DNA of 64,000 nt from Astropecten irregularis (Eukaryota; Echinodermata; Asteroidea; Paxillosida; Astropectinidae). The stretch is from NCBI GenBank assembly GCA_963971285.1, contig OZ020265.1:5682270-5746269 (forward strand). The letters run 5' to 3'. The translations under genes and the position numbers were made by a program. The notes beneath the pieces are model-generated. The model did not search any database. It was not told the DNA's origin and worked only from the letters and a program-made list of their open reading frames with translations. Position 1 is the first letter of the stretch; each line of letters starts with the position of its first letter. This document shows, piece by piece, positions 1-64,000 of the stretch.

Positions 1-1055
1 AGTGAACTCTTGCACAACTGGAGACGAGTACTGCCGCACTCTATCAATGTGACCTACGTCTCTCCGCCAAAAAGACCGTGATATGCCCCCAAACCACCAC
101 TATCCTTGGATGGATCTGGTCACAGGGCACCCTTCATGCCAGTCCACACCGCATTGCCACTCTCGCTTCATGCTCTATCCCAGAGAGGGTTGCAGGCCTA
201 CGTTCCTTCATCGGGGCTTACAAAGTTCTTGCACGTTTACTCCCCAATTGTGCCTCCATCATATCACCACTCGATGGGTTGGAGGACAATCTACTGCGGC
301 AGGACCCCATGGGAGGCTCAGTGTCTCCACTGACTCTCGCAGTGGCCACATATTGCCTAAATTCTCGCATCCGTACTCGTGGACTATCCGCTCGTGAGAT
401 GATGTTTCAACGAGACCAGTTCACCAACGACCAAATTCCCTGCACCGACCAGCAGCTCATTCGTGACCAACATGATCTCCGCATCACCAATCACCCCTAC
501 AGTGAGAAATCTAAGACACCATCAGGCAAAAAGGCCCCTGACACTGTTGTGGCTATTGGTGATTTGGTGTATCTCCACAGTGACCGCAACAAAACCAAAA
601 GCCGAAACAGCTATCTTGTCACAGCCGTCGATTGGTTGTGGTGCAACATCCGGAAATTCACCGGCAATCAGCTCAGAAATACCTCCTACCGTGGCAAGCG
701 CTCCGAGTGTTTCTGCGTCCCCTCCCGTTCTGACAGCGACACAGCGTCCTTCCAGCCAGACACCCACGAAAGCACTGATGATGAGGACACCCCCATCAAG
801 CCGGTTGCTCCACCGCCACCTACCATCCCCGCTGTTCTATCTGCTCCTCAGCAAGACCCCAGCTTGCCCCCTCTGGACATCACTTTTGAACCTCCCGAGC
901 AGCCCCTTGAGCAGCCTCCTATAACACCAACCCAACAGTCAATAACTCTTACTGATGATTCGACCGCCGTTGGCACTTCTGGTGCCCGCAAACCACCGAG
1001 GCGCTCTTCCCGCCAACGCAAACCACCATCATACCTAGATGATTACTTGACTTGA
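1..1055 (+). pseudogene. Gypsy-type retrotransposon pol fragment: RT C-terminus joined to integrase C-terminus
   Basis: This is the 3' part of a Gypsy-type LTR retrotransposon polyprotein. From about position 78 the frame reads like the end of a reverse transcriptase (TTTILGWIWSQGTL, then LRSFIGAYKVLARLLP). Without the RNase H or integrase core it passes into an integrase C-terminal region (SAREMMFQRDQFT, HPYSEKS, VAIGDLVYLHSDRNKTKSR, IRKFTGNQLRNTSYRGK). It ends in a proline-rich tail with RRSSRQRKPPSYLDDYL, a usual end of such polyproteins. The first 77 bases carry the matching RT residues (LLHNWRRVL) in another frame, so a frameshift lies near position 40. The RT-to-integrase join near 290-310 is an internal deletion of roughly a kilobase or more. 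It is a dead copy, cut by the window edge. Confidence 0.85.
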
Positions 1056-1455
1056 CTTTATCCTGGCCTCTGACTTTTCCAGTTCCGTTGTTTACTTTTT
1101 TGTCATGCGCTTCGCTTGTTTTTTTGTGCCAGAGTGTTGCCTGTGATTGGCATTTTTTTTTTCGGCCCTGTTATTTCACTGTTTTCATGCCTCTTTTTGA
1201 ATTTTCAAGCTGTTCATGATCAATGTTTTTTCCACTTATTTTCAAGCTTTTCCCTTTTAAGAAAGGAAAAAAGAGGTCACGCCAGTGGTTGTGATTGCGC
1301 CCTCCTGCGTCTGTGACCTCTGACCCGTGTGGGTCGTCTTTACCGTTGTCCTATTTACGGACGGTTGCGTATTTTACGAGCTCATTAAAGTTACTCAGTT
1401 ATCTTGACGAACTGTTCTACAGTTGCTTTCCTACAAGAGATATTCTGACCTTGGT
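1056..1455 (+). other. 3' noncoding and probable LTR remnant of the upstream Gypsy element
   Basis: No coding sequence is recognised here. A purine tract at about 1259-1277 (AAGAAAGGAAAAAAGAGG) is placed where a polypurine tract would precede a 3' LTR. The sequence then runs to about 1455, where it abuts an antisense element. LTR limits cannot be fixed because no second LTR copy is in the window. Confidence 0.4.
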
Positions 1456-2245
1456 CAACCTCAACCTGAGAAACCATCCCTATGGTGGTACCTTGCCACA
1501 CAACTCGCTTCTCCCTGTTGGGGTTATGAACAACCGCAACGGTAGCACCTCTTGATCACACTCAACCAATGATCTCGCTAAAATTAAACCTCGCTGTGCC
1601 AACAAGTACTGGGCCGGAAACAACCGTACACAACCTACGAATCGCACCTGGCACCTCAGCCTCGTGGCCGGAGGGAATCACTTTCGTCTCAGTGACAACC
1701 ACCTTCCCCACGAAGGCTCACCAACACCATTTGTGCATCGTATTTGTTCACCATTCAACTTCAGCTGCAGGGTCTGCAGATCCAAACTTGCACCCATAGA
1801 CAACAAGGAATTCATCCCCAGAATTCCTGAATACGGCATGTCAGCAAAAATCACCTTCACAGTGGCTACAGATTTTCCAATCTGTACTTCCACCCAGGCA
1901 GTACCTATTGCTGCCAACAGACTGCCGTCTACCTGCTCAATTTTCAAAAATCTCAGTTTGCAAAATTTGCCTCTGTTCCTTCGGAATACTGTGATACACC
2001 GTACTGCTCACAACAATGTCTGACGACCCCATGTCTATGAGGAACCGACACTCGGTATTCCGTATCACCTTATTCACAAACAAGCCACACTTCGCCTTCT
2101 CTCCAGTGATAGGACAGGAAACCACTACTTGGTCCCCAACCCTTTCTTGGGATTCTCGGTGACCTTCACAACTTGTGGTCCCTGTGAACTTCCAAGCCTG
2201 CCCGCGGGCCCGTCTGTCGGCTGGCCGTCGCTTCCCCGCCTGCAT
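1456..2245 (-). pseudogene. Gypsy-type retrotransposon protease region (broken)
   Basis: Minus-strand pieces give a retropepsin-like aspartic protease. FLIDMGSSDIVVSS at the start stands where the family has D-T/S-G, so the catalytic motif reads DMG. A later flap and C-terminal part follows (VIFADMPYSGILGMNSLL). Further downstream, about 1620 to 1456, come LILARSLV and NPNREKRVVWQGTTIGMVSQ, the linker that follows protease in these elements. The parts lie in different frames, so the gene is broken. The coding match stops at about 1456, where this element meets the opposite-facing one; the RT onward is missing. Confidence 0.8.
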
Positions 2246-3223
2246 TGTTTCCTCTTAGGCTCCTTGCATTCTCGCCGGAAATGACCTGTTTGTCCACAAA
2301 GAAACACCTGAGTTCGCCTTTCTCCTTTCTAAGAGGACTAGGCAATCTCCCGTGAGGGAACTCCCCCTTAGTGTCTCCACAACTCTTCTGTTTCGACCAC
2401 TCTGAAAACAGAGACTCGACCATGGAACAAAACCGTTTCTCAATGGCTTGCCCCATCTCCTCGAGTCTCTCCTCTGAACCACCGTCAAGGGCCCTGGCAA
2501 ACTTTGTAGGCTTACGATCTTTCCTTCTCTGCTCCTCGGCTTTCTCAAAGTTCTCGGTCTCTACCGCTGCCCTGACAGCTTCGTCAAGCCCCTTTGGACG
2601 GGCACGGTGAATGCACTCCCGGACTGTCTGACTCTCCACAGCACTGCATGCACAAAATGGTTTTTGGCTAGTCTATCCCTGGCCTCCTCCTGTATCTCAG
2701 GGTAGGCCTTTGCCGCCAATTCCCTAATAGCCTGACCCAACTCACGAAGAGACTCCTTCGGCCACTGCCTACGATGACGCAGGTCTCCCAGGAAATTCTC
2801 TGCCTGCCGGCAATGACCAAACCTCAGTTCAAGTAGCTGCACAAGTTCGCTGTAAGTGTGCCCCTTACCTGCCGGTGCACTGTTGATAATCAACCTCAAT
2901 GCACTCCCCTGTAGGCTTGCCGACAAATACTGACCATCCTGCTGGTCGCTCCAGCAATTTACCACACGACACGATTCAAAATGCCCGAAATACTCATTCC
3001 AAACAACTTTCCCATCATACCTGTCGGGTAAGATGTTCGGACGACGAGAATTCCCAGTTCCCGTGCTCGAACAGTAAACCTCGCCGATCACTCTCGGTTC
3101 CCTCTTAAGTGCCCAAGGAACCAATCCAGCGTCATTGCAATTCTGTGTGAGGTTATCAATACACCTCGCAGGCGGACTTGTCGCAAAGGTCAGCATGCAA
3201 CTTACGCTCACCACGGTCAACAA
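2125..3223 (-). pseudogene. Gypsy-type retrotransposon gag (capsid and CCHC zinc knuckle), frameshifted
   Basis: Minus-strand gag of the same element. The frame from 3223 has a Gypsy-type capsid (LPDRYDGKVVWNEYFGHFES, then LRELGQAIRELAAKAYPEI and ARDRLAKNHFVHAV). It shifts near 2640 into a lysine/glutamate-rich linker, and again near 2300 into a zinc knuckle (CGQTGHFRREC, with the first Cys and His spaced as CX2CX4HX4C). At least two frameshifts make it non-functional. Gag, protease, leader, primer site and LTR are all in order on the minus strand, so this is the 5' part of one element. Confidence 0.85.
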
Positions 3224-3729
3224 CCTCCAGAAATGGGTTTGTGATTGGACTCAGTCCCGAATCTTATTATCCAAACCCCTCCCACGCACATCACCCATCC
3301 ACCACCTCTAATGAGGCATATCCTGAAGTTTCATCGGGCAACCTGAACTCTATCTCCGAATCAACCTCACGCGGAGGACGACTCCTTTCCACAGGTGTGC
3401 TCGCAACTTTATCCCTTTAGGAATTCCGCTGAAGTTCTGCTTTCAACGGCTGAACTTCCCATTGTAGCATTTGATTCTGCAAATCCAGGGACCTCTCAAC
3501 CTTGACAGGCTGTGAGTCAGCCTCACCGAAACTCCAACGTTACCCTTGAAACTATCACTCATCGTGACGTCTCAAGTTCCCACTGGTGGTAAACCTCACA
3601 CCAGTACCGTGCTACAACAATAGCTGCAACAACAAATCACAACACCTCACTGAGGGTTATTGGTCAACCTCGACATCCTAACAACACAGGTTGTCGTACA
3701 CCACGTCAAAAGCAATCCTAAAAGGATAT
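3224..3729 (-). other. 5' leader of the minus-strand Gypsy element
   Basis: This noncoding stretch lies between gag and the primer binding site. It holds no ORF of interest. It contains several copies of the short motif AACCTCA (or one mismatch) that recurs in the adjoining LTR, for example at about 3363, 3592 and 3665. Confidence 0.55.
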
Positions 3730-3743
3730 CACTTCTGACACCA
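3730..3743 (-). promoter_or_regulatory. Primer binding site, tRNA-Leu type
   Basis: Read on the minus strand this is TGGTGTCAGAAGTG, the complement of a tRNA-Leu 3' end (CACTTCTGACACCA). It lies two bases inside the LTR edge, the standard position for priming minus-strand DNA synthesis. The tRNA assignment is from memory of tRNA-Leu acceptor and T-arm sequence. Confidence 0.75.
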
Positions 3744-4548
3744 TTTGTGGCGAACCGGGCCACCCGTCGGTGAATAAACCCCTGGCAAATCCACCAACAG
3801 CGACCATGGGCAATCCCACAAAATTATTTAATGAACCTCACATGCACATGCACATGCGGTTATTTACACGCAAGAGGGGATTATATCACGAACGGAGGAC
3901 TCTAGTCCAAGGCCTGTTCGTTTGTTGGAAATATACCAACCCTAAAGGAAATGACAATCAACGTGGCTACCAATTATCTACAAAGTCAGGTGAACCTCAA
4001 TAAACCTCAGTTCACACAGTGTCTTCCAGAACAACAACAACTGTTTTATTATTCCAACACTTCCTCACAAGTCAACCTTACAGTCTAAACCTCAACTGTG
4101 CATAAATGCATGTGGCTGATAAACCTCACCACAGTAATCAATTTAGGTGGCCAAGTAATCATAAATATTCTGCATAAAGTTTACATAACAAACCTCTTGT
4201 ATTACAACAAGTGTAAACCCACAGCGACTATAAACATCACGGTGGCACCAAGTATGATCAACAGCAACAAGTCATGCAAGTTGCATGATGCAACTACACA
4301 TACTAGCCCAAATAATATGAGAGTAAACCTCGTAACAACTTTAATACATGCAAGCTACGGCTTAGGTTACGGAGCTCTGAGTAAACCTCAGTGTGACTAC
4401 ACGAGACCAGGCCGACACGCTTCCAGCAACCCAAATTCCCACAACGGGGACCAGTTGTGCAAACCACACAGGCCCAAACGACTCTAGCCACTCCTGCTCA
4501 ACCTACAGCCACCCAAGCTGACACTCCCCACTTATTATAAGTGATAAC

Positions 4549-4562
4549 TAACTACAGTTACT
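4549..4562. repeat. Target site duplication, left copy
   Basis: TAACTACAGTTACT immediately left of the Penelope-like insertion. The identical 14 bases recur at 6017-6030. This fixes the insertion limits and is within the size range usual for Penelope-like elements. Confidence 0.85.
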
Positions 4563-4637
4563 ACAAGTAATAAACTGCTGCAAACTGCTCATCAGCCAAA
4601 ATGACCTGAAATATATCGAATGCTTAAAGTTAGGAGG

Positions 4638-4678
4638 GCCTGACGCGTTTCGATCCTAGCAGGATCTTTCTCAGAGGC
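4638..4678 (-). ncRNA. Hammerhead-like motif, left end of PLE family 1
   Basis: On the minus strand: helix I GCCT, core CTGAGAA, helix II GATCC/GGATC with a short loop, GAAA, palindrome ACGCGT and the partner strand AGGC. The layout is that of the hammerhead ribozymes known in Penelope-like elements. Core position 8 is A instead of the essential G, so self-cleavage is doubtful. Confidence 0.55.
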
Positions 4679-5310
4679 TAAATGACAAAAAACATGAACA
4701 TGCAAGTGAAGGAAGTATACATAAAATGGATCAGAGGATATGGACAAAGGGAAGGGGTGGTTTGAGAGTCAGGGTGGGTAAAATAGGTCAAACAAAGGGT
4801 GGGGGTCAGATAGGCAAGATCAAAGGTAAAAGACTACAAAAGGGTTAGAAGGAGTGGTGCTGGGGGTGGGGGATTAACAAAGGAGTTAATTAGAGGATTG
4901 GAGATCATGATGGGCAAGAGAAAGGAGAGGAATGCAAAAAGGGGGAGGGGGGAGAGAGTACCTGTGGATGAATGAAAAGGAGATAAGCAAACAAGAATAT
5001 TAGTCAATGCCTTCCTGGAGGTTTAGTCCATTCGGCTGAATAGTGCGTAATTTCTTAATCCAAACTTTCTCCCTGCTGAACCGGACCAAGCACGAGTTCT
5101 CTCAATGGCACTTCGCACCCCGCGAGAGCTGTGGCCTCTTGCAACTAGGTGTTTCTTCAGTTCCTGTGTGTGTTTGGAGAGGTCCCACCCACTAATAATG
5201 TCTCTTCCCCAATCCAGCATGGCACATTCAAATGTAACTCGAGATGCGTAGTCTGCCAGCACCATATCCATGAGTCTGATTCTTTCACAGGCAATGGCTC
5301 CACCCATAAG

Positions 5311-5639
5311 ACCAAAGGGAATATAACCTGCACTACATCTAATGTAATTTATCTCTTTCTTGCAGGGTATGCAACATACAGTACGTGGGTGAAACCAAAA
5401 ACACCCTCAAGAATCGTTTCTATGGTCACCGGTCTACAGTCAAAACTCAGAAACTGGACACCCCAGTGGGTTTTCACTTCAATCTCCCTAACCATACAAT
5501 TTCTGATATGATCTTGCAGGGCATTGAATCACTTGGCCACCGCAGAGACTTGGTCCGGTTCAGCAGGGAGAAAGTTTGGATTAAGAAATTACGCACTATT
5601 CAGCCGAATGGACTAAACCTCCAGGAAGGCAATGACTAA
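5311..5639 (+). pseudogene. Penelope-like element GIY-YIG endonuclease C-terminus
   Basis: The 3' end of a PLE open reading frame. CTTSNVIYL in one frame and IQYVGETKNTLKNRFYGHR in another are the two halves of a GIY-YIG nuclease core, with VIY and YVG strands, separated by a frameshift near 5365. The tail continues TPVGFHFNLPNHTISDMIL, then ESLGHRRDLVRFSREK and IQPNGLNLQEG, to a stop at 5637-5639. The upstream RT and linker are absent. The same tail appears on the minus strand of the left arm at about 5010-5300. Confidence 0.8.
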
Positions 5640-5956
5640 TATTCTTGTTTGCTTATCTCCTTTTCATTCATCCACAGGTACTCTCTCCCCCCTCCCCCTT
5701 TTTGCATTCCTCTCCTTTCTCCATCATAGTCTCCAATCCTCTAATTAACTCCTTTGTTAATCCCCCACCCCCAGCACCACTCCTTCTAACCCTTTTGTAG
5801 TCTGTTACCTTTGATCTTGCCTATCTGACCCCCACCCTTTGTCTGACCTATTTTACCCACCCTGACTCTCACACCACCCCTTCCCTTTGTCCATATCCTC
5901 TGATCCATTTTATGTATGCTTCCTTCACTTGCATGTTCATGTTTTTTTGTCATTTA

Positions 5957-5997
5957 GCCTCTGAGAAAGATCCTGCTAGGATCGAAACGCGTCAGGC
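5957..5997 (+). ncRNA. Hammerhead-like motif, right end of PLE family 1
   Basis: Helix I GCCT (5957-5960), core CTGAGAA (5961-5967), helix II GATCC/GGATC (5969-5983), GAAA (5984-5987), palindromic helix III ACGCGT, candidate cleavage triplet GTC ending at 5993, and AGGC (5994-5997) closing helix I. Helix III has no loop and could only form in a dimer, as described for PLE hammerheads. The G8-to-A change argues against activity. Confidence 0.55.
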
Positions 5998-6016
5998 CCT
6001 CCTAACTTTAAGCTTT

Positions 6017-6030
6017 TAACTACAGTTACT
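6017..6030. repeat. Target site duplication, right copy
   Basis: TAACTACAGTTACT, identical to 4549-4562. The interrupted Gypsy LTR resumes after it. Confidence 0.85.
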
Positions 6031-6265
6031 CTTAACTCTCACTCGCTTCGCTGCACTCAACAGACTGTAACAACTGTCAGTAGATCGCTCGTATGTGAGG
6101 CTGAATATCAATCGCCCTTGCTCTAACGTTACGATGCTTCTTCTATGGAGTCTGGAGACGAAGTCCCTAACATTTACCGACTACGCACTATAATTAATGC
6201 GACGGACGTCTGGCAACCAGACATGTCCGATTAGACTCGTCAAGTCCACTGGCTGTTTCGCCACA

Positions 6266-7077
6266 CAGGACCCATCTAAACTTAGGCCGTCTCGACCTAA
6301 CAGCTTACATATTAAAATAAATAAAGAAAGAAACAGTGTTGACCCTTAACCATTTTATACATTCTAACAAACCTCACCATGAGGTTAACTTACACAATCA
6401 TAATTTTCCAGGGTCCATGAGGTTGACTTAGAACTGAAAAACTCCCCAATTGCTCTCTTAGAATACAATACATGAGGTAGAACAGTTTAAATAGAAAACC
6501 ATGGAAACAAAATACATTTTCTCTCTCTTTTAAAAAAAGAGGTTCTTCTAGAACTTGTAAAAAAAAATACAAACCGTGTTCATTCTCTTTGGCTCAAACA
6601 CACATTAAGGTTATAAAACAGTCACAAAACAGTCAAGCAATCAAGGTATCATGTACAAATGTACAAATAATTACGAAATGTCCATTGTCCTTTAACGAGG
6701 GTTACCGGCTAATAAGGCGACAAGTCTGCTGAGTCGGGTTCAACTGAAATACGGCTGCTTGCAGCTTAGCACAAAAAATTGCTTAGCCAAAAAATAGCTT
6801 GCCCAATAAAACAAACCACCATTGAAAATTCAAATTAATATTCATGGTCAGCAAACAACATCCAAAGAACAACCACAAGCGATACACAACACACGGAAAT
6901 TTAATTGTTAATCCTGTTTTTATTCAGACAGATATGTCACGCATATCGAATTTTTGTGCTAAGCAGCTCTATGAAATTGACCCCAGGTCAGCGTCCACCG
7001 GCTCGTTGTTCAGCTGTGCACTCTCCTCCCGACGCACAATCTGGCCGTCCAGATGGACGAACTTGAAATGACGTTCT
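6266..7077. other. AT-rich spacer with a decayed MITE
   Basis: No gene is visible. From about 6728 the text GCTTGCAGCTTAGCACAAAA, and repeats of GCTTAGC, match the start of the TIR element at 9987-10250, so a decayed relative probably fills part of 6720-7080. The remainder is simple AT-rich sequence. Confidence 0.4.
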
Positions 7078-7409
7078 TCGGCCCCAGTTATATCAGTGAG
7101 CTTCATAAAGTATTAATTAAACTCCCGTCAAGTAACCATTAGGCCGTATACAACCAAGAAATTAGGATCTTTAAGTATATAATACTCTTCTGACTATAAC
7201 TGTAACTAGTAAACTTGAATCTGCTTAGAGTCAATTACGGTAGTCTAGTACGGAAGCCGTATAGTGCCAGCGAATAAGTGGTGATTGTTATTTATTTATG
7301 TATTTTGTTTGGTTTGGTTTTGTGACAAGCGCAAGAATATATTTAGCCATCAGCGGTCGACATCATTATCGGACGTACTGATGCTATTTACGATACACTC
7401 TATTGGTTG

Positions 7410-7556
7410 TCAACTTGGGGTGGCGATTTCACGAAGCCCTACGATCGATCGTAACTAGAGTTACGAAGGATAACCCATCGTATCCTATGTAGGGCTGCAA
7501 TGCATCATGGGTCATACTATTGATTTTAAGTTACGATGAGTTTGGTGAAATCGACC
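7410..7556. repeat. Palindromic MITE
   Basis: One end reads TGGCGATTTCACGAAGCCCT and the other end, reversed, GGTCGATTTCACCAAACTC. The middle has further paired pieces around CGATCGATCGTAAC. Its counterpart lies at about 10580-10724 in the second copy of the 2-kb repeat. Confidence 0.5.
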
Positions 7557-8079
7557 ATAGAAGTCTTAAATTTCCTCAATGCTCCAAAATAATTAAAACA
7601 ATCTAAGCCATGGATCGCCACCTTACAACATTTTTGTTTCCGAATATGGGCCTCACTTATATAGCTGCTCATCATTTTAAATTGAACAATTATAAATCTG
7701 ATTTTTTTTTTATCTAAATCGATCAGTGGTAATTTCTTTAGTAGCAAATAAATAGCGAAATAGTTGTGTGGTCAACAGAATAAATCACCCATACTTTGAT
7801 TTTGATAAGTTGGGGATCAGTTACAGCAAGATATACATGAGGACAAGCCAGTGTCTTCGTGTGGGAAATGGCGGCAGTGGTGCACCCGAAAAAATACATG
7901 AAGACGACTTCGCGTTACTTAATGCTCCTTCTTTTCTGATGATCCATTCTCCCGTATTGTATTTTATTCATCTAGTGGCCTGAACATCATATAGGCCTAC
8001 TGAAAGATATTTACACGAGGTGAGCCGAGTTAGAAGTCTCCAATTTCATTACAGATGAAAATACAGGCTGCATTACGTT

Positions 8080-8523
8080 TTTAAAGGTACGATACATGAT
8101 TGGTAAAGAGCACATAGCAGCACACACACTTTGTCTGATCCACCATGTACATGAAACTGTTCACAGATTTACGTGTAACTTCCATGGCATGGAAATGGTG
8201 CTGGAAGAAATATACCGTTTTATTTCCGCCAACTGTGAACATTTGAGATCAATTGGACATTTGAGTCACGAGAAAATAGCGAAAACTTGACTCAGTTGTT
8301 CTTATGAAACATTATAAAGAATGGTTTTGATCTTACCCTGAGATCAAAACTGTTTTCTGTCTTTATTTGACAAATTTCTGGATAAATACAGCATTTCAGG
8401 CGGAAATATAACGGTATAATTCTTCCAGCACCATTTCCTTGCCATGGAAGTTACACGTAAATCTGTGAACATTTCTGTTGGGATATGTTTTACCAATCCT
8501 GTACTTACCTTTAAGCAAAAGCA
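8080..8523. mobile_element. TTAA-flanked (piggyBac-like) MITE with long inverted arms
   Basis: Starts TTAA-AGGTACGATACATGATTG and ends, reversed, TTAA-AGGTAAGTACAGGATTG. The arms are inverted copies over more than 100 bp, including TTCACAGATTTACGTGTAAC. TTAA at both edges is the target preference of piggyBac-type transposases. Relatives lie at 11257-11703, 14240-14540, 15078-15447 and 16530-16893, with an end at about 28160-28187. Confidence 0.6.
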
Positions 8524-9069
8524 CAATCAATTTTCGCTCAGTCTTCATACACGCAGCGCTCTACAGCAGCCACTGCATAGGCCCTGCATCTCGGCGCATT
8601 GTAATAACAATGAGAATAATCTTGATGATAATGCGCAGAGGTTGTTTTTTATGCTGAACGATGAACCGTAGTAGATAATGAGGATAACGTGTTAGTCTGT
8701 GATGCCTTCATTTAAATCATTATATATTTCTTGTGCTATGGCTAGAAATTAGTAATAATCATACTCTCTCAGCCATAGGAAAAACAAATCAATTGGCACG
8801 TCATAATAAGAAGGATATGAAAGGATATCAGGGAGACACGTTAGCGTCTAAAAGTGAACATTTGTGAACATTTGGGAGACATCTGAAAAAAGGGAGATTT
8901 TTCGGTGTCTCTTTTTACTGTCCATATTTAAATAAAAGACAGATAATGCTCTCAATATGAACAGTTTCAAGTTCATTGGTTTGGAGGATGTTAAATAATA
9001 AGTCAAAATTGTGCACGACCCTATGGGAAAGTCTCCCTTAGGTCCCACCCTCGGGTATACATATTTCTA

Positions 9070-9470
9070 TAATCTGAAACTCAAGAATCGCTATATGGAA
9101 AAGCTGAAACAGCATCAGAAAATTTAACAGAGAGTAGGGTGTGGTTAATACTCGGCTGATCTTTTGATGAGATTGCTCCTTCTTTTTGTGTCACGTGGTC
9201 TCATGCATCCGACGTGAAATCTTTCTGAAGACAGGTTTGCTTTAAGAAAGTGTGTGCCTGACGACAAACGCCCTGATCACAGCGGAGTGGGACGGATTGC
9301 AGACGCTACAGAACTTACCCGACGAGTACTGCATGCGAAGTTAACTCTCCGAGTAGCCGTTCAAAGATAATTAAAAGCACAGAATCCCACAGGCTTGCTC
9401 GGCTGGAGTTGGAACCCACGTCCCTCAGTTTACCATTTCAGACACCCTACCAGCTACATCTGACTGTGCT
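9070..9470 (-). mobile_element. tRNA-derived SINE copy
   Basis: The segment recurs at 13728-14115. The sister copy has a clear Pol III box B, GGTTCGAACTCC, on the minus strand, with a tRNA-like head at the right-hand end. Here box B is mutated (GGTTCCAACTCC). The shared body includes GATCACAGCGGAGTGGGACG. Confidence 0.55.
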
Positions 9471-9986
9471 GTAATTACATCATGACCGTATTTGACCTAT
9501 GACCTTGACTATTATTCAATATTAGACTGGCTTTCCTGATCCTTTCATTACTTTGCTCGGTTACTCGACGTTATAAACTGCTGACTGCTCAAATGTATTT
9601 CTCACTACATGTAAATGCAAATGCTTTTCGGTGAATATTTTGATTTTCACACACCATAAAGACCTCAATAGGTTGTGCAAATCGGAGTCTGTACCAAATA
9701 CGAGGGAAACTAAATAATTATAACCTGACGTACATTAGTATTGAGCGCTTGTCACAAGCCTATACATTGCGACCGACCCCCTCAAAAGCAGGCTATTATG
9801 GCTATGTCTATTTTCAGCGTGTCCCAATAAATTTGCAACGGTGTGAATACGTAGACCTAGCTAGCTCTAGCCAACTCGTTTCGGCTAGCCGCCGGGGTGT
9901 GTTCCATATACCAACGACTGGAGACGCAGTCTAGCCGTGTTGATGTAGCAGGTGCACAGTCACACGTGACAAGATTAATGATGCAA
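9471..9986. other. Noncoding spacer
   Basis: I see no gene, RNA or clear repeat in this stretch. A 61-codon ORF at 9749-9934 has no recognisable features. Confidence 0.4.
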
Positions 9987-10250
9987 CCTCATGACCAGGG
10001 CCAATTTCAAAAAGCTGCTTATCAGCAACAAAAATTGACTAAGCACAAAAAATCTTAGCAAATAAAATCTGTATGCCAGCAAAAACTCCTTGTCAATATT
10101 ATGCTCAGCAAAAAAATAGCCAAATACAAGCAGTAAACGTATATAATATGGACAGGTCGACAGTCACGGGCCACGTACTAGTCTTGCAAATCCAATCAAA
10201 CGTATTCCCATGCTTATGAGCAAATTTTGCAGCTCTGTGAAATCGGCCCC
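9987..10250. mobile_element. MITE with GGGCC(A/G)ATTTCA terminal inverted repeats
   Basis: Left end GGGCCAATTTCAAAAAGCTG. Right end reversed GGGGCCGATTTCACAGAGCTG. The interior is rich in GCTTAGCA-type words. No transposase is encoded. Confidence 0.55.
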
Positions 10251-12250
10251 AGTTATATCAGTGAGCTTCATAAAGGATTATTTAAACTCCCGTCAAGTAA
10301 CCATTAGGCCGTACACAACCAGGAAATAGAGATCTATAAGCATATGCATATATACTCTTCTCACTATAACTGTAACTAACAATCTTGAATCTGATTTGAG
10401 TCAATTGCGGAAGTTGAGTACGGAAGCTGTATAGTGCCAAGGAATAACAGGTGATTCTTATTTAATGTATTTATTTTGTTTTGTTTGGTTTTTTGACAAG
10501 CGCGAGAATTGTTTTTTTAGCCATCAGCGGCCGACATCATTATCGGACGTACTGATGCTACTTACGATACACTCCATTGGTTGTCAACTTGGGTGGCGAT
10601 TTCACGAAGCCCTACGATCGATCGTAACTAGAGTTACGATGGATAACCCATCGTATCCTATGTAGGGCTGCAATGCATCCTACGATTGATTATAAGTTAC
10701 GATGAATTGGTGAAATCGACCCTGGAAGTTTAAACATTTCTTCAATGCTCCAAAATAATTAAAACAATCTTAGCCATGGATCGTCACCTTACATGTACAA
10801 CATTTTTATTTCAGAATATGGGCCTCACTTATAGTGCCGCTCATCATTTTAAATTGAACAATTATAAATCTGATTTGTTTAAATCTAAATTGATCAGTGG
10901 TAATTTCTTTAGTAGCAAATAAATAGCGAAATAGTTGTGTGGTCAACAGAATAAAACACAAATACTTTGATTTGATAAGTTGGGGATCAGTTACAGCAAG
11001 ATATACATGAGGACAAGCCAGTGTCTTTGTGTGGGAAATGGCGGCTGTGTTGCACCCGAAAAAATACATGAAGACGACTTCGCGTTACTTAATGCTCCTT
11101 TTTTTCTGATGATCCATTCTCCCGTATTGTATTGTATTGTTTTTTATTCATCTAGTGGCTTGGCCATCATATACTGAAAGATATTTACACGAGGTGCGCC
11201 GAGTTAGAAGTCTCCAATTTCATTAGAGATGAAAATACTGGCTGCATTACGTTTTTAAAGGTACGATACATGATTGGTAAAGAGCACATAGCAGCACACA
11301 CACTTTGTCTGATCCACCATGTACATGAAACTGTTCACAGATTTACGTGTAACTTCCATGGCATGGAAATGGTGCTGGAAGAAATATACCGTTTTATTTC
11401 CGCCAACTGTGAACATTTGAGATCAATTGGACATTTGAGTCACGAGAAAATAGCGAAAACCTGACTCAGTTGTTCTTATGAAACATTATAAAGAATGGTT
11501 TTGATCTTACCCCGAGATCAAAACTGTTTTCTGTCTTTATTTTACAAATTTCTGGATAAATACAGCATTTCAGGCGGAAATAAAACGGTATATTTCTTCC
11601 AGCACCATTTCCATGCCATGGAAGTTACACGTAAATCTGTGAACATTTCTGTTGGGATATTTTTTACCAATCCTGTACTTACCTTTAAGCAAAAGCACAA
11701 TCAATTTTCGCTCAGTCTTCATACACGCAGCGCTCTACAGTAGCCACTGCATAGGCCCTGCATCTCGGCGCATTGTAATAACAATGAGAATAATCTTGAT
11801 GATAATGCGCAGAGGTTGTTTTTTATGCTGAACGATGAACCGTAGTAGATAATGAGGATAACGTGTTAGTCTGTGATGCCTTCATTTAAATCATTATATA
11901 TTTCTTGTGCTATGGCTAGAAATTAGTAATAATCATACTCTCTCAGCCATAGGAAAAACAAATCAATTGGCACGTCATAATAAGAAGGATATGAAAGGAT
12001 ATCAGGGAGACACTTTAGCGTCTAAAAGTGAACATTTGGGAGACATCTGAAAATAGGGAGATTTTTCGGTGTCTCTTTTTACTGTCCGTAATTAAATAGA
12101 AGACAAAATGCTCTCAATATGAACATAATGTCAATTATTATGTCAAGTTTATTAGTTTGGAGGATGTTTAGAAATAGATAAGTCAAGTTTGTGCACGACC
12201 CTATGGGAAAGTCTTAGGTTCCACCCTCGGGTATACATATTTCTATAATC
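10243..12250. repeat. 2-kb direct repeat, copy 2
   Basis: Partner of 7078-9075, same orientation. Small indels and substitutions separate the copies; a 64-codon stretch in the inner MITE (11270-11464) is unchanged at the protein level, which suggests a fairly recent duplication. The left edge overlaps the end of the 9987-10250 MITE. Confidence 0.8.
11257..11703. mobile_element. TTAA-flanked MITE, copy within second 2-kb repeat
   Basis: Same structure as 8080-8523, with outer ends AGGTACGATACATGATTGG and, reversed, AGGTAAGTACAGGATTGG. It was duplicated together with the surrounding 2-kb repeat. Confidence 0.6.
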
Positions 12251-12620
12251 ATTTAACAACCATAAGGGAAACTGAAAGAATTGTCAGTCCTTGAGAAGTG
12301 GAGTGGGATTCGAACAAGCGGTCTACGGAATACGGTACAGGCGCTCCACCAACTGAGCTATCCATCTCCAGCCTATAGGTTTGTGGTGTCCAATATTGTG
12401 AATTATCTTTGTTCGTTTGGCATTCAGAAGCCAGGAAACCACGCACATACCTCTGTACCAAGGATCATTGTATCGATACGTGCAGCATTATAGCAATCTT
12501 CAAACAACCATAAGGTTAACTGACTGAATTGTTTAGCCATTGAAAAGTGAAAAATAATTGACTGGAGCCGGCAGGGGGGTCGGCCGACCACCGAACTCTC
12601 GAATGCCATACCGGCGCTCT
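12250..12620 (-). mobile_element. Two adjacent tRNA-derived SINE copies
   Basis: On the minus strand 12365-12301 reads like a tRNA: box A TGGATAGCTCAGTTGG and box B GTTCGAATCCC, followed leftward by a SINE body ending near 12250. A second, more decayed copy of the same family (body AACCATAAGGTTAACTGAC, head near 12620) lies at about 12500-12620. The insertion separates the 2-kb repeat from the SINE at 13728. Confidence 0.7.
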
Positions 12621-12797
12621 GTGAGCACTTTGATTTCAAAAGGATTTTATTCTGATTGGCTGATCTTAACTCCATGCCAAGACGGAGCTGTTGTTATTTG
12701 GAAGAACATGTAAAGGAAACGTGATATTTTGGGGTTAAACCTGGGGAAATTAGCAACCCTTAACGGGCCACGAAAATTGCAATAAAGGTAACAGTAT

Positions 12798-12975
12798 GAA
12801 CCATGTCATGTCATGTCATGTTACGTCATGTCATGCCATGTCATGCCATAATTATGTGATGTCATGCCATGTGATGTGTTGTGTCATGTCATGTCATGTC
12901 ATGTCGTGCCATGCGATGTCATGTCATGTCATGTCATGTCTGTGATGTGATGTGATTTCTTGCGATGTCGTGCGA
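12798..12975. repeat. CATGT/TCATG microsatellite
   Basis: A tract of imperfect five-base units (TCATG, with GTGAT and TCGTG variants) about 180 bp long. Base composition alone explains the short ORFs near it. Confidence 0.9.
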
Positions 12976-13727
12976 TGTCATGTGTGCTGCCGTGCTATTC
13001 AATGCTTTTTGTCTTCGACAGTCTTGATGAATCAGCAAAGCCCTCCATGTGGTAGGTAGCAGTTGGGATGGAAGCGAAAAAACGAAGATAACTTCGCTTC
13101 AAGATGTTTTTTTTTCCTTTTGTTTTGATCATCATTTCCCCATTTCCGTTTCTATTTTTCTTTCATCTCTCGCCGAGGGATGCAATCATCGAATTCAGGA
13201 ACGAAAATCGAGGGGAAGTTAGAAGCCCACGACTCCGTAAAGATGTCAATATTTGCCGCAATCAGGGTGGGAAATGCTCAGCCCGAAATTCTCGTGAGCA
13301 ATCAAATTTCAATTTCTTCTCAGACTCCATAAAACGCTCTTCTTGTTGTCATAACAGAAGGCGGTTTATTCCACTCGGCGCATTGCAACAACATAAACCA
13401 CTTTTAATCTTTTCAATGCCTATGATGCAGGTAGCCAACGTCGTTTTGCTATCTTCTATCTTGGCATGGCTAGACATAACAATTATTAAAATTGGAAACT
13501 CGGCGGTTTCGGGCTTTTTTTACATGGCCAGTCTTCATAACTATGGACCAGTTATGACATTTGAAGATGATGGGCGGTAGTGAAGTTAGAAGATGCGCAT
13601 GAATATTAATTATTTATTGAGGCTAACGGGACCGTTTGATTAAGATCCTTCGTTGAATATTGTATCTAGGTATTCGTGCATGCAGCCCGGCCTATAGACT
13701 GTCACAAGCTGTCGTCATGTCTGATAT
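12976..13727. other. Noncoding spacer with a doubtful 158-codon ORF
   Basis: The only long frame is 13104-13580 (plus). It starts with a run of Phe and Pro codons from a T-rich tract and shows no domain I know, so I do not call a gene. Confidence 0.35.
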
Positions 13728-14115
13728 CTGAAACTCCTGAATCGCTATATGGAAAAGCTGAAACAGCATCAGAAAACTTAACAAAAAGTGGGGTGTGGTT
13801 AAGACTCGGCTGATATTTTGATGAGATTGCTCCTCTTTTTTGTGTCACGTGGTCTCATGCATCCGACGTGAAATCTTTCTGAAGACAGGTTTGCTTTAAG
13901 AGACTGTGTGCCTGACCACAAACGCCCTGATCATAGCGGAGTGGGACGGATTGCAGACGCTACAGAACTTACCCGACGAGTACTGCATGCGAAGTTAACT
14001 CTCCGCGTAGCCGTTCAAAGAATTCAAAGCACAAAATCCCACAGGTTTGCTCGGCTGGAGTTCGAACCCACGTCCTTCAGTTGACCAGTGCAGACGCCCT
14101 ACCAGCTACACATTA
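13728..14115 (-). mobile_element. tRNA-derived SINE copy (better preserved)
   Basis: The minus-strand head at 14115-14045 includes TAGCTGGTAGGGCGTCTG, where box A should be, and GTGGGTTCGAACTCC (box B). The body matches 9070-9470, for example GTCTCATGCATCCGACGTG. A Pol III-transcribed short retroposon. Confidence 0.6.
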
Positions 14116-14239
14116 TCTTTGTTTTTGGTTTTCAACTGCGATGTACTCTTTAAGATGACTTCTTTGACGTAGATGAACGGAGATCGGTTTCGAAAAGATC
14201 AAAAGAACAGGTATGTGAAGTAATTCATTTATTCTATTA

Positions 14240-14903
14240 GTTAAAGGTATAATACAGGATTGGTAACTCAGGTGACAGAACAGCTGCAAACAGCTGCTCA
14301 TGTCATCATCGGAAACTGTACAAAACAGTATTTTCAAATCTATTGGTATGTAAATGATACGAGTTTTGATCTCATCCCGAGATCAAAATTATATTCGGTC
14401 GTTGTTTTTACTAGTTTCTGGATTAATACAGCATTTCAGCTGAAAATATTTTAACAGTATGTTTATATACCATCACCATACATACAATCTGTGAAAAATT
14501 GTGTTTGGGTATATATGTTACTAATCCTGCGCTGTACCTGGGTACTATCATACTTTTGTAGCATACCGAAACAGAAATCTTCACATATTAATTTAGCTAT
14601 ATAACTTAAGATATAAAGATGGCGATGGTAGAAACATAATATTATTACCATTTGTCTGCCTGACGTGTTGTATTTTATGCATACAACCAGAGACGATAAA
14701 CAATTTTGATCTCATGAAGATCAAAACTCCTATGAATAGATTTAAAAATACTGTGGCCGCGTTGTCACTGTTTTCTCAAAAAGTGGGCACCGTATTTGAC
14801 TGGGAATTTCACAGATGACTGTTACCGTATCTTTCTTGATATTTCTGCCCATGAATCTGCATTATATTAATTACAAAAACCAAAGTGTTAAATTACCTTT
14901 AAT
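14240..14903. mobile_element. Two abutting TTAA-flanked MITE copies
   Basis: The first runs from TTAAAGGTATAATACAGGAT to an inverted end near 14540. A second, 5'-shortened copy follows to about 14903 (AAATTACCTTTAA). Both carry family words such as GATCTCATCCCGAGATCAAA and GCATACCGAAACAGAAATC. Confidence 0.5.
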
Positions 14904-15077
14904 TTGGTGATATTGATGTGTCAAACAACCCACTTTAAGTTACCACAGGGGTAACTGAGATTCTGTATTGATTTCGGTCAGGTGAAAACAGTTGCGAACA
15001 CGGATTCTTATCAGATTCCTCGAATAGGAGACTGTATTGATAATGTAGGAAAAGCCAAGTATGGCAGTAAAATAGAT

Positions 15078-15447
15078 CTGTTAAAGGTAGTATCATACTT
15101 TGGTAGCATACCGAAACAGAAATCTTCACAGATTTATACCTACAACTTACATGATATAAGGGTGTTGGTGGTAGAAACATGCCGTTAAAATGCCTCTACC
15201 TGAAATTCTGTCTTTATCAAGAAAAGAGTAAAACCAATGACAATTTTGCTTTTCTTTTAAAGATCAAAGATAAAATAGAAAAGACTTGTGAAATACTGTG
15301 ACCGTTTTTTGCTATTTTCTCAAAAATCGGGCAACGTATGGATTGAAATTTTCACAGATGGCTGTCACGGTATCTTCCTTTATATTTTTGTCAATGAATC
15401 CGAATTTCTTTGAAAAAAAAAATTAAATATGACACTACCTTTAAAGG
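15078..15447. mobile_element. TTAA-flanked MITE copy
   Basis: Left end TTAAAGGTAGTATCATAC, right end reversed TAAAGGTAGTGTCATATT. Noncoding. Confidence 0.5.
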
Positions 15448-16529
15448 GATATTGGCCTGTACACAGAGGGAGAGAGAGTGAGCACAGGAAAAACTATTTT
15501 TGTGACACCCGATAGTTTGCAACAATGCAAGGTTAGGTCATTTGGTATGAGCGATACCCCAGCTATTCTTTCCAGAGAGGATTATTAAATGTACAGTACA
15601 GGATTTGTAACATACCCGGACAAAATATATCACAGATGTACGTATAACTTTCAGGATATGAAGACGGTGCTCAACTGAAATGGTGTATTTTCCCAGGAAT
15701 TATTCAAACAAAGACCTAAACATTTGTTATCTAAGATCAAAACCATTCTTAGTAATGAATACATGTAAGCACTGACAAACCGACAAACCCAAATTAAGGC
15801 AAAGCTTAAAACATATATTATTATTTTACCACATTAAATGCTTCGTTTATTTTAAAATATCCATCATTTTTCAAACAAGTATTTGGGATCATTCTTTTCA
15901 TATTTTATCTTGGGGTAACAATAAACCATCTTTACAGTTTGAGAAAAACAAAATTATTTTTATTTTTTTTTTTCGAATGGATGTTTAATATCCATTCAAG
16001 GGTTTATATAATTACAAAAAAGAGCAGCAACACAAGTGGCAGATGATGTTGCTGTTTTTTCAGGCTGTTAAATATATGCGTGTGATTTCAACATCAAACT
16101 TGTTTTCAAATCATGTTGTAAATGAATATTAAGGAATGAATATTAATACCTTCCTCCAACTCAAGACTGGGTAAGGCATGGATTTTTTTAATGGTAACAA
16201 GACTATTATCCAAACGTTTTCAGCTTGCAATGGAAAGTTTAATTACTGATATCATTTTCAGCATTTGAATAATTCAACGTATAAAATGCTACTTGTAATA
16301 CAGTGGTATGGCACATGTCCATATTTCAAGCATTTCCTAACCTCCGTTTCTGGATACTGGACTTGTGGTATTTGTATATGTGAAAAAAAAAAACATTTAA
16401 CTCCAATTTATTCTCAGACGACACACAAAATACAACTTGAAACAAAGTTTGATTTTTGGGTAGAGCTCTTCGCACCGCATTTGTTTCTTTATTCAATTTT
16501 CCAAACACCTTTGAGATAAACTGGCATTT
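15448..16529. other. AT-rich spacer
   Basis: No gene is recognised. Part of 15590-15720 (ACAGTACAGGATTTGTAAC) resembles one end of the TTAA MITE family. The 84-codon ORF at 16265-16519 has no domain. Confidence 0.4.
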
Positions 16530-16893
16530 AAAGGTAGTATCGTACTTTGGTTTTTATCAAAGAAATACAGATTCATGGGCACAAATACCAAGACAGATAC
16601 AGTAACAGTCATCTGTGAAAATTTCAGTCTCATTCGTTGCCCACTTTTTGAGAAAACATTGAAAAACAGCCACAGTATTTCTTAAGTCTTTTCTCTTTTA
16701 TTTTTGATCTTTTAAAAGATCAAAAAGATTTTCTGTCGTTGTTTTACTAATTTCTGGATAAATACACCATTTCATGCGGAAAATGTTTAACCGTATGTTT
16801 CTACAACCACCATCTTCATACCTTGTAAGTTATACGTAAATCTGTGAACATTTCTGTTTTGGTCTCTTACCAAATTGTGGTACTACCTTTAAC
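16530..16893. mobile_element. TTAA-flanked MITE copy
   Basis: Left end TTAAAGGTAGTATCGTAC and right end reversed TTAAAGGTAGTACCACAAT, with the shared interior word GATCTTTTAAAAGATC. Noncoding. Confidence 0.55.
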
Positions 16894-17339
16894 AGAAAAC
16901 GTGTGCACGCTTGCCGAAATACTTGCCACGCTTGTTATCAATGGGGCCCGTTTGCCCAAATACTTGCCACGCTTGGCATAAAACTATCCCCATCAGAACA
17001 AATGGGCGTATAGTCACAGTGTAAATTACAATGATAATATGAAAATACGCCGATTTGTTTCCACCGTTGGCACATACGGTTGGAATGGGAAGCCCGCCAG
17101 AAAAAGCGGGTGCTTGGCGTATAGTTGTAACAATGAACACGAATTAATCTGTAAAAATTTTAAAGGAACATTTCAAGTCTTCTGAACTAATTGTTCATTA
17201 ATTTGAATTGAGGCACTATTGCTTGTCGCTCCCAGACAATTCCTGCCAAACGCGCTGCGCGCGCCCCAACTGGGACGACAGGCAGCATGCCCGCTAAAAC
17301 CAGAAAACGTGACCAACAATACAATTAACTAGAACAACT

Positions 17340-17910
17340 GGAAACACTATGCTGCGCAAGAGAACTTTAACCAAATGCGGCGTCAATAGAGCCGCAGAGG
17401 TTGGACCTAAAATTCGTATGTCCGGTTTGCGACAGGGGAACACCGTCGTAGCGGAACAGCCCAAATTCGGAACATTTAAACTGAAAATGGTTAAGAACTG
17501 GCACTCCGTTGCGACGGCCAAACGAAAGGGCCCACTGCGTTAATACTGCGCCTCATCATTTTGATTCTTTTCTGATCTGTGGCACCAAAGTAACAGGCAC
17601 GCGGAAATATATTGGACCAGACAAGCTTGGTTCCCGGGAACGCATATCTATATTCAAGCCCATGAAGCTTAACACGCTGTCGCATACTGCAAACAATCGG
17701 TATCTATTAAGTCGTGTGTTCCAATGTGAACAATTAACATGGCCAGCTGTGGCCAACGGCGAGAAGGGTAATTTTTGAGTTTCTCAATGTCGGCGAATCT
17801 GGCTCCACCCAGACCATTCTAGCGAACTTGTGGCTTACAACCCAGACTGGTAGCTGCCCTGCGAATAATAGAGTCGCCTATGATCCACTGACGTCCCCTG
17901 TAAAAACAAA
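17340..17910 (-). pseudogene. SGNH-hydrolase-like domain of the DIRS-type element
   Basis: Minus-strand translation gives blocks of an SGNH hydrolase: GRQWIIGDSIIRRAA (GDS block with the nucleophile Ser), LIVHIGTHDLIDTD (where family members have G-x-N-D; here GTHD), and FPGTKLVWSNIFPR with RRSIN after it. The blocks fall in more than one frame. This domain follows the recombinase in several marine-animal DIRS/Ngaro elements; its role in the element's life cycle is not settled. The final DGVH-type block was not found. Confidence 0.6.
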
Positions 17911-17928
17911 AATTGTTTTCAGAATTGT

Positions 17929-18223
17929 CTACCCATGAATACCACAGCATTTTATATGAGAGGTGATGTACCCCATTAAACCCCAGGCCATTGACATTAA
18001 TTGTACTATGTTCCGAATATAAAGTTTTACAGCCTTTGAACGCCAACGAACCATGGCTTGAATTTGGTCGATCAGGGTGCCCATGGCCGCTGCAGTTGTG
18101 GCCGCCCCAATGCGGAAAGATTGCGCCCGAAATGGGCATTCTTCCAAACCCAAGAACAACACCACCTTTTTCAAGATGACATTGAACTGATACTGTGTAA
18201 ACCCATGACTTCCAAAATGGCAA
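17929..18223 (-). pseudogene. Tyrosine recombinase, C-terminal catalytic part
   Basis: The minus frame from 18174 reads QSFRIGAATTAAAMG, then IQAMVRWRSKAVKLYIRN. This is the H-x-x-R / R-W-x-S / Y region of a DIRS-type tyrosine recombinase, with Gln in the usual His position before SFRIG. The N-terminal part lies at 18716-19240, cut off by inserted repeats. Confidence 0.7.
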
Positions 18224-18269
18224 AAGAAACTACCGTGTAAGCTCCGGCACCATTCCTGAATCCATTATA

Positions 18270-18450
18270 AATTAACGGGTATCAAAATAGAGGCGTTTGG
18301 CTACGGTTCGGAAGTAGATTCTCTGGTTTGAAAAGGAAAACAGAGCTTCAGCTCCAATGAAAAACCACGAACTATATTTGCAGATTATGATGACAGAGCC
18401 GAGCCTGAGCCTGAGCCTGAGCCTAAGCCTCCGTTTCGATAGGGCGCAAA
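18270..18450. mobile_element. Hexamer-repeat MITE inside the recombinase
   Basis: Includes a GAGCCT repeat (about 18397-18430) and ACAGAGCTTCAGCTCCAATG. The same words, reversed, occur in the intronic element at 30029-30227, so this is a copy of that family. Confidence 0.45.
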
Positions 18451-18540
18451 AATTCCACGTCAGATGAACGTAGGACCGATTTTTGTATGTGGGTTTTAGA
18501 AATTGCGGCAAAATCGCCAATGCGCATAAACTCAACACAA

Positions 18541-18720
18541 CAGTTTCAAATCAACACTTAAAACCCACTTGTTTGATCAACATTATTCATAGTGAAGTTT
18601 AATTAGTAGATTCAGTACCGTTGTTGTAATATGTTTGTTCTCCTATGTATTGTAATGTTTATGCGCGTAGAAACTTTGTATTTAGCGCTATATAAATGTA
18701 ATTTGTTATGTTATGTCATG
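18541..18720 (+). mobile_element. LINE/SINE 3' tail insertion
   Basis: ACTTAAAACCCACTTGTTTG followed by TTTAGCGCTATATAAATGTA and a GTTAT-type short repeat is the common 3' end of L2/CR1-type LINEs and the SINEs that borrow it. It interrupts the recombinase gene in the opposite orientation. Confidence 0.6.
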
Positions 18721-19240
18721 TTAAACCCCAAAACGACGCCAAGCATAACCGCACGGAAAAGAACAACTTCATAGTGATACAAACATGAGGAAGTGCGTGC
18801 ATAATTCTGGCCAAGACCGGAATGGTCATGGGCCACCGTTTGTCGCTACCTGCCTTATCCCTACGACAACCGGTTAATAGTTTATTCACTAAAAAAAAAA
18901 TCATGCATGGGTCATGATGGGTGGGATCTGTCCAACCCCGAATCTTATGATAAAAGCCAGCACCTGCCACGTATGTGGCAATTGTAGATGCTGCTAAGCC
19001 TTGTAAGGACAACCATGCAATGAATTTAACAACCTCATCAGGTTTGAATAAGGAAAATTCCCGCCAACCAGTTTTGTGAGTGTTTGAAGCCGAAGCTGCC
19101 ATCAAAAGGAGGTGCGTCTTACCTTCTAACACGTCCGCTGGATGTTTGGGATTGGGGTCATATTGTTCTCGGCCTGAGGGGCGAGGGCACGGAAGCGATC
19201 CCCCTGGAAACGAGAAAGGGAATCGGCTGTGTGTTTTCAA
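18716..19240 (-). pseudogene. Tyrosine recombinase, N-terminal part
   Basis: The minus frame contains LAASTIATYVAGAGFYHKIRG, the core-binding helix region that begins S-x-x-T-x-x-x-Y in DIRS recombinases, then KRWPMTIPVLARIMHALPHV. It breaks off at the LINE-tail insertion. Confidence 0.7.
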
Positions 19241-19653
19241 ATTCCCGCAATGTGAGCGGCCTCAAACGGGATGTTAAATCGCAGACTATGGCAAATAAAC
19301 AGGCGCACTATTTGCATGATCATATGGGAATGTGAGGATTGTTTGTTAATAATGTGAACAACAGCCTCGTTATCAGTCCGAAAACGGACCCTGCGGTTAG
19401 CCAACTGGTGAGACCAGAAATACACGGCAATCACCAACGGATAGAATTCACAGTAGGCTATTGTTGGCGAACATGCGACTAGCTCAGGAGCCCACTTCCC
19501 TTGAAACCACTGACCGTTATTAAAAGTAACCACCAAAGCCAATACTGGCTGCCGCATCGGTATTAAAAACAGTTCTAATGTGTCGGTGTCGAGCCAGCCC
19601 TGATCGCGAAACGGAGACACCCCATTGAAATGATCAAGAAATTCCAACCACAT
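19237..19653 (-). pseudogene. RNase H domain of the DIRS-type element
   Basis: The minus frame reads FLDHFNGVSPFRDQGW, then NGQWFQGKW, IAYCEFYPLVIAVYFWSHQL, RVRFRTDNEAVVHIINKQSS and IPFEAAHIAGI. These match the usual order in DIRS-type RNase H: Glu (E-x-x-P), then D-N, then the His block near the end. The first Asp block (ftDAs) reads LFLIPMR here, so it is damaged. Confidence 0.75.
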
Positions 19654-19703
19654 TTAATGTGGTTGGAATTTCAAGATGGACTTGATAATATCAAGTCCAT
19701 CTT
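19638..19703. repeat. Two perfect palindromes side by side
   Basis: 19638-19672 has 17-bp arms (GAAATTCCAACCACATT) around one base. 19673-19703 has 15-bp arms (AAGATGGACTTGATA) around one base. They abut with no gap at the RT-RNase H junction of the DIRS element. Confidence 0.9.
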
Positions 19704-20330
19704 TGCGCCAACTGATATGTGTGTTTTACGGTGCGGCTTTGCAAGCCCTCGAGATAGGCTAATTAAACGCCTGGTGAACGCCCGGCCTGGCACGACTGCA
19801 CGACTAAGGATTGTATTTCCAGCAAGGTCAGCTTCTTTCTGCCCAGTCAAGAGTGATTTTTTTTCCCCAAAGCGTCAGTGCTTTGTTACTTGGCACCAGA
19901 ATCTCGCGCCTAACTGTATCAATTTCCAAACCCAAATTAGTAATAGTTTGACAAGGGCCCTCCGTCTTTTCGTCCGCCAGTGGTACATGTAGCTGCCTGC
20001 AAACATCTAAGAATATACTTAACAGGAACGCACATTGCTCCTTGTTTTCGCCAATGAAGAGGAAATCATCAAGATAATGTGTTACAGTGTTACGCCCGCT
20101 TCACGTGAAACTCTTAAACGTACTAAATGTCTCGAATAACGCACACGAAATGGAGCATCCCATTGGCAAACATTTGTCAAAGTAAAATTTATTCGGAAAT
20201 TGAAAACCTAAAAGCTCGTAATTTAAGGGGGAAACTGGAAGGAGCCTAATGTCACTTTTTGCTGACCAAGCATTGCGGCCAACAGACTTAATTGTCGTAA
20301 ACAACTATAAGGAGCGTCGTCACTCGTCCA
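19654..20330 (-). pseudogene. Reverse transcriptase of the DIRS-type element
   Basis: The minus strand gives AWSAKSDIRLLPVSPLNYE (the KSAF residues after DI are missing), FDKCLPMGCSISCALFETF and, after a frameshift, HYLDDFLFIGENKEQC with the catalytic YLDD, then LADEKTEGP, TNLGLEIDTV and REILVPSNKA. These are the successive RT blocks of DIRS-type elements. The N-terminus of RT and the gag are not seen. Confidence 0.75.
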
Positions 20331-21146
20331 TCAATACACGTATACAGATACAGATACATACTCACGATCATGAGAAACACAGAAATGCCAGAGTCTACTA
20401 AAGGCCAGCGCGCATATTATGTATGGTTGTGCATATATGGGCGGTGAAAACAGCAAAATGATTGATTTCCTAGCTAGTCTTGTTCCATTCACGTGTACAC
20501 AATTGGCCCAGTACTATGGATAGCCATATCAGTGGTCCGAAAAGTTCAAAAGCCCATGTTAAGTGTTATGTTTGACTCAAAATGGCAATATTCATTATTA
20601 AAAGCTAATACAAAATAAGTTGATGACATAATCGTGACGTCACTTCACATTTAAGATACTAGTGCCATTCCCTACTTAAGTTTTATCATGATCGGATATT
20701 CGCTTATGTGCGTTTCTGGAAAAAAAATGGCGAAATCTATTATTAAAAATTCAATAAAAAAAATAAAACATCATCCTGACGTCACTTGACATTTGCAATA
20801 CCCACCAAGTTACATCACAATCGGATATTGCCTTATATTCGAAAATCGGATTTTTGATGACGTAACACCTTTTTGAAAAATCGTGCAATACTTTGCAATA
20901 CTAGTGCCATTTCCGACCTAAGCACCAAGTTTCATCACCATGGGATATTCCCTCTTAATGTTTTTGAAAATGTTAAATAAATAAGTTAAATAATTCTTAT
21001 AAACATCTTATGATGACATCATCAACAAGTGACTGCAATTTTGTGTCTATAACAAGTCCCGATATACTCACGTACCAAGTTTGATTTGCATCGGAATTGC
21101 AGTTCCGGAGATAAAGAGAACTAATATTGATTTTTCACTTTTATGA

Positions 21147-21197
21147 TGACGTCATGGTGTACGTAATGACGTCATGATGACGAAAAGTTTCGTCATG
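21147..21197. other. CRE-like palindrome pair plus hairpin
   Basis: Two TGACGTCA octamers (21147-21154, 21167-21174) followed by a hairpin ATGACGAAA/TTTCGTCAT (21177-21197). The same set occurs at 25420-25470. TGACGTCA is the consensus CREB/ATF site, but there is no evidence of function here. Confidence 0.5.
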
Positions 21198-21239
21198 GCA
21201 CCTTGGGGTGGTGATCTTACTATGTACCAAGTATGAAAC

Positions 21240-21850
21240 ATACCAAAATAGTTTGTTATCAGGACTTTCCTTATTTCCATGCTACATTCCTTCAAGGAAT
21301 ACCAGATTCCCTTGCAGCAATACCACTGTACACAACGTGGATTCCTTTTGTTAGAATGATAGAGGCATTTTCCCATTGAAGTCAGACTTCAAGCATATAT
21401 TGAACCACCATGCACCTGCCCCACATTTGTTTGCAAAGTCTCCAACTGACCATGCATCATTGTCCTGGTACTTTGTTGTTAATTTATATGTATTATGCTC
21501 TGCCAGTGAAACAACCTCAGTACCGTTAGCATTATTATGAGCCAATATTGAGTGTGAAATTCTCACCAACAATGTTAAAATCATCACACTCAGCTCAGGC
21601 AGTTACATTCTCAAAATCTTCCATGTCTACAAACAACGCCCAATGTCCGTTTTGCTTATTTTATTAATATGTTCATTTCAAGTATTAAATAGAGCCATCT
21701 TGACGCCTCTAAAAATCTATCCAGCCTCCATCAGCAGTTGTCATGTCACAATAAACATGTACCTGTATGCCATCACACATTCCAAGAGGATATATGGTAT
21801 AGATACCATTGTCAAACAATTCAGATTTGCAAGGCTACCCTGACCTTTGG
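21240..21850 (-). pseudogene. Fibrinogen C-terminal domain pseudogene, copy 1
   Basis: Minus-strand pieces in several frames: DNDAWSVGDFANKCGAGAWW and FNICLKSDFNGKM, then KRNPRCVQWYCCKGIWYSL. This is the calcium-site and C-terminal part of a fibrinogen-related domain. Upstream parts (IYPLGM, CDMTTADGGW) are at about 21730-21830, so most of a domain is present but broken. No introns are seen between the blocks. Confidence 0.75.
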
Positions 21851-21989
21851 GGTTCTTATAGATTTTCGAATTTTGAGCACAGTAATTCTTATTAAGTGCT
21901 TTTTGGTCAAATTTCACGGTTTATTTTGGCTTGTAAACCAAGGGGAATTCATTGCTTACTATAGTATAGCTATGCAGGTAACGTAAAAA

Positions 21990-22510
21990 AATTCCTACGC
22001 TATTGTTTGCTGACATAGTTTGGAGCTAAATGAAAAAAAAAGTACAAAAAAGGTGTGTGTTCGGACTACATAACGCCATTCTTAAACTTATTATTTTGAT
22101 GGACACAACTTGCAGTCACAGAACTTCGGCAATGTTGCTGTTTTGATCCACTATTGGCACACACCGACACACAGCGTGAACTAAAGCAGTCGCTGTGTGC
22201 TGACTAGTATCGGCAGCACGGCCACATATAACGTTAACAAAAAATAACATGCTAAAATCATGCTAAAATCAACAACTGGTTTAGATTTTACTGACATGGT
22301 TCGGAGCTAGTTTAAAAAGTCAATCAATATAGATGTTCGAACTACATGAAACTAAAAGTCAGTTTTAAAATCCATATTGGAAACAACTTAACTTGTATAG
22401 TCACATACCCCCGACAATGTTGTCGTTGTGATCCATTATTCGCGTACACAGAGTAACGTAAAACAGTCAGTCACTAGCACTACGACAGGCGGTGCGTGTA
22501 GAATCTTTGA
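21990..22510. repeat. Diverged tandem repeat, two units of about 270 bp
   Basis: Words such as TTTGGAGCTA / TTCGGAGCTA, GTTCGGACTACAT / GTTCGAACTACAT, and GTTGCTGTTTTGATCCA / GTTGTCGTTGTGATCCA recur in order at a spacing of about 270-290 bp. Noncoding. Confidence 0.55.
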
Positions 22511-23056
22511 AGCCTTTTTTCTCGAAAGGCATTCTTTAAGTCTGAGCACTGTACTGTTCTCTTTCACGGGTCATAACTTTGGAATGGAATAAGATAAATA
22601 CAAATCGTTGGAAAGCCAATGGTGTATGCAACTGAAAAGGTCAAATATGGGGATTAACCTCACTTTTCTGCACTGAGTCACAATATTTGTCGAATGATTA
22701 TGTATACTTTGATGTTTTAGGCATTATTAAACACATTTGTTTCAGCAAGTGACACAAATGTTTAATTTCATCAATTTATGAAACCAATTTTAGCCATATG
22801 CCTCAGTGTGTGTGCCGGTCAGTTGTTTATTCAAGGCTAATAAAGCCTTGTAAATTGATATACATGAAGATGCTATACAAGTTGACACCCAAAGTCAAAG
22901 TCACTAGTACAAATATTTTGATATTAATGTGCACATAACATGCATTATGCCAGGGTTGATCTGGTTATTAATGACAAAATCATGCCTCACATCATTCATC
23001 AGTGCTCCAACATGTGAAAATGATGTCCTTATAGATATGGTTTGATAAACAATCAC
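22511..23056. other. Noncoding spacer
   Basis: No gene or clear repeat seen. It forms the left flank of the PLE at 23070. Confidence 0.4.
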
Positions 23057-23069
23057 GAATAAAGACATG
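23057..23069. repeat. PLE target site duplication, left copy
   Basis: GAATAAAGACATG, repeated exactly at 24385-24397. Confidence 0.85.
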
Positions 23070-23113
23070 ATAAAGGAAATTAAGGTAGCACTTAAAGACT
23101 AACTAGGAGAAAA

Positions 23114-23157
23114 ACTACATAAGCTTTCGTAGTAACAACTACTTCATCAGATGTAAT
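23114..23157 (-). ncRNA. Hammerhead ribozyme motif in PLE 3' end
   Basis: On the minus strand: helix I ATTACAT (23157-23151), conserved core CTGATGA (23150-23144), one unpaired A, helix II GTAG-TTGTTA-CTAC (23142-23129), GAAA (ending 23125), then CTT with the candidate cut after it (triplet CUU), and ATGTAGT (23120-23114) closing helix I with seven pairs, one of them G-U. All core residues are canonical. Helix III is the bare palindrome AAGCTT with no loop, so the fold should need two RNA copies, as reported for Penelope-like elements. Confidence 0.8.
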
Positions 23158-23238
23158 GAAGTGGAGCATCATCAACATGGGTATATATAAAAAGGTATAA
23201 AGCAATGAAGCATGTCCAAACAAAAGGGGCATGATGAG

Positions 23239-23952
23239 TCATAATTGGGAGTGGTAGTGGGACATGAAACCACGGTCCCTATTGAATCCAGAGTCAATGC
23301 AGTCCAGTCTGTGGATTATCTGTTGTTCCTCTGCTTCTCTGTCTATCCTGGTTTTGAAGTTCCTTTGTCTGAGCACAGCCACTCTCAGGTAAGCGATGGA
23401 ATGGCCAGGGAGATTGAAGTCTTGGGACACAGGCTTCTCCGCATCCTGGTGTCGAATGTCAAACTTGTGGCCATTGACCCGTTGCCGTAGTGACTGAACA
23501 GTTTGACCAATGTACAGGGCTCTGGGGCATTGCAGGCAACTGATGTGATAGACCACATTAGAGGAGTTGCAGGTGTGTGATCCCTTGATGGTGAAGATAG
23601 CATTGTTAGGGCCAGTTATGGAAGTGGTAGTGTTTATGTGGTGACAGAGTTGGCATCTTGGGGTTCTGCAAGGGGATGTTCCATTGTTGGCAGGAGGTGT
23701 GAGGCAGCTCTTGACGAGATGGGCACGAAGATAAGGGGGTTGCTTGTAGGCGATTATGGGTTTTTCCTTGTAGATTTGCCTTAGGGCGTCATCTTCCTGG
23801 AGGATAGGGTTCAGTTCATCTATGATTTTCTGGAGTGATTTGAGTTGGGGGACTGTAGGTGACCACAAGGGGTGTTCTGTCTCCATGGTCTCGTGCCTTC
23901 TAGTGCAAGAGCTCGTCTCGAGGTGTTTGTTTCGCTTTGGTGATTTGTTCAT
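23239..23952 (-). pseudogene. PLE GIY-YIG endonuclease and linker
   Basis: The minus frame holds the C-terminal half of the PLE protein. After a linker (CRTPRCQLCHHI, a Cys/His cluster typical of PLEs) come the GIY-YIG strands NVVYHISC and RALYIGQT, the conserved Arg in SLRQRVNGHK, and NLPGHS. The stop codon is at 23239. The frame is intact here but separated from RT by frameshifts. Confidence 0.85.
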
Positions 23953-24021
23953 CCACAGTGCGGTCGCTGTACTTCAAGTCCAGGAATGACTGCTGGAGAT
24001 TGGTGAGGTGTGCGTCACGGT

Positions 24022-24384
24022 TCATGGTGTCTGAGCAGATGCGGTTGTACCGTAAGGCTTGACTGTACACAATAGATCGGGTGGTGTGGGAGGATGAAAG
24101 CTGGATGCGTGAAGATAGCTTGCACGATCAGTCGGTTTCTTGTAGATAGAAGTCGCGAGCTTGCCATCGTTGATGCTAACGGTTGTATCTAGGAAGTTGA
24201 CGTGTTGCTCTGAGTGTTCCGGTGTGAGCTTGATAGTAGGATGGAACGCATTCAAGTCTCGGTGTAACTGTTTCAGGGATTCTTCCCCATGCGTCCATAT
24301 AAGGAAGATGTCGTCAATATACCGGAGGTAGAGTAGAGGTTTCAAGGGTTGAGTTTGGAGGAAGCGCTGTTCAAGATCGGCCAT
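24022..24384 (-). pseudogene. PLE reverse transcriptase, C-terminal part
   Basis: Contains LYLRYIDDIFLIWTHGEE, with the catalytic Y-x-D-D of PLE reverse transcriptase, then HVNFLDTTVSINDGKL and IYKKPTDRASYLHASSFHP, the conserved blocks that follow. Reading continues after a frameshift near 24080 (YSQALRYNRICSD). Everything upstream of the YIDD block except about 12 residues is missing. Confidence 0.85.
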
Positions 24385-24397
24385 GAATAAAGACATG
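24385..24397. repeat. PLE target site duplication, right copy
   Basis: GAATAAAGACATG, identical to 23057-23069. Confidence 0.85.
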
Positions 24398-24701
24398 CGA
24401 GAGATAGCTTGAATGTTTTGATATCATGAAGTCATTGAAGTGGAAGCATGTCATGCCCCATCCATAATACAATCTCCAGATTACACAGCAATTATTCATG
24501 GTCACATGTAAACAGTGCAACAAAAATGGACGCGAATTAAAACTCATTCAAGAAATCATTGTAATGCTCTCTTATAAATGAATTATTGATGAAAAAACGA
24601 AAAACTACACCTGCGTTTGTTGGTCGTATGTTTTATACAATATAACAAATAAACATGTACACAATTTGCGCAGTACAGAGAAATGGCATTATCGGCGGTG
24701 T
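24398..24701. other. Noncoding spacer
   Basis: Nothing recognisable; it is the right flank of the PLE insertion, ahead of the second duplicated segment. Confidence 0.4.
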
Positions 24702-26630
24702 CTTAATTGTCGTAAACAACTGTCAGGAGTGGCCTCACTTGTCCATTAATACACGTATAAATACATGAACATACACACGACCATGAGAAATGCAGAAATG
24801 GCCGTGTCTATTATAAGCCGGCGCGAATAGTGTGTATGGTTTGTATTGGCGTTGGAAACAGCAAAATGGCTGATTTTGTAGCTCGTCATGCTCCATTCAC
24901 GTGTACACAATTGGCCCAATATTATGGATAGCCATATCAGCGGTCCGAAAAGTTCAAAAGCCCATGTTTGGTTTTATGTTTGACTCAAAATGGCAAAATC
25001 AATAATTCAAAAACCAATAAAAATCAGTTGATGACGTCATCGTTACGTCGCTTCACATTTAGGATACTAGTGCCATTTCTACCTAACCACCAAGTTTTAT
25101 CACGATCGCATATTCGCTTATGTGCGTTTCTGGAATAAAAATTGCGATATTAATTATTCCAAATTCAATAAAAATTAGTCGATGACATCATTTTGACGTC
25201 TCTTGACATTTGCAATACCCACTAAGTTTCATCACAATCGGATATTCCCTTTTATATGTTTTTGAAAATCGGATTTTTGATGACGCATTCATGAGGAAAC
25301 ACCTTTTTGTTAAATTGTGGCATATGCCTTAAACCTAACTTTATACTCACGTACCAAGTTTGAATTGGACTTGCATGCAGTGTCGAAGATAAAGAGACCT
25401 AACATTTTCACTTTTAGGATGACGTCATGGTGCACTTAATGACGTCATGATGACGAAAAGTTTCGTCATGGCACCTTGGGTGGTGGTCTTACTATGCCGG
25501 TACTGTGCATGAAGTTCATCGGAATTGACATAAGCGTAGAAGTGACTTGTAGATAACCCCCGTGTAATGTCTGTGGGGAAAAGCGGGAAAAGACAAAACA
25601 ATTAAGAAAAATCAAAAGCTGTTCCCCCGTATGCGAGACAGCTGCTAAAATTATGTGAGTTCCTTTGATCAGTTTATTCAGCTGGGTAGCTGTGTACAAA
25701 CTAATGGGATACACTGTGAAACTGTCTCAGGTATTGTTCCAGATAAAGATAAGATAAGATATTATGTTTACAGGACTTCCCTCATTTTAATGCTGCATTC
25801 ATCAGGGAATACCAGATTCCCGTCCAGTAATACCACTGTACACTATGTGGATTCCTTTTGTTAGAAGGGGAGAGATATTTCCCATTGAAGTCAGACTTGA
25901 AGCATATATTGAACCACCATGCACCTCCCCAATATTTATGTGCACAGTTTCCATCTGACCATGCATCATTGTCCTAATCCTATATTGTGAATTGATATGT
26001 ATTATGCTCTGCCAGTGAATCAATTGCAGTACCGTCATCATTATTATGAGCCAATATTGAGTGTGTAATTCTCACCTACAATTCTAAAATCATTTCACTC
26101 ATCCCAGGCAGTTATATTCTCCCAGTCTCCCATGTCTACCTATAACTTCCACTGTCCATTTCCCGTAATGTTGTTTATGTGTTAATTTCCAAGCCAGAAC
26201 TCACCCAATAGATGGCCAAATCCAAATTTGCGGTCAGTCCAGTCACGGTAAAGGTTAATAGAGCCATCTTTAAGCCTCTAAAAAAAACTATCCAGCCTCC
26301 ATCACCTGTTGTCATATCACAGTATACTGGTATGCCACCATGCATTCCAAGAGGATAGATGGTATAGATACCATTGTAATGGTATCCAGCTTGAAGCAAC
26401 ACCTGACAGCGTTGGTATTTGGCATGTAAAGATGCTGCAAATAGTGGTGTTTCATGATCATATTTATTGTCAAAGTAGGCACTTCCTCGTACTTTAACAA
26501 TACAAGGATCCATATTCCTGCTAATGTTATTTATCTGCCAGAAGTGGCTACTCTCACGATAGTTGAATGATGCACATTGTGGATCAAAGAAGCAATCTCC
26601 CCCACATATCACTGCAGAAGATGTACTCTT
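24702..26630. repeat. Duplicated segment, copy 2
   Basis: Direct copy of the 20286-21850 segment. It reaches further, taking in the whole fibrinogen pseudogene with its PAN-like start. The CRE-like pair and hairpin are at 25420-25470. Confidence 0.75.
25760..26630 (-). pseudogene. PAN/apple plus fibrinogen C-terminal domain pseudogene, copy 2
   Basis: The minus frame from 26612 has a PAN/apple-like start (ICGGDCFFDPQCASFNYRES, NNISRNMDPC) followed without an intron by a fibrinogen C-terminal domain: GIYTIYPLGMHGGIPVYCDM and [14 protein letters not shown] frameshift near 26270 (a run of A on the plus strand) leads to [11 protein letters not shown] and [12 protein letters not shown]. Later pieces in other frames read WENITAWDE and GGAWWFNICFKSDFNGKY. 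Several stops show it is dead. Lack of introns suggests a retro-copied gene, although a single-exon ancestor is possible. It starts about 180 bp from the receptor gene, in the opposite direction. Confidence 0.8.
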
Positions 26631-26811
26631 TCCTTGTTAAAAAATGAATATGAAAAAGACCACAAAGAAGACTATGAAGAAGACGACAGAGGAAGTGGGA
26701 AAGACGACACAGACGACAAAGACTATTGACACACAGTATTACACGCCATATTTACAATTAAAATAATCGAACACAACCAAATTAAGTTTCATGTGTTTTT
26801 TTTCTTTTCAG
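26631..26811. other. Spacer and 3' end of a probable 5'-UTR intron
   Basis: A pyrimidine-rich tract ending CAG at 26811 (TTTTTTTTCTTTTCAG) looks like a splice acceptor just before the receptor's start codon. The first 5'-UTR exon and promoter would then be upstream, and I cannot place them. Confidence 0.45.
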
Positions 26812-26894
26812 AATTTCCGTTGAATCCAAAATGGGTTCATGTGGACTCAGCATCATATTAATGCTCGGCCTCTGTTGCAGTGTGGCCATTTCAC
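26812..26894 (+). CDS. Receptor exon 1: 5' UTR end and signal peptide
   Basis: ATG at 26831 in a good context (CCAAAATGG). The 21 whole codons give a short start, a hydrophobic core ([14 protein letters not shown]) and a small residue near the end, so a secretory signal peptide. Donor GTGAGT follows 26894. The exon ends in phase 1. Bases 26812-26830 are 5' UTR after a probable acceptor. Confidence 0.8.
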
Positions 26895-29800
26895 GTGAGT
26901 ACAATTTATATTCTGCGAAAACGAACAGTGTATGGGGAATAAATAAATCATTAGTGAAAATGAAAGAGTGTAGTGTCCATAAACCTCAAGGAGATGCTTA
27001 GTTATACTTCTGTTTGCGTTTGGTATAGTTTTATCATTGACTGGCAAGCCTCGATTTCTGTCCAGTGGAAAGTTGTTGAGTTAAGCAAAACCAAAGTTTT
27101 AATACAGCTAAGACGCTCATCACATTGTACTTAACAGAAGTTTTGTCCCAGCAAATCTTCACCAACACCGTGAACTGACACCCAAAACGTGCAAGATCAT
27201 GTGTCCATATTTTGAAAATATAGCCGTTTGAAGCTTACGACTTTTTAAAACCGGCTTATTTCAAATCAAATTCAAACAGATATACACACAAATAGTTCAA
27301 ATCGTTAGTAAAACGAAAATCTAAAAAAAAATGCACACAATAGGTACAACTGGTGTCATTCCGTGGTGTCGATGACGAAATGATAGCTTTTTATATTTTA
27401 ATACCTTTGTACCATAAAACATGCTGGATGCGAATTTTGCCTGCCCCTCATGACCAAGGCACTGATCCACGTGTGGAAGTGGAAATGGTAATTTTTGTAT
27501 TCATTAGAATATGGCCCGGCGTGCATCGATGTGTTTCTTGCGGACTTCAGCCAGACGCCTGCATTCTCGGCGAGCGACTGGGACGCCATGAACCTCAGCG
27601 ATTCGTTGGCGATTCGACGGGGCAATTTCCGTGACTACTGCTGGAACATCACGGCTTCTGTGGGAATTGAGATCGAGCTGGATTGTGACATCTCTGCAGA
27701 GCATCGAAGTACAACGTACCTGGATCTGTTCACTGAAGACGATTATGTCTCTTACAACAATGACTATCCTGACGAAATTCGTTCAGCATCTAGACCTCTG
27801 ATATTGAGGTTTCACTCAACCGTTTTCAATCTGTCTGCCTCGTGTGAAGTTAAGCCATTACCAGATATCACGGGTAAGGATACCAACTGTAGGTATTAAC
27901 TTTCTCGTATTAACGGTTCGTAAACAGTGCAAACAGTCACCATTAGAAATCTTGGTTCATCAGATGCTTGGTTTTTTAAGCAAATCAAGATTAAGTTTAC
28001 ATAAAGTAAACTATTCTTCATGTTTTATAAGAAAAATCGAGTCGGGTTTTCGCTATTTTCTCGTGACTCAGATGTCCGATTGAGCTCAAATTCTCACAGG
28101 TTTATTATTTCATGTACATGTTTGATCAGATAATGTATGAGTGCAGTCCTGTGAACTTTACCAATCATGTATTGTACCTTTAACTACGATTTTTGTAATA
28201 GGCTATACTGTCTTGGTTTACATTTTTCAGCTCAGATTTGTGGACCTTCCCTCATCAATCTGACCGAGGCCCATCTCATTAGCTCCTCCACTCCAAATAA
28301 CCGTTTCCAAAAATGCATCTGGCTGGTAACCACCGCTCTGGGCATGACAGCCTACGTTGATCTGTTGAACATCGAGATGAGGGAATACCAGCGTCTTTAC
28401 CTCGGTACTGGGCAGGACAATAACAACATGTCATCCTTGGCGCACACCATTACCTACTTGGAAACCAAAGATGAGAATGGAACTACGTACATCTTCAATG
28501 AGAGGAACATCTGGATCACCTTCATTTCCAGTCCGGATCGCGACTTGAGCAGCAAATTTGAGATGAAACTAGAAATCCTCTTGTGGGCAGAGAACGCAAT
28601 AGAAGAAGGTAAAATTCCGCATTAAAACACAATTAGGTTCAAATTCAAATCAGCCATAAAAAACGGCACAATCTGTAGAAGACACTGATGAGTTTACCTC
28701 TGGCCAAGTATGGTCTCTTGTCTCAAGACCACACAACTCGGTTTTGTTTGGTTTACCATGCCCTTCAGTAGCAAGGCACTGACTCTTAAGATTTTAGATT
28801 CTGCGTGGTACATGTACTATAGTGCGGGTCACTATGTAATGCATTATGGAATTCTGTGGGTTTTTAGTTAGTCAATCCCCAGGAACTCTTGAATTTTTAG
28901 TTCCTGCCGTCCCATGAAGATGAAAATCATGTATTTACAAATAAATGTTACTATTTTCCCGTCTTTCTTTTAGTTCAGTGCGGGACAGAGCAGATAAGTT
29001 GTCCCCGTGACTCCAAGTGCATCCCACAGCAGGCGTTTTGCGACGGTAAGGCGCATTGCTCCAACTACGAGGATGAAGCGGGCCATTGCGGTGAGTAAGA
29101 GCCAAGAGTCCTTGAAGAGGACAATGATTATGTCACTTCCTTGACTCAGAGACTGGGTCTTGGAAGATTTGTTCAAGAAGGCAGGAAGGGACTTTGCAAC
29201 TCGATACAAATACAATAATTACCTCGGAGAGATTCGAACCGCGGACCGTGGGAAGTCAAAGCGCCTCCCCAACCTTGACAAACGATCAGCAAAAGTGGAT
29301 GCTCATGGGATTTCCGTTGGTGTTTGTATCCATTCAAACTTCTCAATAACTGTGCTTTATTTTGCAGATCGGTGCGGCGTGTCAGAGATATCACTGAGAC
29401 CACGTGAAGCTCTGACTATAAGTGGCTTGTTCAAATCCAAGGACATGCCACCCTCCGGTCACTTTGCCATCTACCCTGGAGATTCCCCCTCGTCCTCAAA
29501 TTGGCCCGCCCGAGATGGCATCATCATCACCAACTACACGGAGGAAATAGGACCCCTGGAGTGCATCTGGAAAGTGAGGGAGCCACCCGGAACCAGGATC
29601 CGGGTAAAGGTGGTGGATTTCATCGGTGAGGCAATGGTAATGAGCATGGGGAACGGATCGGATCCGGGTGCGAGTGTTCCTGGTAAGGTGCTCTCTGCCA
29701 AGCTGGGAGTCACTCAACCCACAGACGTGCTGTCGATGGAGGGATCAGGAATGTGGATAACGCTAAAGCATGACTACCCAAACGGATACTTGGTTAAGCT

Positions 29801-32800
29801 CAAACTCGTATTCATCACATACAACGTCGCTGGTAAGCCCATGCAAAATGAGCGATCTTAAGAACTGCCATTTGTATACGAAATACGATATTTTAACAGA
29901 GAGTCTTTCGTGCAGTCTCCCCAAGGACCGGTATGCTCAATTAAGGCCAGATTACGCTACGTTGAGCCATTGCGATATCACTTCATTCCCTCCATTTATA
30001 ATGGCTTGCTCAATCTGTATATTATTTTAGGGGCTTTTCTCAAAGTTGGGCTCCGGCTCAGGCTCCGGCTCAGGCTCCGGCTTTGTCTCTTTAATTATTC
30101 CGAATGCTGGTAATATAGGTTATGGGTTTTCATTGAAGCTGAAGCTCTGTTTTCTGAATACCCGTAATTTGAAAAATGGAGGCAAAGTCGGATCCTGAAC
30201 CAGAGCCGAGCATTGAGGAAGGCCCCTGGCTAGGTCTGACATAATATGGCACTGTTTTCCTGTTTGTTGTTTGTTGATGTTGTTGGGGTGTTTGTCTGTT
30301 TGAGTTTTTCGATTGGTTTTGAGGCCGAAGTGAAGTACTTTAAATTTGGGATGGCATACTATGAAGCCTATGAGAATGTGTCTATTCCTGGTTCATGTTT
30401 CAGGCTGTAGCGAGGATGAGTTCGGCTGTCCAACTGACTTGGAGTGTCTTGAGAATATACCCTGCGTGTGTTCTGGGCACAGTGGAGACGAGTTGGGATG
30501 TGGTATGTATTACTTAAGTCATGCAGTGGCAACACTTATATATAGAACATTCTCAAATTATTCACAGGTCGGGGACCGTTTCCATGTTCCAATTTTGTTG
30601 TGAAATCAACTTTTTGACATCAGCTGAATTGGTTTTGTACATGCTTCATCGGGGAAATGTTCATCAAATTTCCAATTCAGTTAACAGTCCCCGGTTTTAA
30701 ATACCGCTTCATGCTTAAAAGAAACTCTTAAAGATCACAGGAAATGAAAATATGACAAAGTCTACTAGTTTGACGAAATGTTTTATGATCAAAGAATGTT
30801 ATACCCTTGTGTTAATACACTTTCATCCTAGGTTGTCGGTGCTTGACAAGTTAAATACTTAATGTATTTTGCATGATTCAATCATGGATCATTGCACTGC
30901 TGTAATTTCACTCACAGGCTGACCGTCCAATCATAAAATATTGAGTATCAAATGACCAAACATTCTGTCACGTTCCTTCCACCATGTACCATTTTTATTC
31001 ATGATGACCTATCTACGATTATAAATCATGGTTTCAGGTAACTGTTCCACGTCAGAGTTGGCCTGTATGTCAGGACAGTGCGTTTCTACCGATCGGATCT
31101 GTGACGGCATCGCAGACTGCGCGGACCTTATGGACGAATCGTACTGCGGTAAGTTTTCCACAGCTATTCGGCCACAATGCAACAATCATGTTGGCTTGTT
31201 TCACTGAAAATCACAATTTGTTTATATTAAGTTGAACTTGAGTAAACCTGTCTTTATAAAGTGCCAAATTGGATTCTTTATTGCGTCCCTATCGCACCAA
31301 ACAGTTGCAGCCATCACAAATCGCATTCCTCATTAAGTTTGACCACATTTTTAAGGTAAGTTTTTAAGTTGCGATATAAATTGCGACAGTAACTAGGTAG
31401 GTAGAGGGAAGGCAAAAATCGCAGGTTCACTAAATTCTTCAGACATGTTTTACAATCACTTCGATCACTCCTTAAAACAATATTTCTAACTGACTCTTAA
31501 GTTAAGGTGGATTATACAGCACATTCTTGTTAGAAAGCCAATAAATTACAATCCATGACTTGGTTCTGAGGGGCGTGCGAAACAATCAATAAACTCGAGA
31601 TTGTGGTTATTCTCATCTATCCTTGTATATTCCAGGACATTGCGGAAATGCGTTTATCGACGTTACCTTGAACGCATCATCGGTGATAGCATCGCCTGGA
31701 TGGCCTAGCAATAACTATCCGAAAAATGAGCAGTGCTTATGGTTAATAGTGGCAGAGGTGGGATACAGAGTGGTTCTCACTTTCTTGGACTTTAAGACGA
31801 CGCGTAGGGACTACCTGTATTGTTCAAATGGAGACGATTTCAGCGATGCGTTTCTCACATTGGCCGGGTAAACTTTGTTCAATGCTACTCTGTGATTCAA
31901 TGCGGAATTTTCATTTTATTGTATAATGGTTAAAAACCATAAACATCTATGTTACCTCTGTACCTATGCACTGCATAAACCTTAACAAGTAATCGGCATT
32001 TTAAAGGTAATATGTGTTTTTTTTTTTATGGTGATACTTTCTCAAGCGATTTATTCCCCGTCTGGATCGCCTCCAAAAGCAACAAAATGTTCATGAAGTT
32101 CACGTCTGTCTACTCTTATACAACGCGTGGCTTTGAGTTTCTTGTTGAACAGAGACTGTCATACATAGGTGAGTGCAGAAAAGGATGAAAATAGAAGAAC
32201 CGACACGGGGCTTTGCAATTTGGGGATCTTGCATTATGCCGCAAATCTATCTGCAGGTCTGACAAAACTTTTGTTCTGCCTTGAGGTAGTTCCTTATATT
32301 AGTGCATGGGTACGTTAATCCTAAGGTTCTTGGTTCATCTCACGAAAATGTCTCACTGCCAAACCAGTGTGGTGGTCTGGGGTTTTCCCAGTTCGAATAG
32401 TCTCAATTATAATATTGACCTTTAACCTTCCGGTGCATGTGAACAGTGCGTGGTTATGTGTGGTGCATTGCCCTATGCGTGCACTGAGTGTTCTGGGTCA
32501 CGCGCTCTTGCGGCCGGAAGTGGCTGACACTTATATACATTTTGGTGGGTCAGATGAGGGTTTTTTTTGGCAACCTTCCCACGCTTTCGCGGGGATTGCA
32601 GCTTGGGACATGGTGAAGACAAGACGTGCAATATAGCGTATGTTGGGATCACATAATTATCTCTATTAATTTCCTATGATGAAAGCGTGAAATAAAGTTA
32701 ATCAAGCCGATCAAGAATCAACTGTCGATGTCCCGCTGGTCCTTTTTCTGCCTGCCTAGCGTTCCTTTTTCCTGGCTGTAACTTTTGCCTCCGTATCCAC

Positions 32801-35800
32801 CTTCAGTGGCGGACGAGCCGCCGCCTCCGAGCGATCGGCCGGGGACCGGACCGCTACACTAGCAAATAACCCAACAGTTCATAACGCTTGTGTCCCATTG
32901 TCCAACTAGCAAGGATTCCCGAATTTATTCATAATACTGATTTGTGTACATTTACCGTGTAGTTTCTTGTGGCGAGAACGAAATTGCTTGTCATATGGAG
33001 GATCTCGTATGTGTAAGAAACGACATCCCACGGAATGGACGCCACGTTTGTTCACAAGGTAAGAGCGAAAGACATGTCCTGATGCCACTGTATTCTCTTC
33101 TGATGTGGGTCTCTCTATGAATATCATTGGGACCTGAAACCACATAATGTAGTTGTTTGTTTGTCTGTCGGTCGGTCGGGTGGTCGAGCTGTTGGGTGGA
33201 TGTAGAATATATCGATCGAGTGTCTATATGTCGGTATGTTTGAAGACAGGCCCTGTCTTGACCTGTTTGTATTGCTCATTATATATTCATGACATGTAGT
33301 GAACATGACAGACGAGTAACAAACGTGTGAATCAGGTCTCGCCTCATTCCTTGTCAAAATACTAAATTAGGTTGCTGGGGTTGATTGTTTGTTTGGACTG
33401 TTCATCCAAAATGGAGTTGCTCGGAATTTCTGTAAATTCATATATTTTTAATATTCCAGGATCATGTGGAAAACCGCTTATCAACGTTACGCAGAATGCA
33501 TCATCGGTGATAGTATCGCCTGGATGGCCCATCGCTGACTATCCAAATAATCGGCAGTGTTTATGGTCAGTGGTGGCAGAGGTGGAATACAGAGTGGTAC
33601 TCACCTTCGTGGACTTTCAATTGAGAACACGCGACTACCTGTATTGTGGCAGCGAAGACGATTTCAGCAATGCATTTCTCACAGCGACCGGGTAATACTA
33701 GTTCAATGCTCCACAAAGCTTCAATTTAGAGGAAATGTCACCTACATAATTAACGCAAATATCTTACAATCAAATGACTCCAGAAAACTGAGTCATTGGA
33801 TGGTTTGAAAATTGTCTTTGTTCGCATTTCAATAATTTAAACATTATACATCATTACAAGTGATAAACTCCTGCAAACTGCTCATCAGCCTAAATTACCT
33901 GAAATAAATCAAATGTTTACAGTTGGGAGGGCCTGACGCGTTTCGCTGCCAGCTAAATCTTTCTCAAAGGCTAAATGACAAGGGGACAAGAACATGCAAG
34001 TGAAAGAAACACAAAGGAATGAAATAAAGGATGAGAACAATAGGACGGATGTGAGATTGGTCAGACAAACAGGGGTGAGGTAGGCAAGATCAAAGTTGCC
34101 AGACTCCAAAGGTGTGGGGAAGAATGGGGAATAGGGATTAACAAAGATGATAGTTAAAGGATTAGAGATCAAGAAGGAGAAGTCGAGTCCAAAATAAGCT
34201 TCATTTGTGTTTCTTTCACTTGCATGTTCTGGTCCCCTTGTTATTTAGCCTTTGATAAAGATCCTGCTAGGATCAAAACACGTCAGGTCCTCTTAACTCT
34301 AAGCATTATAAATCGTCCTGAACTATGTTATTTAGTTAAACCATGAACATCTTATGGGACCTCTGTACCTATTCACTGTATAATATTGATATCTTATCTA
34401 CATTTTAAATGAAATGATTATATCTTTCTTGTTTTTATAACAATTATTTCTCAAGAGATATGTTCCCCGTCTGGATTGCCTCCAAAAGCAACAAAATGTT
34501 CTTGAAATTCACGTCTATTTTCTGGGGTACTGATCGTGGCTTTGAACTTCTTGTTGAACAGAGACTATCAGACACAGGTGAGTGCAGAAAATGATGAAAA
34601 CAGAAGAAAAATACTGAGTGAAAAACGCCGGTGTCAGAGTTTGGGAAACCAAATGCCGCACAGTAAGCGTGCATCATTGTTGGCAAAGCAAGAGCCTATG
34701 TTGGGTCAAGGCACTAGTTCTTTGCGCACGGACGCATTTTCAGCAATGTTGATAACAATTTGGGGACCATCCTTTATGCCGCAAATCTATATATTGCTCT
34801 AATCAAATTGAAGAGAATTTTAAACAATTGTTTCTCCACTAAGGTGAGAGTAATGGTACGTTTATCGCAAGGTTTTTTGAAAAACACAGAATCTACTGCC
34901 AAGCCGTAGCCAGAACCCTCTATTTTCACACCGGTTTCTTTTAAATAAATGTCTGAAATGAAGCAAGATCAGAGCCAAAGCCTGAATCGACGTTGGCAAA
35001 AAGCACTAGTTCTCTTTGTGCATTGGCGGATATTTTGGCCATGTTGATAGCAATGTGGGGACCTTCCTTTATGCCGAAAATCTATCTACAGGTCTGACAA
35101 AACTGATGGAAATCATTACAACTATTGTTTCTGCATTGAAGTAGTTGCAATATATTACTGCATGGGTGCGCTAATCCTAAGGTTCTTGGTTCATACAGAT
35201 ATTCATAATACTGGTGTCCAATTGTCCATCTAGAAAGGATTCACAAATTTGATCATAACACTGATTTGTGTACATTCACCGTTTAGTTTTTTGCGGTGAG
35301 AACGAAATTGCTTGTAATATGGAGGATCTCGTATGTGTAAGAAACGACAGCTCACGGAATGGACGCCAAGTTTGTTCACAAGGTAAGAGCGAAAGACATG
35401 TCCCGATGCCACTGTATTCTCTTCTGATGTGGGTCTCTCTATGAATCTCAGTCGGACCTGAAACCACATAATTTGTTTGTTTGTCTGTCTGTCGGTCGAG
35501 CTGTTGGGTGGATGTAGAATGTGTCGATCGAGTGTCTATCTGTCGGTCTGTCTGAAGACAGATCGGGATGTTTGTTTATCTGTTTGTTAGGTGTAACATA
35601 TGTAATAGGGCCCTCTATTGACCTGTTGATATTACTTATCATGTATGCATTAAATGTAGTGAACATGACGGCCGAATTATAAACTTGTGAGTCAGGTCTC
35701 GCCTCATTCCTTGTCAAAATACTTAATTAGGTTGCTGGGGTTGATTGTTTGTTTGGACTGTTCATCCAAAATGGAGTTGTTCTGGATTTCGGTAAATTCA

Positions 35801-38800
35801 TATATTTTTAATATTCCAGGATCATGTGGAAAACCGCTTATCAACGTTACGCAGAATGCATCATCGGTGATAGTATCGCCTGGACGGCCCATCGCTGACT
35901 ATCCAAATAATCGGCAGTGTTTATGGTCTGTGGTGGCAGAGTTGGAATACAGAGTGGTACTCAGCTTCGTGAACTTTCAATTGATAAGCTACGACTACCT
36001 GTATTGTAGCAATGGAGACGATTTCAGCAATGCATTTCTCACAACGACCGGGTAAAACTGGTTTCAATGCTACTCAAAGCGTCAATTTAGAGAAAATGTC
36101 ACCTACATAACTATCGCAATTATCTTACAATCAAATGACTCCAGAAAACTGAGTCATTGGATAGTTTGAAAATTGTGTTTGTTCACATTTCAATTACTTA
36201 AACATTATACATCATTACAAGTGATGAACTCCTGCAAATTGCTCATCAGCCTAAATTACCTGAAATAAATCAAATGTTTACAGTTGGGAGGGCTGACGCG
36301 TTTCGCTGCCAGCTAAATCTTTCTCAAAGGCTAAATGACAAGGGGACAAGAACATGAAAATGAAAGAAACACAAAGGAATGAATTAAAGGATGAGAACAA
36401 TAGGAGGGGTGGGAAGTGGGTGAGACTGGGCAGACAAACAGGGGTGAGGTAGGCAAGATCAAAGTTGCCAGACTCCAAAGGTGTGGGGAAGAATGGGGAA
36501 CAGGGATTAACAAAGATGACAATTATAGGATTAGAGATCAAGCTGGAGAAGTAGAGTACAAAAAGTAGCTTCATTTGTGTTTCTTTCACTTGCATGTTCT
36601 GGTCCCCTTGTCATTAAGCCTTTGATAAAGATCCTGCTAGGATCGAAACGCGTCAGGACCTCTTAACTCTAAGCATTATAAATCGTCCTGAACTATGTTA
36701 GTTAAACCATGAAAATCTTATGGGACCTCTATACCTATTCACTTCATAATATTGATATCTTATCTACATTTTAAATGAAATGATAATATCTTTCTTGTTT
36801 TTATAACAATTATTTCTCAAGAGATATGTTCCCCGTCTGGATTGCCTCCAAAAGCAACAAAATGTTCCTGAAGTTTATGTCTAACAACTATCGTACTAAT
36901 CGTGGCTTTGAGCTTCTTGTTGAACAGAGACTATCAGACACACGTAAGTGCAGAAAGGATGTTCAAACCTTTGCATCGGCTACGAATCATTCGTTGTCGC
37001 CGATATGATGAAAACATAGACTGTGGTTTTTCCCTTGAAAAACAAGGAATCTACTGCCAAACCATAGCCAGAACCCTCTATTTTCACACCAGTTTCTTTT
37101 AAATAAATGCCTGAAATGAAGCAAGATCAGAGCGAAAGCCTGAATCGACGTTGGCAAAAAGCACTAGTTCTCTTTGTGCATTGACGCATATTTCGGCCAT
37201 TTTGATAGCAATTTGGGGACCTTCCTTTATGCCGTAAATCTCTCTACAGGTCTGACAAAACTTTTTTTCTGCATTGAGGTAGTTCCTTATATAGTGCATG
37301 GGTACGTTAATCCTAAGGTTCTTGGTTCACCTCACGAAAATGCCTCATTGCCAAACTAGCAAATAACCCAACAGTTCATTATACTGGTGTCCAATTGTCC
37401 ATCTAGAAAGGATTCACAAATTTGATCATAACACTGATTTGTGTACATTCACCGTTTAGTTTTTTGCGGTGAGAACGAAATTGCTTGTAATATGGAGGAT
37501 CTCGTATGTGTAAGAAACGACAGCTCACGGAATGGACGCCAAGTTTGTTCACAAGGTAAGAGCGAAAGACATGTCCCGATGCCACTGTATTCTCTTCTGA
37601 TGTGGGTCTCTCTATGAATCTCAGTCGGACCTGAAACCACATAATTTGTTTGTTTGTCTGTCTGTCGGTCGAGCTGTTGGGTGGATGTAGAATGTGTCGA
37701 TCGAGTGTCTATCTGTCGGTCTGTCTGAAGACAGATCGGGATGTTTGTTTATCTGTTTGTTAGGTGTAACATATGTAATAGGGCCCTCTATTGACCTGTT
37801 GATATTACTTATCATGTATGCATTAAATGTAGTGAACATGACGGCCGAATTATAAACTTGTGAGTCAGGTCTCGCCTCATTCCTTGTCAAAATACTTAAT
37901 TAGGTTGCTGGGGTTGATTGTTTGTTTGGACTGTTCATCCAAAATGGAGTTGTTCTGGATTTCGGTAAATTCATATATTTTTAATATTCCAGGATCATGT
38001 GGAAAACCGCTTATCAACGTTACGCAGAATGCATCATCGGTGATAGTATCGCCTGGACGGCCCATCGCTGACTATCCAAATAATCGGCAGTGTTTATGGT
38101 CTGTGGTGGCAGAGTTGGAATACAGAGTGGTACTCAGCTTCGTGAACTTTCAATTGATAAGCTACGACTACCTGTATTGTAGCAATGGAGACGATTTCAG
38201 CAATGCATTTCTCACAACGACCGGGTAAAACTGGTTTCAATGCTACTCAAAGCGTCAATTTAGAGAAAATGTCACCTACATAACTATCGCAATTATCTTA
38301 CAATCAAATGACTCCAGAAAACTGAGTCATTGGATAGTTTGAAAATTGTGTTTGTTCACATTTCAATTACTTAAACATTATACATCATTACAAGTGATGA
38401 ACTCCTGCAAATTGCTCATCAGCCTAAATTACCTGAAATAAATCAAATGTTTACAGTTGGGAGGGCTGACGCGTTTCGCTGCCAGCTAAATCTTTCTCAA
38501 AGGCTAAATGACAAGGGGACAAGAACATGAAAATGAAAGAAACACAAAGGAATGAATTAAAGGATGAGAACAATAGGAGGGGTGGGAAGTGGGTGAGACT
38601 GGGCAGACAAACAGGGGTGAGGTAGGCAAGATCAAAGTTGCCAGACTCCAAAGGTGTGGGGAAGAATGGGGAACAGGGATTAACAAAGATGACAATTATA
38701 GGATTAGAGATCAAGCTGGAGAAGTAGAGTACAAAAAGTAGCTTCATTTGTGTTTCTTTCACTTGCATGTTCTGGTCCCCTTGTCATTAAGCCTTTGATA

Positions 38801-41800
38801 AAGATCCTGCTAGGATCGAAACGCGTCAGGACCTCTTAACTCTAAGCATTATAAATCGTCCTGAACTATGTTAGTTAAACCATGAAAATCTTATGGGACC
38901 TCTATACCTATTCACTTCATAATATTGATATCTTATCTACATTTTAAATGAAATGATAATATCTTTCTTGTTTTTATAACAATTATTTCTCAAGAGATAT
39001 GTTCCCCGTCTGGATTGCCTCCAAAAGCAACAAAATGTTCCTGAAGTTTATGTCTAACAACTATCGTACTAATCGTGGCTTTGAGCTTCTTGTTGAACAG
39101 AGACTATCAGACACACGTAAGTGCAGAAAGGATGTTCAAACCTTTGCATCGGCTACGAATCATTCGTTGTCGCCGATATGATGAAAACATAGACTGTGGT
39201 TTTTCCCTTGAAAAACAAGGAATCTACTGCCAAACCATAGCCAGAACCCTCTATTTTCACACCAGTTTCTTTTAAATAAATGCCTGAAATGAAGCAAGAT
39301 CAGAGCGAAAGCCTGAATCGACGTTGGCAAAAAGCACTAGTTCTCTTTGTGCATTGACGCATATTTCGGCCATTTTGATAGCAATTTGGGGACCTTCCTT
39401 TATGCCGTAAATCTCTCTACAGGTCTGACAAAACTTTTTTTCTGCATTGAGGTAGTTCCTTATATAGTGCATGGGTACGTTAATCCTAAGGTTCTTGGTT
39501 CACCTCACGAAAATGCCTCATTGCCAAACTAGCAAATAACCCAACAGTTCATTATACTGGTGTCCAATTGTCCATCTAGAAAGGATTCACACATTTATTC
39601 ATAACACTGATTTGTGTACATTCATCGTTTAGTTTCTTGCAGTGAGAACGAAATTGCTTGTAATATGGAAGATCTCGTATGTGTAAGAAACGACATCTCA
39701 CGGAATGGACGCCAAGTTTGTTCACAAGGTAAGAGCGAAATACATGACCTGATGCCACTGTATTCTCTTCTGATGTGGGTCTCTCTATGAATTTCAGTGG
39801 GACCTGAAACCATATAATTTGTTTGTTTGTCTGTCGGTCGGGTGGTCGAGCTGTTGGGTGGATGTAGAATATGTCGATCGTGTGTCTATCTGTCGGTCTT
39901 TTTGAAGACAGGTCGGGATGTTTGTTTGTCTGTTTATCTGTTTGTTCGGTGTAACATATGTAAAAGGGCCCTCTCTTGACCTGTTGGTATTAATCATCAT
40001 GTATACAATACATGTAGTGAACATGACAACCGAGTTTAAACTTGTGAGTCAGGTCTCGCCTCATTCCTTGTCAAAATAATAAATTAGGTTGGTGGGGTTG
40101 ATTGTTTGTTTGGACTGTTCATCAAAAACGGGGTAGCTCGGAATTTTGGTATATTCATATTTTTTAATATTCCAGGATCATGTGGAAAACCGCTTATCAA
40201 CGTTACGCAGAATGCATCATCGGTGATAGTATCGCCTGGACGGCCCTTCGCTCATTATCCAAATTATCGGCAGTGTTTATGGTCTGTAGTGGCAGAGGTG
40301 GAATACAGAGTGGTACTCACCTTCGTGGACTTTCAATTGATGAACTACGACTACCTGTATTGTAGCAATGGAGACGATTTCAGCAATGCATTTCTCACAA
40401 CGACCGGGTAAAACTGGTTCAATGCTACTCAAAGCTTCAATTTAGAGAAAATGTCACCTACATAATTAACGCAAATATCTTACAATCAAATGACTCCAAA
40501 AAACTGAGCCATTTTATGGTTTGAAAACCTCTCCTGTCAAGTTGTCTTTGTTCACATTTCAATAACTTAAACATTATACATCATTACAAGTGATAAACTC
40601 CTGCAAACTGCTCATCAGCCTAAATTACCTGAAATAAATCAAATGTTTAGAGTTGGGAGGGGCCTGACGCGTTTCGCTGCCAGCTTAATCTTTCTCAAAG
40701 GCTAAATGACAAGGGGACAAGAACATGCAAGTGAAAGAAACACAAAGGAATGAATTAAAGGATGAGAACAATAGGAGGGGTGGGAAGTGGGTGAGACTGG
40801 TCAGACAAGCAGGGGTGAGGTAGGCAAGATCAAAGTTGCCAGACTCCAAAGGTGTGGGGAAGAATGGGGAATAGGGATTAACAAAGATGATAATTAGAGG
40901 ATAAGAGAGATCAAGCTGGAGAAGTAGAGTACAAAAAGCAGCTTCATTAGTGTTTCTTTCACTTGCAATGTTCTGGTCCCCTTGTCATTTAGCCTTTGAT
41001 ACAGATCCTGCTAGGATCGAAACGCGTCATGCCCTCTTAACTCTAAGCATTATAAATCGTCCTGAACTATGTTAATTAGTTAAACCATGAAAATCTTATA
41101 GGACCTCAGCCTATTCACATGCATATTATTGATATCTTATCTACATTTTAAATGAAATGATTATATCTTTCTTGTTTTTATGACAATTATTTCTCAAGAG
41201 ATATGTTCCCCGTCTGGATTGCCTCCAAAAGCAACAAAATGTTCTTGAAATTCACGTCTAACTTATGGGGTACTGATCGTGGCTTTGAACTTCTTGTTGA
41301 ACAGAGACTATCAGACACACGTAAGTGCAGAAAGGATGAAAACAGAAGCACCGACAAGGGGCCTTGTTCAAACCTTTGCATCGGCTACGAATCATTCGTT
41401 GTCGCCGATATGATGAAAACATAGACTTTGTTTTTTTCCCTTGAAAAACAAAAAATCTACTGCCAAGCCGTAGCAAAAACCCTCTATTTTCACACCGGTT
41501 TCTTTTAAATAAATGCATGAAATGAAGCAAGATCAGAGCCAAAGCCTGAATCGATGTTGTAAAAAAGAACTAGTTCTCTTTGTGCATTGATGCATATTTG
41601 GGCCATGTTGATAGCAATTTGGGGACCTTCCTTTATGCCGTAAATCTCTCTACAGGTCTGACAAAACTTTTTTTTCTGCATTGAGGTAGTTCCTTATATA
41701 GTGCATGGGTACGTTAATCCTAAGGTTCTTGGTTCACCTCAGGAAAATGCCTCATTGCCAAACTAGCAAATAACCCAACAGTTCATAATACTGGTGTCCA

Positions 41801-44800
41801 ATTGTCCATCTAGAAAGGATTCACAAATTTATTCATAACACTGATTTGTGTACATTTACCGTTTAGTTTCTTGCAGTGAGAACGAAATTCCTTGTAATAT
41901 GGAAGATCTCGTATGTGTAAGAAACGACAGCTCACGGAATGGACGCCAAGTTTGTTCACAAGGTAAGAGCGAAAGACATGTCCTGATGCCACTGTATTCT
42001 CTTTTGATGTGGGTCTCTCTATGAATCTCAGTCGGACCTGAAACCACATAATTTGTTTGTTTGTCTGTCTGTCGGTCGAGCTGTTGGGTGGATGTAGAAT
42101 GTGTCGATCGAGTGTCTATCTGTCGGTCTGTCTGAAGACAGATCGGGATGTTTCTTTATCTGTTTGTTAGGTGTAACATATGTAATAGGGCCCTCTATTG
42201 ACCTGTTGATATTACTTATCATGTATGCATTAAATGTAGTGAACATGACGGCCGAATTATAAACTTGTGAGTCAGGTCTCGCCTCATTCCTTGTCAAAAT
42301 AATAAATTAGGTTGGTGGGGTTGATTGTTTGTTTGGACTGTTCATCAAAAACGGGGTAGCTCGGAATTTTGGTATATTCATATTTTTTAATATTCTAGGA
42401 TCATGTGGAAAACCGCTAATCAACGTTACGCAGAATGCATCATCGGTGATAGTTTCGCCTGGATGGCCCATCGCTGACTATCCGAATTATCGTCAGTGCT
42501 TATGGTCAGTGGTGGCAGAGGTGGGATACAGAGTGGTACTCACCTTCCTGGACTTTGAGATGGAACACGGCTATGACTACCTGTATTGTGGCAACGGAGA
42601 CGATTTCAGCAATGCATTTCTCACAACGACCGGGTAATACTAGTTCAATGCTACTCAAAGCTTCAATGTAGAGCAAATGTCAACTACATAATTGAAATTA
42701 TAAATATCTAACAAGGAACAATACAGAAAACTGAGTCATTGGATGGTTTGAAAACCGCTCAAGTCAAATTGTCTTTGTTCACATTTCAATAACCTAAACA
42801 ATATATAAATCATCCTGAACTTTGTTATTTATTTAGTTAAACCATAAACAACTTATGGGACCTCTGTACATATTCACTGCATAATATTGATATCTTGTCT
42901 ACATTTTAAATGAAATAATTATATATTTATTGTTTTTATAACAATTATTTCTCAAGAGATTTGTTCCCCGTCTGGATTGCCTCCAAAAGCAACAAAATGT
43001 TCTTGAAATTTACCTCTGACGGCAGTGTTACTTATCGTGGCTTTGAGCTTCTTGTTGAACAGAGACTATCAGACACAGGTGAGTGCAGAAAATGATGAAA
43101 ACAGAAGAAATACACTGAGTGAAATACGCCGGTGTCAGAGTTTGGGAAACCAAATGCCGCACAGTAAGCGTGCATCATTGTTGGCAAAGCAAGAGCCTAT
43201 GTTGGGTCAAGGCACTGGTTCTTTGGGCACTGACGCATTTTCAGCAATGTTGATAACAATTTGGGGACCATTCTTTATGCCCCAAATCTATATATTGCTA
43301 TAATCAAATTGAAGGGAATTTCAAACAATTGTTTCTCCACTAAGGTGGGAGTAATGGTACGTTTATCGCAAGGTTTTTGGTTCAATTGCCGAAAAAGACT
43401 AGTGAAAATGCTCCATTGCCCATTCAGTAAATAGCCCAAAATCTATTACATTAACACTAATTTGTATCCATTTACCGTTCAGTTTCTTGCGGTGTAAATG
43501 AGGTTGCTTGTACAACAGAGGACCTTGTATGTTTAAGAAATGACAGCTCACGGAATCAACTCCAAATTTGTCCAACAGGTAAGAGCGAAGGCCGTGTTGG
43601 GAAGACACTGCATTTTCCATTCACGTGGACCTTTTCATGAAACTCAAAAGGATACGAAAGCCCAACAATAGATTTGTTTCGATTAGAAGTCTTTGTGTTA
43701 AAAGGGTTGTCTGTCGAGCTGTCGGCGTTTGTCTGTCGGTCGTGCTGTTGGGCGGGATGGAATGTCAGGCTGTCTAGCTCATTTTTTTTTTATTTTTGAT
43801 ATTTTGGGGCGGTGTTAGGGGGACTTTGTTTGTTTCCATTAAAGTGAAGCTCGATCGTCCACCAGGTTTGGTATCAGGTATCAGGTTTGCTCAAGTTTGT
43901 GGTATTTTCCATCTATTGGTAATTTTCCAGAACCTTGCAGTGATACGAAAGTCAACGTTACGCAGAATGCATCATCGGTGATAGCATCGCCTGGATGGCC
44001 CTTCGCTGACTATCCCAATGATCAGCAGTGCTTATGGTCAGTGGTGGCAGATGTGAGATACAGAGTGGTTCTCACCTTTGTGACATTTGAGATGAAACAA
44101 TACGACTACCTGTATTGTGGCAATGGAGACGATTTCAGCAATGCGTTTCTCAAATTGACCGGGTAAAGTGTTTTTAATGTTACTATGTGGTTTAATTATT
44201 ATTGTTAACCATAAACATTTTGGGCCGAATTCACAAAAGGTGTTTTTCTTCTACACGCGTCTAACTTTCCTTAACGGGTGATCATCTTATGCGTTTAGAA
44301 GGTCATCAATTCTAGAAGGGTGTATATGCAGAGGCCGTTTATCATTTAGACACTAGTGTCTAGCGAACAAATTTTAGACGTGCCAAGGGGGTTATTTAAG
44401 CCCTGTGTTGATGTCGCAGTGCCGTTAATTTGGTCATGGTCGCGATAAGAATACTGGAACTTGCACTGAAGACAGCTGTATCTCTGATTCTCGTCTGCAT
44501 CAGTGTTTCCCTTAGATCTTCCTGTTTAGCCCTGTATTCGGCAATGGCCTTAATTTTCATTCCTCGCCACAATTCCTTCAGTTCCTTTTATTTGTGGTAC
44601 TTTCTCTTCGAATGGGGAAAGTGCCTTCAATGGCTCTTAATTTTATTTAGTTCCAGGATGTTGGTTTCTTTCTGTTAGTGTCTATATCACCTTTCGTGTC
44701 CTCAACCCCGGCCTTTTGTCTTTTGATGAGCTGAATGACACCCACTCGCTGATCACAATCATGTGAAATTTTCTATTCCTATTTTCGCTTGTATCCGACT

Positions 44801-47800
44801 TGTTTCATGTACAAAATGAACATGCATGCGCTTTCGCCACCCCCCCCCCCCCCCCCTGAATCTTGTCCAGGGAAAGGTTACGCAACGTCGCAAACGACCG
44901 TTAACAAAGGAACCTGGGTCATCACGATTGCTGCTATTGTATTATCACCACTTAAACACAGCTTACAAGACAAACTGCACACGTGAAGCTAAACGGTTGC
45001 AAAACACCCGTCGTGAAATTGGAAAAACAATTGCGTTTAGCTGTCCGCGTGCAAAGTGTGTTTAGACACTATTGAGGATGTAAACAGTGATTAGTAAAAC
45101 GGAAGAAAAACACCTTTCATGAATATCGGCCCTTTATGTCACCCCGTTTGTATTTACTGCATAAACCTTTATATTCACTCCTAATTTCAAAGAAAACATA
45201 TCTGTCTTTTCTATGGTGATAATTTCTCAAGCGATATATTCCCCGCCTGGATTGCCTCCAAAAGCAACCAAATGTTCCTGAAGTTCACGTCTAACTACGG
45301 TGGTATTAATCGTGGCTTTGAGCTCCCTGTTGAACAGAGACCATCAGACACAGGTGAGTGTAGAAAATGATGAAAACAGAAGAAACATACTGAGTGAAAG
45401 ACGCCGGTGTCAGACTTTGGGAAACCAAATGCCGCATAGTGAGCGTGCATCATTGTTGGCATCGGCTGCGGCTCCGCCTTCGGCTCTGGCTTCGGCTGTT
45501 ATTCATATAAAACTAGGCTGTGGAATTGCGTTGTTCAAAACAAAGAATCTACTGTCAAGAAGTAGTGAAAAGCCTTTTTCTCACGTGTTAATTTCAAATG
45601 AATGCACGAAATGGATCACGACCGGGAGCCAAAGCCAGAGCCTATGTTGAGTCAAGGCACTAGTTCTTTATGCACTGACGCAATTTCAATCATGTTGCAA
45701 ACAATTTGGGGACTATCCTTTATGCCGCAAATCTATGTATTGCTCTGACAAGACTGAAAAGAGACTATCAGACACAAGTGAGTACAGAAAAGGGGAGACA
45801 ACAGAAAAAATATACTGAGTGAAGGACGTAATTGTGAGAGTTTTTGGAGCAAATGCCGTACGGTAAGCGTGTAGAAGCGGATATCGGCCCTGGCTCCGCC
45901 TTCATGCTCCGGCTTCGGCTCTGTCAGTCATATAAAAAAGTCTATTTGCTTTTCCTTGACCGAAACAGAGAATCTACCGCCAAGCAGTAGCCAAAAGCCT
46001 CTTTTTCACACCTGTTCATTTCAAATGAATGCAAGAAATGGAGCCCGATCTGGAGCGAAAGCCAGTGCCTATCAGCCTCTATGCTATAAATCTATCTACT
46101 GCTCTGACCAAAATGAACGGAAGTTAGAACAGTTATTCTTATATGGCGCGTTAATCCTAAGGTTCTTGGTTCAATTGCGGAATATGTGAAAATGCCCTAT
46201 TGCCCATTCTGTAAATTACCAAACATATATTATTTTATATTAACACTGGTTTTGTATGATTAACGTTTAGTTTATTGCGATGAGAACGAAATTGCTTGTA
46301 AAATGGAGGACCTCGTATGTATAAGAAACAACAGCTCAAGGAATCAACGTCAAGTTTGTTCACAAGGTATGAGCAAGGGCCGTGTTCCGATGACACTGCA
46401 TTTTTCGGTGACGTGGGCCTCTTCATGAGGTTCAGGACACGAAACCTCACAATAGATTTGTTTCGATTGTTTGTCTTTATGTTGAAGGGGTTGTCTATCG
46501 AGCTGTCGGTGTTTGTATATCGGTCGGGCTGTCGGATGGGATGGAATGTGAGGTTGTCTAGCTCCTTTAATTATTTGTTTGTTGGATATTTATCGGGGTG
46601 TTACGGGGACTTTGTTTGTTTGTTTGTTTGTTTGCATTAAAATAAAGCTCGACTGTCCACCAGGTTTGGTATCAGGTATCAGGTTTGCTCAAGATTGTGG
46701 TAAAGTTCATTTATTGATAATTTTCCAGAACCTTGCAGTGATACGTTTGTCAATGTCACGCGGAATGCTTCATCGGTGATAGCATCGCCTGGATGGCCCA
46801 TCGCTGACTATCCAAATAATCGGCAATGCTTATGGTCAGTGGTGGCAGATGAGGGATGCAGAGTGGTTCTCACCTTCGTGAACTTTGCGATGAAAGTCTT
46901 GGACTACGTGTATTGCAGCAATGGAGACGATTTCAGCGATGCGTTTCTCACATTGACCGGGTAAAATCTGCTTCTCTCCGAATTTTCGTTATCACATTTT
47001 ACTATGGTTAACCATAATCACCTCTCTACCTATAACCTGTAACAACGGGAAATACATTTATGACAATACTTTATCTAGAGATTCGTTCCCCGTCTGGATT
47101 GCCTCAAAGGACAACAAAATGTTCCTGAAGTTCACGTCTGACCGCAGAGTTACTAATCGTGGCTTTGTGCTTCTTGTTGAACAGAGACCATCATACACAG
47201 GTGAGTGCAGAAAGGATAATATCAGAAGCGACACAGAGTGAAAGGCGCCACTTGGGAACAAATAACTTCCATTGGCACCGGAGCCGGTTTCGTCTCGGTT
47301 AACTTATCCTGAGAATCCAAATCTACTTCCAAGTCATATCCAAAAGCGGATCCATTACTTTAAAACGGATGTACAATTAGAGGGCTATATGTATTAAACG
47401 TAGCAATTGATTGTAAGCAACTGCTTGAAGCACAAGCAATTGTTGCTTGTCTGGCAAAAGATAAAGTTCAAGCAATTTCTTAAATCCGTATGCATGAACT
47501 TTTCCTTGTGCTTGAGGTTTCAACAATAGGGATGCCAAGCCGGTACCAACACCAAATTGCATCATGAACAAAACTGCTACAGCTTAAAATAATACCAATG
47601 GTTTAAAGTTTTCCATTTGGTCATCAGTACATAACAAATGAATTGTGTGAATGGGCCCAATGGTAGCAATTTTGTGGACCCTCCTTAATGCTACAACTCT
47701 ATCAAGAGCACTGGAACCGGAGGGAATTTAGAACTATGGTTTTTGCTCTAAGGTATAGATTATGTATACGTCAGAGAACGTGTAGGTTGATCCTTATGTT

Positions 47801-50800
47801 CTTGGCTCAACTCCAGAATAAAGGAAAGTACCTCATTGCCAAACTATAGTCATAACACTGATGTGTGTACATTTATCGATTAGTAACTTGCGGTGAGAAC
47901 GAAATTCCGTGCAATATGGAGGACCTCGTATGTGTAAGAAACGACAGCTCACGGAATGGACGCCAAGTTTGTTCAACAGGTAAGAGCGAAGGGCATGCTC
48001 TGGCTTCCCTGTGAAGCACAGTCGGACCTTTACCCTCACAATAGACTGTTATATATGTTGGGTGTAGGCGTATTTGTTCGTTTGTTTGTTTGTATGTATG
48101 TTGTGGGTGTTTGTTGGGATGTTTTTTTTCCGGGGTGTTTGTTTCTGTTTGTTGGGGTGTTTGTTGGTGGTGTTGGGGTGTTTGTTTGTTTGTTTGTCCA
48201 TTTGTTTGTTTGTGTTTGTTAGGGGTGTTTGTTAGGGGTGTTTCTTTGTTTGTTGGTTGGTTGGTCTGTTTGTCTGTCTGCGTTGGTGTTGGTCTGGATG
48301 TCTGCTTAGAAGTCGGTCTTTGCTGATTGTTTGTTTGCTTGTGTTTTTCCTTGTTTTTTGGTTTACTTATTAGTAATCGACTGTTCCGGATTAGATAAGT
48401 CCCGCCCACCTTAGCAACGCCACATGTTTTACACACCGCACGTGACCTAGTTTGACCGAGGTGCTTGGACGACAACGACTGCAATTAATGCATACAGTTT
48501 GATTGACGGGTTTATTTACTGGCTTGCTTGTTTACTTCATGCCCGTAGGTGACTGTGGCGATTACTTGTACGACATTTTGTTTTCACCTGGAGACCTGTA
48601 CTCTCCCGGATATCCAAATAACTATCCTTCCGATCTAGACTGTGAATGGCTGGTAACCTCCCGACACATCATGACGATCTCAATACTTTCATTTGCAACT
48701 GAGACCTCTCGGGATGAGCTCTGGCTCACTGGCGACACTCTCCACGGAGGAGCTGGGATGGTGTTCAGGATGCACGGCATCACTAAAGTAAGAACCATCA
48801 CCTTTAATCCAAACGAGGTGACGGTACACTTCAGGACGGATTCCACTGTGACCAAAGAAGGCTTCCACCTTAAACTCTCTTCGATGTTTGGTGAGAATGT
48901 CAACAATGCATATTAATACGTCAACGGTCTAGGACCTTTAAGTCCACGGTTCAGAATTCATATGTCCAATGTCAAACCTCCACATGTGCAACACGAACAT
49001 ACACATGTGTCATTTCAGAGCCACCGTAGACAAGTACAGTTGTGTGAATCGACCATTATATGGGGAAAAACAGTGAATTGGTGTGAAACCACGAAGTGTG
49101 GGAAAGAGACTAGTATATAACTGGTAAACAAAGAGGGGGAGCACGTTAAATGGTTTATTGCACAGTTATCATGACAATACAAGATACTCACAAAAGTGGG
49201 CCTCCATGGCGGTTTGCAACGTACGGTTGGCCAATAATAATGCGTGGGATTTGGAAAGATCATTCCAATTTCGACCATTGTTATTGGCCAACGTGTTGCA
49301 AACTCTTGGAGGCGCACTATTGTGAAACGCCCGTATTCTCTCTAACCAAAAAATAAGCTGGAGGTAGGAATAGATATTCATCTTGGAGGAAAATATGTTT
49401 CAGCCATAGAACTGAATGAAGTATACACATTGGGTGATGATCGAGTTCCTAAGAGATAAAGTAATGAGGAATAGACTACTTTAAAACTTTTCAGAAGAGC
49501 CACAGTGTTTCGGCCATACTAGCTTCAAAATGTGTTTCACGTTCAAAAACCACGACGGGACCAACCACGTATAGGAAGGACATTAGGAACAATTATTATA
49601 CTGAAAACACCTGCTGAAGAAACTATAACAATTTCACTATGAACAATTCAGTAAAATCAAACATGATTTGATTTAGGAGGGCGCTTGATGTTTCGATCCC
49701 AGCAGTATCAATGCATCCTTTAAGAAAGATATTGCTTGCTAGGATTGAAACGTCAGGCTCTCTTAATTCTGAGCAGCTTTTGAGAAAGATCCTGCTATGA
49801 TAGAAACATCCGGTCCTCCTAACTCATGCATTTAATATAATTTAGGTCACTATGTTGGTTGATGAGCAGTTTGTAGCAGGTGATTACTTGTATCAATTCA
49901 AGCATGTTTGACATTTTGTGACTCGCTCTGCGAAAGTGAGTCATACGTCACTCAGCATGTTTAAAGGATATAGTTTATGAAACCTGGGAAGAGTTTGTAG
50001 AATAATAAGTTCATTCTGTGCTTTAGAACTAGTAGACGTGTAGAATGTAAAATGGTACAAACATGAACCATGTTAAACCTCATGGGGCATTTTTTCTCAT
50101 CTTACAGATATAACTGAGTTTGCCAAATGTGTGACTTAAGCCTCATTTTTACAGAGCAGGTCACATTTATCAAAATTGCTTTCGCCGATGACTCATTGGT
50201 AATCTTTGTCTCTTCCAATATTTGTCCTTGATATATTAGCGCTTACTCCGTGTCCATACTCTGGCCTCTTTGACTGTGGCGATGGCTCCTGTGTGTCAAG
50301 TGACGCGCGATGTGATGGTTTTCAAGATTGTCAGACGGATGGCTCAGATGAGCTCGATTGCAGTGAGTGCTGATTTGTAATTTTAGTGCAAAATTTAATT
50401 CAGTTCTACAGACAGCACGGTCAAACTTCCACTCTGAAGAATGGTTCGCAATATACACGAGGTGTGCCCAATTGGCACTTTCGCAGATATGCCGAACATG
50501 TACAGTGAAAGGCATAATGGAGAAATGAGGCCCACAAATGAAGGGATTGGGCCACCTGACGAAGCCGAAGAAAGGCTCCAGCTTCGCCATGTATCTCAAG
50601 CCAATTCACTGCATTTAGAATTGAAAAAAGGCAGTAGCAAAAATCGCCTTGCCTTAAAGGGTCTCTGCAATAGGAATATTATGACTTTAACGCGTGTCAA
50701 TAAGAAATGGTTATATGGGGCCTGTGATTTAACCCTCCTCCTCACACTGTTTCGGGGTAAACAACAGGTTTTTTGTTTGTATGCTAATTAGGATTTCCAT

Positions 50801-53800
50801 ATTCGTTTGCAAAACTGTGATGTCATCTGGGTATTTGAGAGCAGTAATCCAATTGATTTGAGCGCAAAAAGTTGGGGTTGTTTTAGAGGTTTCCTGACAG
50901 ACCTTTTCCTCCTCAATAGGTTTTACGGTGTGGTGAATATGTTCCTTTCACTCAACAGGCGGTGTTATATTTTTGCAAAACCATTTATGTGGGTCAAGTT
51001 TGCCTCTTCATTGTTTATTTTTTTTAATTATATTTTTGCTGTTGGTTCCCCACATGGGTATGCATGAAAATCTCCCATTTTGCAAAGCCATTATAACGAA
51101 AACCAAATTGTGGTTTGATACCAAACTAAGACTTGCCATTCATTATCTGTAAGTATATTCTCTGACTGAAAAAAAACTATGCATGAAACATTTAAGCTTT
51201 ATTTCTTAAAGTATTTCGTGAAGTATTTTGTGGAAACTCAAGGCCATAGTGATGATGAAAGTGATGACAACGTTATTGGGCTTATACTTTGAGCGACTCT
51301 AGGTAACCTATAAGCAACCTCGATGACTTATAAAACTTTTAATTAACCATTATATTATACTCTTGTTTTAACATACAGAGAATGTAAATTGTCCAGATTT
51401 CTACCACTGTGACAGCTCATTGAAGTGTATCCGTTGGCCAATGGTCTGCGACGGGAAAATTGATTGCCCAAATGGGGACGACGAGAACGACTTGCAATGC
51501 GGTACGCATGTCTTAATATAGGCTAAGGCTGGGTCTAGGTGTTCGGCCGTTGCAAATGCATTGAAGCCCGCCGACAATACACCGATCCAGTAGGCCACGC
51601 CCACCATAGCAACGTCCTAGCAACAACGCACACGCGCACGCACATCAAGTGTCACGATCGCCCACACGCGACGAATCACATACACCACAAAAACACTTCT
51701 CTCTGAGTTGGACTTTGGTTTTGCAAAAGGCCAAAAATGTACCTTTACTTTCAGCCAGGGCATCGAGTGCCAGGAATATAATGGAAATATTTAACACCGC
51801 TGGCCATGGTGAAGAATAAAACTCTGGTTTGTAAAAGAATCGCCTTGTACAGACAAAACAAAAGTAAACTCAACAAAAAGTGTGCACTAAAGAATACAAA
51901 ATTCATGCCGTTATGTCGGACAAAATGGCGGCAATTTGTCGGACCTTAAATAACGCGTTGTGATTGGCCAAATTGTTAAGGGGCGTGGCCTACTGGATCG
52001 GTGTATAAATGGAGTACGTAACCGTAGCGGCAGCCCTAGAAGCCTGTATTCCAACATGGCCCTACAAAACTCTATGCACATGACGTCATTATAGTAGGGC
52101 GCCCTCAGCGATATATTTCAAAGCATGAGACTGCAACTGACATCATCTTTGTGCACACATTAAAAAAAGGAAATGTATCTTAAACATTCAATTCTTTCAC
52201 ACAAGCACGTGACATATTATTATGACATTTAAAGCTTTAGTAAAGCGAGCCCTCATTAATTTTGGTGAAATTATGCCATGAAATTAAGGTTTTGCAAGAT
52301 TGCAGACTATCATGTTCTTTCTATTGTTTGGATTAATTTTCAGAGCAGCGATGCTTAAGTGGCTGTAAATGCACGGTTGCCCAAGGGGACGTTCGTGTAG
52401 TCTGTGAAGACGGCTGGACCAAGACTACCGTTGCCAATATGGCGAAGGGAACACGGCACCTGTAAGCATACACTGATTAGGTCAGAGGTCAAACTAGCCT
52501 TGATATCAAGTTTGAAAGCCTGGCGAAGTCTTAACCACTCAGACAAACAATTTTGTTTTGTTTTTTGGTGATTGATTACTTCGATTTTGTTCGTATTTTT
52601 GCAGTACGCTCTCTGGTGGAAACGCGAGTGCGCTTGATGAGGGACTTTTCAAAGATTTCTTATCTTTACAAGCTTTGTAAGTTAATCGTTTTCTGACAGA
52701 AACAAAATGGCGGCATAATTAAATTTCAAAGACATTTTCTTGATAACTATTCATCCATAGATGTATTCGGTTATACTGCTTCATAATGTAAGCTCACTTC
52801 TTAAAGTGAATGGGTGTACGGTTTATGAAGGGCGGCACTTGCTGATCTTCATGACTTAACAATCAAAGCTAATCTCTAGTAGCAATCAGGGAGAGTCCAC
52901 ATTGCTGTCCCCAACACAGCACTATGGGAAAGCTAAATACTACTTCATTGGGTAGTGATTAGTATCAGGGGGAAAGTTTCTACCTAATCTTCCTAATCGC
53001 AAAACCTACTCAGGAACTACATAACTTTCTCAATGAAATCCGATTCCTCACTGCTATGTCTTAAGAATGCCATGCTCAGCAAACAGAATGCTTTTCTAAG
53101 ACCTTAGCAATAGACATCACATAAGCGTTATCTTGGTGATGCTATCTTAAGCGAGGACGAATTTCCATGCTAAGAGAATTTGTAAGCTTAATGAGCTCCA
53201 TGGAATTACTCCAACATGATATCCGATCGTTTGCATTCTACTTGCATTAGAATCATCCCACAAACTAAATTAGGGTGCAACAGTAATGTTGCAAATGTTC
53301 TTCTGGAAGTTCAGGTCTTTGTTCTGTCTTTCACTTTACGTATTTGTTTTATATCATTAGATGGCTCAATAACAACAGCATGGACAGGATCAGACCAGAG
53401 ATATTTAACGGTCTGGACAATCTGACTTTCTTGTAAGTTCCCTTCAACAGACAATAAAGAGGCATTAGTAGTTAAAATGAAAGTTTGTTTACAGTTTGAC
53501 CAGTTAACATCGACATGATATTGGTTTATAATGTTACTCGAATTTAGAAAGAAACCAGTACAGTATTACAGAGTATAACTTTCTTGTAAGTTCCCTTCGA
53601 CAGACAATAGAGAGGCATTACTCTCTTACGGAATTACGAAGGTCGCAGGCTCGAATCCCTCCTGGCCAATTTTCTTTGGAATTCTAATTTCAAATAACGA
53701 GTTGTGGTTACAATAGGCAACTGTTTTGTTCTGGCAATGCAATTATTGAATCCTACAAACAAGGAATGTTTTGTTCTGTCGGTATCGTTACTGAAAGAAA

Positions 53801-56667
53801 ATGAATGCTTTGTTATGTTGGTATTGTTCCTGAAACAATGAATGCTTTTGTTCTGTGGGTTTTGTTTCCCAGGGATATATCAGACAACAACATCAGAAGT
53901 ATTGAAGGTGTCTACTTCAAAGGATTACAAAATTTAGAAATCATGTAAGTGCTCTTTAATTATAATAATTCAATATAAAGACGTGGTAATCATTGGATAG
54001 GTCGAATAAAGAAGATTAAAGATGTTATGGAGACACTGATATTCGTATTTGTCAGCAGTGCTTTATAGAAAACTACTAATAAACACTCCCACCTTGCTCC
54101 ATCAAGAAACTAATAAAATAGTGAATGAAGCGATGTAGGAAAATGACTCACATGAATTACTCAAGCCTCAAATACATCATTAAAAACTAAAGATGAATTT
54201 TTTCTTAGGAAGCAAATGTTGAATTGAGGTCAATAACTGGTCACAGAAAAATGGGCATGCGAACGGTTCCTCACTCAGTATTATGCAGCTTTGTGCATTT
54301 TGTATAATGTTAACATCTTTGTACTTGTTTTCCAGGATTGTTCGGAATAATCCCCTTCAAACATTGCAAAATGGCGCCTTCAAAGGATTGAGGAAACTAC
54401 GAATCTTGTAAGTTCATTCATACATTGAAACCACAATTAGGTGACACAAAAAGAAGCAACAACTCTTTATACAGCAGTGCGTAGAACAATTGTCCAATTA
54501 CACGAACTGATAGAGCATGAGACAGAAAGTTGGAAAACGTTTCGTTTTCATCAGAAAGACGATTCGTGAACGTTTCTAAATTTGAATTCACATTAACTGT
54601 AAGGGTAATGGGCATTCACGGATCATTATCAGGGATGAGATTGACCAATGATGAAAACAGCTGACAAGGAGCATTAAAAGTCTGAAATCTGAAAATCTCC
54701 TATACTTTTGTACACAACCTGTGAGGAAAAAAAAATCTGAAATCCAAAACAAAAAAATCTGAAACCCAAAACAAAAAAATCTGAAATCAGATTCTAAACT
54801 GAGAAATCTCATCCCTGCATAATGCAAAATGTCATCTGAGCTGTCTCCAGACAAAATGTCATTGGTAAGCAGGAACTGTGGGCTCTGCATGTCTGTTTTG
54901 GCTGCAGTACAAAGAGCACATCTGTGGGACTGTCAGAAAGCGCCCTCAACGTGCACAGAGAGTACATAGAGGGCGCTGTTAAGCCCTCAACCTTGACTTA
55001 TCCTTTACTTCACACGGCTCCGACTCCACTCCCCTCAATTTTGCCGACATTTTCTCAAATGGCAGGAGAGGCTCGGTTATCCATTTCTTTAGCAAGGAGG
55101 CAACATGTACAGCACAAAACCACAGAGGTGATTGCCCTTTAAAATTGTTCTGAAATACTTTGTTGTTGTCTTTTCGTCAGGGTTCTGATCAGAGGTAGCG
55201 CTTCAAGTTCAACCGATTCACCGGTTCTCGTCAAGGACAATGCATTGGATGATCTCATCAGCTTGGAAATGCTGTAAGTTTACGAATAGACGGGTGTAAA
55301 TCGACTATGAACAATGACTTGATCAAAAGCAGAATACCAAAATTTGGTAATTATTCTTAGTAAACACTCTTTGCGGCTTGGGTTTATATTCCTGTGGCAG
55401 GACGTACAGTGTGTTGCCTTCAAGATGCATGTCGTCAATTCGTGCATCAAGACCAACACCTCAAAATAAGATCGCACCATATATTAATCATCTTTTGGCT
55501 TTTAAATGTAGGTACGTTGACGATTATCGTTTGTGCTGTGAGTTTGTGTCATCGATCACGGGCTTCGACATCACCAAATGTCAAACCACGGAGCTGCAGC
55601 CGCCTCTGAACCTCTGCGGGAGCCTCATGCGCAACCACTTTCTCCGAATCTCCATGTGGATCCTGGGTCTTAGCGCCCTCATCGGTAACACCGTGGCCAT
55701 CGTCTGGCGCCTCATGGGCAAGGAGAAAGGCACGAAGAAGACTCACGCGTTCTTCGTGGCCAACCTGGCAATTTCGGACTTCATGATGGGGGTGTACATG
55801 CTGATCATTGCCGGCGCTGATTTGTACTTCGGCGAGGATTATTCAAGAGTGGCCAACGAGTGGAGGTCCAGTGTGACTTGCAAGGTAGCGGGGGTCATTT
55901 CAGTGATGTCCAGTGAGGCGTCCGTCTTCTTTGTGACTCTGATCAGCCTGGACAGCTTCTTGTCCATCGTGTTCCCTTTCAGCCGCATCAGGATTGAGGA
56001 AACATCAGCCAAGGTGTCAGTGGGCCTCATCTGGCTGTGCTCTTTGGGTCTCAGCGCTGGTCCCACTGTCTTCGTGGGGTCCGACTCCAAAGTCTACGGC
56101 CTCTCTGATGTCTGCATTGGTCTGCCTTTGATCACCGAACCGACGAGCTACGTGGTGCAGGAGAGCCAGATCGGGAACCCGCTGGGAGGGGAGACGGTCT
56201 CCATCCCAGTCGCTCAGGGGAAGCAGCCAGCTTGGATCTACTCCATCGTCCTGTTCCTCGGAGTCAACCTGCTTTGCTTCTTGACGGTCCTGTGCTGTTA
56301 CATCGGCATCGCTGTTAAGGTCAAACAAACTGTCAGCAAGGTCAAGACCTCATCACACCGCGACCGAGAGATCAAGATGGCCATCAAGATGGCTATGATA
56401 GTCGGCACTGACTTCGCTTGCTGGATGCCGGTCATCATCATGGGGATTCTGTCTCAGACAGGAATTGTAGACATCGGTCCAGACATGTACGCCTGGACTG
56501 TTGTCTTCATCCTGCCCATCAATTCAGCTCTCAATCCATACCTGTATACATTCTACACGGCTCTGACCGCACGTCGCCAAGAAAAATCAGGCAATTCGAC
56601 CGAGATGAAGGCAAAGTCTTCTGGAACAACGCTGTCCGTTGTTTCCGGCACTGGTGTCAAGGGATAG
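26831..56667 (+). CDS. Type C leucine-rich-repeat GPCR (relaxin-receptor/GRL101-like) with a CUB/LDLa array; 41 exons
   Basis: A cell-surface G-protein-coupled receptor with a very large ectodomain. Joining 41 exons at GT-AG sites gives 7,446 nt, about 2,481 residues, with no stop. Approximate order: signal peptide 1-21; CUB-like 22-143; CUB 144-269; LDLa 270-308; CUB 309-463; LDLa-like 464-496; LDLa 497-533; eight 150-residue CUB plus short-LDLa modules 534-1734; CUB 1735-1848; LDLa 1849-1930 (two); LRRNT 1931-1969; five LRRs 1970-2096; cysteine hinge and 7TM 2097-2481. Exons up to LRRNT begin in phase 1 except the second CUB half; LRR exons are phase 2, as in LGR genes generally. LDLa, LRR and this 7TM type together are the signature of type C LGRs. 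CUB arrays are not what I know from that family. The ligand is unknown. Splicing is inferred from sequence only; whether all eight modules are in one mRNA is open. Confidence 0.85.
27508..27873 (+). CDS. Receptor exon 2: CUB-like domain
   Basis: 122 codons between TTAG and GTAAGG. Cysteines, the [17 protein letters not shown] block (compare the C-x-W-x-I strand of CUB) and TTYLDLF then LILRFHS suggest a divergent CUB fold. Three or so N-glycosylation sites (NLS, NIT, NLS). Phase 1 at both ends. Confidence 0.7.
28231..28608 (+). CDS. Receptor exon 3: CUB domain
   Basis: 126 codons. Starts [19 protein letters not shown]. Then come [29 protein letters not shown] and [21 protein letters not shown]. 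These are the CUB strands in order. Phase 1 at both ends. The intron before it contains the end of a TTAA-type MITE (AATCATGTATTGTACCTTTAA, about 28166-28187). Confidence 0.8.
28974..29090 (+). CDS. Receptor exon 4: LDLa module
   Basis: 39 codons. [20 protein letters not shown], then [17 protein letters not shown]: six cysteines in LDLa spacing with CDG and an acidic D-E end that would hold calcium. Phase 1-1. Confidence 0.9.
29225..29290 (-). mobile_element. tRNA-like SINE head in intron 4
   Basis: The minus strand holds GCGGTTCGAATCTCTCCGAG, a Pol III box B with tRNA T-arm context. Box A is not clear. A SINE fragment is likely, not a tRNA gene. Confidence 0.4.
29368..29832 (+). CDS. Receptor exon 5: CUB domain
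   Basis: 155 codons beginning [23 protein letters not shown] features include [19 protein letters not shown] and VVDFIGEAM, then [20 protein letters not shown]. It is longer than a typical CUB by about 30-40 residues, mostly in the first half. Phase 1-1. Confidence 0.75.
30029..30227. mobile_element. Intronic MITE with hexamer repeat
   Basis: Ends AGGGGCTTTTCTCAAAGTTG and, reversed, AGGGGCCTTCCTCAATGCTC make terminal inverted repeats. Inside is a GGCTCA/GGCTCC repeat (30052-30085). Related copies: 18270-18450, and decayed GGCTCC-rich pieces at about 45463-45650 and 45885-46080. Confidence 0.5.
30404..30502 (+). CDS. Receptor exon 6: LDLa-like module
   Basis: 33 codons: [17 protein letters not shown], then [13 protein letters not shown]. 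LDLa spacing is partly kept, with GDE near the end, but the CDG loop is replaced by CVCSG. Phase 1-1. Confidence 0.7.
31038..31148 (+). CDS. Receptor exon 7: LDLa module
   Basis: 37 codons: [18 protein letters not shown] and [17 protein letters not shown]. Six cysteines with CDG and a D-x-x-D-E end, a calcium-binding LDLa module. Phase 1-1. Confidence 0.9.
31636..33058 (+). CDS. Repeat module 1: CUB halves and short LDLa-like exon
   Basis: Exons 31636-31867 (CUB first half, phase 1-2), 32047-32168 (CUB second half, 2-1) and 32963-33058 (four-cysteine exon, 1-1). The first half starts [17 protein letters not shown] and has YPKNEQCLW and [11 protein letters not shown]. The second reads [19 protein letters not shown], then RGFEFLVEQ. 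The third is [15 protein letters not shown] followed by [13 protein letters not shown]. The CUB has three cysteines instead of four. This is the most divergent module, with no PLE insertion in its CUB intron. The 794-bp intron 32169-32962 has no recognised element. Confidence 0.85.
33460..35382 (+). CDS. Repeat module 2
   Basis: Exons 33460-33691, 34456-34577 and 35287-35382 (232, 122 and 96 nt, same phases as module 1). First half starts [17 protein letters not shown]. Variable loops read FQLRTRDY and [12 protein letters not shown]. The intron between the CUB halves holds a PLE fragment (33856-34304). The third exon lies inside the exactly repeated 2,173-bp block. Confidence 0.85.
33856..34304. 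mobile_element. Short inverted PLE fragment in module 2 intron
   Basis: Left end ACAAGTGATAAACTCCTGC and right end CTTAACTCTAAGC match the ends of the element at 4563-6016, with the middle deleted. Flanks ATTATACATCATT and ATTATAAATCGTC look like a decayed target duplication. The right hammerhead-like motif has core TTGATAA and AAAA for GAAA. Confidence 0.75.
35208..37380. repeat. Exact tandem duplication, first copy
   Basis: 2,173 bp, repeated directly at 37381-39553. All ten or so ORFs I could compare at an offset of 2,173 translate identically, and the raw segments I compared show no difference. It contains the third exon of module 2, the two CUB exons of module 3 and their introns. Confidence 0.9.
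35820..37555 (+). CDS. Repeat module 3
   Basis: Exons 35820-36051, 36822-36943 and 37460-37555. Variable loops FQLISYDY and [12 protein letters not shown]. The second exon ends GACACAC|GTAAGT, so the junction codon differs from modules 1 and 2 (Leu in place of Val). The CUB intron has a PLE fragment at 36217-36674. Confidence 0.85.
36217..36674. mobile_element. Short inverted PLE fragment in module 3 intron
   Basis: Same insertion as in module 2, same place. The right-hand hammerhead-like motif (36618-36658) keeps helix II and GAAA; its core reads TTGATAA. Confidence 0.75.
37381..39553. repeat. Exact tandem duplication, second copy
   Basis: Second copy of 35208-37380. A third, diverged copy begins at 39554 and shows its first difference within about 40 bp (CACACATTT for CACAAATTT). 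Confidence 0.9.
37993..39728 (+). CDS. Repeat module 4
   Basis: Exons 37993-38224, 38995-39116 and 39633-39728. The two CUB exons are the same as those of module 3. The third exon differs slightly: [15 protein letters not shown] and [14 protein letters not shown] fragment in the CUB intron at 38390-38847. Confidence 0.85.
38390..38847. mobile_element. Short inverted PLE fragment in module 4 intron
   Basis: Copy of 36217-36674 carried by the 2,173-bp duplication. Confidence 0.75.
40176..41962 (+). CDS. Repeat module 5
   Basis: Exons 40176-40407, 41199-41320 and 41867-41962. Variable loops FQLMNYDY and [12 protein letters not shown]. The third exon has Pro for Ala ([15 protein letters not shown]). 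PLE fragment at 40586-41048. Confidence 0.85.
40586..41048. mobile_element. Short inverted PLE fragment in module 5 intron
   Basis: Same insertion site as in modules 2-4. The right hammerhead-like core is TTGATAC. This is the last module with the insertion. Confidence 0.75.
42399..43578 (+). CDS. Repeat module 6
   Basis: Exons 42399-42633 (235 nt, one extra codon), 42957-43078 and 43483-43578. Variable loops FEMEHGYDY and [12 protein letters not shown]. The third exon is [15 protein letters not shown], then [13 protein letters not shown]. No PLE: the CUB intron reads AACAATATATAAATCATCCT across the site where modules 2-5 carry it. Confidence 0.85.
43931..46366 (+). CDS. Repeat module 7
   Basis: Exons 43931-44162, 45232-45353 and 46271-46366. 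Starts [17 protein letters not shown], lacking the CG pair of modules 1-6. Variable loops FEMKQYDY and [13 protein letters not shown] 0.9-kb DNA transposon sits in the CUB intron. Intron 45354-46270 carries two decayed GGCTCC-hexamer repeats. Confidence 0.85.
44222..45132. mobile_element. DNA transposon remnant with GGGCCGA terminal inverted repeats
   Basis: Left end GGGCCGAATTCACAAAAGG and right end, reversed, GGGCCGATATTCATGAAAGG continue in step through GTGTTTTTCTTC. The flanks share TTT, a possible 3-bp target duplication, which with these ends hints at PIF/Harbinger type. A minus-strand stretch near 44600-44450 ([20 protein letters not shown]) could be the remains of a Myb/SANT-like protein. 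A run of about 18 C is at 44843-44860. No transposase was recognised. Confidence 0.6.
46729..47979 (+). CDS. Repeat module 8
   Basis: Exons 46729-46960, 47079-47200 and 47884-47979. Starts [17 protein letters not shown] like module 7. Variable loops FAMKVLDY and [12 protein letters not shown]. The CUB intron is only 118 bp, the shortest of the array. The third exon reads [15 protein letters not shown] then [13 protein letters not shown]. Confidence 0.85.
48062..48350. repeat. TGTTTG-rich simple repeat in intron
   Basis: Imperfect TGTTTG / GTTGGG units. The minus-strand 203-codon ORF across it (47873-48484) is a Thr/Asn/Gln-rich translation of this repeat and not a gene. Confidence 0.85.
48549..48890 (+). 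CDS. Receptor exon: final CUB domain
   Basis: 114 codons in one exon, unlike the split CUBs of the array. [20 protein letters not shown], then [19 protein letters not shown], then [19 protein letters not shown] and KEGFHLKLS. Typical CUB with Y-P-x-x-Y-P and D-C-x-W. Phase 1-1. Confidence 0.9.
49190..49322. mobile_element. Palindromic MITE (intronic)
   Basis: ACAAAAGTGGGCCTCCATGG at one end and, reversed, CACAATAGTGCGCCTCCAAG at the other, with TTGGCCAATAA and TTATTGGCCAA inside. A second copy is at 61782-61912. Confidence 0.6.
49660..49910. mobile_element. PLE terminal fragments (intronic)
   Basis: Three pieces resemble the hammerhead-like end of PLE family 1: one inverted (TGTTTCGATCCCAGCAG) and two direct (GAAAGATATTGCTTGCTAGG and TGAGAAAGATCCTGCTATG). 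The right end, reversed, is ACAAGTAATCACCTGCTAC, the family terminus. All cores are decayed. Confidence 0.55.
50240..50362 (+). CDS. Receptor exon: LDLa module
   Basis: 41 codons: [18 protein letters not shown], then [18 protein letters not shown] textbook LDLa with the D-G-S-D-E calcium box. Phase 1-1. The intron after it (50363-51378) shows no element I recognise. Confidence 0.95.
51379..51501 (+). CDS. Receptor exon: LDLa module
   Basis: 41 codons: [19 protein letters not shown], then [18 protein letters not shown]. Six cysteines and a G-D-D-E acidic end. Phase 1-1; last module before the LRR block. Confidence 0.95.
51577..52006. mobile_element. MITE with 26-bp perfect terminal inverted repeats
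   Basis: ATACACCGATCCAGTAGGCC followed by ACGCCC starts the element. The exact reverse complement ends it at 52006. TA at each edge fits a Tc1/mariner-type target site. No transposase inside. Confidence 0.85.
52344..52461 (+). CDS. Receptor exon: LRR N-terminal cap
   Basis: [20 protein letters not shown] is the C-x3-C-x-C-x(n)-C pattern of an LRRNT cap. The exon goes from phase 1 to phase 2, switching the gene to the LRR phase. Donor GTAAGC at 52462. Confidence 0.9.
52605..52676 (+). CDS. Receptor exon: LRR 1
   Basis: 72 nt, phase 2-2, one 24-residue repeat: [19 protein letters not shown] then LSLQAL. The middle of the repeat is irregular (ASALDE). The intron 52677-53360 has no recognised element. 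Confidence 0.85.
53361..53432 (+). CDS. Receptor exon: LRR 2
   Basis: 72 nt, phase 2-2: [18 protein letters not shown] then DNLTFL. Regular L-x-x-N-x-(I/M)-x-x-I LRR. The 3' 9 bases and donor recur 153 bp downstream in the intron. Confidence 0.9.
53612..53700 (+). mobile_element. tRNA-derived SINE fragment in LRR intron
   Basis: GGTCGCAGGCTCGAATCCC is a box B with T-arm context, followed by CCAATTTTCTTTG as in other SINE copies here. Fragmentary. Confidence 0.45.
53873..53944 (+). CDS. Receptor exon: LRR 3
   Basis: 72 nt, phase 2-2: [18 protein letters not shown] then QNLEI. Consensus LRR. A splice acceptor TTTCCCAG precedes it. Confidence 0.9.
54336..54407 (+). CDS. Receptor exon: LRR 4
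   Basis: 72 nt, phase 2-2: [18 protein letters not shown] then RKLRIL. Consensus LRR with the N-P-L type turn seen in LGRs. The next intron (54408-55180) has no recognised element. Confidence 0.9.
55181..55273 (+). CDS. Receptor exon: LRR 5, extended
   Basis: 93 nt, phase 2-2: [19 protein letters not shown] then [13 protein letters not shown] seven-residue serine-rich insertion lies before the usual LRR turn. Confidence 0.85.
55512..56667 (+). CDS. Receptor exon: cysteine hinge and seven-transmembrane domain
   Basis: 385 codons including the stop, one exon as in most LGRs. Hinge [11 protein letters not shown] with further Cys. TM1 [20 protein letters not shown]2 [20 protein letters not shown]3 from [21 protein letters not shown]4 [20 protein letters not shown]5 [21 protein letters not shown]6 [19 protein letters not shown] and TM7 [18 protein letters not shown]. 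The TDF-x-C-W-x-P and NPYLYTF strings are LGR signatures. The extracellular loop 2 Cys is in CIGLP. The end of TM3 reads [11 protein letters not shown], with Ser at 55954-55956 where most class A receptors have the DRY Arg. The short cytoplasmic tail is Ser/Thr-rich. Confidence 0.95.
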
Positions 56668-57284
56668 ATTGTCAGGGGGCATGCTCCGCGGTCTGACTGC
56701 GTATGGGGACCAAAGTTGGTCCAATGTCACACAACATCCGGGTAATCCGGACAGCCAGGCACGCTGGTCAGTTGAGCTTGTTGCACTGGCACTAAGTAGG
56801 ACACTAGATCAAAGGGCCTTCAAAGTTAATAGGGCATCAAAGCATAAACCTCTCACAAACTTGTGAAGGCGTTCTATTCAAAATACGCAACCCTTCTTTG
56901 CAACCTTTCCCAATTTAATCGAAGCATTGGACGGGTTTCATATGAAACTATACAAGCATCGGGCAATACAGCTGAAAATACGGTGGACACATCAACCATT
57001 CATTTAGTATAGGCATTCCAGCAAATGACAGTTTTCATTACGAGCTTGAAAAAAACTTTCTGGCACTTCTAGAACGGAACGAAACCAGTGCCATGGCAAC
57101 ACGCAGCCCTTTGCAGGAAATGTTACCAGATTCATCACAACTTGTAAAAGTTTTAGGGAGGAAATGTTTAAATTTGGACAATATGATTGTCAATAACGAT
57201 AGACACTTAGCATGCACTCAAACTATTTAACTACTGCGTAGGAATTCCATAATATAGTACCCAGAGGTCTTGAAGAAAAACTTT
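56668..57284 (+). other. 3' flank of the receptor gene (probable 3' UTR)
   Basis: No gene. I saw no AATAAA before the repeat that begins at about 57285, so the polyadenylation site cannot be placed. Confidence 0.4.
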
Positions 57285-57582
57285 AAAGGCATAATACAGG
57301 ATTGGTATTAAACGTTTACAGAACAATCATGGAATAATACCAAACCTGTGCAATATTCAGCTCATTATGAGCATCGAAAGCTGTAGAAAACAGTGAAAAC
57401 GCTTACAGTATTTTCAAATCTATTCACAGGAGGTTTGATCTCACCTCGAGATGTTTTACAAATGTCTGGATAAATACATCATTTCAGGCTGAAATATTTT
57501 AACGGTACTCAAAGAACGAAATAAGCGGAGTCTGTGGGCGGTTATAAATGTGGCATAAGTGCCAAAAGAAGTAAGTTTGAAC

Positions 57583-59265
57583 ATGGAAGTTCAAAAGCTG
57601 GACCCAGGGAGGTGGCACAAGGAGGTGCGTAACCTGACTAACATAAAGAAAAGTGACCTCACTTTACATGTGCCAGACATTGATCCGTCAGATCATAAAT
57701 CTGTTGCTAACGTCATAAATAATCACCTGGCGAGTTTCTCACAAGTACACGAGCCCCTCAATCTTGACAATTTGCCAGCTTACTTACCATCACGTGAGCC
57801 ACCTCTTCAGGTCCGTCCCTGGGAAGTTTACAATGAATTAAAGAGAATGTCCGTTAGTAAATCTGGAGGACCCGATAATTTACCAGCCAAATTGCTCATA
57901 GAATTTGCGTATGAGTTTAGTACACCAGTTACTGAAATAATCAATGCATCGTTTTTTCAATGCAGCGTTCCGGTTCAGTGGAAACAAGCCGACATTGTTC
58001 CCATACCTAAGCAACTCCCGCCTACTTTACATAAACTTAGGCCCATATCTTTGACTCCATTACTGGCAAAAATTGCTGAAGGTTTTATTTGTAAATGGAT
58101 CATGAACTCTATCCATCCCAATGTCGATAAAAGGCAATATGGCAATCAGAAAGGAATTTCCACTACCCATTGCCTGGTTGATGTTTGCCATAACCTAGTC
58201 TCTGGTGCTTGTGTTCCAAATAATGTTAGTACCCTGGTACTCACAGATTTTACTAAAGCCTTTGATTTGGTAAACCATGAAATTGCTGTTGACAAACTGT
58301 TGGAGTTGGGTGTATCGCCTGCTATTGTGCAATGGATTGTTGGTTTCCTAACTGGTCGTCAACAAAAGGTTAGGTATAAACAAACATTTTCTGATTGGCA
58401 TACTCTTTCTGGGGGTGTGCCCCAAGAAACTAAACTCGGACCTGTTGTATTCCTTGCCTATATTAATAACGCCGTTGACTGTACTCAGAATAAATGCTTG
58501 AAATATGTAGATGATCTCACTCTCAGCGAAAATAGACACATTACTGGTGTAAGCAGGATTCAGGCAGATTTAAACAATCTCAATGACTGGGCAGTGGCAA
58601 ACAAAATCCAATTGAACCCTTCTAAATGTAACACCATGCAGGTGTACTGTGGGAAAAAAGATCCTCCCTTCGTTCAATATTCCATTTCTAATGTTCATCT
58701 TCAACAGGTTCCCAGTGTGAAGTTGTTAGGTGTTACATTGCAAAACAACTTAAAATGGGATGCCCATGTCATGGAGATTGTTAAAAAAGCCAATATGAAA
58801 CTTTTCATGCTTAGGAAACTCAAAATGACAGGGTTAACTGACAAAGAGCTTGTGACCGTGTATAAAGGTTATTTTAGGCCTGTTATAGAATATGCTGCCC
58901 CATTGTGGCACTCGGGCATCACCACAACTCTTTCTAAACTATTGGAATCAGTACAAAGAAGAGTGTGCCACATTATATTGGGTCACAAATATACTGGATA
59001 TGAATAAGCTTTGACCAGCTTTGGTTTGGAACCCTTGGACATGCGCAGAACTTCCCTTTGTAACAAATTTGCAATGAAATCCTTTAACTCAAGCAAATTC
59101 AATGAGTGGTTTGTCAAATCTAAAAGCACCCATACTATGAATCTACGGTCCAAAAGAACACTTCATGTTCCATCTTGTAAAACAACCCGTTTTTATAATA
59201 GTCCAGTCCCATATTTCCACAGACTTGTTAATAGCGCACTCATTTCACTCCCACCAGCCCAATGA
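57583..59265 (+). pseudogene. LINE reverse transcriptase with one in-frame stop
   Basis: Order of blocks: KSGGPDNLPAKLL, PIPKQLPPTLHKLRPISLTP, TDFTKAFDLVNHEI, GVPQETKLGPVVFLAYINN and KYVDDLTLSE (catalytic YVDD), then SVKLLGVTLQNNLKWDAHV and FRPVIEYAAPLWH. A single TAA at 59005-59007 cuts the frame after GHKYTGYE, and the same frame then runs on (FGLEPLDMRRTSLCNKFAMK) to a stop at 59263-59265. In this otherwise intact RT the stop looks recent. An ATG or GTG start at 57559 belongs to the host repeat and not to the element. Confidence 0.85.
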
Positions 59266-59469
59266 AATTGCCGGTCCTTTTTAGCATAGTACATGTATTA
59301 TACTATATTCTTTGTACTTACAATTCTCCTTTGTTTTTACCGTTTACTCTTTGTGATTTTAACCTCAACGAATTTTTATTGAAATTTGTATGTAAACTGA
59401 CTTGCAATTCAGCCTGTGGGCTGCTATAAGCAGTGTTTTAATAAACCACAAATAATAATAAAAAATAAT
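57583..59469 (+). mobile_element. 5'-truncated non-LTR retrotransposon (CR1/L2-like LINE)
   Basis: Inserted in copy a of the tandem repeat, whose uninterrupted version at about 60470-60490 shows the empty site. It keeps the region before RT, the whole RT, the C-terminal domain and a 3' end of AATAA-type short repeats. The endonuclease is missing, as expected for 5' truncation. A target duplication is not obvious. Confidence 0.8.
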
Positions 59470-60189
59470 AGCTCCATGATTGGAAATTATAATCATCAAT
59501 CCTTATTATTTAGCTAAAAAAATTGTTGCGAGTTGTAGTCCTTTTATATAACCTCTGAAGAAAGGTCAAACTAGATTGATTGTTTTAAGCTGGTTAAGCT
59601 CACGTTCAGTGCACAACACACAATCTTACTAATTGTAATTAATTATAGTTGTAATAATAATAATAATAAATTTTCATTCCCAGTTTAAAGTTTTATGATA
59701 GTTTAATATTTTAAACAATCATCTCAGTGTTTCAAAATTGATGATTGTAGACAGTGAAATATATCCATTATTCATATTCTGTTCAATTGTTAGATTTAGT
59801 CTTTAACATAATTAATATTCAACATCATTCTTTAAATTCATAATCTTAGAACAAAGGTTCAAATTGTTCACTTAAAACATAATTATCAGCTCTTAACAAC
59901 CTAAATCATTAATACCGATATGAACGATTTTTTCTTGAAGTTATGAAATTGCTTTGCTCTAAATTTTCCAGCTTTCTAGACATCATCGTTACGCAATCCA
60001 AAACGCTCATTTCTGTTAGTCAGCACTTAGTTCAAATATTGTGTACTCAACTATTTAAGCTCATGTATTATACTTGTAAGTGTGTATCGGTTATGTGAAA
60101 CGCGTGGCGTTTAGAAATTAAACGCAGGTTTAGTTTATATCAAATACTTTTGTCGCTGTTCTGAAAGGCGACAGAACAGCCGAAGACTA

Positions 60190-61100
60190 CTCATACTTAG
60201 ATAAGTCATGGGGAAAAAACAAGCCTGTGAAATATTCAGCTCATATTATCATCAAAAACTGTTGAAAACAGTGAAAACGCTCACAGTATTTTCAATTCTA
60301 TTCACAGGACTTTTGATCTCACCTCGAGATCAAATCTGTTTTCAGTCGATTCTGGATAAATACACCATTTCAGGCTGAACTATTTTAACGGTACTCAAAG
60401 AACGGAATAAGCGGAGTCTGTGGGCAGTTATAACTGTGGCGTACGTGCCAACAGAAGTAAGTTTGAACATGGAGGTATTAATAGCTCCATGATTGGAAAT
60501 TATAATTATTAATCCTTATTTATTTAGCTAGATCCTAAATCCTTTATTTAGCTAGAAATTGTTTTTGCGAGTTTTATGCTATCACCTCTAAAGAAAGGTA
60601 AAACTAGTTCGATAATTATAATGGTTTAAGCTGGTTAAGCTCACGTTCAGTGCACAACACATAATCTTGCGAATTGTAATAAATTATAGTTTATACAATT
60701 TCATTCGCTGTTTAATGATAAATTTTATGGTAATTTGATGTTTCAGACAATCATATCGGTGTTTCGTAATTAATTATTGTAGACAATAAGAAATGATATT
60801 TATATCCTTTATTCTTATTCTTTCCAATTTTTAGCTTTAGACTCTAACATAATTTATATTCAACATCATTCTTAGAATTCAGAAACGTACAACAAATGTT
60901 CAACTTGTTCACTTGAACAATATTAGCTCTTTAAAAATGTAATCACTAATCCCGATTTTAACGGGTTTTTTTCTTGAAGGTACACTTACTTTGCTCTAAA
61001 TTTTTCCCGTTTTAAATAGAAGTTGTCGTTACGCAATCGAAAACTGTATGTCAGCAATTTGTGAATAAGTTCAAATATTGTGTCAGCATTCAAACATAAA
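60190..61100. repeat. About 1-kb tandem repeat, copy b
   Basis: Second copy without the LINE; see 57285-60170. A partial third copy lies at 61440-61780, separated by a SINE and a palindrome. Confidence 0.7.
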
Positions 61101-61107
61101 GTGTGTA

Positions 61108-61200
61108 CTAAAGCGCCTGTACGGTATTCAGTAGGTCGCCGGTTCGAATCCCGCTCCAGTCAATTCTTCTTTGTTCACTTTTCAATGACATAATTAATAT
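61108..61200 (+). mobile_element. tRNA-derived SINE copy
   Basis: GCGCCTGTACGGTATTCAG, then GGTCGCCGGTTCGAATCCCG (box B) and CTCCAGTCAATTCTTC. Same family as 12301-12365 but on the plus strand. Box A is lost. Confidence 0.65.
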
Positions 61201-61266
61201 TACACATAAATAAGACTTGCATGGTGAAAGTACTAAAATGAGGTAGGTACGCGGTGATCTCTACTG

Positions 61267-61412
61267 TGAGAGTGTGTGGTTCTGAGAAGGACCGTTGGTA
61301 TTAACTCGACGTTCCGAACAGTGTGCTCTGTTCGTCCTGAAGACGAACAGAGCACACTGATCGAAACGTCGCGATAATAACACCGGTTCTTCTCAACCAC
61401 ACACTCTCACAG
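61267..61412. repeat. Long palindrome derived from a PLE end
   Basis: GTGAGAGTGTGTGGTTCTGA at the left pairs with TCAACCACACACTCTCAC at the right; inner arms CAGTGTGCTCTGTTCGTC and GACGAACAGAGCACACTG pair around CTGAA. The right arm has a hammerhead-like string (see 61337-61370). Confidence 0.8.
61337..61370 (+). ncRNA. Hammerhead-like motif in the palindrome
   Basis: Core CTGAAGA (61337-61343, fits CTGANGA), helix II GAACAG/CTGATC with one mismatch, GAAA (61363-61366) and the triplet GTC (61368-61370). Helix III is the loopless palindrome ACGT, as in the other PLE motifs. Helix I does not pair well here. Confidence 0.4.
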
Positions 61413-61439
61413 AAGAGATTACATGGTGTTAACGCAAAC

Positions 61440-61780
61440 CTACCTTTATTTTCATATTCAACATCTTTCTTAAAATTCAGAAACGTAGAACAAAGATTCA
61501 TTTTTTTCACTTAAACAATTATTAGCTCTTAAAAAATGGAATCACCAATCCCGATCAAAACGTTTCTTTTTCTTGAAGGTATGTTTGCTTGCACTCTATT
61601 TTTACGTTTTATATAGAAGATGTCGTTACGCAATCGAAAACTATATGTCAGCACAAAGTCATCATGAACAAGTTCAAATATTATGTACTTAACTGTTTTA
61701 TCTTTGAAACATGAAGTGGTTGAAACATAAAGTGTGTATTAGTTGTTTTGAAACGTGTGACGTTTAAAATACGGCCGATT
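61440..61780. repeat. About 1-kb tandem repeat, partial copy c
   Basis: TTCTTAAAATTCAGAAACGT, then CGTTACGCAATCGAAAACT, match the second half of copies a and b. Confidence 0.65.
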
Positions 61781-61781
61781 G

Positions 61782-61912
61782 ACAAAAGTGCGCCACCATG
61801 AGTTTGCAAGGAGTTGGCCAATCACAATGCGCGGAAATGCGCATGTGGAAAGATGCACAGTTTGTCGACAAATTGGCCAACGCGGTGCAGACTCATGGTG
61901 GCGTACTATTGT
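61782..61912. mobile_element. Palindromic MITE, second copy
   Basis: ACAAAAGTGCGCCACCATGA at one end; reversed, CACAATAGTACGCCACCATG at the other; TTGGCCAAT words inside. Relative of 49190-49322. The 63-codon ORF across it is not a gene. Confidence 0.65.
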
Positions 61913-61941
61913 GAAACGCTCGAAATGGAAGTGCGTTTAGG

Positions 61942-62190
61942 TCACGGACGTCATAAAAAAAAACCTGGACTGGCAATACTCCCTATATGCCCACATTGTC
62001 ACTGAAGCCACAAGCATCCGTCTTGGAGGGCCAAATACAAAGGTAATACAAAGACGAGCTCACCATTGTTAGTTTAATCCGCCTGACAACAATAATGACC
62101 GCATTGTATCTGGCACGGTAAGATGGTCGCCGGTGGCTTCAGTTGATACAAAATCATTGCAAGTCCAGATTTTTTTATAACGTCCGTGGT
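61942..62190. mobile_element. MITE with TCACGGACGT terminal inverted repeats
   Basis: Left TCACGGACGTCATAAAAAA and CTGGACTGGCAAT; right, reversed, CCACGGACGTTATAAAAAAA and CTGGACTTGCAAT. Inner arms with GAAGCCAC also pair. Noncoding. Confidence 0.7.
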
Positions 62191-64000
62191 TAAGGTTATA
62201 TCAAACAGTTTTCCAAATATTATTGGAGATATGGGTTCCATTAATTAGCAGCTTTCTTATAGCACACGTTCAAATAAATTATGAATGTATAAAGATTATC
62301 AATTTCACCCATTTGGTAAATCGAAAAAGACTTCTGCGTGAGTGGAACATCATTGTTAAAATCATTACTAGAAATATGGAGGACGGACAGACACAATATC
62401 AATAGCGATATTAAAAGGTCAAAATGTATCTTTAAAATTACCCGAAAAGACTAACTGATAGAAAAGACTCGTTAAAAACGACAACAAATCCTTAATTCGT
62501 TCGAAAATTCCTAAAAATGGAAATACTTATCGCTTACAGACCGGTAAAATAACTTACGAATGAAATAATTATTCTTTCCAATGAAACGCCCTCAGGGTCC
62601 GAGATGTTGCCAACGATGATAAGAGAAAAGTATGGGGCGCCAAGAATGCAAAGTGAAAATAGATGAATCTCATTTTGTATCGAAATTTGTTGGAAACAAA
62701 ACAGACGATAAATGATGCATTTGTGATGGCTAGAAAGTTTGCAAATACAAATTGCATACAGTCACGACATATTGCTGTGTACGTTGTCGTGGACAGGTCC
62801 GATGTGACCCCAACCGAAAGGTCATGAAGCATGCGCACTTTGTGAATAAGAAATCAGTTATTTGGCACCGCCAACATTCGGATGGAGGTTCGAATCCCCA
62901 TTCTGTTCATTGGATTTTCCGCGTCAACGCCGAAAAGCCTTTATTTTTGTTCTGATTTTGTTTTAGTTTTTCTTCCTCTTCTTCTTCTTGTCGTCAAGGC
63001 CCATGGACTTTGTACACGTTTTGTTCGGACACCCACTTTGGTCAATTTTAAGCAGTCAATCTTAACTAAACTTGGTCCATGTAAAGTTCTTATAGGGTAG
63101 ATGCGTGCCCAACACTTACGTCATCATGACGTCATCAGGTGCCTAATTACAAAGAATTTAGTTTTAATAATTACAATCTTTAAAAATCAACAACAAATCA
63201 AACATTAGAGATATCAAGTAGATTCTTCCGACAAATGACAATGTGTTAGGGTTAGCTCCTCATTTAAAAGTGGTAAGAGCTAGGATCACGATTCTTTCAC
63301 CAAATGTCAATATAAGGGAAGTACTTTCGTTGTGACACATTAATATTAGTACGTTGGGAAGCAATTTATATCATATGCGGAAAAGCCTTATGTGCTGTTT
63401 ACAACAGCCATAAATGTCTAGTTTTTTGTCCTTTTCCCTTCTAAAAAAAGCTACATTGAATAAATACCCAAACAAAAACTCACACAAACAAAAACCATTA
63501 AATAGTTATAAACAATAGAACAATTACATCTTAAAATTACATTTACATTTTGAAGTGTTATTTAGAAGTAAAGATAAAATATCACCTTGTATAAGTTTAT
63601 AATATTTGCACCAAATTAAAACTGCGTATGATGTAATGAAAACGCCTTTAAAAACGGCGTATGGTATTTGTGTTCGAATAAAGAGCTTGAATCGTGTGTG
63701 GAAGAATATGAATTAAAAATCTGCATCGTTTTTTTCAAGGAAGCACGGAGTACGGTGTAAAATGGACGAGAAGGTTATAAAAAATACTTTAATTTAAAAA
63801 TATTCTCTTACGCCCATATATCACTGAATGTCTTAGGTATTGTGTAGTTGAATAGTACAAATTCTTCTCTGTAGCGGTAGATGATTTTCGGTAAAAGTTC
63901 AGCAGGGAGTTGAGAGTAAAACAGTTTCAGTACATCCTTGGCAGAGCTGAATTTATGGTGAAGGGGAGGTCTCGACTTTATCGATGCCGATCTTCTTAAA
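62191..64000. other. AT-rich noncoding tail of the window
   Basis: No gene recognised on either strand. A GGTTCGAATCCCC at 62887-62899 is a Pol III box B, probably another SINE fragment. A TGACGTCA at about 63129 stands alone. Confidence 0.4.

Follow-up and report, generated by a model that had tools for sequence, protein, structure and literature searches.

A predicted LGR-type receptor gene with an array of tandem CUB units, and its large family of paralogues, in the starfish Astropecten irregularis

In a window of 64,000 nt from Astropecten irregularis (assembly GCA_963971285.1, contig OZ020265.1, positions 5,682,270 to 5,746,269), we identified a gene model in which eight tandem CUB-containing units form the predicted ectodomain of a single LGR-type receptor. 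We consider it probable, at roughly 70%, that the array forms the ectodomain of a receptor encoded by one gene of a large CUB-LDLa-LRR-7TM family, in which expandable units would serve the loop-based recognition of many or fast-changing ligands. The model runs from a signal peptide to a single-exon 7TM region and comprises 41 exons and 2,481 predicted amino acids, with a closed frame and no internal stops (Table 1).

Table 1. Features of the receptor gene model, in positions of the window
Feature	Coordinates	Strand	Remarks
Exon 1	26831..26894	+	ATG; signal-peptide-like, 21 residues, hydrophobic stretch judged by eye rather than by a predictor; donor phase 1
Exon 2	27508..27873	+	122-residue extracellular module; no Pfam match; hhalign to units, probability 1.5
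Exon 3	28231..28608	+	CUB-like N-terminal module; no Pfam match; hhalign to units 90.7 over about the first half
Exon 4 (LDLa 1)	28974..29090	+	Pfam E 6.8e-7
Exon 5	29368..29832	+	155-residue module; no Pfam match; hhalign probability 4.3
Exon 6	30404..30502	+	shortened, LDLa-like; six Cys; no Pfam match
Exon 7 (LDLa 3)	31038..31148	+	Pfam E 4.7e-9
Unit 1	31636..33058: 31636-31867, 32047-32168, 32963-33058	+	CUB and four-Cys module
Unit 2	33460..35382: 33460-33691, 34456-34577, 35287-35382	+	
Unit 3	35820..37555: 35820-36051, 36822-36943, 37460-37555	+	
Unit 4	37993..39728: 37993-38224, 38995-39116, 39633-39728	+	
Unit 5	40176..41962: 40176-40407, 41199-41320, 41867-41962	+	
Unit 6	42399..43578: 42399-42633, 42957-43078, 43483-43578	+	first exon 235 nt
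Unit 7	43931..46366: 43931-44162, 45232-45353, 46271-46366	+	
Unit 8	46729..47979: 46729-46960, 47079-47200, 47884-47979	+	eight Cys
Exact tandem duplication	35208..39591: 35208-37418 = 37381-39591	+	2,211 nt
Terminal single-exon CUB	48549..48890	+	3' of array; Pfam E 2.1e-12
LDLa 4	50240..50362	+	Pfam E 4.6e-9; weak acceptor
LDLa 5	51379..51501	+	Pfam E 3.2e-6
LRR N-terminal cap	52344..52461	+	118 nt, phase 1-2; by eye, no Pfam cap match
Four LRR exons	52605-52676, 53361-53432, 53873-53944, 54336-54407	+	72 nt each, phase 2-2; LRR_8 E 2.7e-21 on spliced exons
93-nt exon	55181..55273	+	phase 2-2; perhaps the last LRR-like repeat (by eye)
7TM exon	55512..56667	+	LGR-type hinge, stop codon; 7tm_1 E 8.7e-29

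The array occupies 31636..47979 and consists, as the preliminary description of this DNA had proposed, of 24 exons, all with an AG acceptor and a GT donor. Stop codons, which that description had named among the evidence that would speak against its reading, were looked for and found in none of the 24. Seven units are built of exons of 232, 122 and 96 nt (450 nt, 150 amino acids each) and unit 6 of 235, 122 and 96 nt (453 nt, 151 amino acids), with the reported phases of 1-2, 2-1 and 1-1, and each unit begins and ends in phase 1 and has a length divisible by three. The three exons (A, B and C) keep this order in all seven paralogue arrays that we read elsewhere in the genome, which hold two to eight units each, with a few exons missing. 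The shared order and the 24 exons with intact splice sites and no stop rule out a chance pattern.

The CUB identity of the units was confirmed by Pfam in all four of the eight that were scanned (E 4e-15 to 3e-18), and the best PDB match of the unit profile was cubilin (3kq4, E 3.8e-27). Amongst 39 complete units, six cysteines are invariant, seven are found in 30, and residue 63 is a cysteine in 36. The canonical second CUB disulphide (C3-C4) is absent: alignments to cubilin, PCPE-1 and neuropilin-2 show a deletion of the stretch that would hold C3 and a residue other than cysteine at C4. Positions of C1s were assigned indirectly, through the unit alignments to other CUBs and the C1s sequence; on this presumed mapping, the equivalent of Asp53 is D in 37/39 units, that of Asp98 is D or N in 31/39, and that of Glu45 falls inside the shortened hypervariable loop. 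The third exon of the unit had been called a short LDLa, a designation we do not retain: it encodes 32 residues with four cysteines, and none of three versions tested matched Pfam LDLa. A full LDLa is ruled out by the four cysteines in place of six and by the same Pfam result; the exon gave a weak profile match (probability 63) to the first part of the gene's own LDLa modules.

Around the array, the model contains four LDLa modules over the Pfam cut-off and one degenerate module (exon 6), and the phase 2-2 LRR exons lead directly into the 7TM exon. Inspected by eye, the 7TM region has DSF where class A receptors have DRY, and keeps NPYLY. NCBIfam returned nothing on the 7TM region and a single match, far below the cut-off, on the LRR part. 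The N-terminal module of exon 3 has 17 matches in the genome, itself included. Exons 2 and 5 were rejected as CUB domains on their Pfam and hhalign results (Table 1), so we do not count twelve CUBs in the gene.

The rhodopsin-class 7TM and the LRR domain directly before it place the receptor amongst LGRs, and the LDLa modules of its ectodomain amongst those of type C. Its 7TM region had RXFP1 as best PDB match (E 1.2e-35), and the ten best PDB sequences comprised RXFP1, TSHR, FSHR, LHCGR and one chain for which only a profile name was given. The original assignment as relaxin-type was nevertheless not borne out: a 171-residue RXFP1 segment searched against the genome ranked C12:8807276, a locus outside the family, clearly first (128.5 bits versus 78.8 for the window gene), and on this evidence, a ranking rather than a tree, RXFP orthology is rejected. 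The next two loci for this segment, C1:3369490 and C30:236582, share 46–47% identity with the window 7TM and could belong to its family as remote members. Type C1 receptors (RXFP1-RXFP2, Drosophila LGR3/LGR4, starfish RXFP/LGR3) share the LGR 7TM and a combination of LDLa and LRRs, but have one or two LDLa modules (PMC11863921, in excerpt) and, in RXFP1, ten LRRs (PMC4561518, in excerpt), compared with five LDLa-type exons and four to five LRR exons here. Several LDLa modules are typical of type C2, represented by GRL101 of Lymnaea and its ambulacrarian orthologues, which has twelve LDLa and six LRRs according to an excerpt of PMC8286064. Compared with GRL101 as described there, the window receptor appears closer in architecture to type C2 than to RXFP. 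The figure legend in PMC8286064 names only LDLa, LRR and 7TM for GRL101, with one gene per species, whereas the family described here has 40 near-full-length 7TM exons, 33 of them with CUB upstream.

CUB domains in a GPCR ectodomain are also found in adhesion GPCRs, such as ADGRG6/GPR126, which our unit profile search recovered, and those of amphioxus (PMC2246102, in excerpt). The window receptor differs from these in matching 7tm_1 only and not 7tm_2, with no GPS/GAIN match in the exons scanned, four of the eight units among them. We found no description of an LGR with a CUB array in the open-licence full-text literature. Cubilin resembles the array in its tandem CUBs, but is not known to have a 7TM region, and the units here alternate CUB with a four-cysteine module and are without the usual second CUB disulphide. 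In sea urchin, EBR1, the egg receptor for sperm, is an echinoderm recognition protein with a repeated CUB-containing ectodomain, but is not known to be a GPCR.

The genome holds 40 near-full-length 7TM exons of the family (those matching over 340 or more of the 384 residues, out of 73 matches), and 29 of these lie on one contig. Among the matches listed, 33 of the 40 have a CUB on their own strand in the 40 kb upstream, compared with 0/40 upstream on the opposite strand, 3/40 downstream on the same strand and 1/40 downstream on the opposite strand. These counts were first made with 43 of 58 terminal-CUB matches; a repeat with all 58, the A-exon matches and further matches on receptor contigs, with doubles merged and a cluster on C23 far from any receptor left out, gave the same four figures. 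Of the 62 listed matches that cover the A exon (among at least 153 matches), 61 lie no more than 34 kb upstream of a family 7TM on the same strand; C19:2603556 has no 7TM nearby, and C30:1616123, also among the 62, is an ordinary CUB with only 34% identity. Many 7TM copies are 92–99% identical in this one genome, from which the family is likely to be lineage-specific. The mitochondrial genetic code agrees with the echinoderm origin that the preliminary description had guessed. The arrays read contain 46 units, of which seven are incomplete, four at the limits of the DNA read and three with no intact A exon found; together with a stop in the C23 gene's terminal CUB, this suggests that some family members may be damaged, which counts against our interpretation.

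The preliminary description had also suggested that the array is expandable, and the family agrees with this: one to eight unit-like matches per gene precede at least 16 paralogues among the matches listed, and units have duplicated within genes. In the unit tree, the first units of seven genes group together (99/93), whilst window units 2-5 group by gene (95/89), as do C23 units 3/4 and C30:4503509 units 4/5 (100/99 each). To judge from this tree, first units are common to several genes and middle units have multiplied inside genes. Amino acid replacement is concentrated in two loops of the CUB, with an omega of 1.49 versus 0.51 elsewhere, as measured on 31 units from genes other than the window gene; 13 of 2000 random pairs of segments reached this result. 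The loops had been chosen post hoc on the window gene, and the test genes are not independent of it by descent. Close paralogues are about 95% identical in the 7TM region and about 70% in the terminal CUB, and the 7TM region was the more conserved in all 15 paralogues with both parts (C19:10288045, with a split 7TM match and a stop, was left out; the N-terminal module was compared in 14, as C30:4503509 has no such match). Gene conversion of this single exon could explain its conservation in part.

These observations are consistent with a model in which the 450-nt exon triplet acts as a frame-neutral cassette, so that unequal crossing-over could lengthen or shorten the array, with the end units, the first above all, kept in common between genes. 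The CUB units would form a repeated binding rod, in which two hypervariable loops contact ligand next to a conserved aspartate that would coordinate Ca2+, on the pattern of C1s CUB1; LDLa modules, LRRs and hinge would relay binding to the conserved 7TM, and the family would recognize ligands that are numerous or change fast, all through a common signalling output. In C1s, Glu45, Asp98 and Ser100 contact a ligand lysine (PMC4222235, in excerpt), and the location of the two fast loops at presumably equivalent positions, together with arrays that grow and shrink between genes, suggests a recognition system. Counting against this interpretation, DSF replaces DRY, and G-protein coupling is putative. 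It also counts against it that excerpts of PMC8286064 and PMC9759900 report no such CUB-array family, the former giving a single orthologue of each of three LGR types per ambulacrarian species studied despite extensive search, and the latter comparing only four relaxin-receptor-like genes of one starfish.

A separate secreted CUB gene is rejected as the main reading on the frame that closes over 41 exons and the same-strand CUBs upstream of family 7TMs, which support the original proposal that array, LRRs and 7TM belong to one gene. A related possibility is that the locus yields, through alternative ends or splicing, both a secreted protein with the CUB array and a distinct LRR-7TM receptor as overlapping products. 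The phase 1-1 borders would let any block be left out, and three close 7TM copies (C30:5772602, C30:5443564 and C10:3366192) have no array, terminal CUB or N-terminal module among the matches listed, indicating that 7TM and array can be separated, a point against our interpretation. We regard two products as very unlikely, given that paralogues preserve the same order and strand. The same symmetry would allow transcripts to include different subsets of the three-exon units, giving many isoforms per gene, and single LDLa or LRR exons are sometimes skipped according to an excerpt of PMC8286064; ordinary module duplication leaves phase symmetry too, and such a splicing menu is in our view unlikely.

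The number of units could itself be partly an artefact, if the assembler duplicated or collapsed repeats. Units 3 and 4 are 98% identical owing to the exact 2,211-nt tandem duplication. This duplication arose very recently or was introduced by the assembly, and in the latter case the array would hold seven units instead of eight. As a general explanation of copy number we find this highly improbable, since the remaining unit pairs in the window are 65–90% identical and the seven arrays read elsewhere carry unit sequences of their own. Alternatively, the array may be a spacer or mucin-like shield, in which copy number sets how far an LRR-7TM hormone receptor reaches and the units bind nothing specific. 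Both the variation from one to eight units among the matches listed and the presence of at least one N-glycosylation sequon in each of the eight window units fit such a role. Under such a role, neither the clustering of replacements in two loops on the ligand face of the CUB nor the wide conservation of an aspartate among the units would be expected, and we consider this reading quite unlikely. Loop-based recognition by the ectodomain of one receptor gene is the reading that we prefer.

Most of what is known of LGRs concerns hormone receptors, encoded by few genes per species, whose ectodomains consist of LRRs and LDLa modules. In A. irregularis the LGR frame is found as a large family in which the CUB array is expandable, the 7TM conserved and the loops at the CUB ligand face fast-changing. 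We tentatively speculate, as a possibility we ourselves doubt, that dozens of such genes form a diversified GPCR-based recognition system for partners, gametes, pheromones or microbes, with fast-changing array length and loops, perhaps multiplied by unit splicing, and that a single cysteine left unpaired in each unit might bridge adjacent units or receptor chains. Should the family indeed recognize ligands that vary, it would stand beside other diversified recognition families as their GPCR counterpart. Its ligands, array length between individuals and differences among echinoderm species become testable questions, and the arrays show clearly how ends can be held in common between genes while the middle turns over.

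Elsewhere in the window, Pfam searches of ten long ORFs yielded solely a reverse transcriptase frame at 57.6–59.0 kb, within which an ALKBH8_N match was barely over the cut-off.

The eight units noted in the preliminary description, each a CUB plus a four-cysteine module encoded by exons A, B and C, proved to be real: all 24 exons have AG/GT borders, and none contains a stop codon. With exon borders placed by comparison of the eight copies, seven units comprise 232, 122 and 96 nt and one 235, 122 and 96 nt, and the spliced units share 65-98% pairwise identity. Of the eight units, four were tested against Pfam CUB, and all four matched (E 4e-15 to 3e-18). The third exon had been called a short LDLa, a label that describes a plausible origin rather than an established identity: it encodes four cysteines, and Pfam LDLa matched none of the three versions tested. 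It weakly resembles the first part of the gene's LDLa modules. Given an exact repeat of 2,211 nt, units 3 and 4 either duplicated very recently or reflect an error in the assembly.

Splice-site scoring predicted a gene of 41 exons (7,446 nt, 2,481 aa) without internal stops, with introns in phase 1 (26/40) or phase 2 (14/40). The model begins with a signal-peptide-like start, a module without assignment, a CUB-like module, an LDLa and another module without assignment. A shortened LDLa-like module, an LDLa, the eight units, a single-exon (terminal) CUB and two LDLa modules follow, and the model ends with an LRR cap, four LRR exons of 72 nt, a 93-nt exon and the 7TM exon. Pfam recognized four LDLa modules, LRR_8 (2.7e-21) and 7tm_1 (8.7e-29).

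Coordinates of features in the window and at other loci of the assembly (C, contig)
Feature	Sequence	Position (strand)	Observation
Open frame	window	6-1052 (+)	349 aa, no Pfam match
Compositional shift	window	1-4000	G+C 0.50 vs 0.36-0.43 elsewhere; GC skew -0.24
Predicted receptor gene	window	26831-56667 (+)	
N-terminal CUB-like module	window	28231-28608	exon 3
Exact repeat	window	35208-37418 = 37381-39591	
Simple repeats	window	48046-48290	GT-rich (TTTG/GGTGTT), intron immediately 3' of array
Terminal CUB	window	48549-48890	
Fourth LDLa, acceptor	window	50240	weak
7TM exon	window	55512-56667	by eye, second extracellular loop seems long
Reverse transcriptase	window	57559-59004 (+)	RVT_1 E 9.4e-22; retroelement just 3' of receptor gene
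7TM copy	C30	5772602-5773753 (+)	99% identical, 35 kb 3' of the 7TM exon in the window
Unit-like CUB beside terminal-CUB-like match	C19	2603556-2603894, 2605489-2605785 (+)	family 7TM nearby absent among matches listed
CUB-rich open frame	C8	28287813-28295696 (-)	one frame, 3,330 aa, matching CUB many times; seemingly encodes a CUB-array protein without introns
CUB cluster	C23	2455716-2509505 (-)	dense, single-exon; pairs with identical scores ~10.5 kb apart, which suggest recent segmental copies
CUB cluster	C24	2054236-2113168	dense, single-exon
Partial terminal-CUB-search matches	C16	8862479-8901709 (+)	five, ~10 kb apart; perhaps a regular tandem family
COX1 match	C131	32162-33484	no stops; probably a bacterial contaminant contig
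COX1 match	C25	9951047-9952018	partial, seven TGA; probably a nuclear mitochondrial copy

A search of the assembly (475.7 Mb, 168 contigs) with the 384-residue window 7TM returned at least 73 matches, a lower bound like the other 7TM counts, as 107 of 240 candidates were scored. At least 40 matches, with 48-100% identity, covered 340 or more of the 384 residues; 29 lie on C30, the contig holding the window, and a single one of the 40 carries a stop codon. Searches with the unit (at least 153 matches), the terminal CUB (58) and the N-terminal module (17) led to the same neighbourhoods as the 7TMs, with order and strand kept. Among the matches listed, 61 of 62 A-exon matches lie within 34 kb upstream of a family 7TM on the same strand; once the window's own gene and an ordinary CUB (34% identity) are excluded, they precede 16 paralogues with 1-8 matches each. 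When matches from the CUB, unit and terminal-CUB searches were pooled, a same-strand CUB lay within 40 kb upstream of 33/40 receptors and an opposite-strand CUB upstream of 0/40; downstream, the figures were 3/40 (same strand) and 1/40 (opposite strand). Receptors with no same-strand CUB within 40 kb upstream were C30:5772602, C30:5443564, C10:3366192, C30:2993270, C30:1683373, C30:7295681 and C30:10225043. In some diverged members (L015 and L018, neighbourhoods selected for adjoining CUB matches), LDLa is likewise followed by an LRR cap and then the 7TM.

Because CUBs and family 7TMs co-occur in the same order and on the same strand, the array appears to be part of the receptor, and this co-occurrence is the strongest evidence for it. 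Counting against this reading, close 7TM copies without an array exist among the matches listed. For the copy at C30:5772602, the array, terminal CUB and N-terminal module were all absent among those matches, and it is perhaps a recent partial copy.

The best PDB match to the window 7TM was RXFP1 (1.2e-35), followed by the thyrotropin receptor (3e-32). The earlier 'relaxin-type' assignment was nevertheless not borne out: a 171-residue RXFP1 segment ranked C12:8807276 first (38%, 128.5 bits), above the window gene (27%, 78.8 bits), and matched near-full-length family members at 25-34%. The segment also gave a partial match of 51% on C20. The loci that it ranked second and third (C1:3369490 and C30:236582) share 46-47% identity with the window 7TM and so may be distant family members. 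Judged from its sequence, the window receptor belongs to the LGRs and has features of type C; with its multiple LDLa modules it may be of type C2 (GRL101). By eye, the class A DRY motif reads DSF and NPxxY is retained. CUBs also occur in adhesion GPCRs (PMC2246102), of which ADGRG6 is an example; these belong to a different class from the window LGR.

Sequence change among the window units is concentrated in two stretches, residues 53-58 and 99-105, which were picked after inspection of these data (omega, dN/dS, 1.8 vs 0.51 elsewhere; scan-shuffle p 0.026). In 31 complete units outside the window, omega for the same stretches was 1.49 (5-95% range over 100 subsamples, 1.26-1.75) vs 0.51, a result reached by 13 of 2000 pairs of stretches drawn at random. 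All omega values come from simple counting on sequences related by descent, not from codon models, and the loop alignment is uncertain. Alignment to CUBs of cubilin, PCPE-1 and neuropilin-2 placed the first stretch in the loop where ordinary CUBs have C3, which in the units is shortened by four to six residues; the second falls in the loop that follows the F-x-S motif. Glu45, Asp98 and Ser100 of C1s CUB1 contact the ligand lysine, and Asp53 belongs to the Ca2+ site (PMC4222235). With C1s mapped through the alignments to these other CUBs, the putative counterpart of Asp53 is Asp in 37 of the 39 complete units, and that of Asp98 is Asp or Asn in 31/39. The canonical second CUB disulphide is gone; six cysteines are invariant in all 39 units, another Cys stands at residue 63 in 36, and 30 have an odd number (seven). 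The 7TM was more conserved than the terminal CUB in all 15 paralogues compared (median divergence in the ten closest, 4.5% vs 30%) and than the N-terminal module in 14/14, the latter retaining 69-93% identity in close paralogues.

Seven paralogue arrays were read, with 8, 8, 6, 6, 5, 3 and 2 units; A-B-C order is kept, and exon lengths (automatic picks) differ by multiples of three. Including the window's eight, 39 of 46 units are complete; four of the others are cut by the extent of the stretches read, and three yielded no intact A exon (second unit of C30:4868748, matching only from residue 22; first unit of the C23 gene; third unit of C30:4503509, matching as two overlapping pieces). The C23 terminal CUB has an internal stop, and it and some units look damaged. 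A maximum-likelihood tree was built from the 39 complete units; many of its deeper forks are weak. In it, the first units of seven genes cluster together (99/93), and late units from other genes are the partners of window units 6 (98/93), 7 (98/82) and 8 (95/93). Grouping by gene was seen for window units 2-5 (95/89), C23 units 3/4 and C30:4503509 units 4/5 (100/99 each). The array ends look old and common to several genes, with units multiplying in the middle.

The window receptor is most likely a diversified recognition receptor, in which ligands would be bound by the CUB units at their two variable loops, and an output common to the family would come from the conserved 7TM. Pheromones, gametes, neighbours and microbes are all candidate ligands. 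The RXFP activation model, with LDLa as a possible tethered ligand (PMC4561518), offers by analogy a possible route from ectodomain to 7TM. In a starfish, sensory tentacles express a GRL101 gene more highly than tube feet do (PMC6267866), which would fit a recognition role, though it is a different gene. As far as their available text goes, PMC8286064 gives one orthologue of each of three LGR types per ambulacrarian studied, PMC9759900 places four relaxin-receptor-like genes of a starfish, and neither reports a CUB-array LGR family, which was either filed elsewhere, overlooked or absent in those species. Nor did the open-licence literature, as far as available, yield a description of an LGR with a CUB array. 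We put at roughly 0.70 the probability that the array is an LGR ectodomain in a CUB-LDLa-LRR-7TM family with the loops as ligand contact, a figure lowered because of the damaged units and these two papers.

The mitochondrial code was read from the COX1 frame of C168 (16,335 bases), where AAA stands at five Asn positions, judged from conserved COX1 contexts, and ATA at an expected Ile. AGA is read as Ser and TGA as Trp. The assembly is thus most naturally taken as that of an echinoderm, since the code is, on this reading, NCBI table 9, that of echinoderms and some flatworms.
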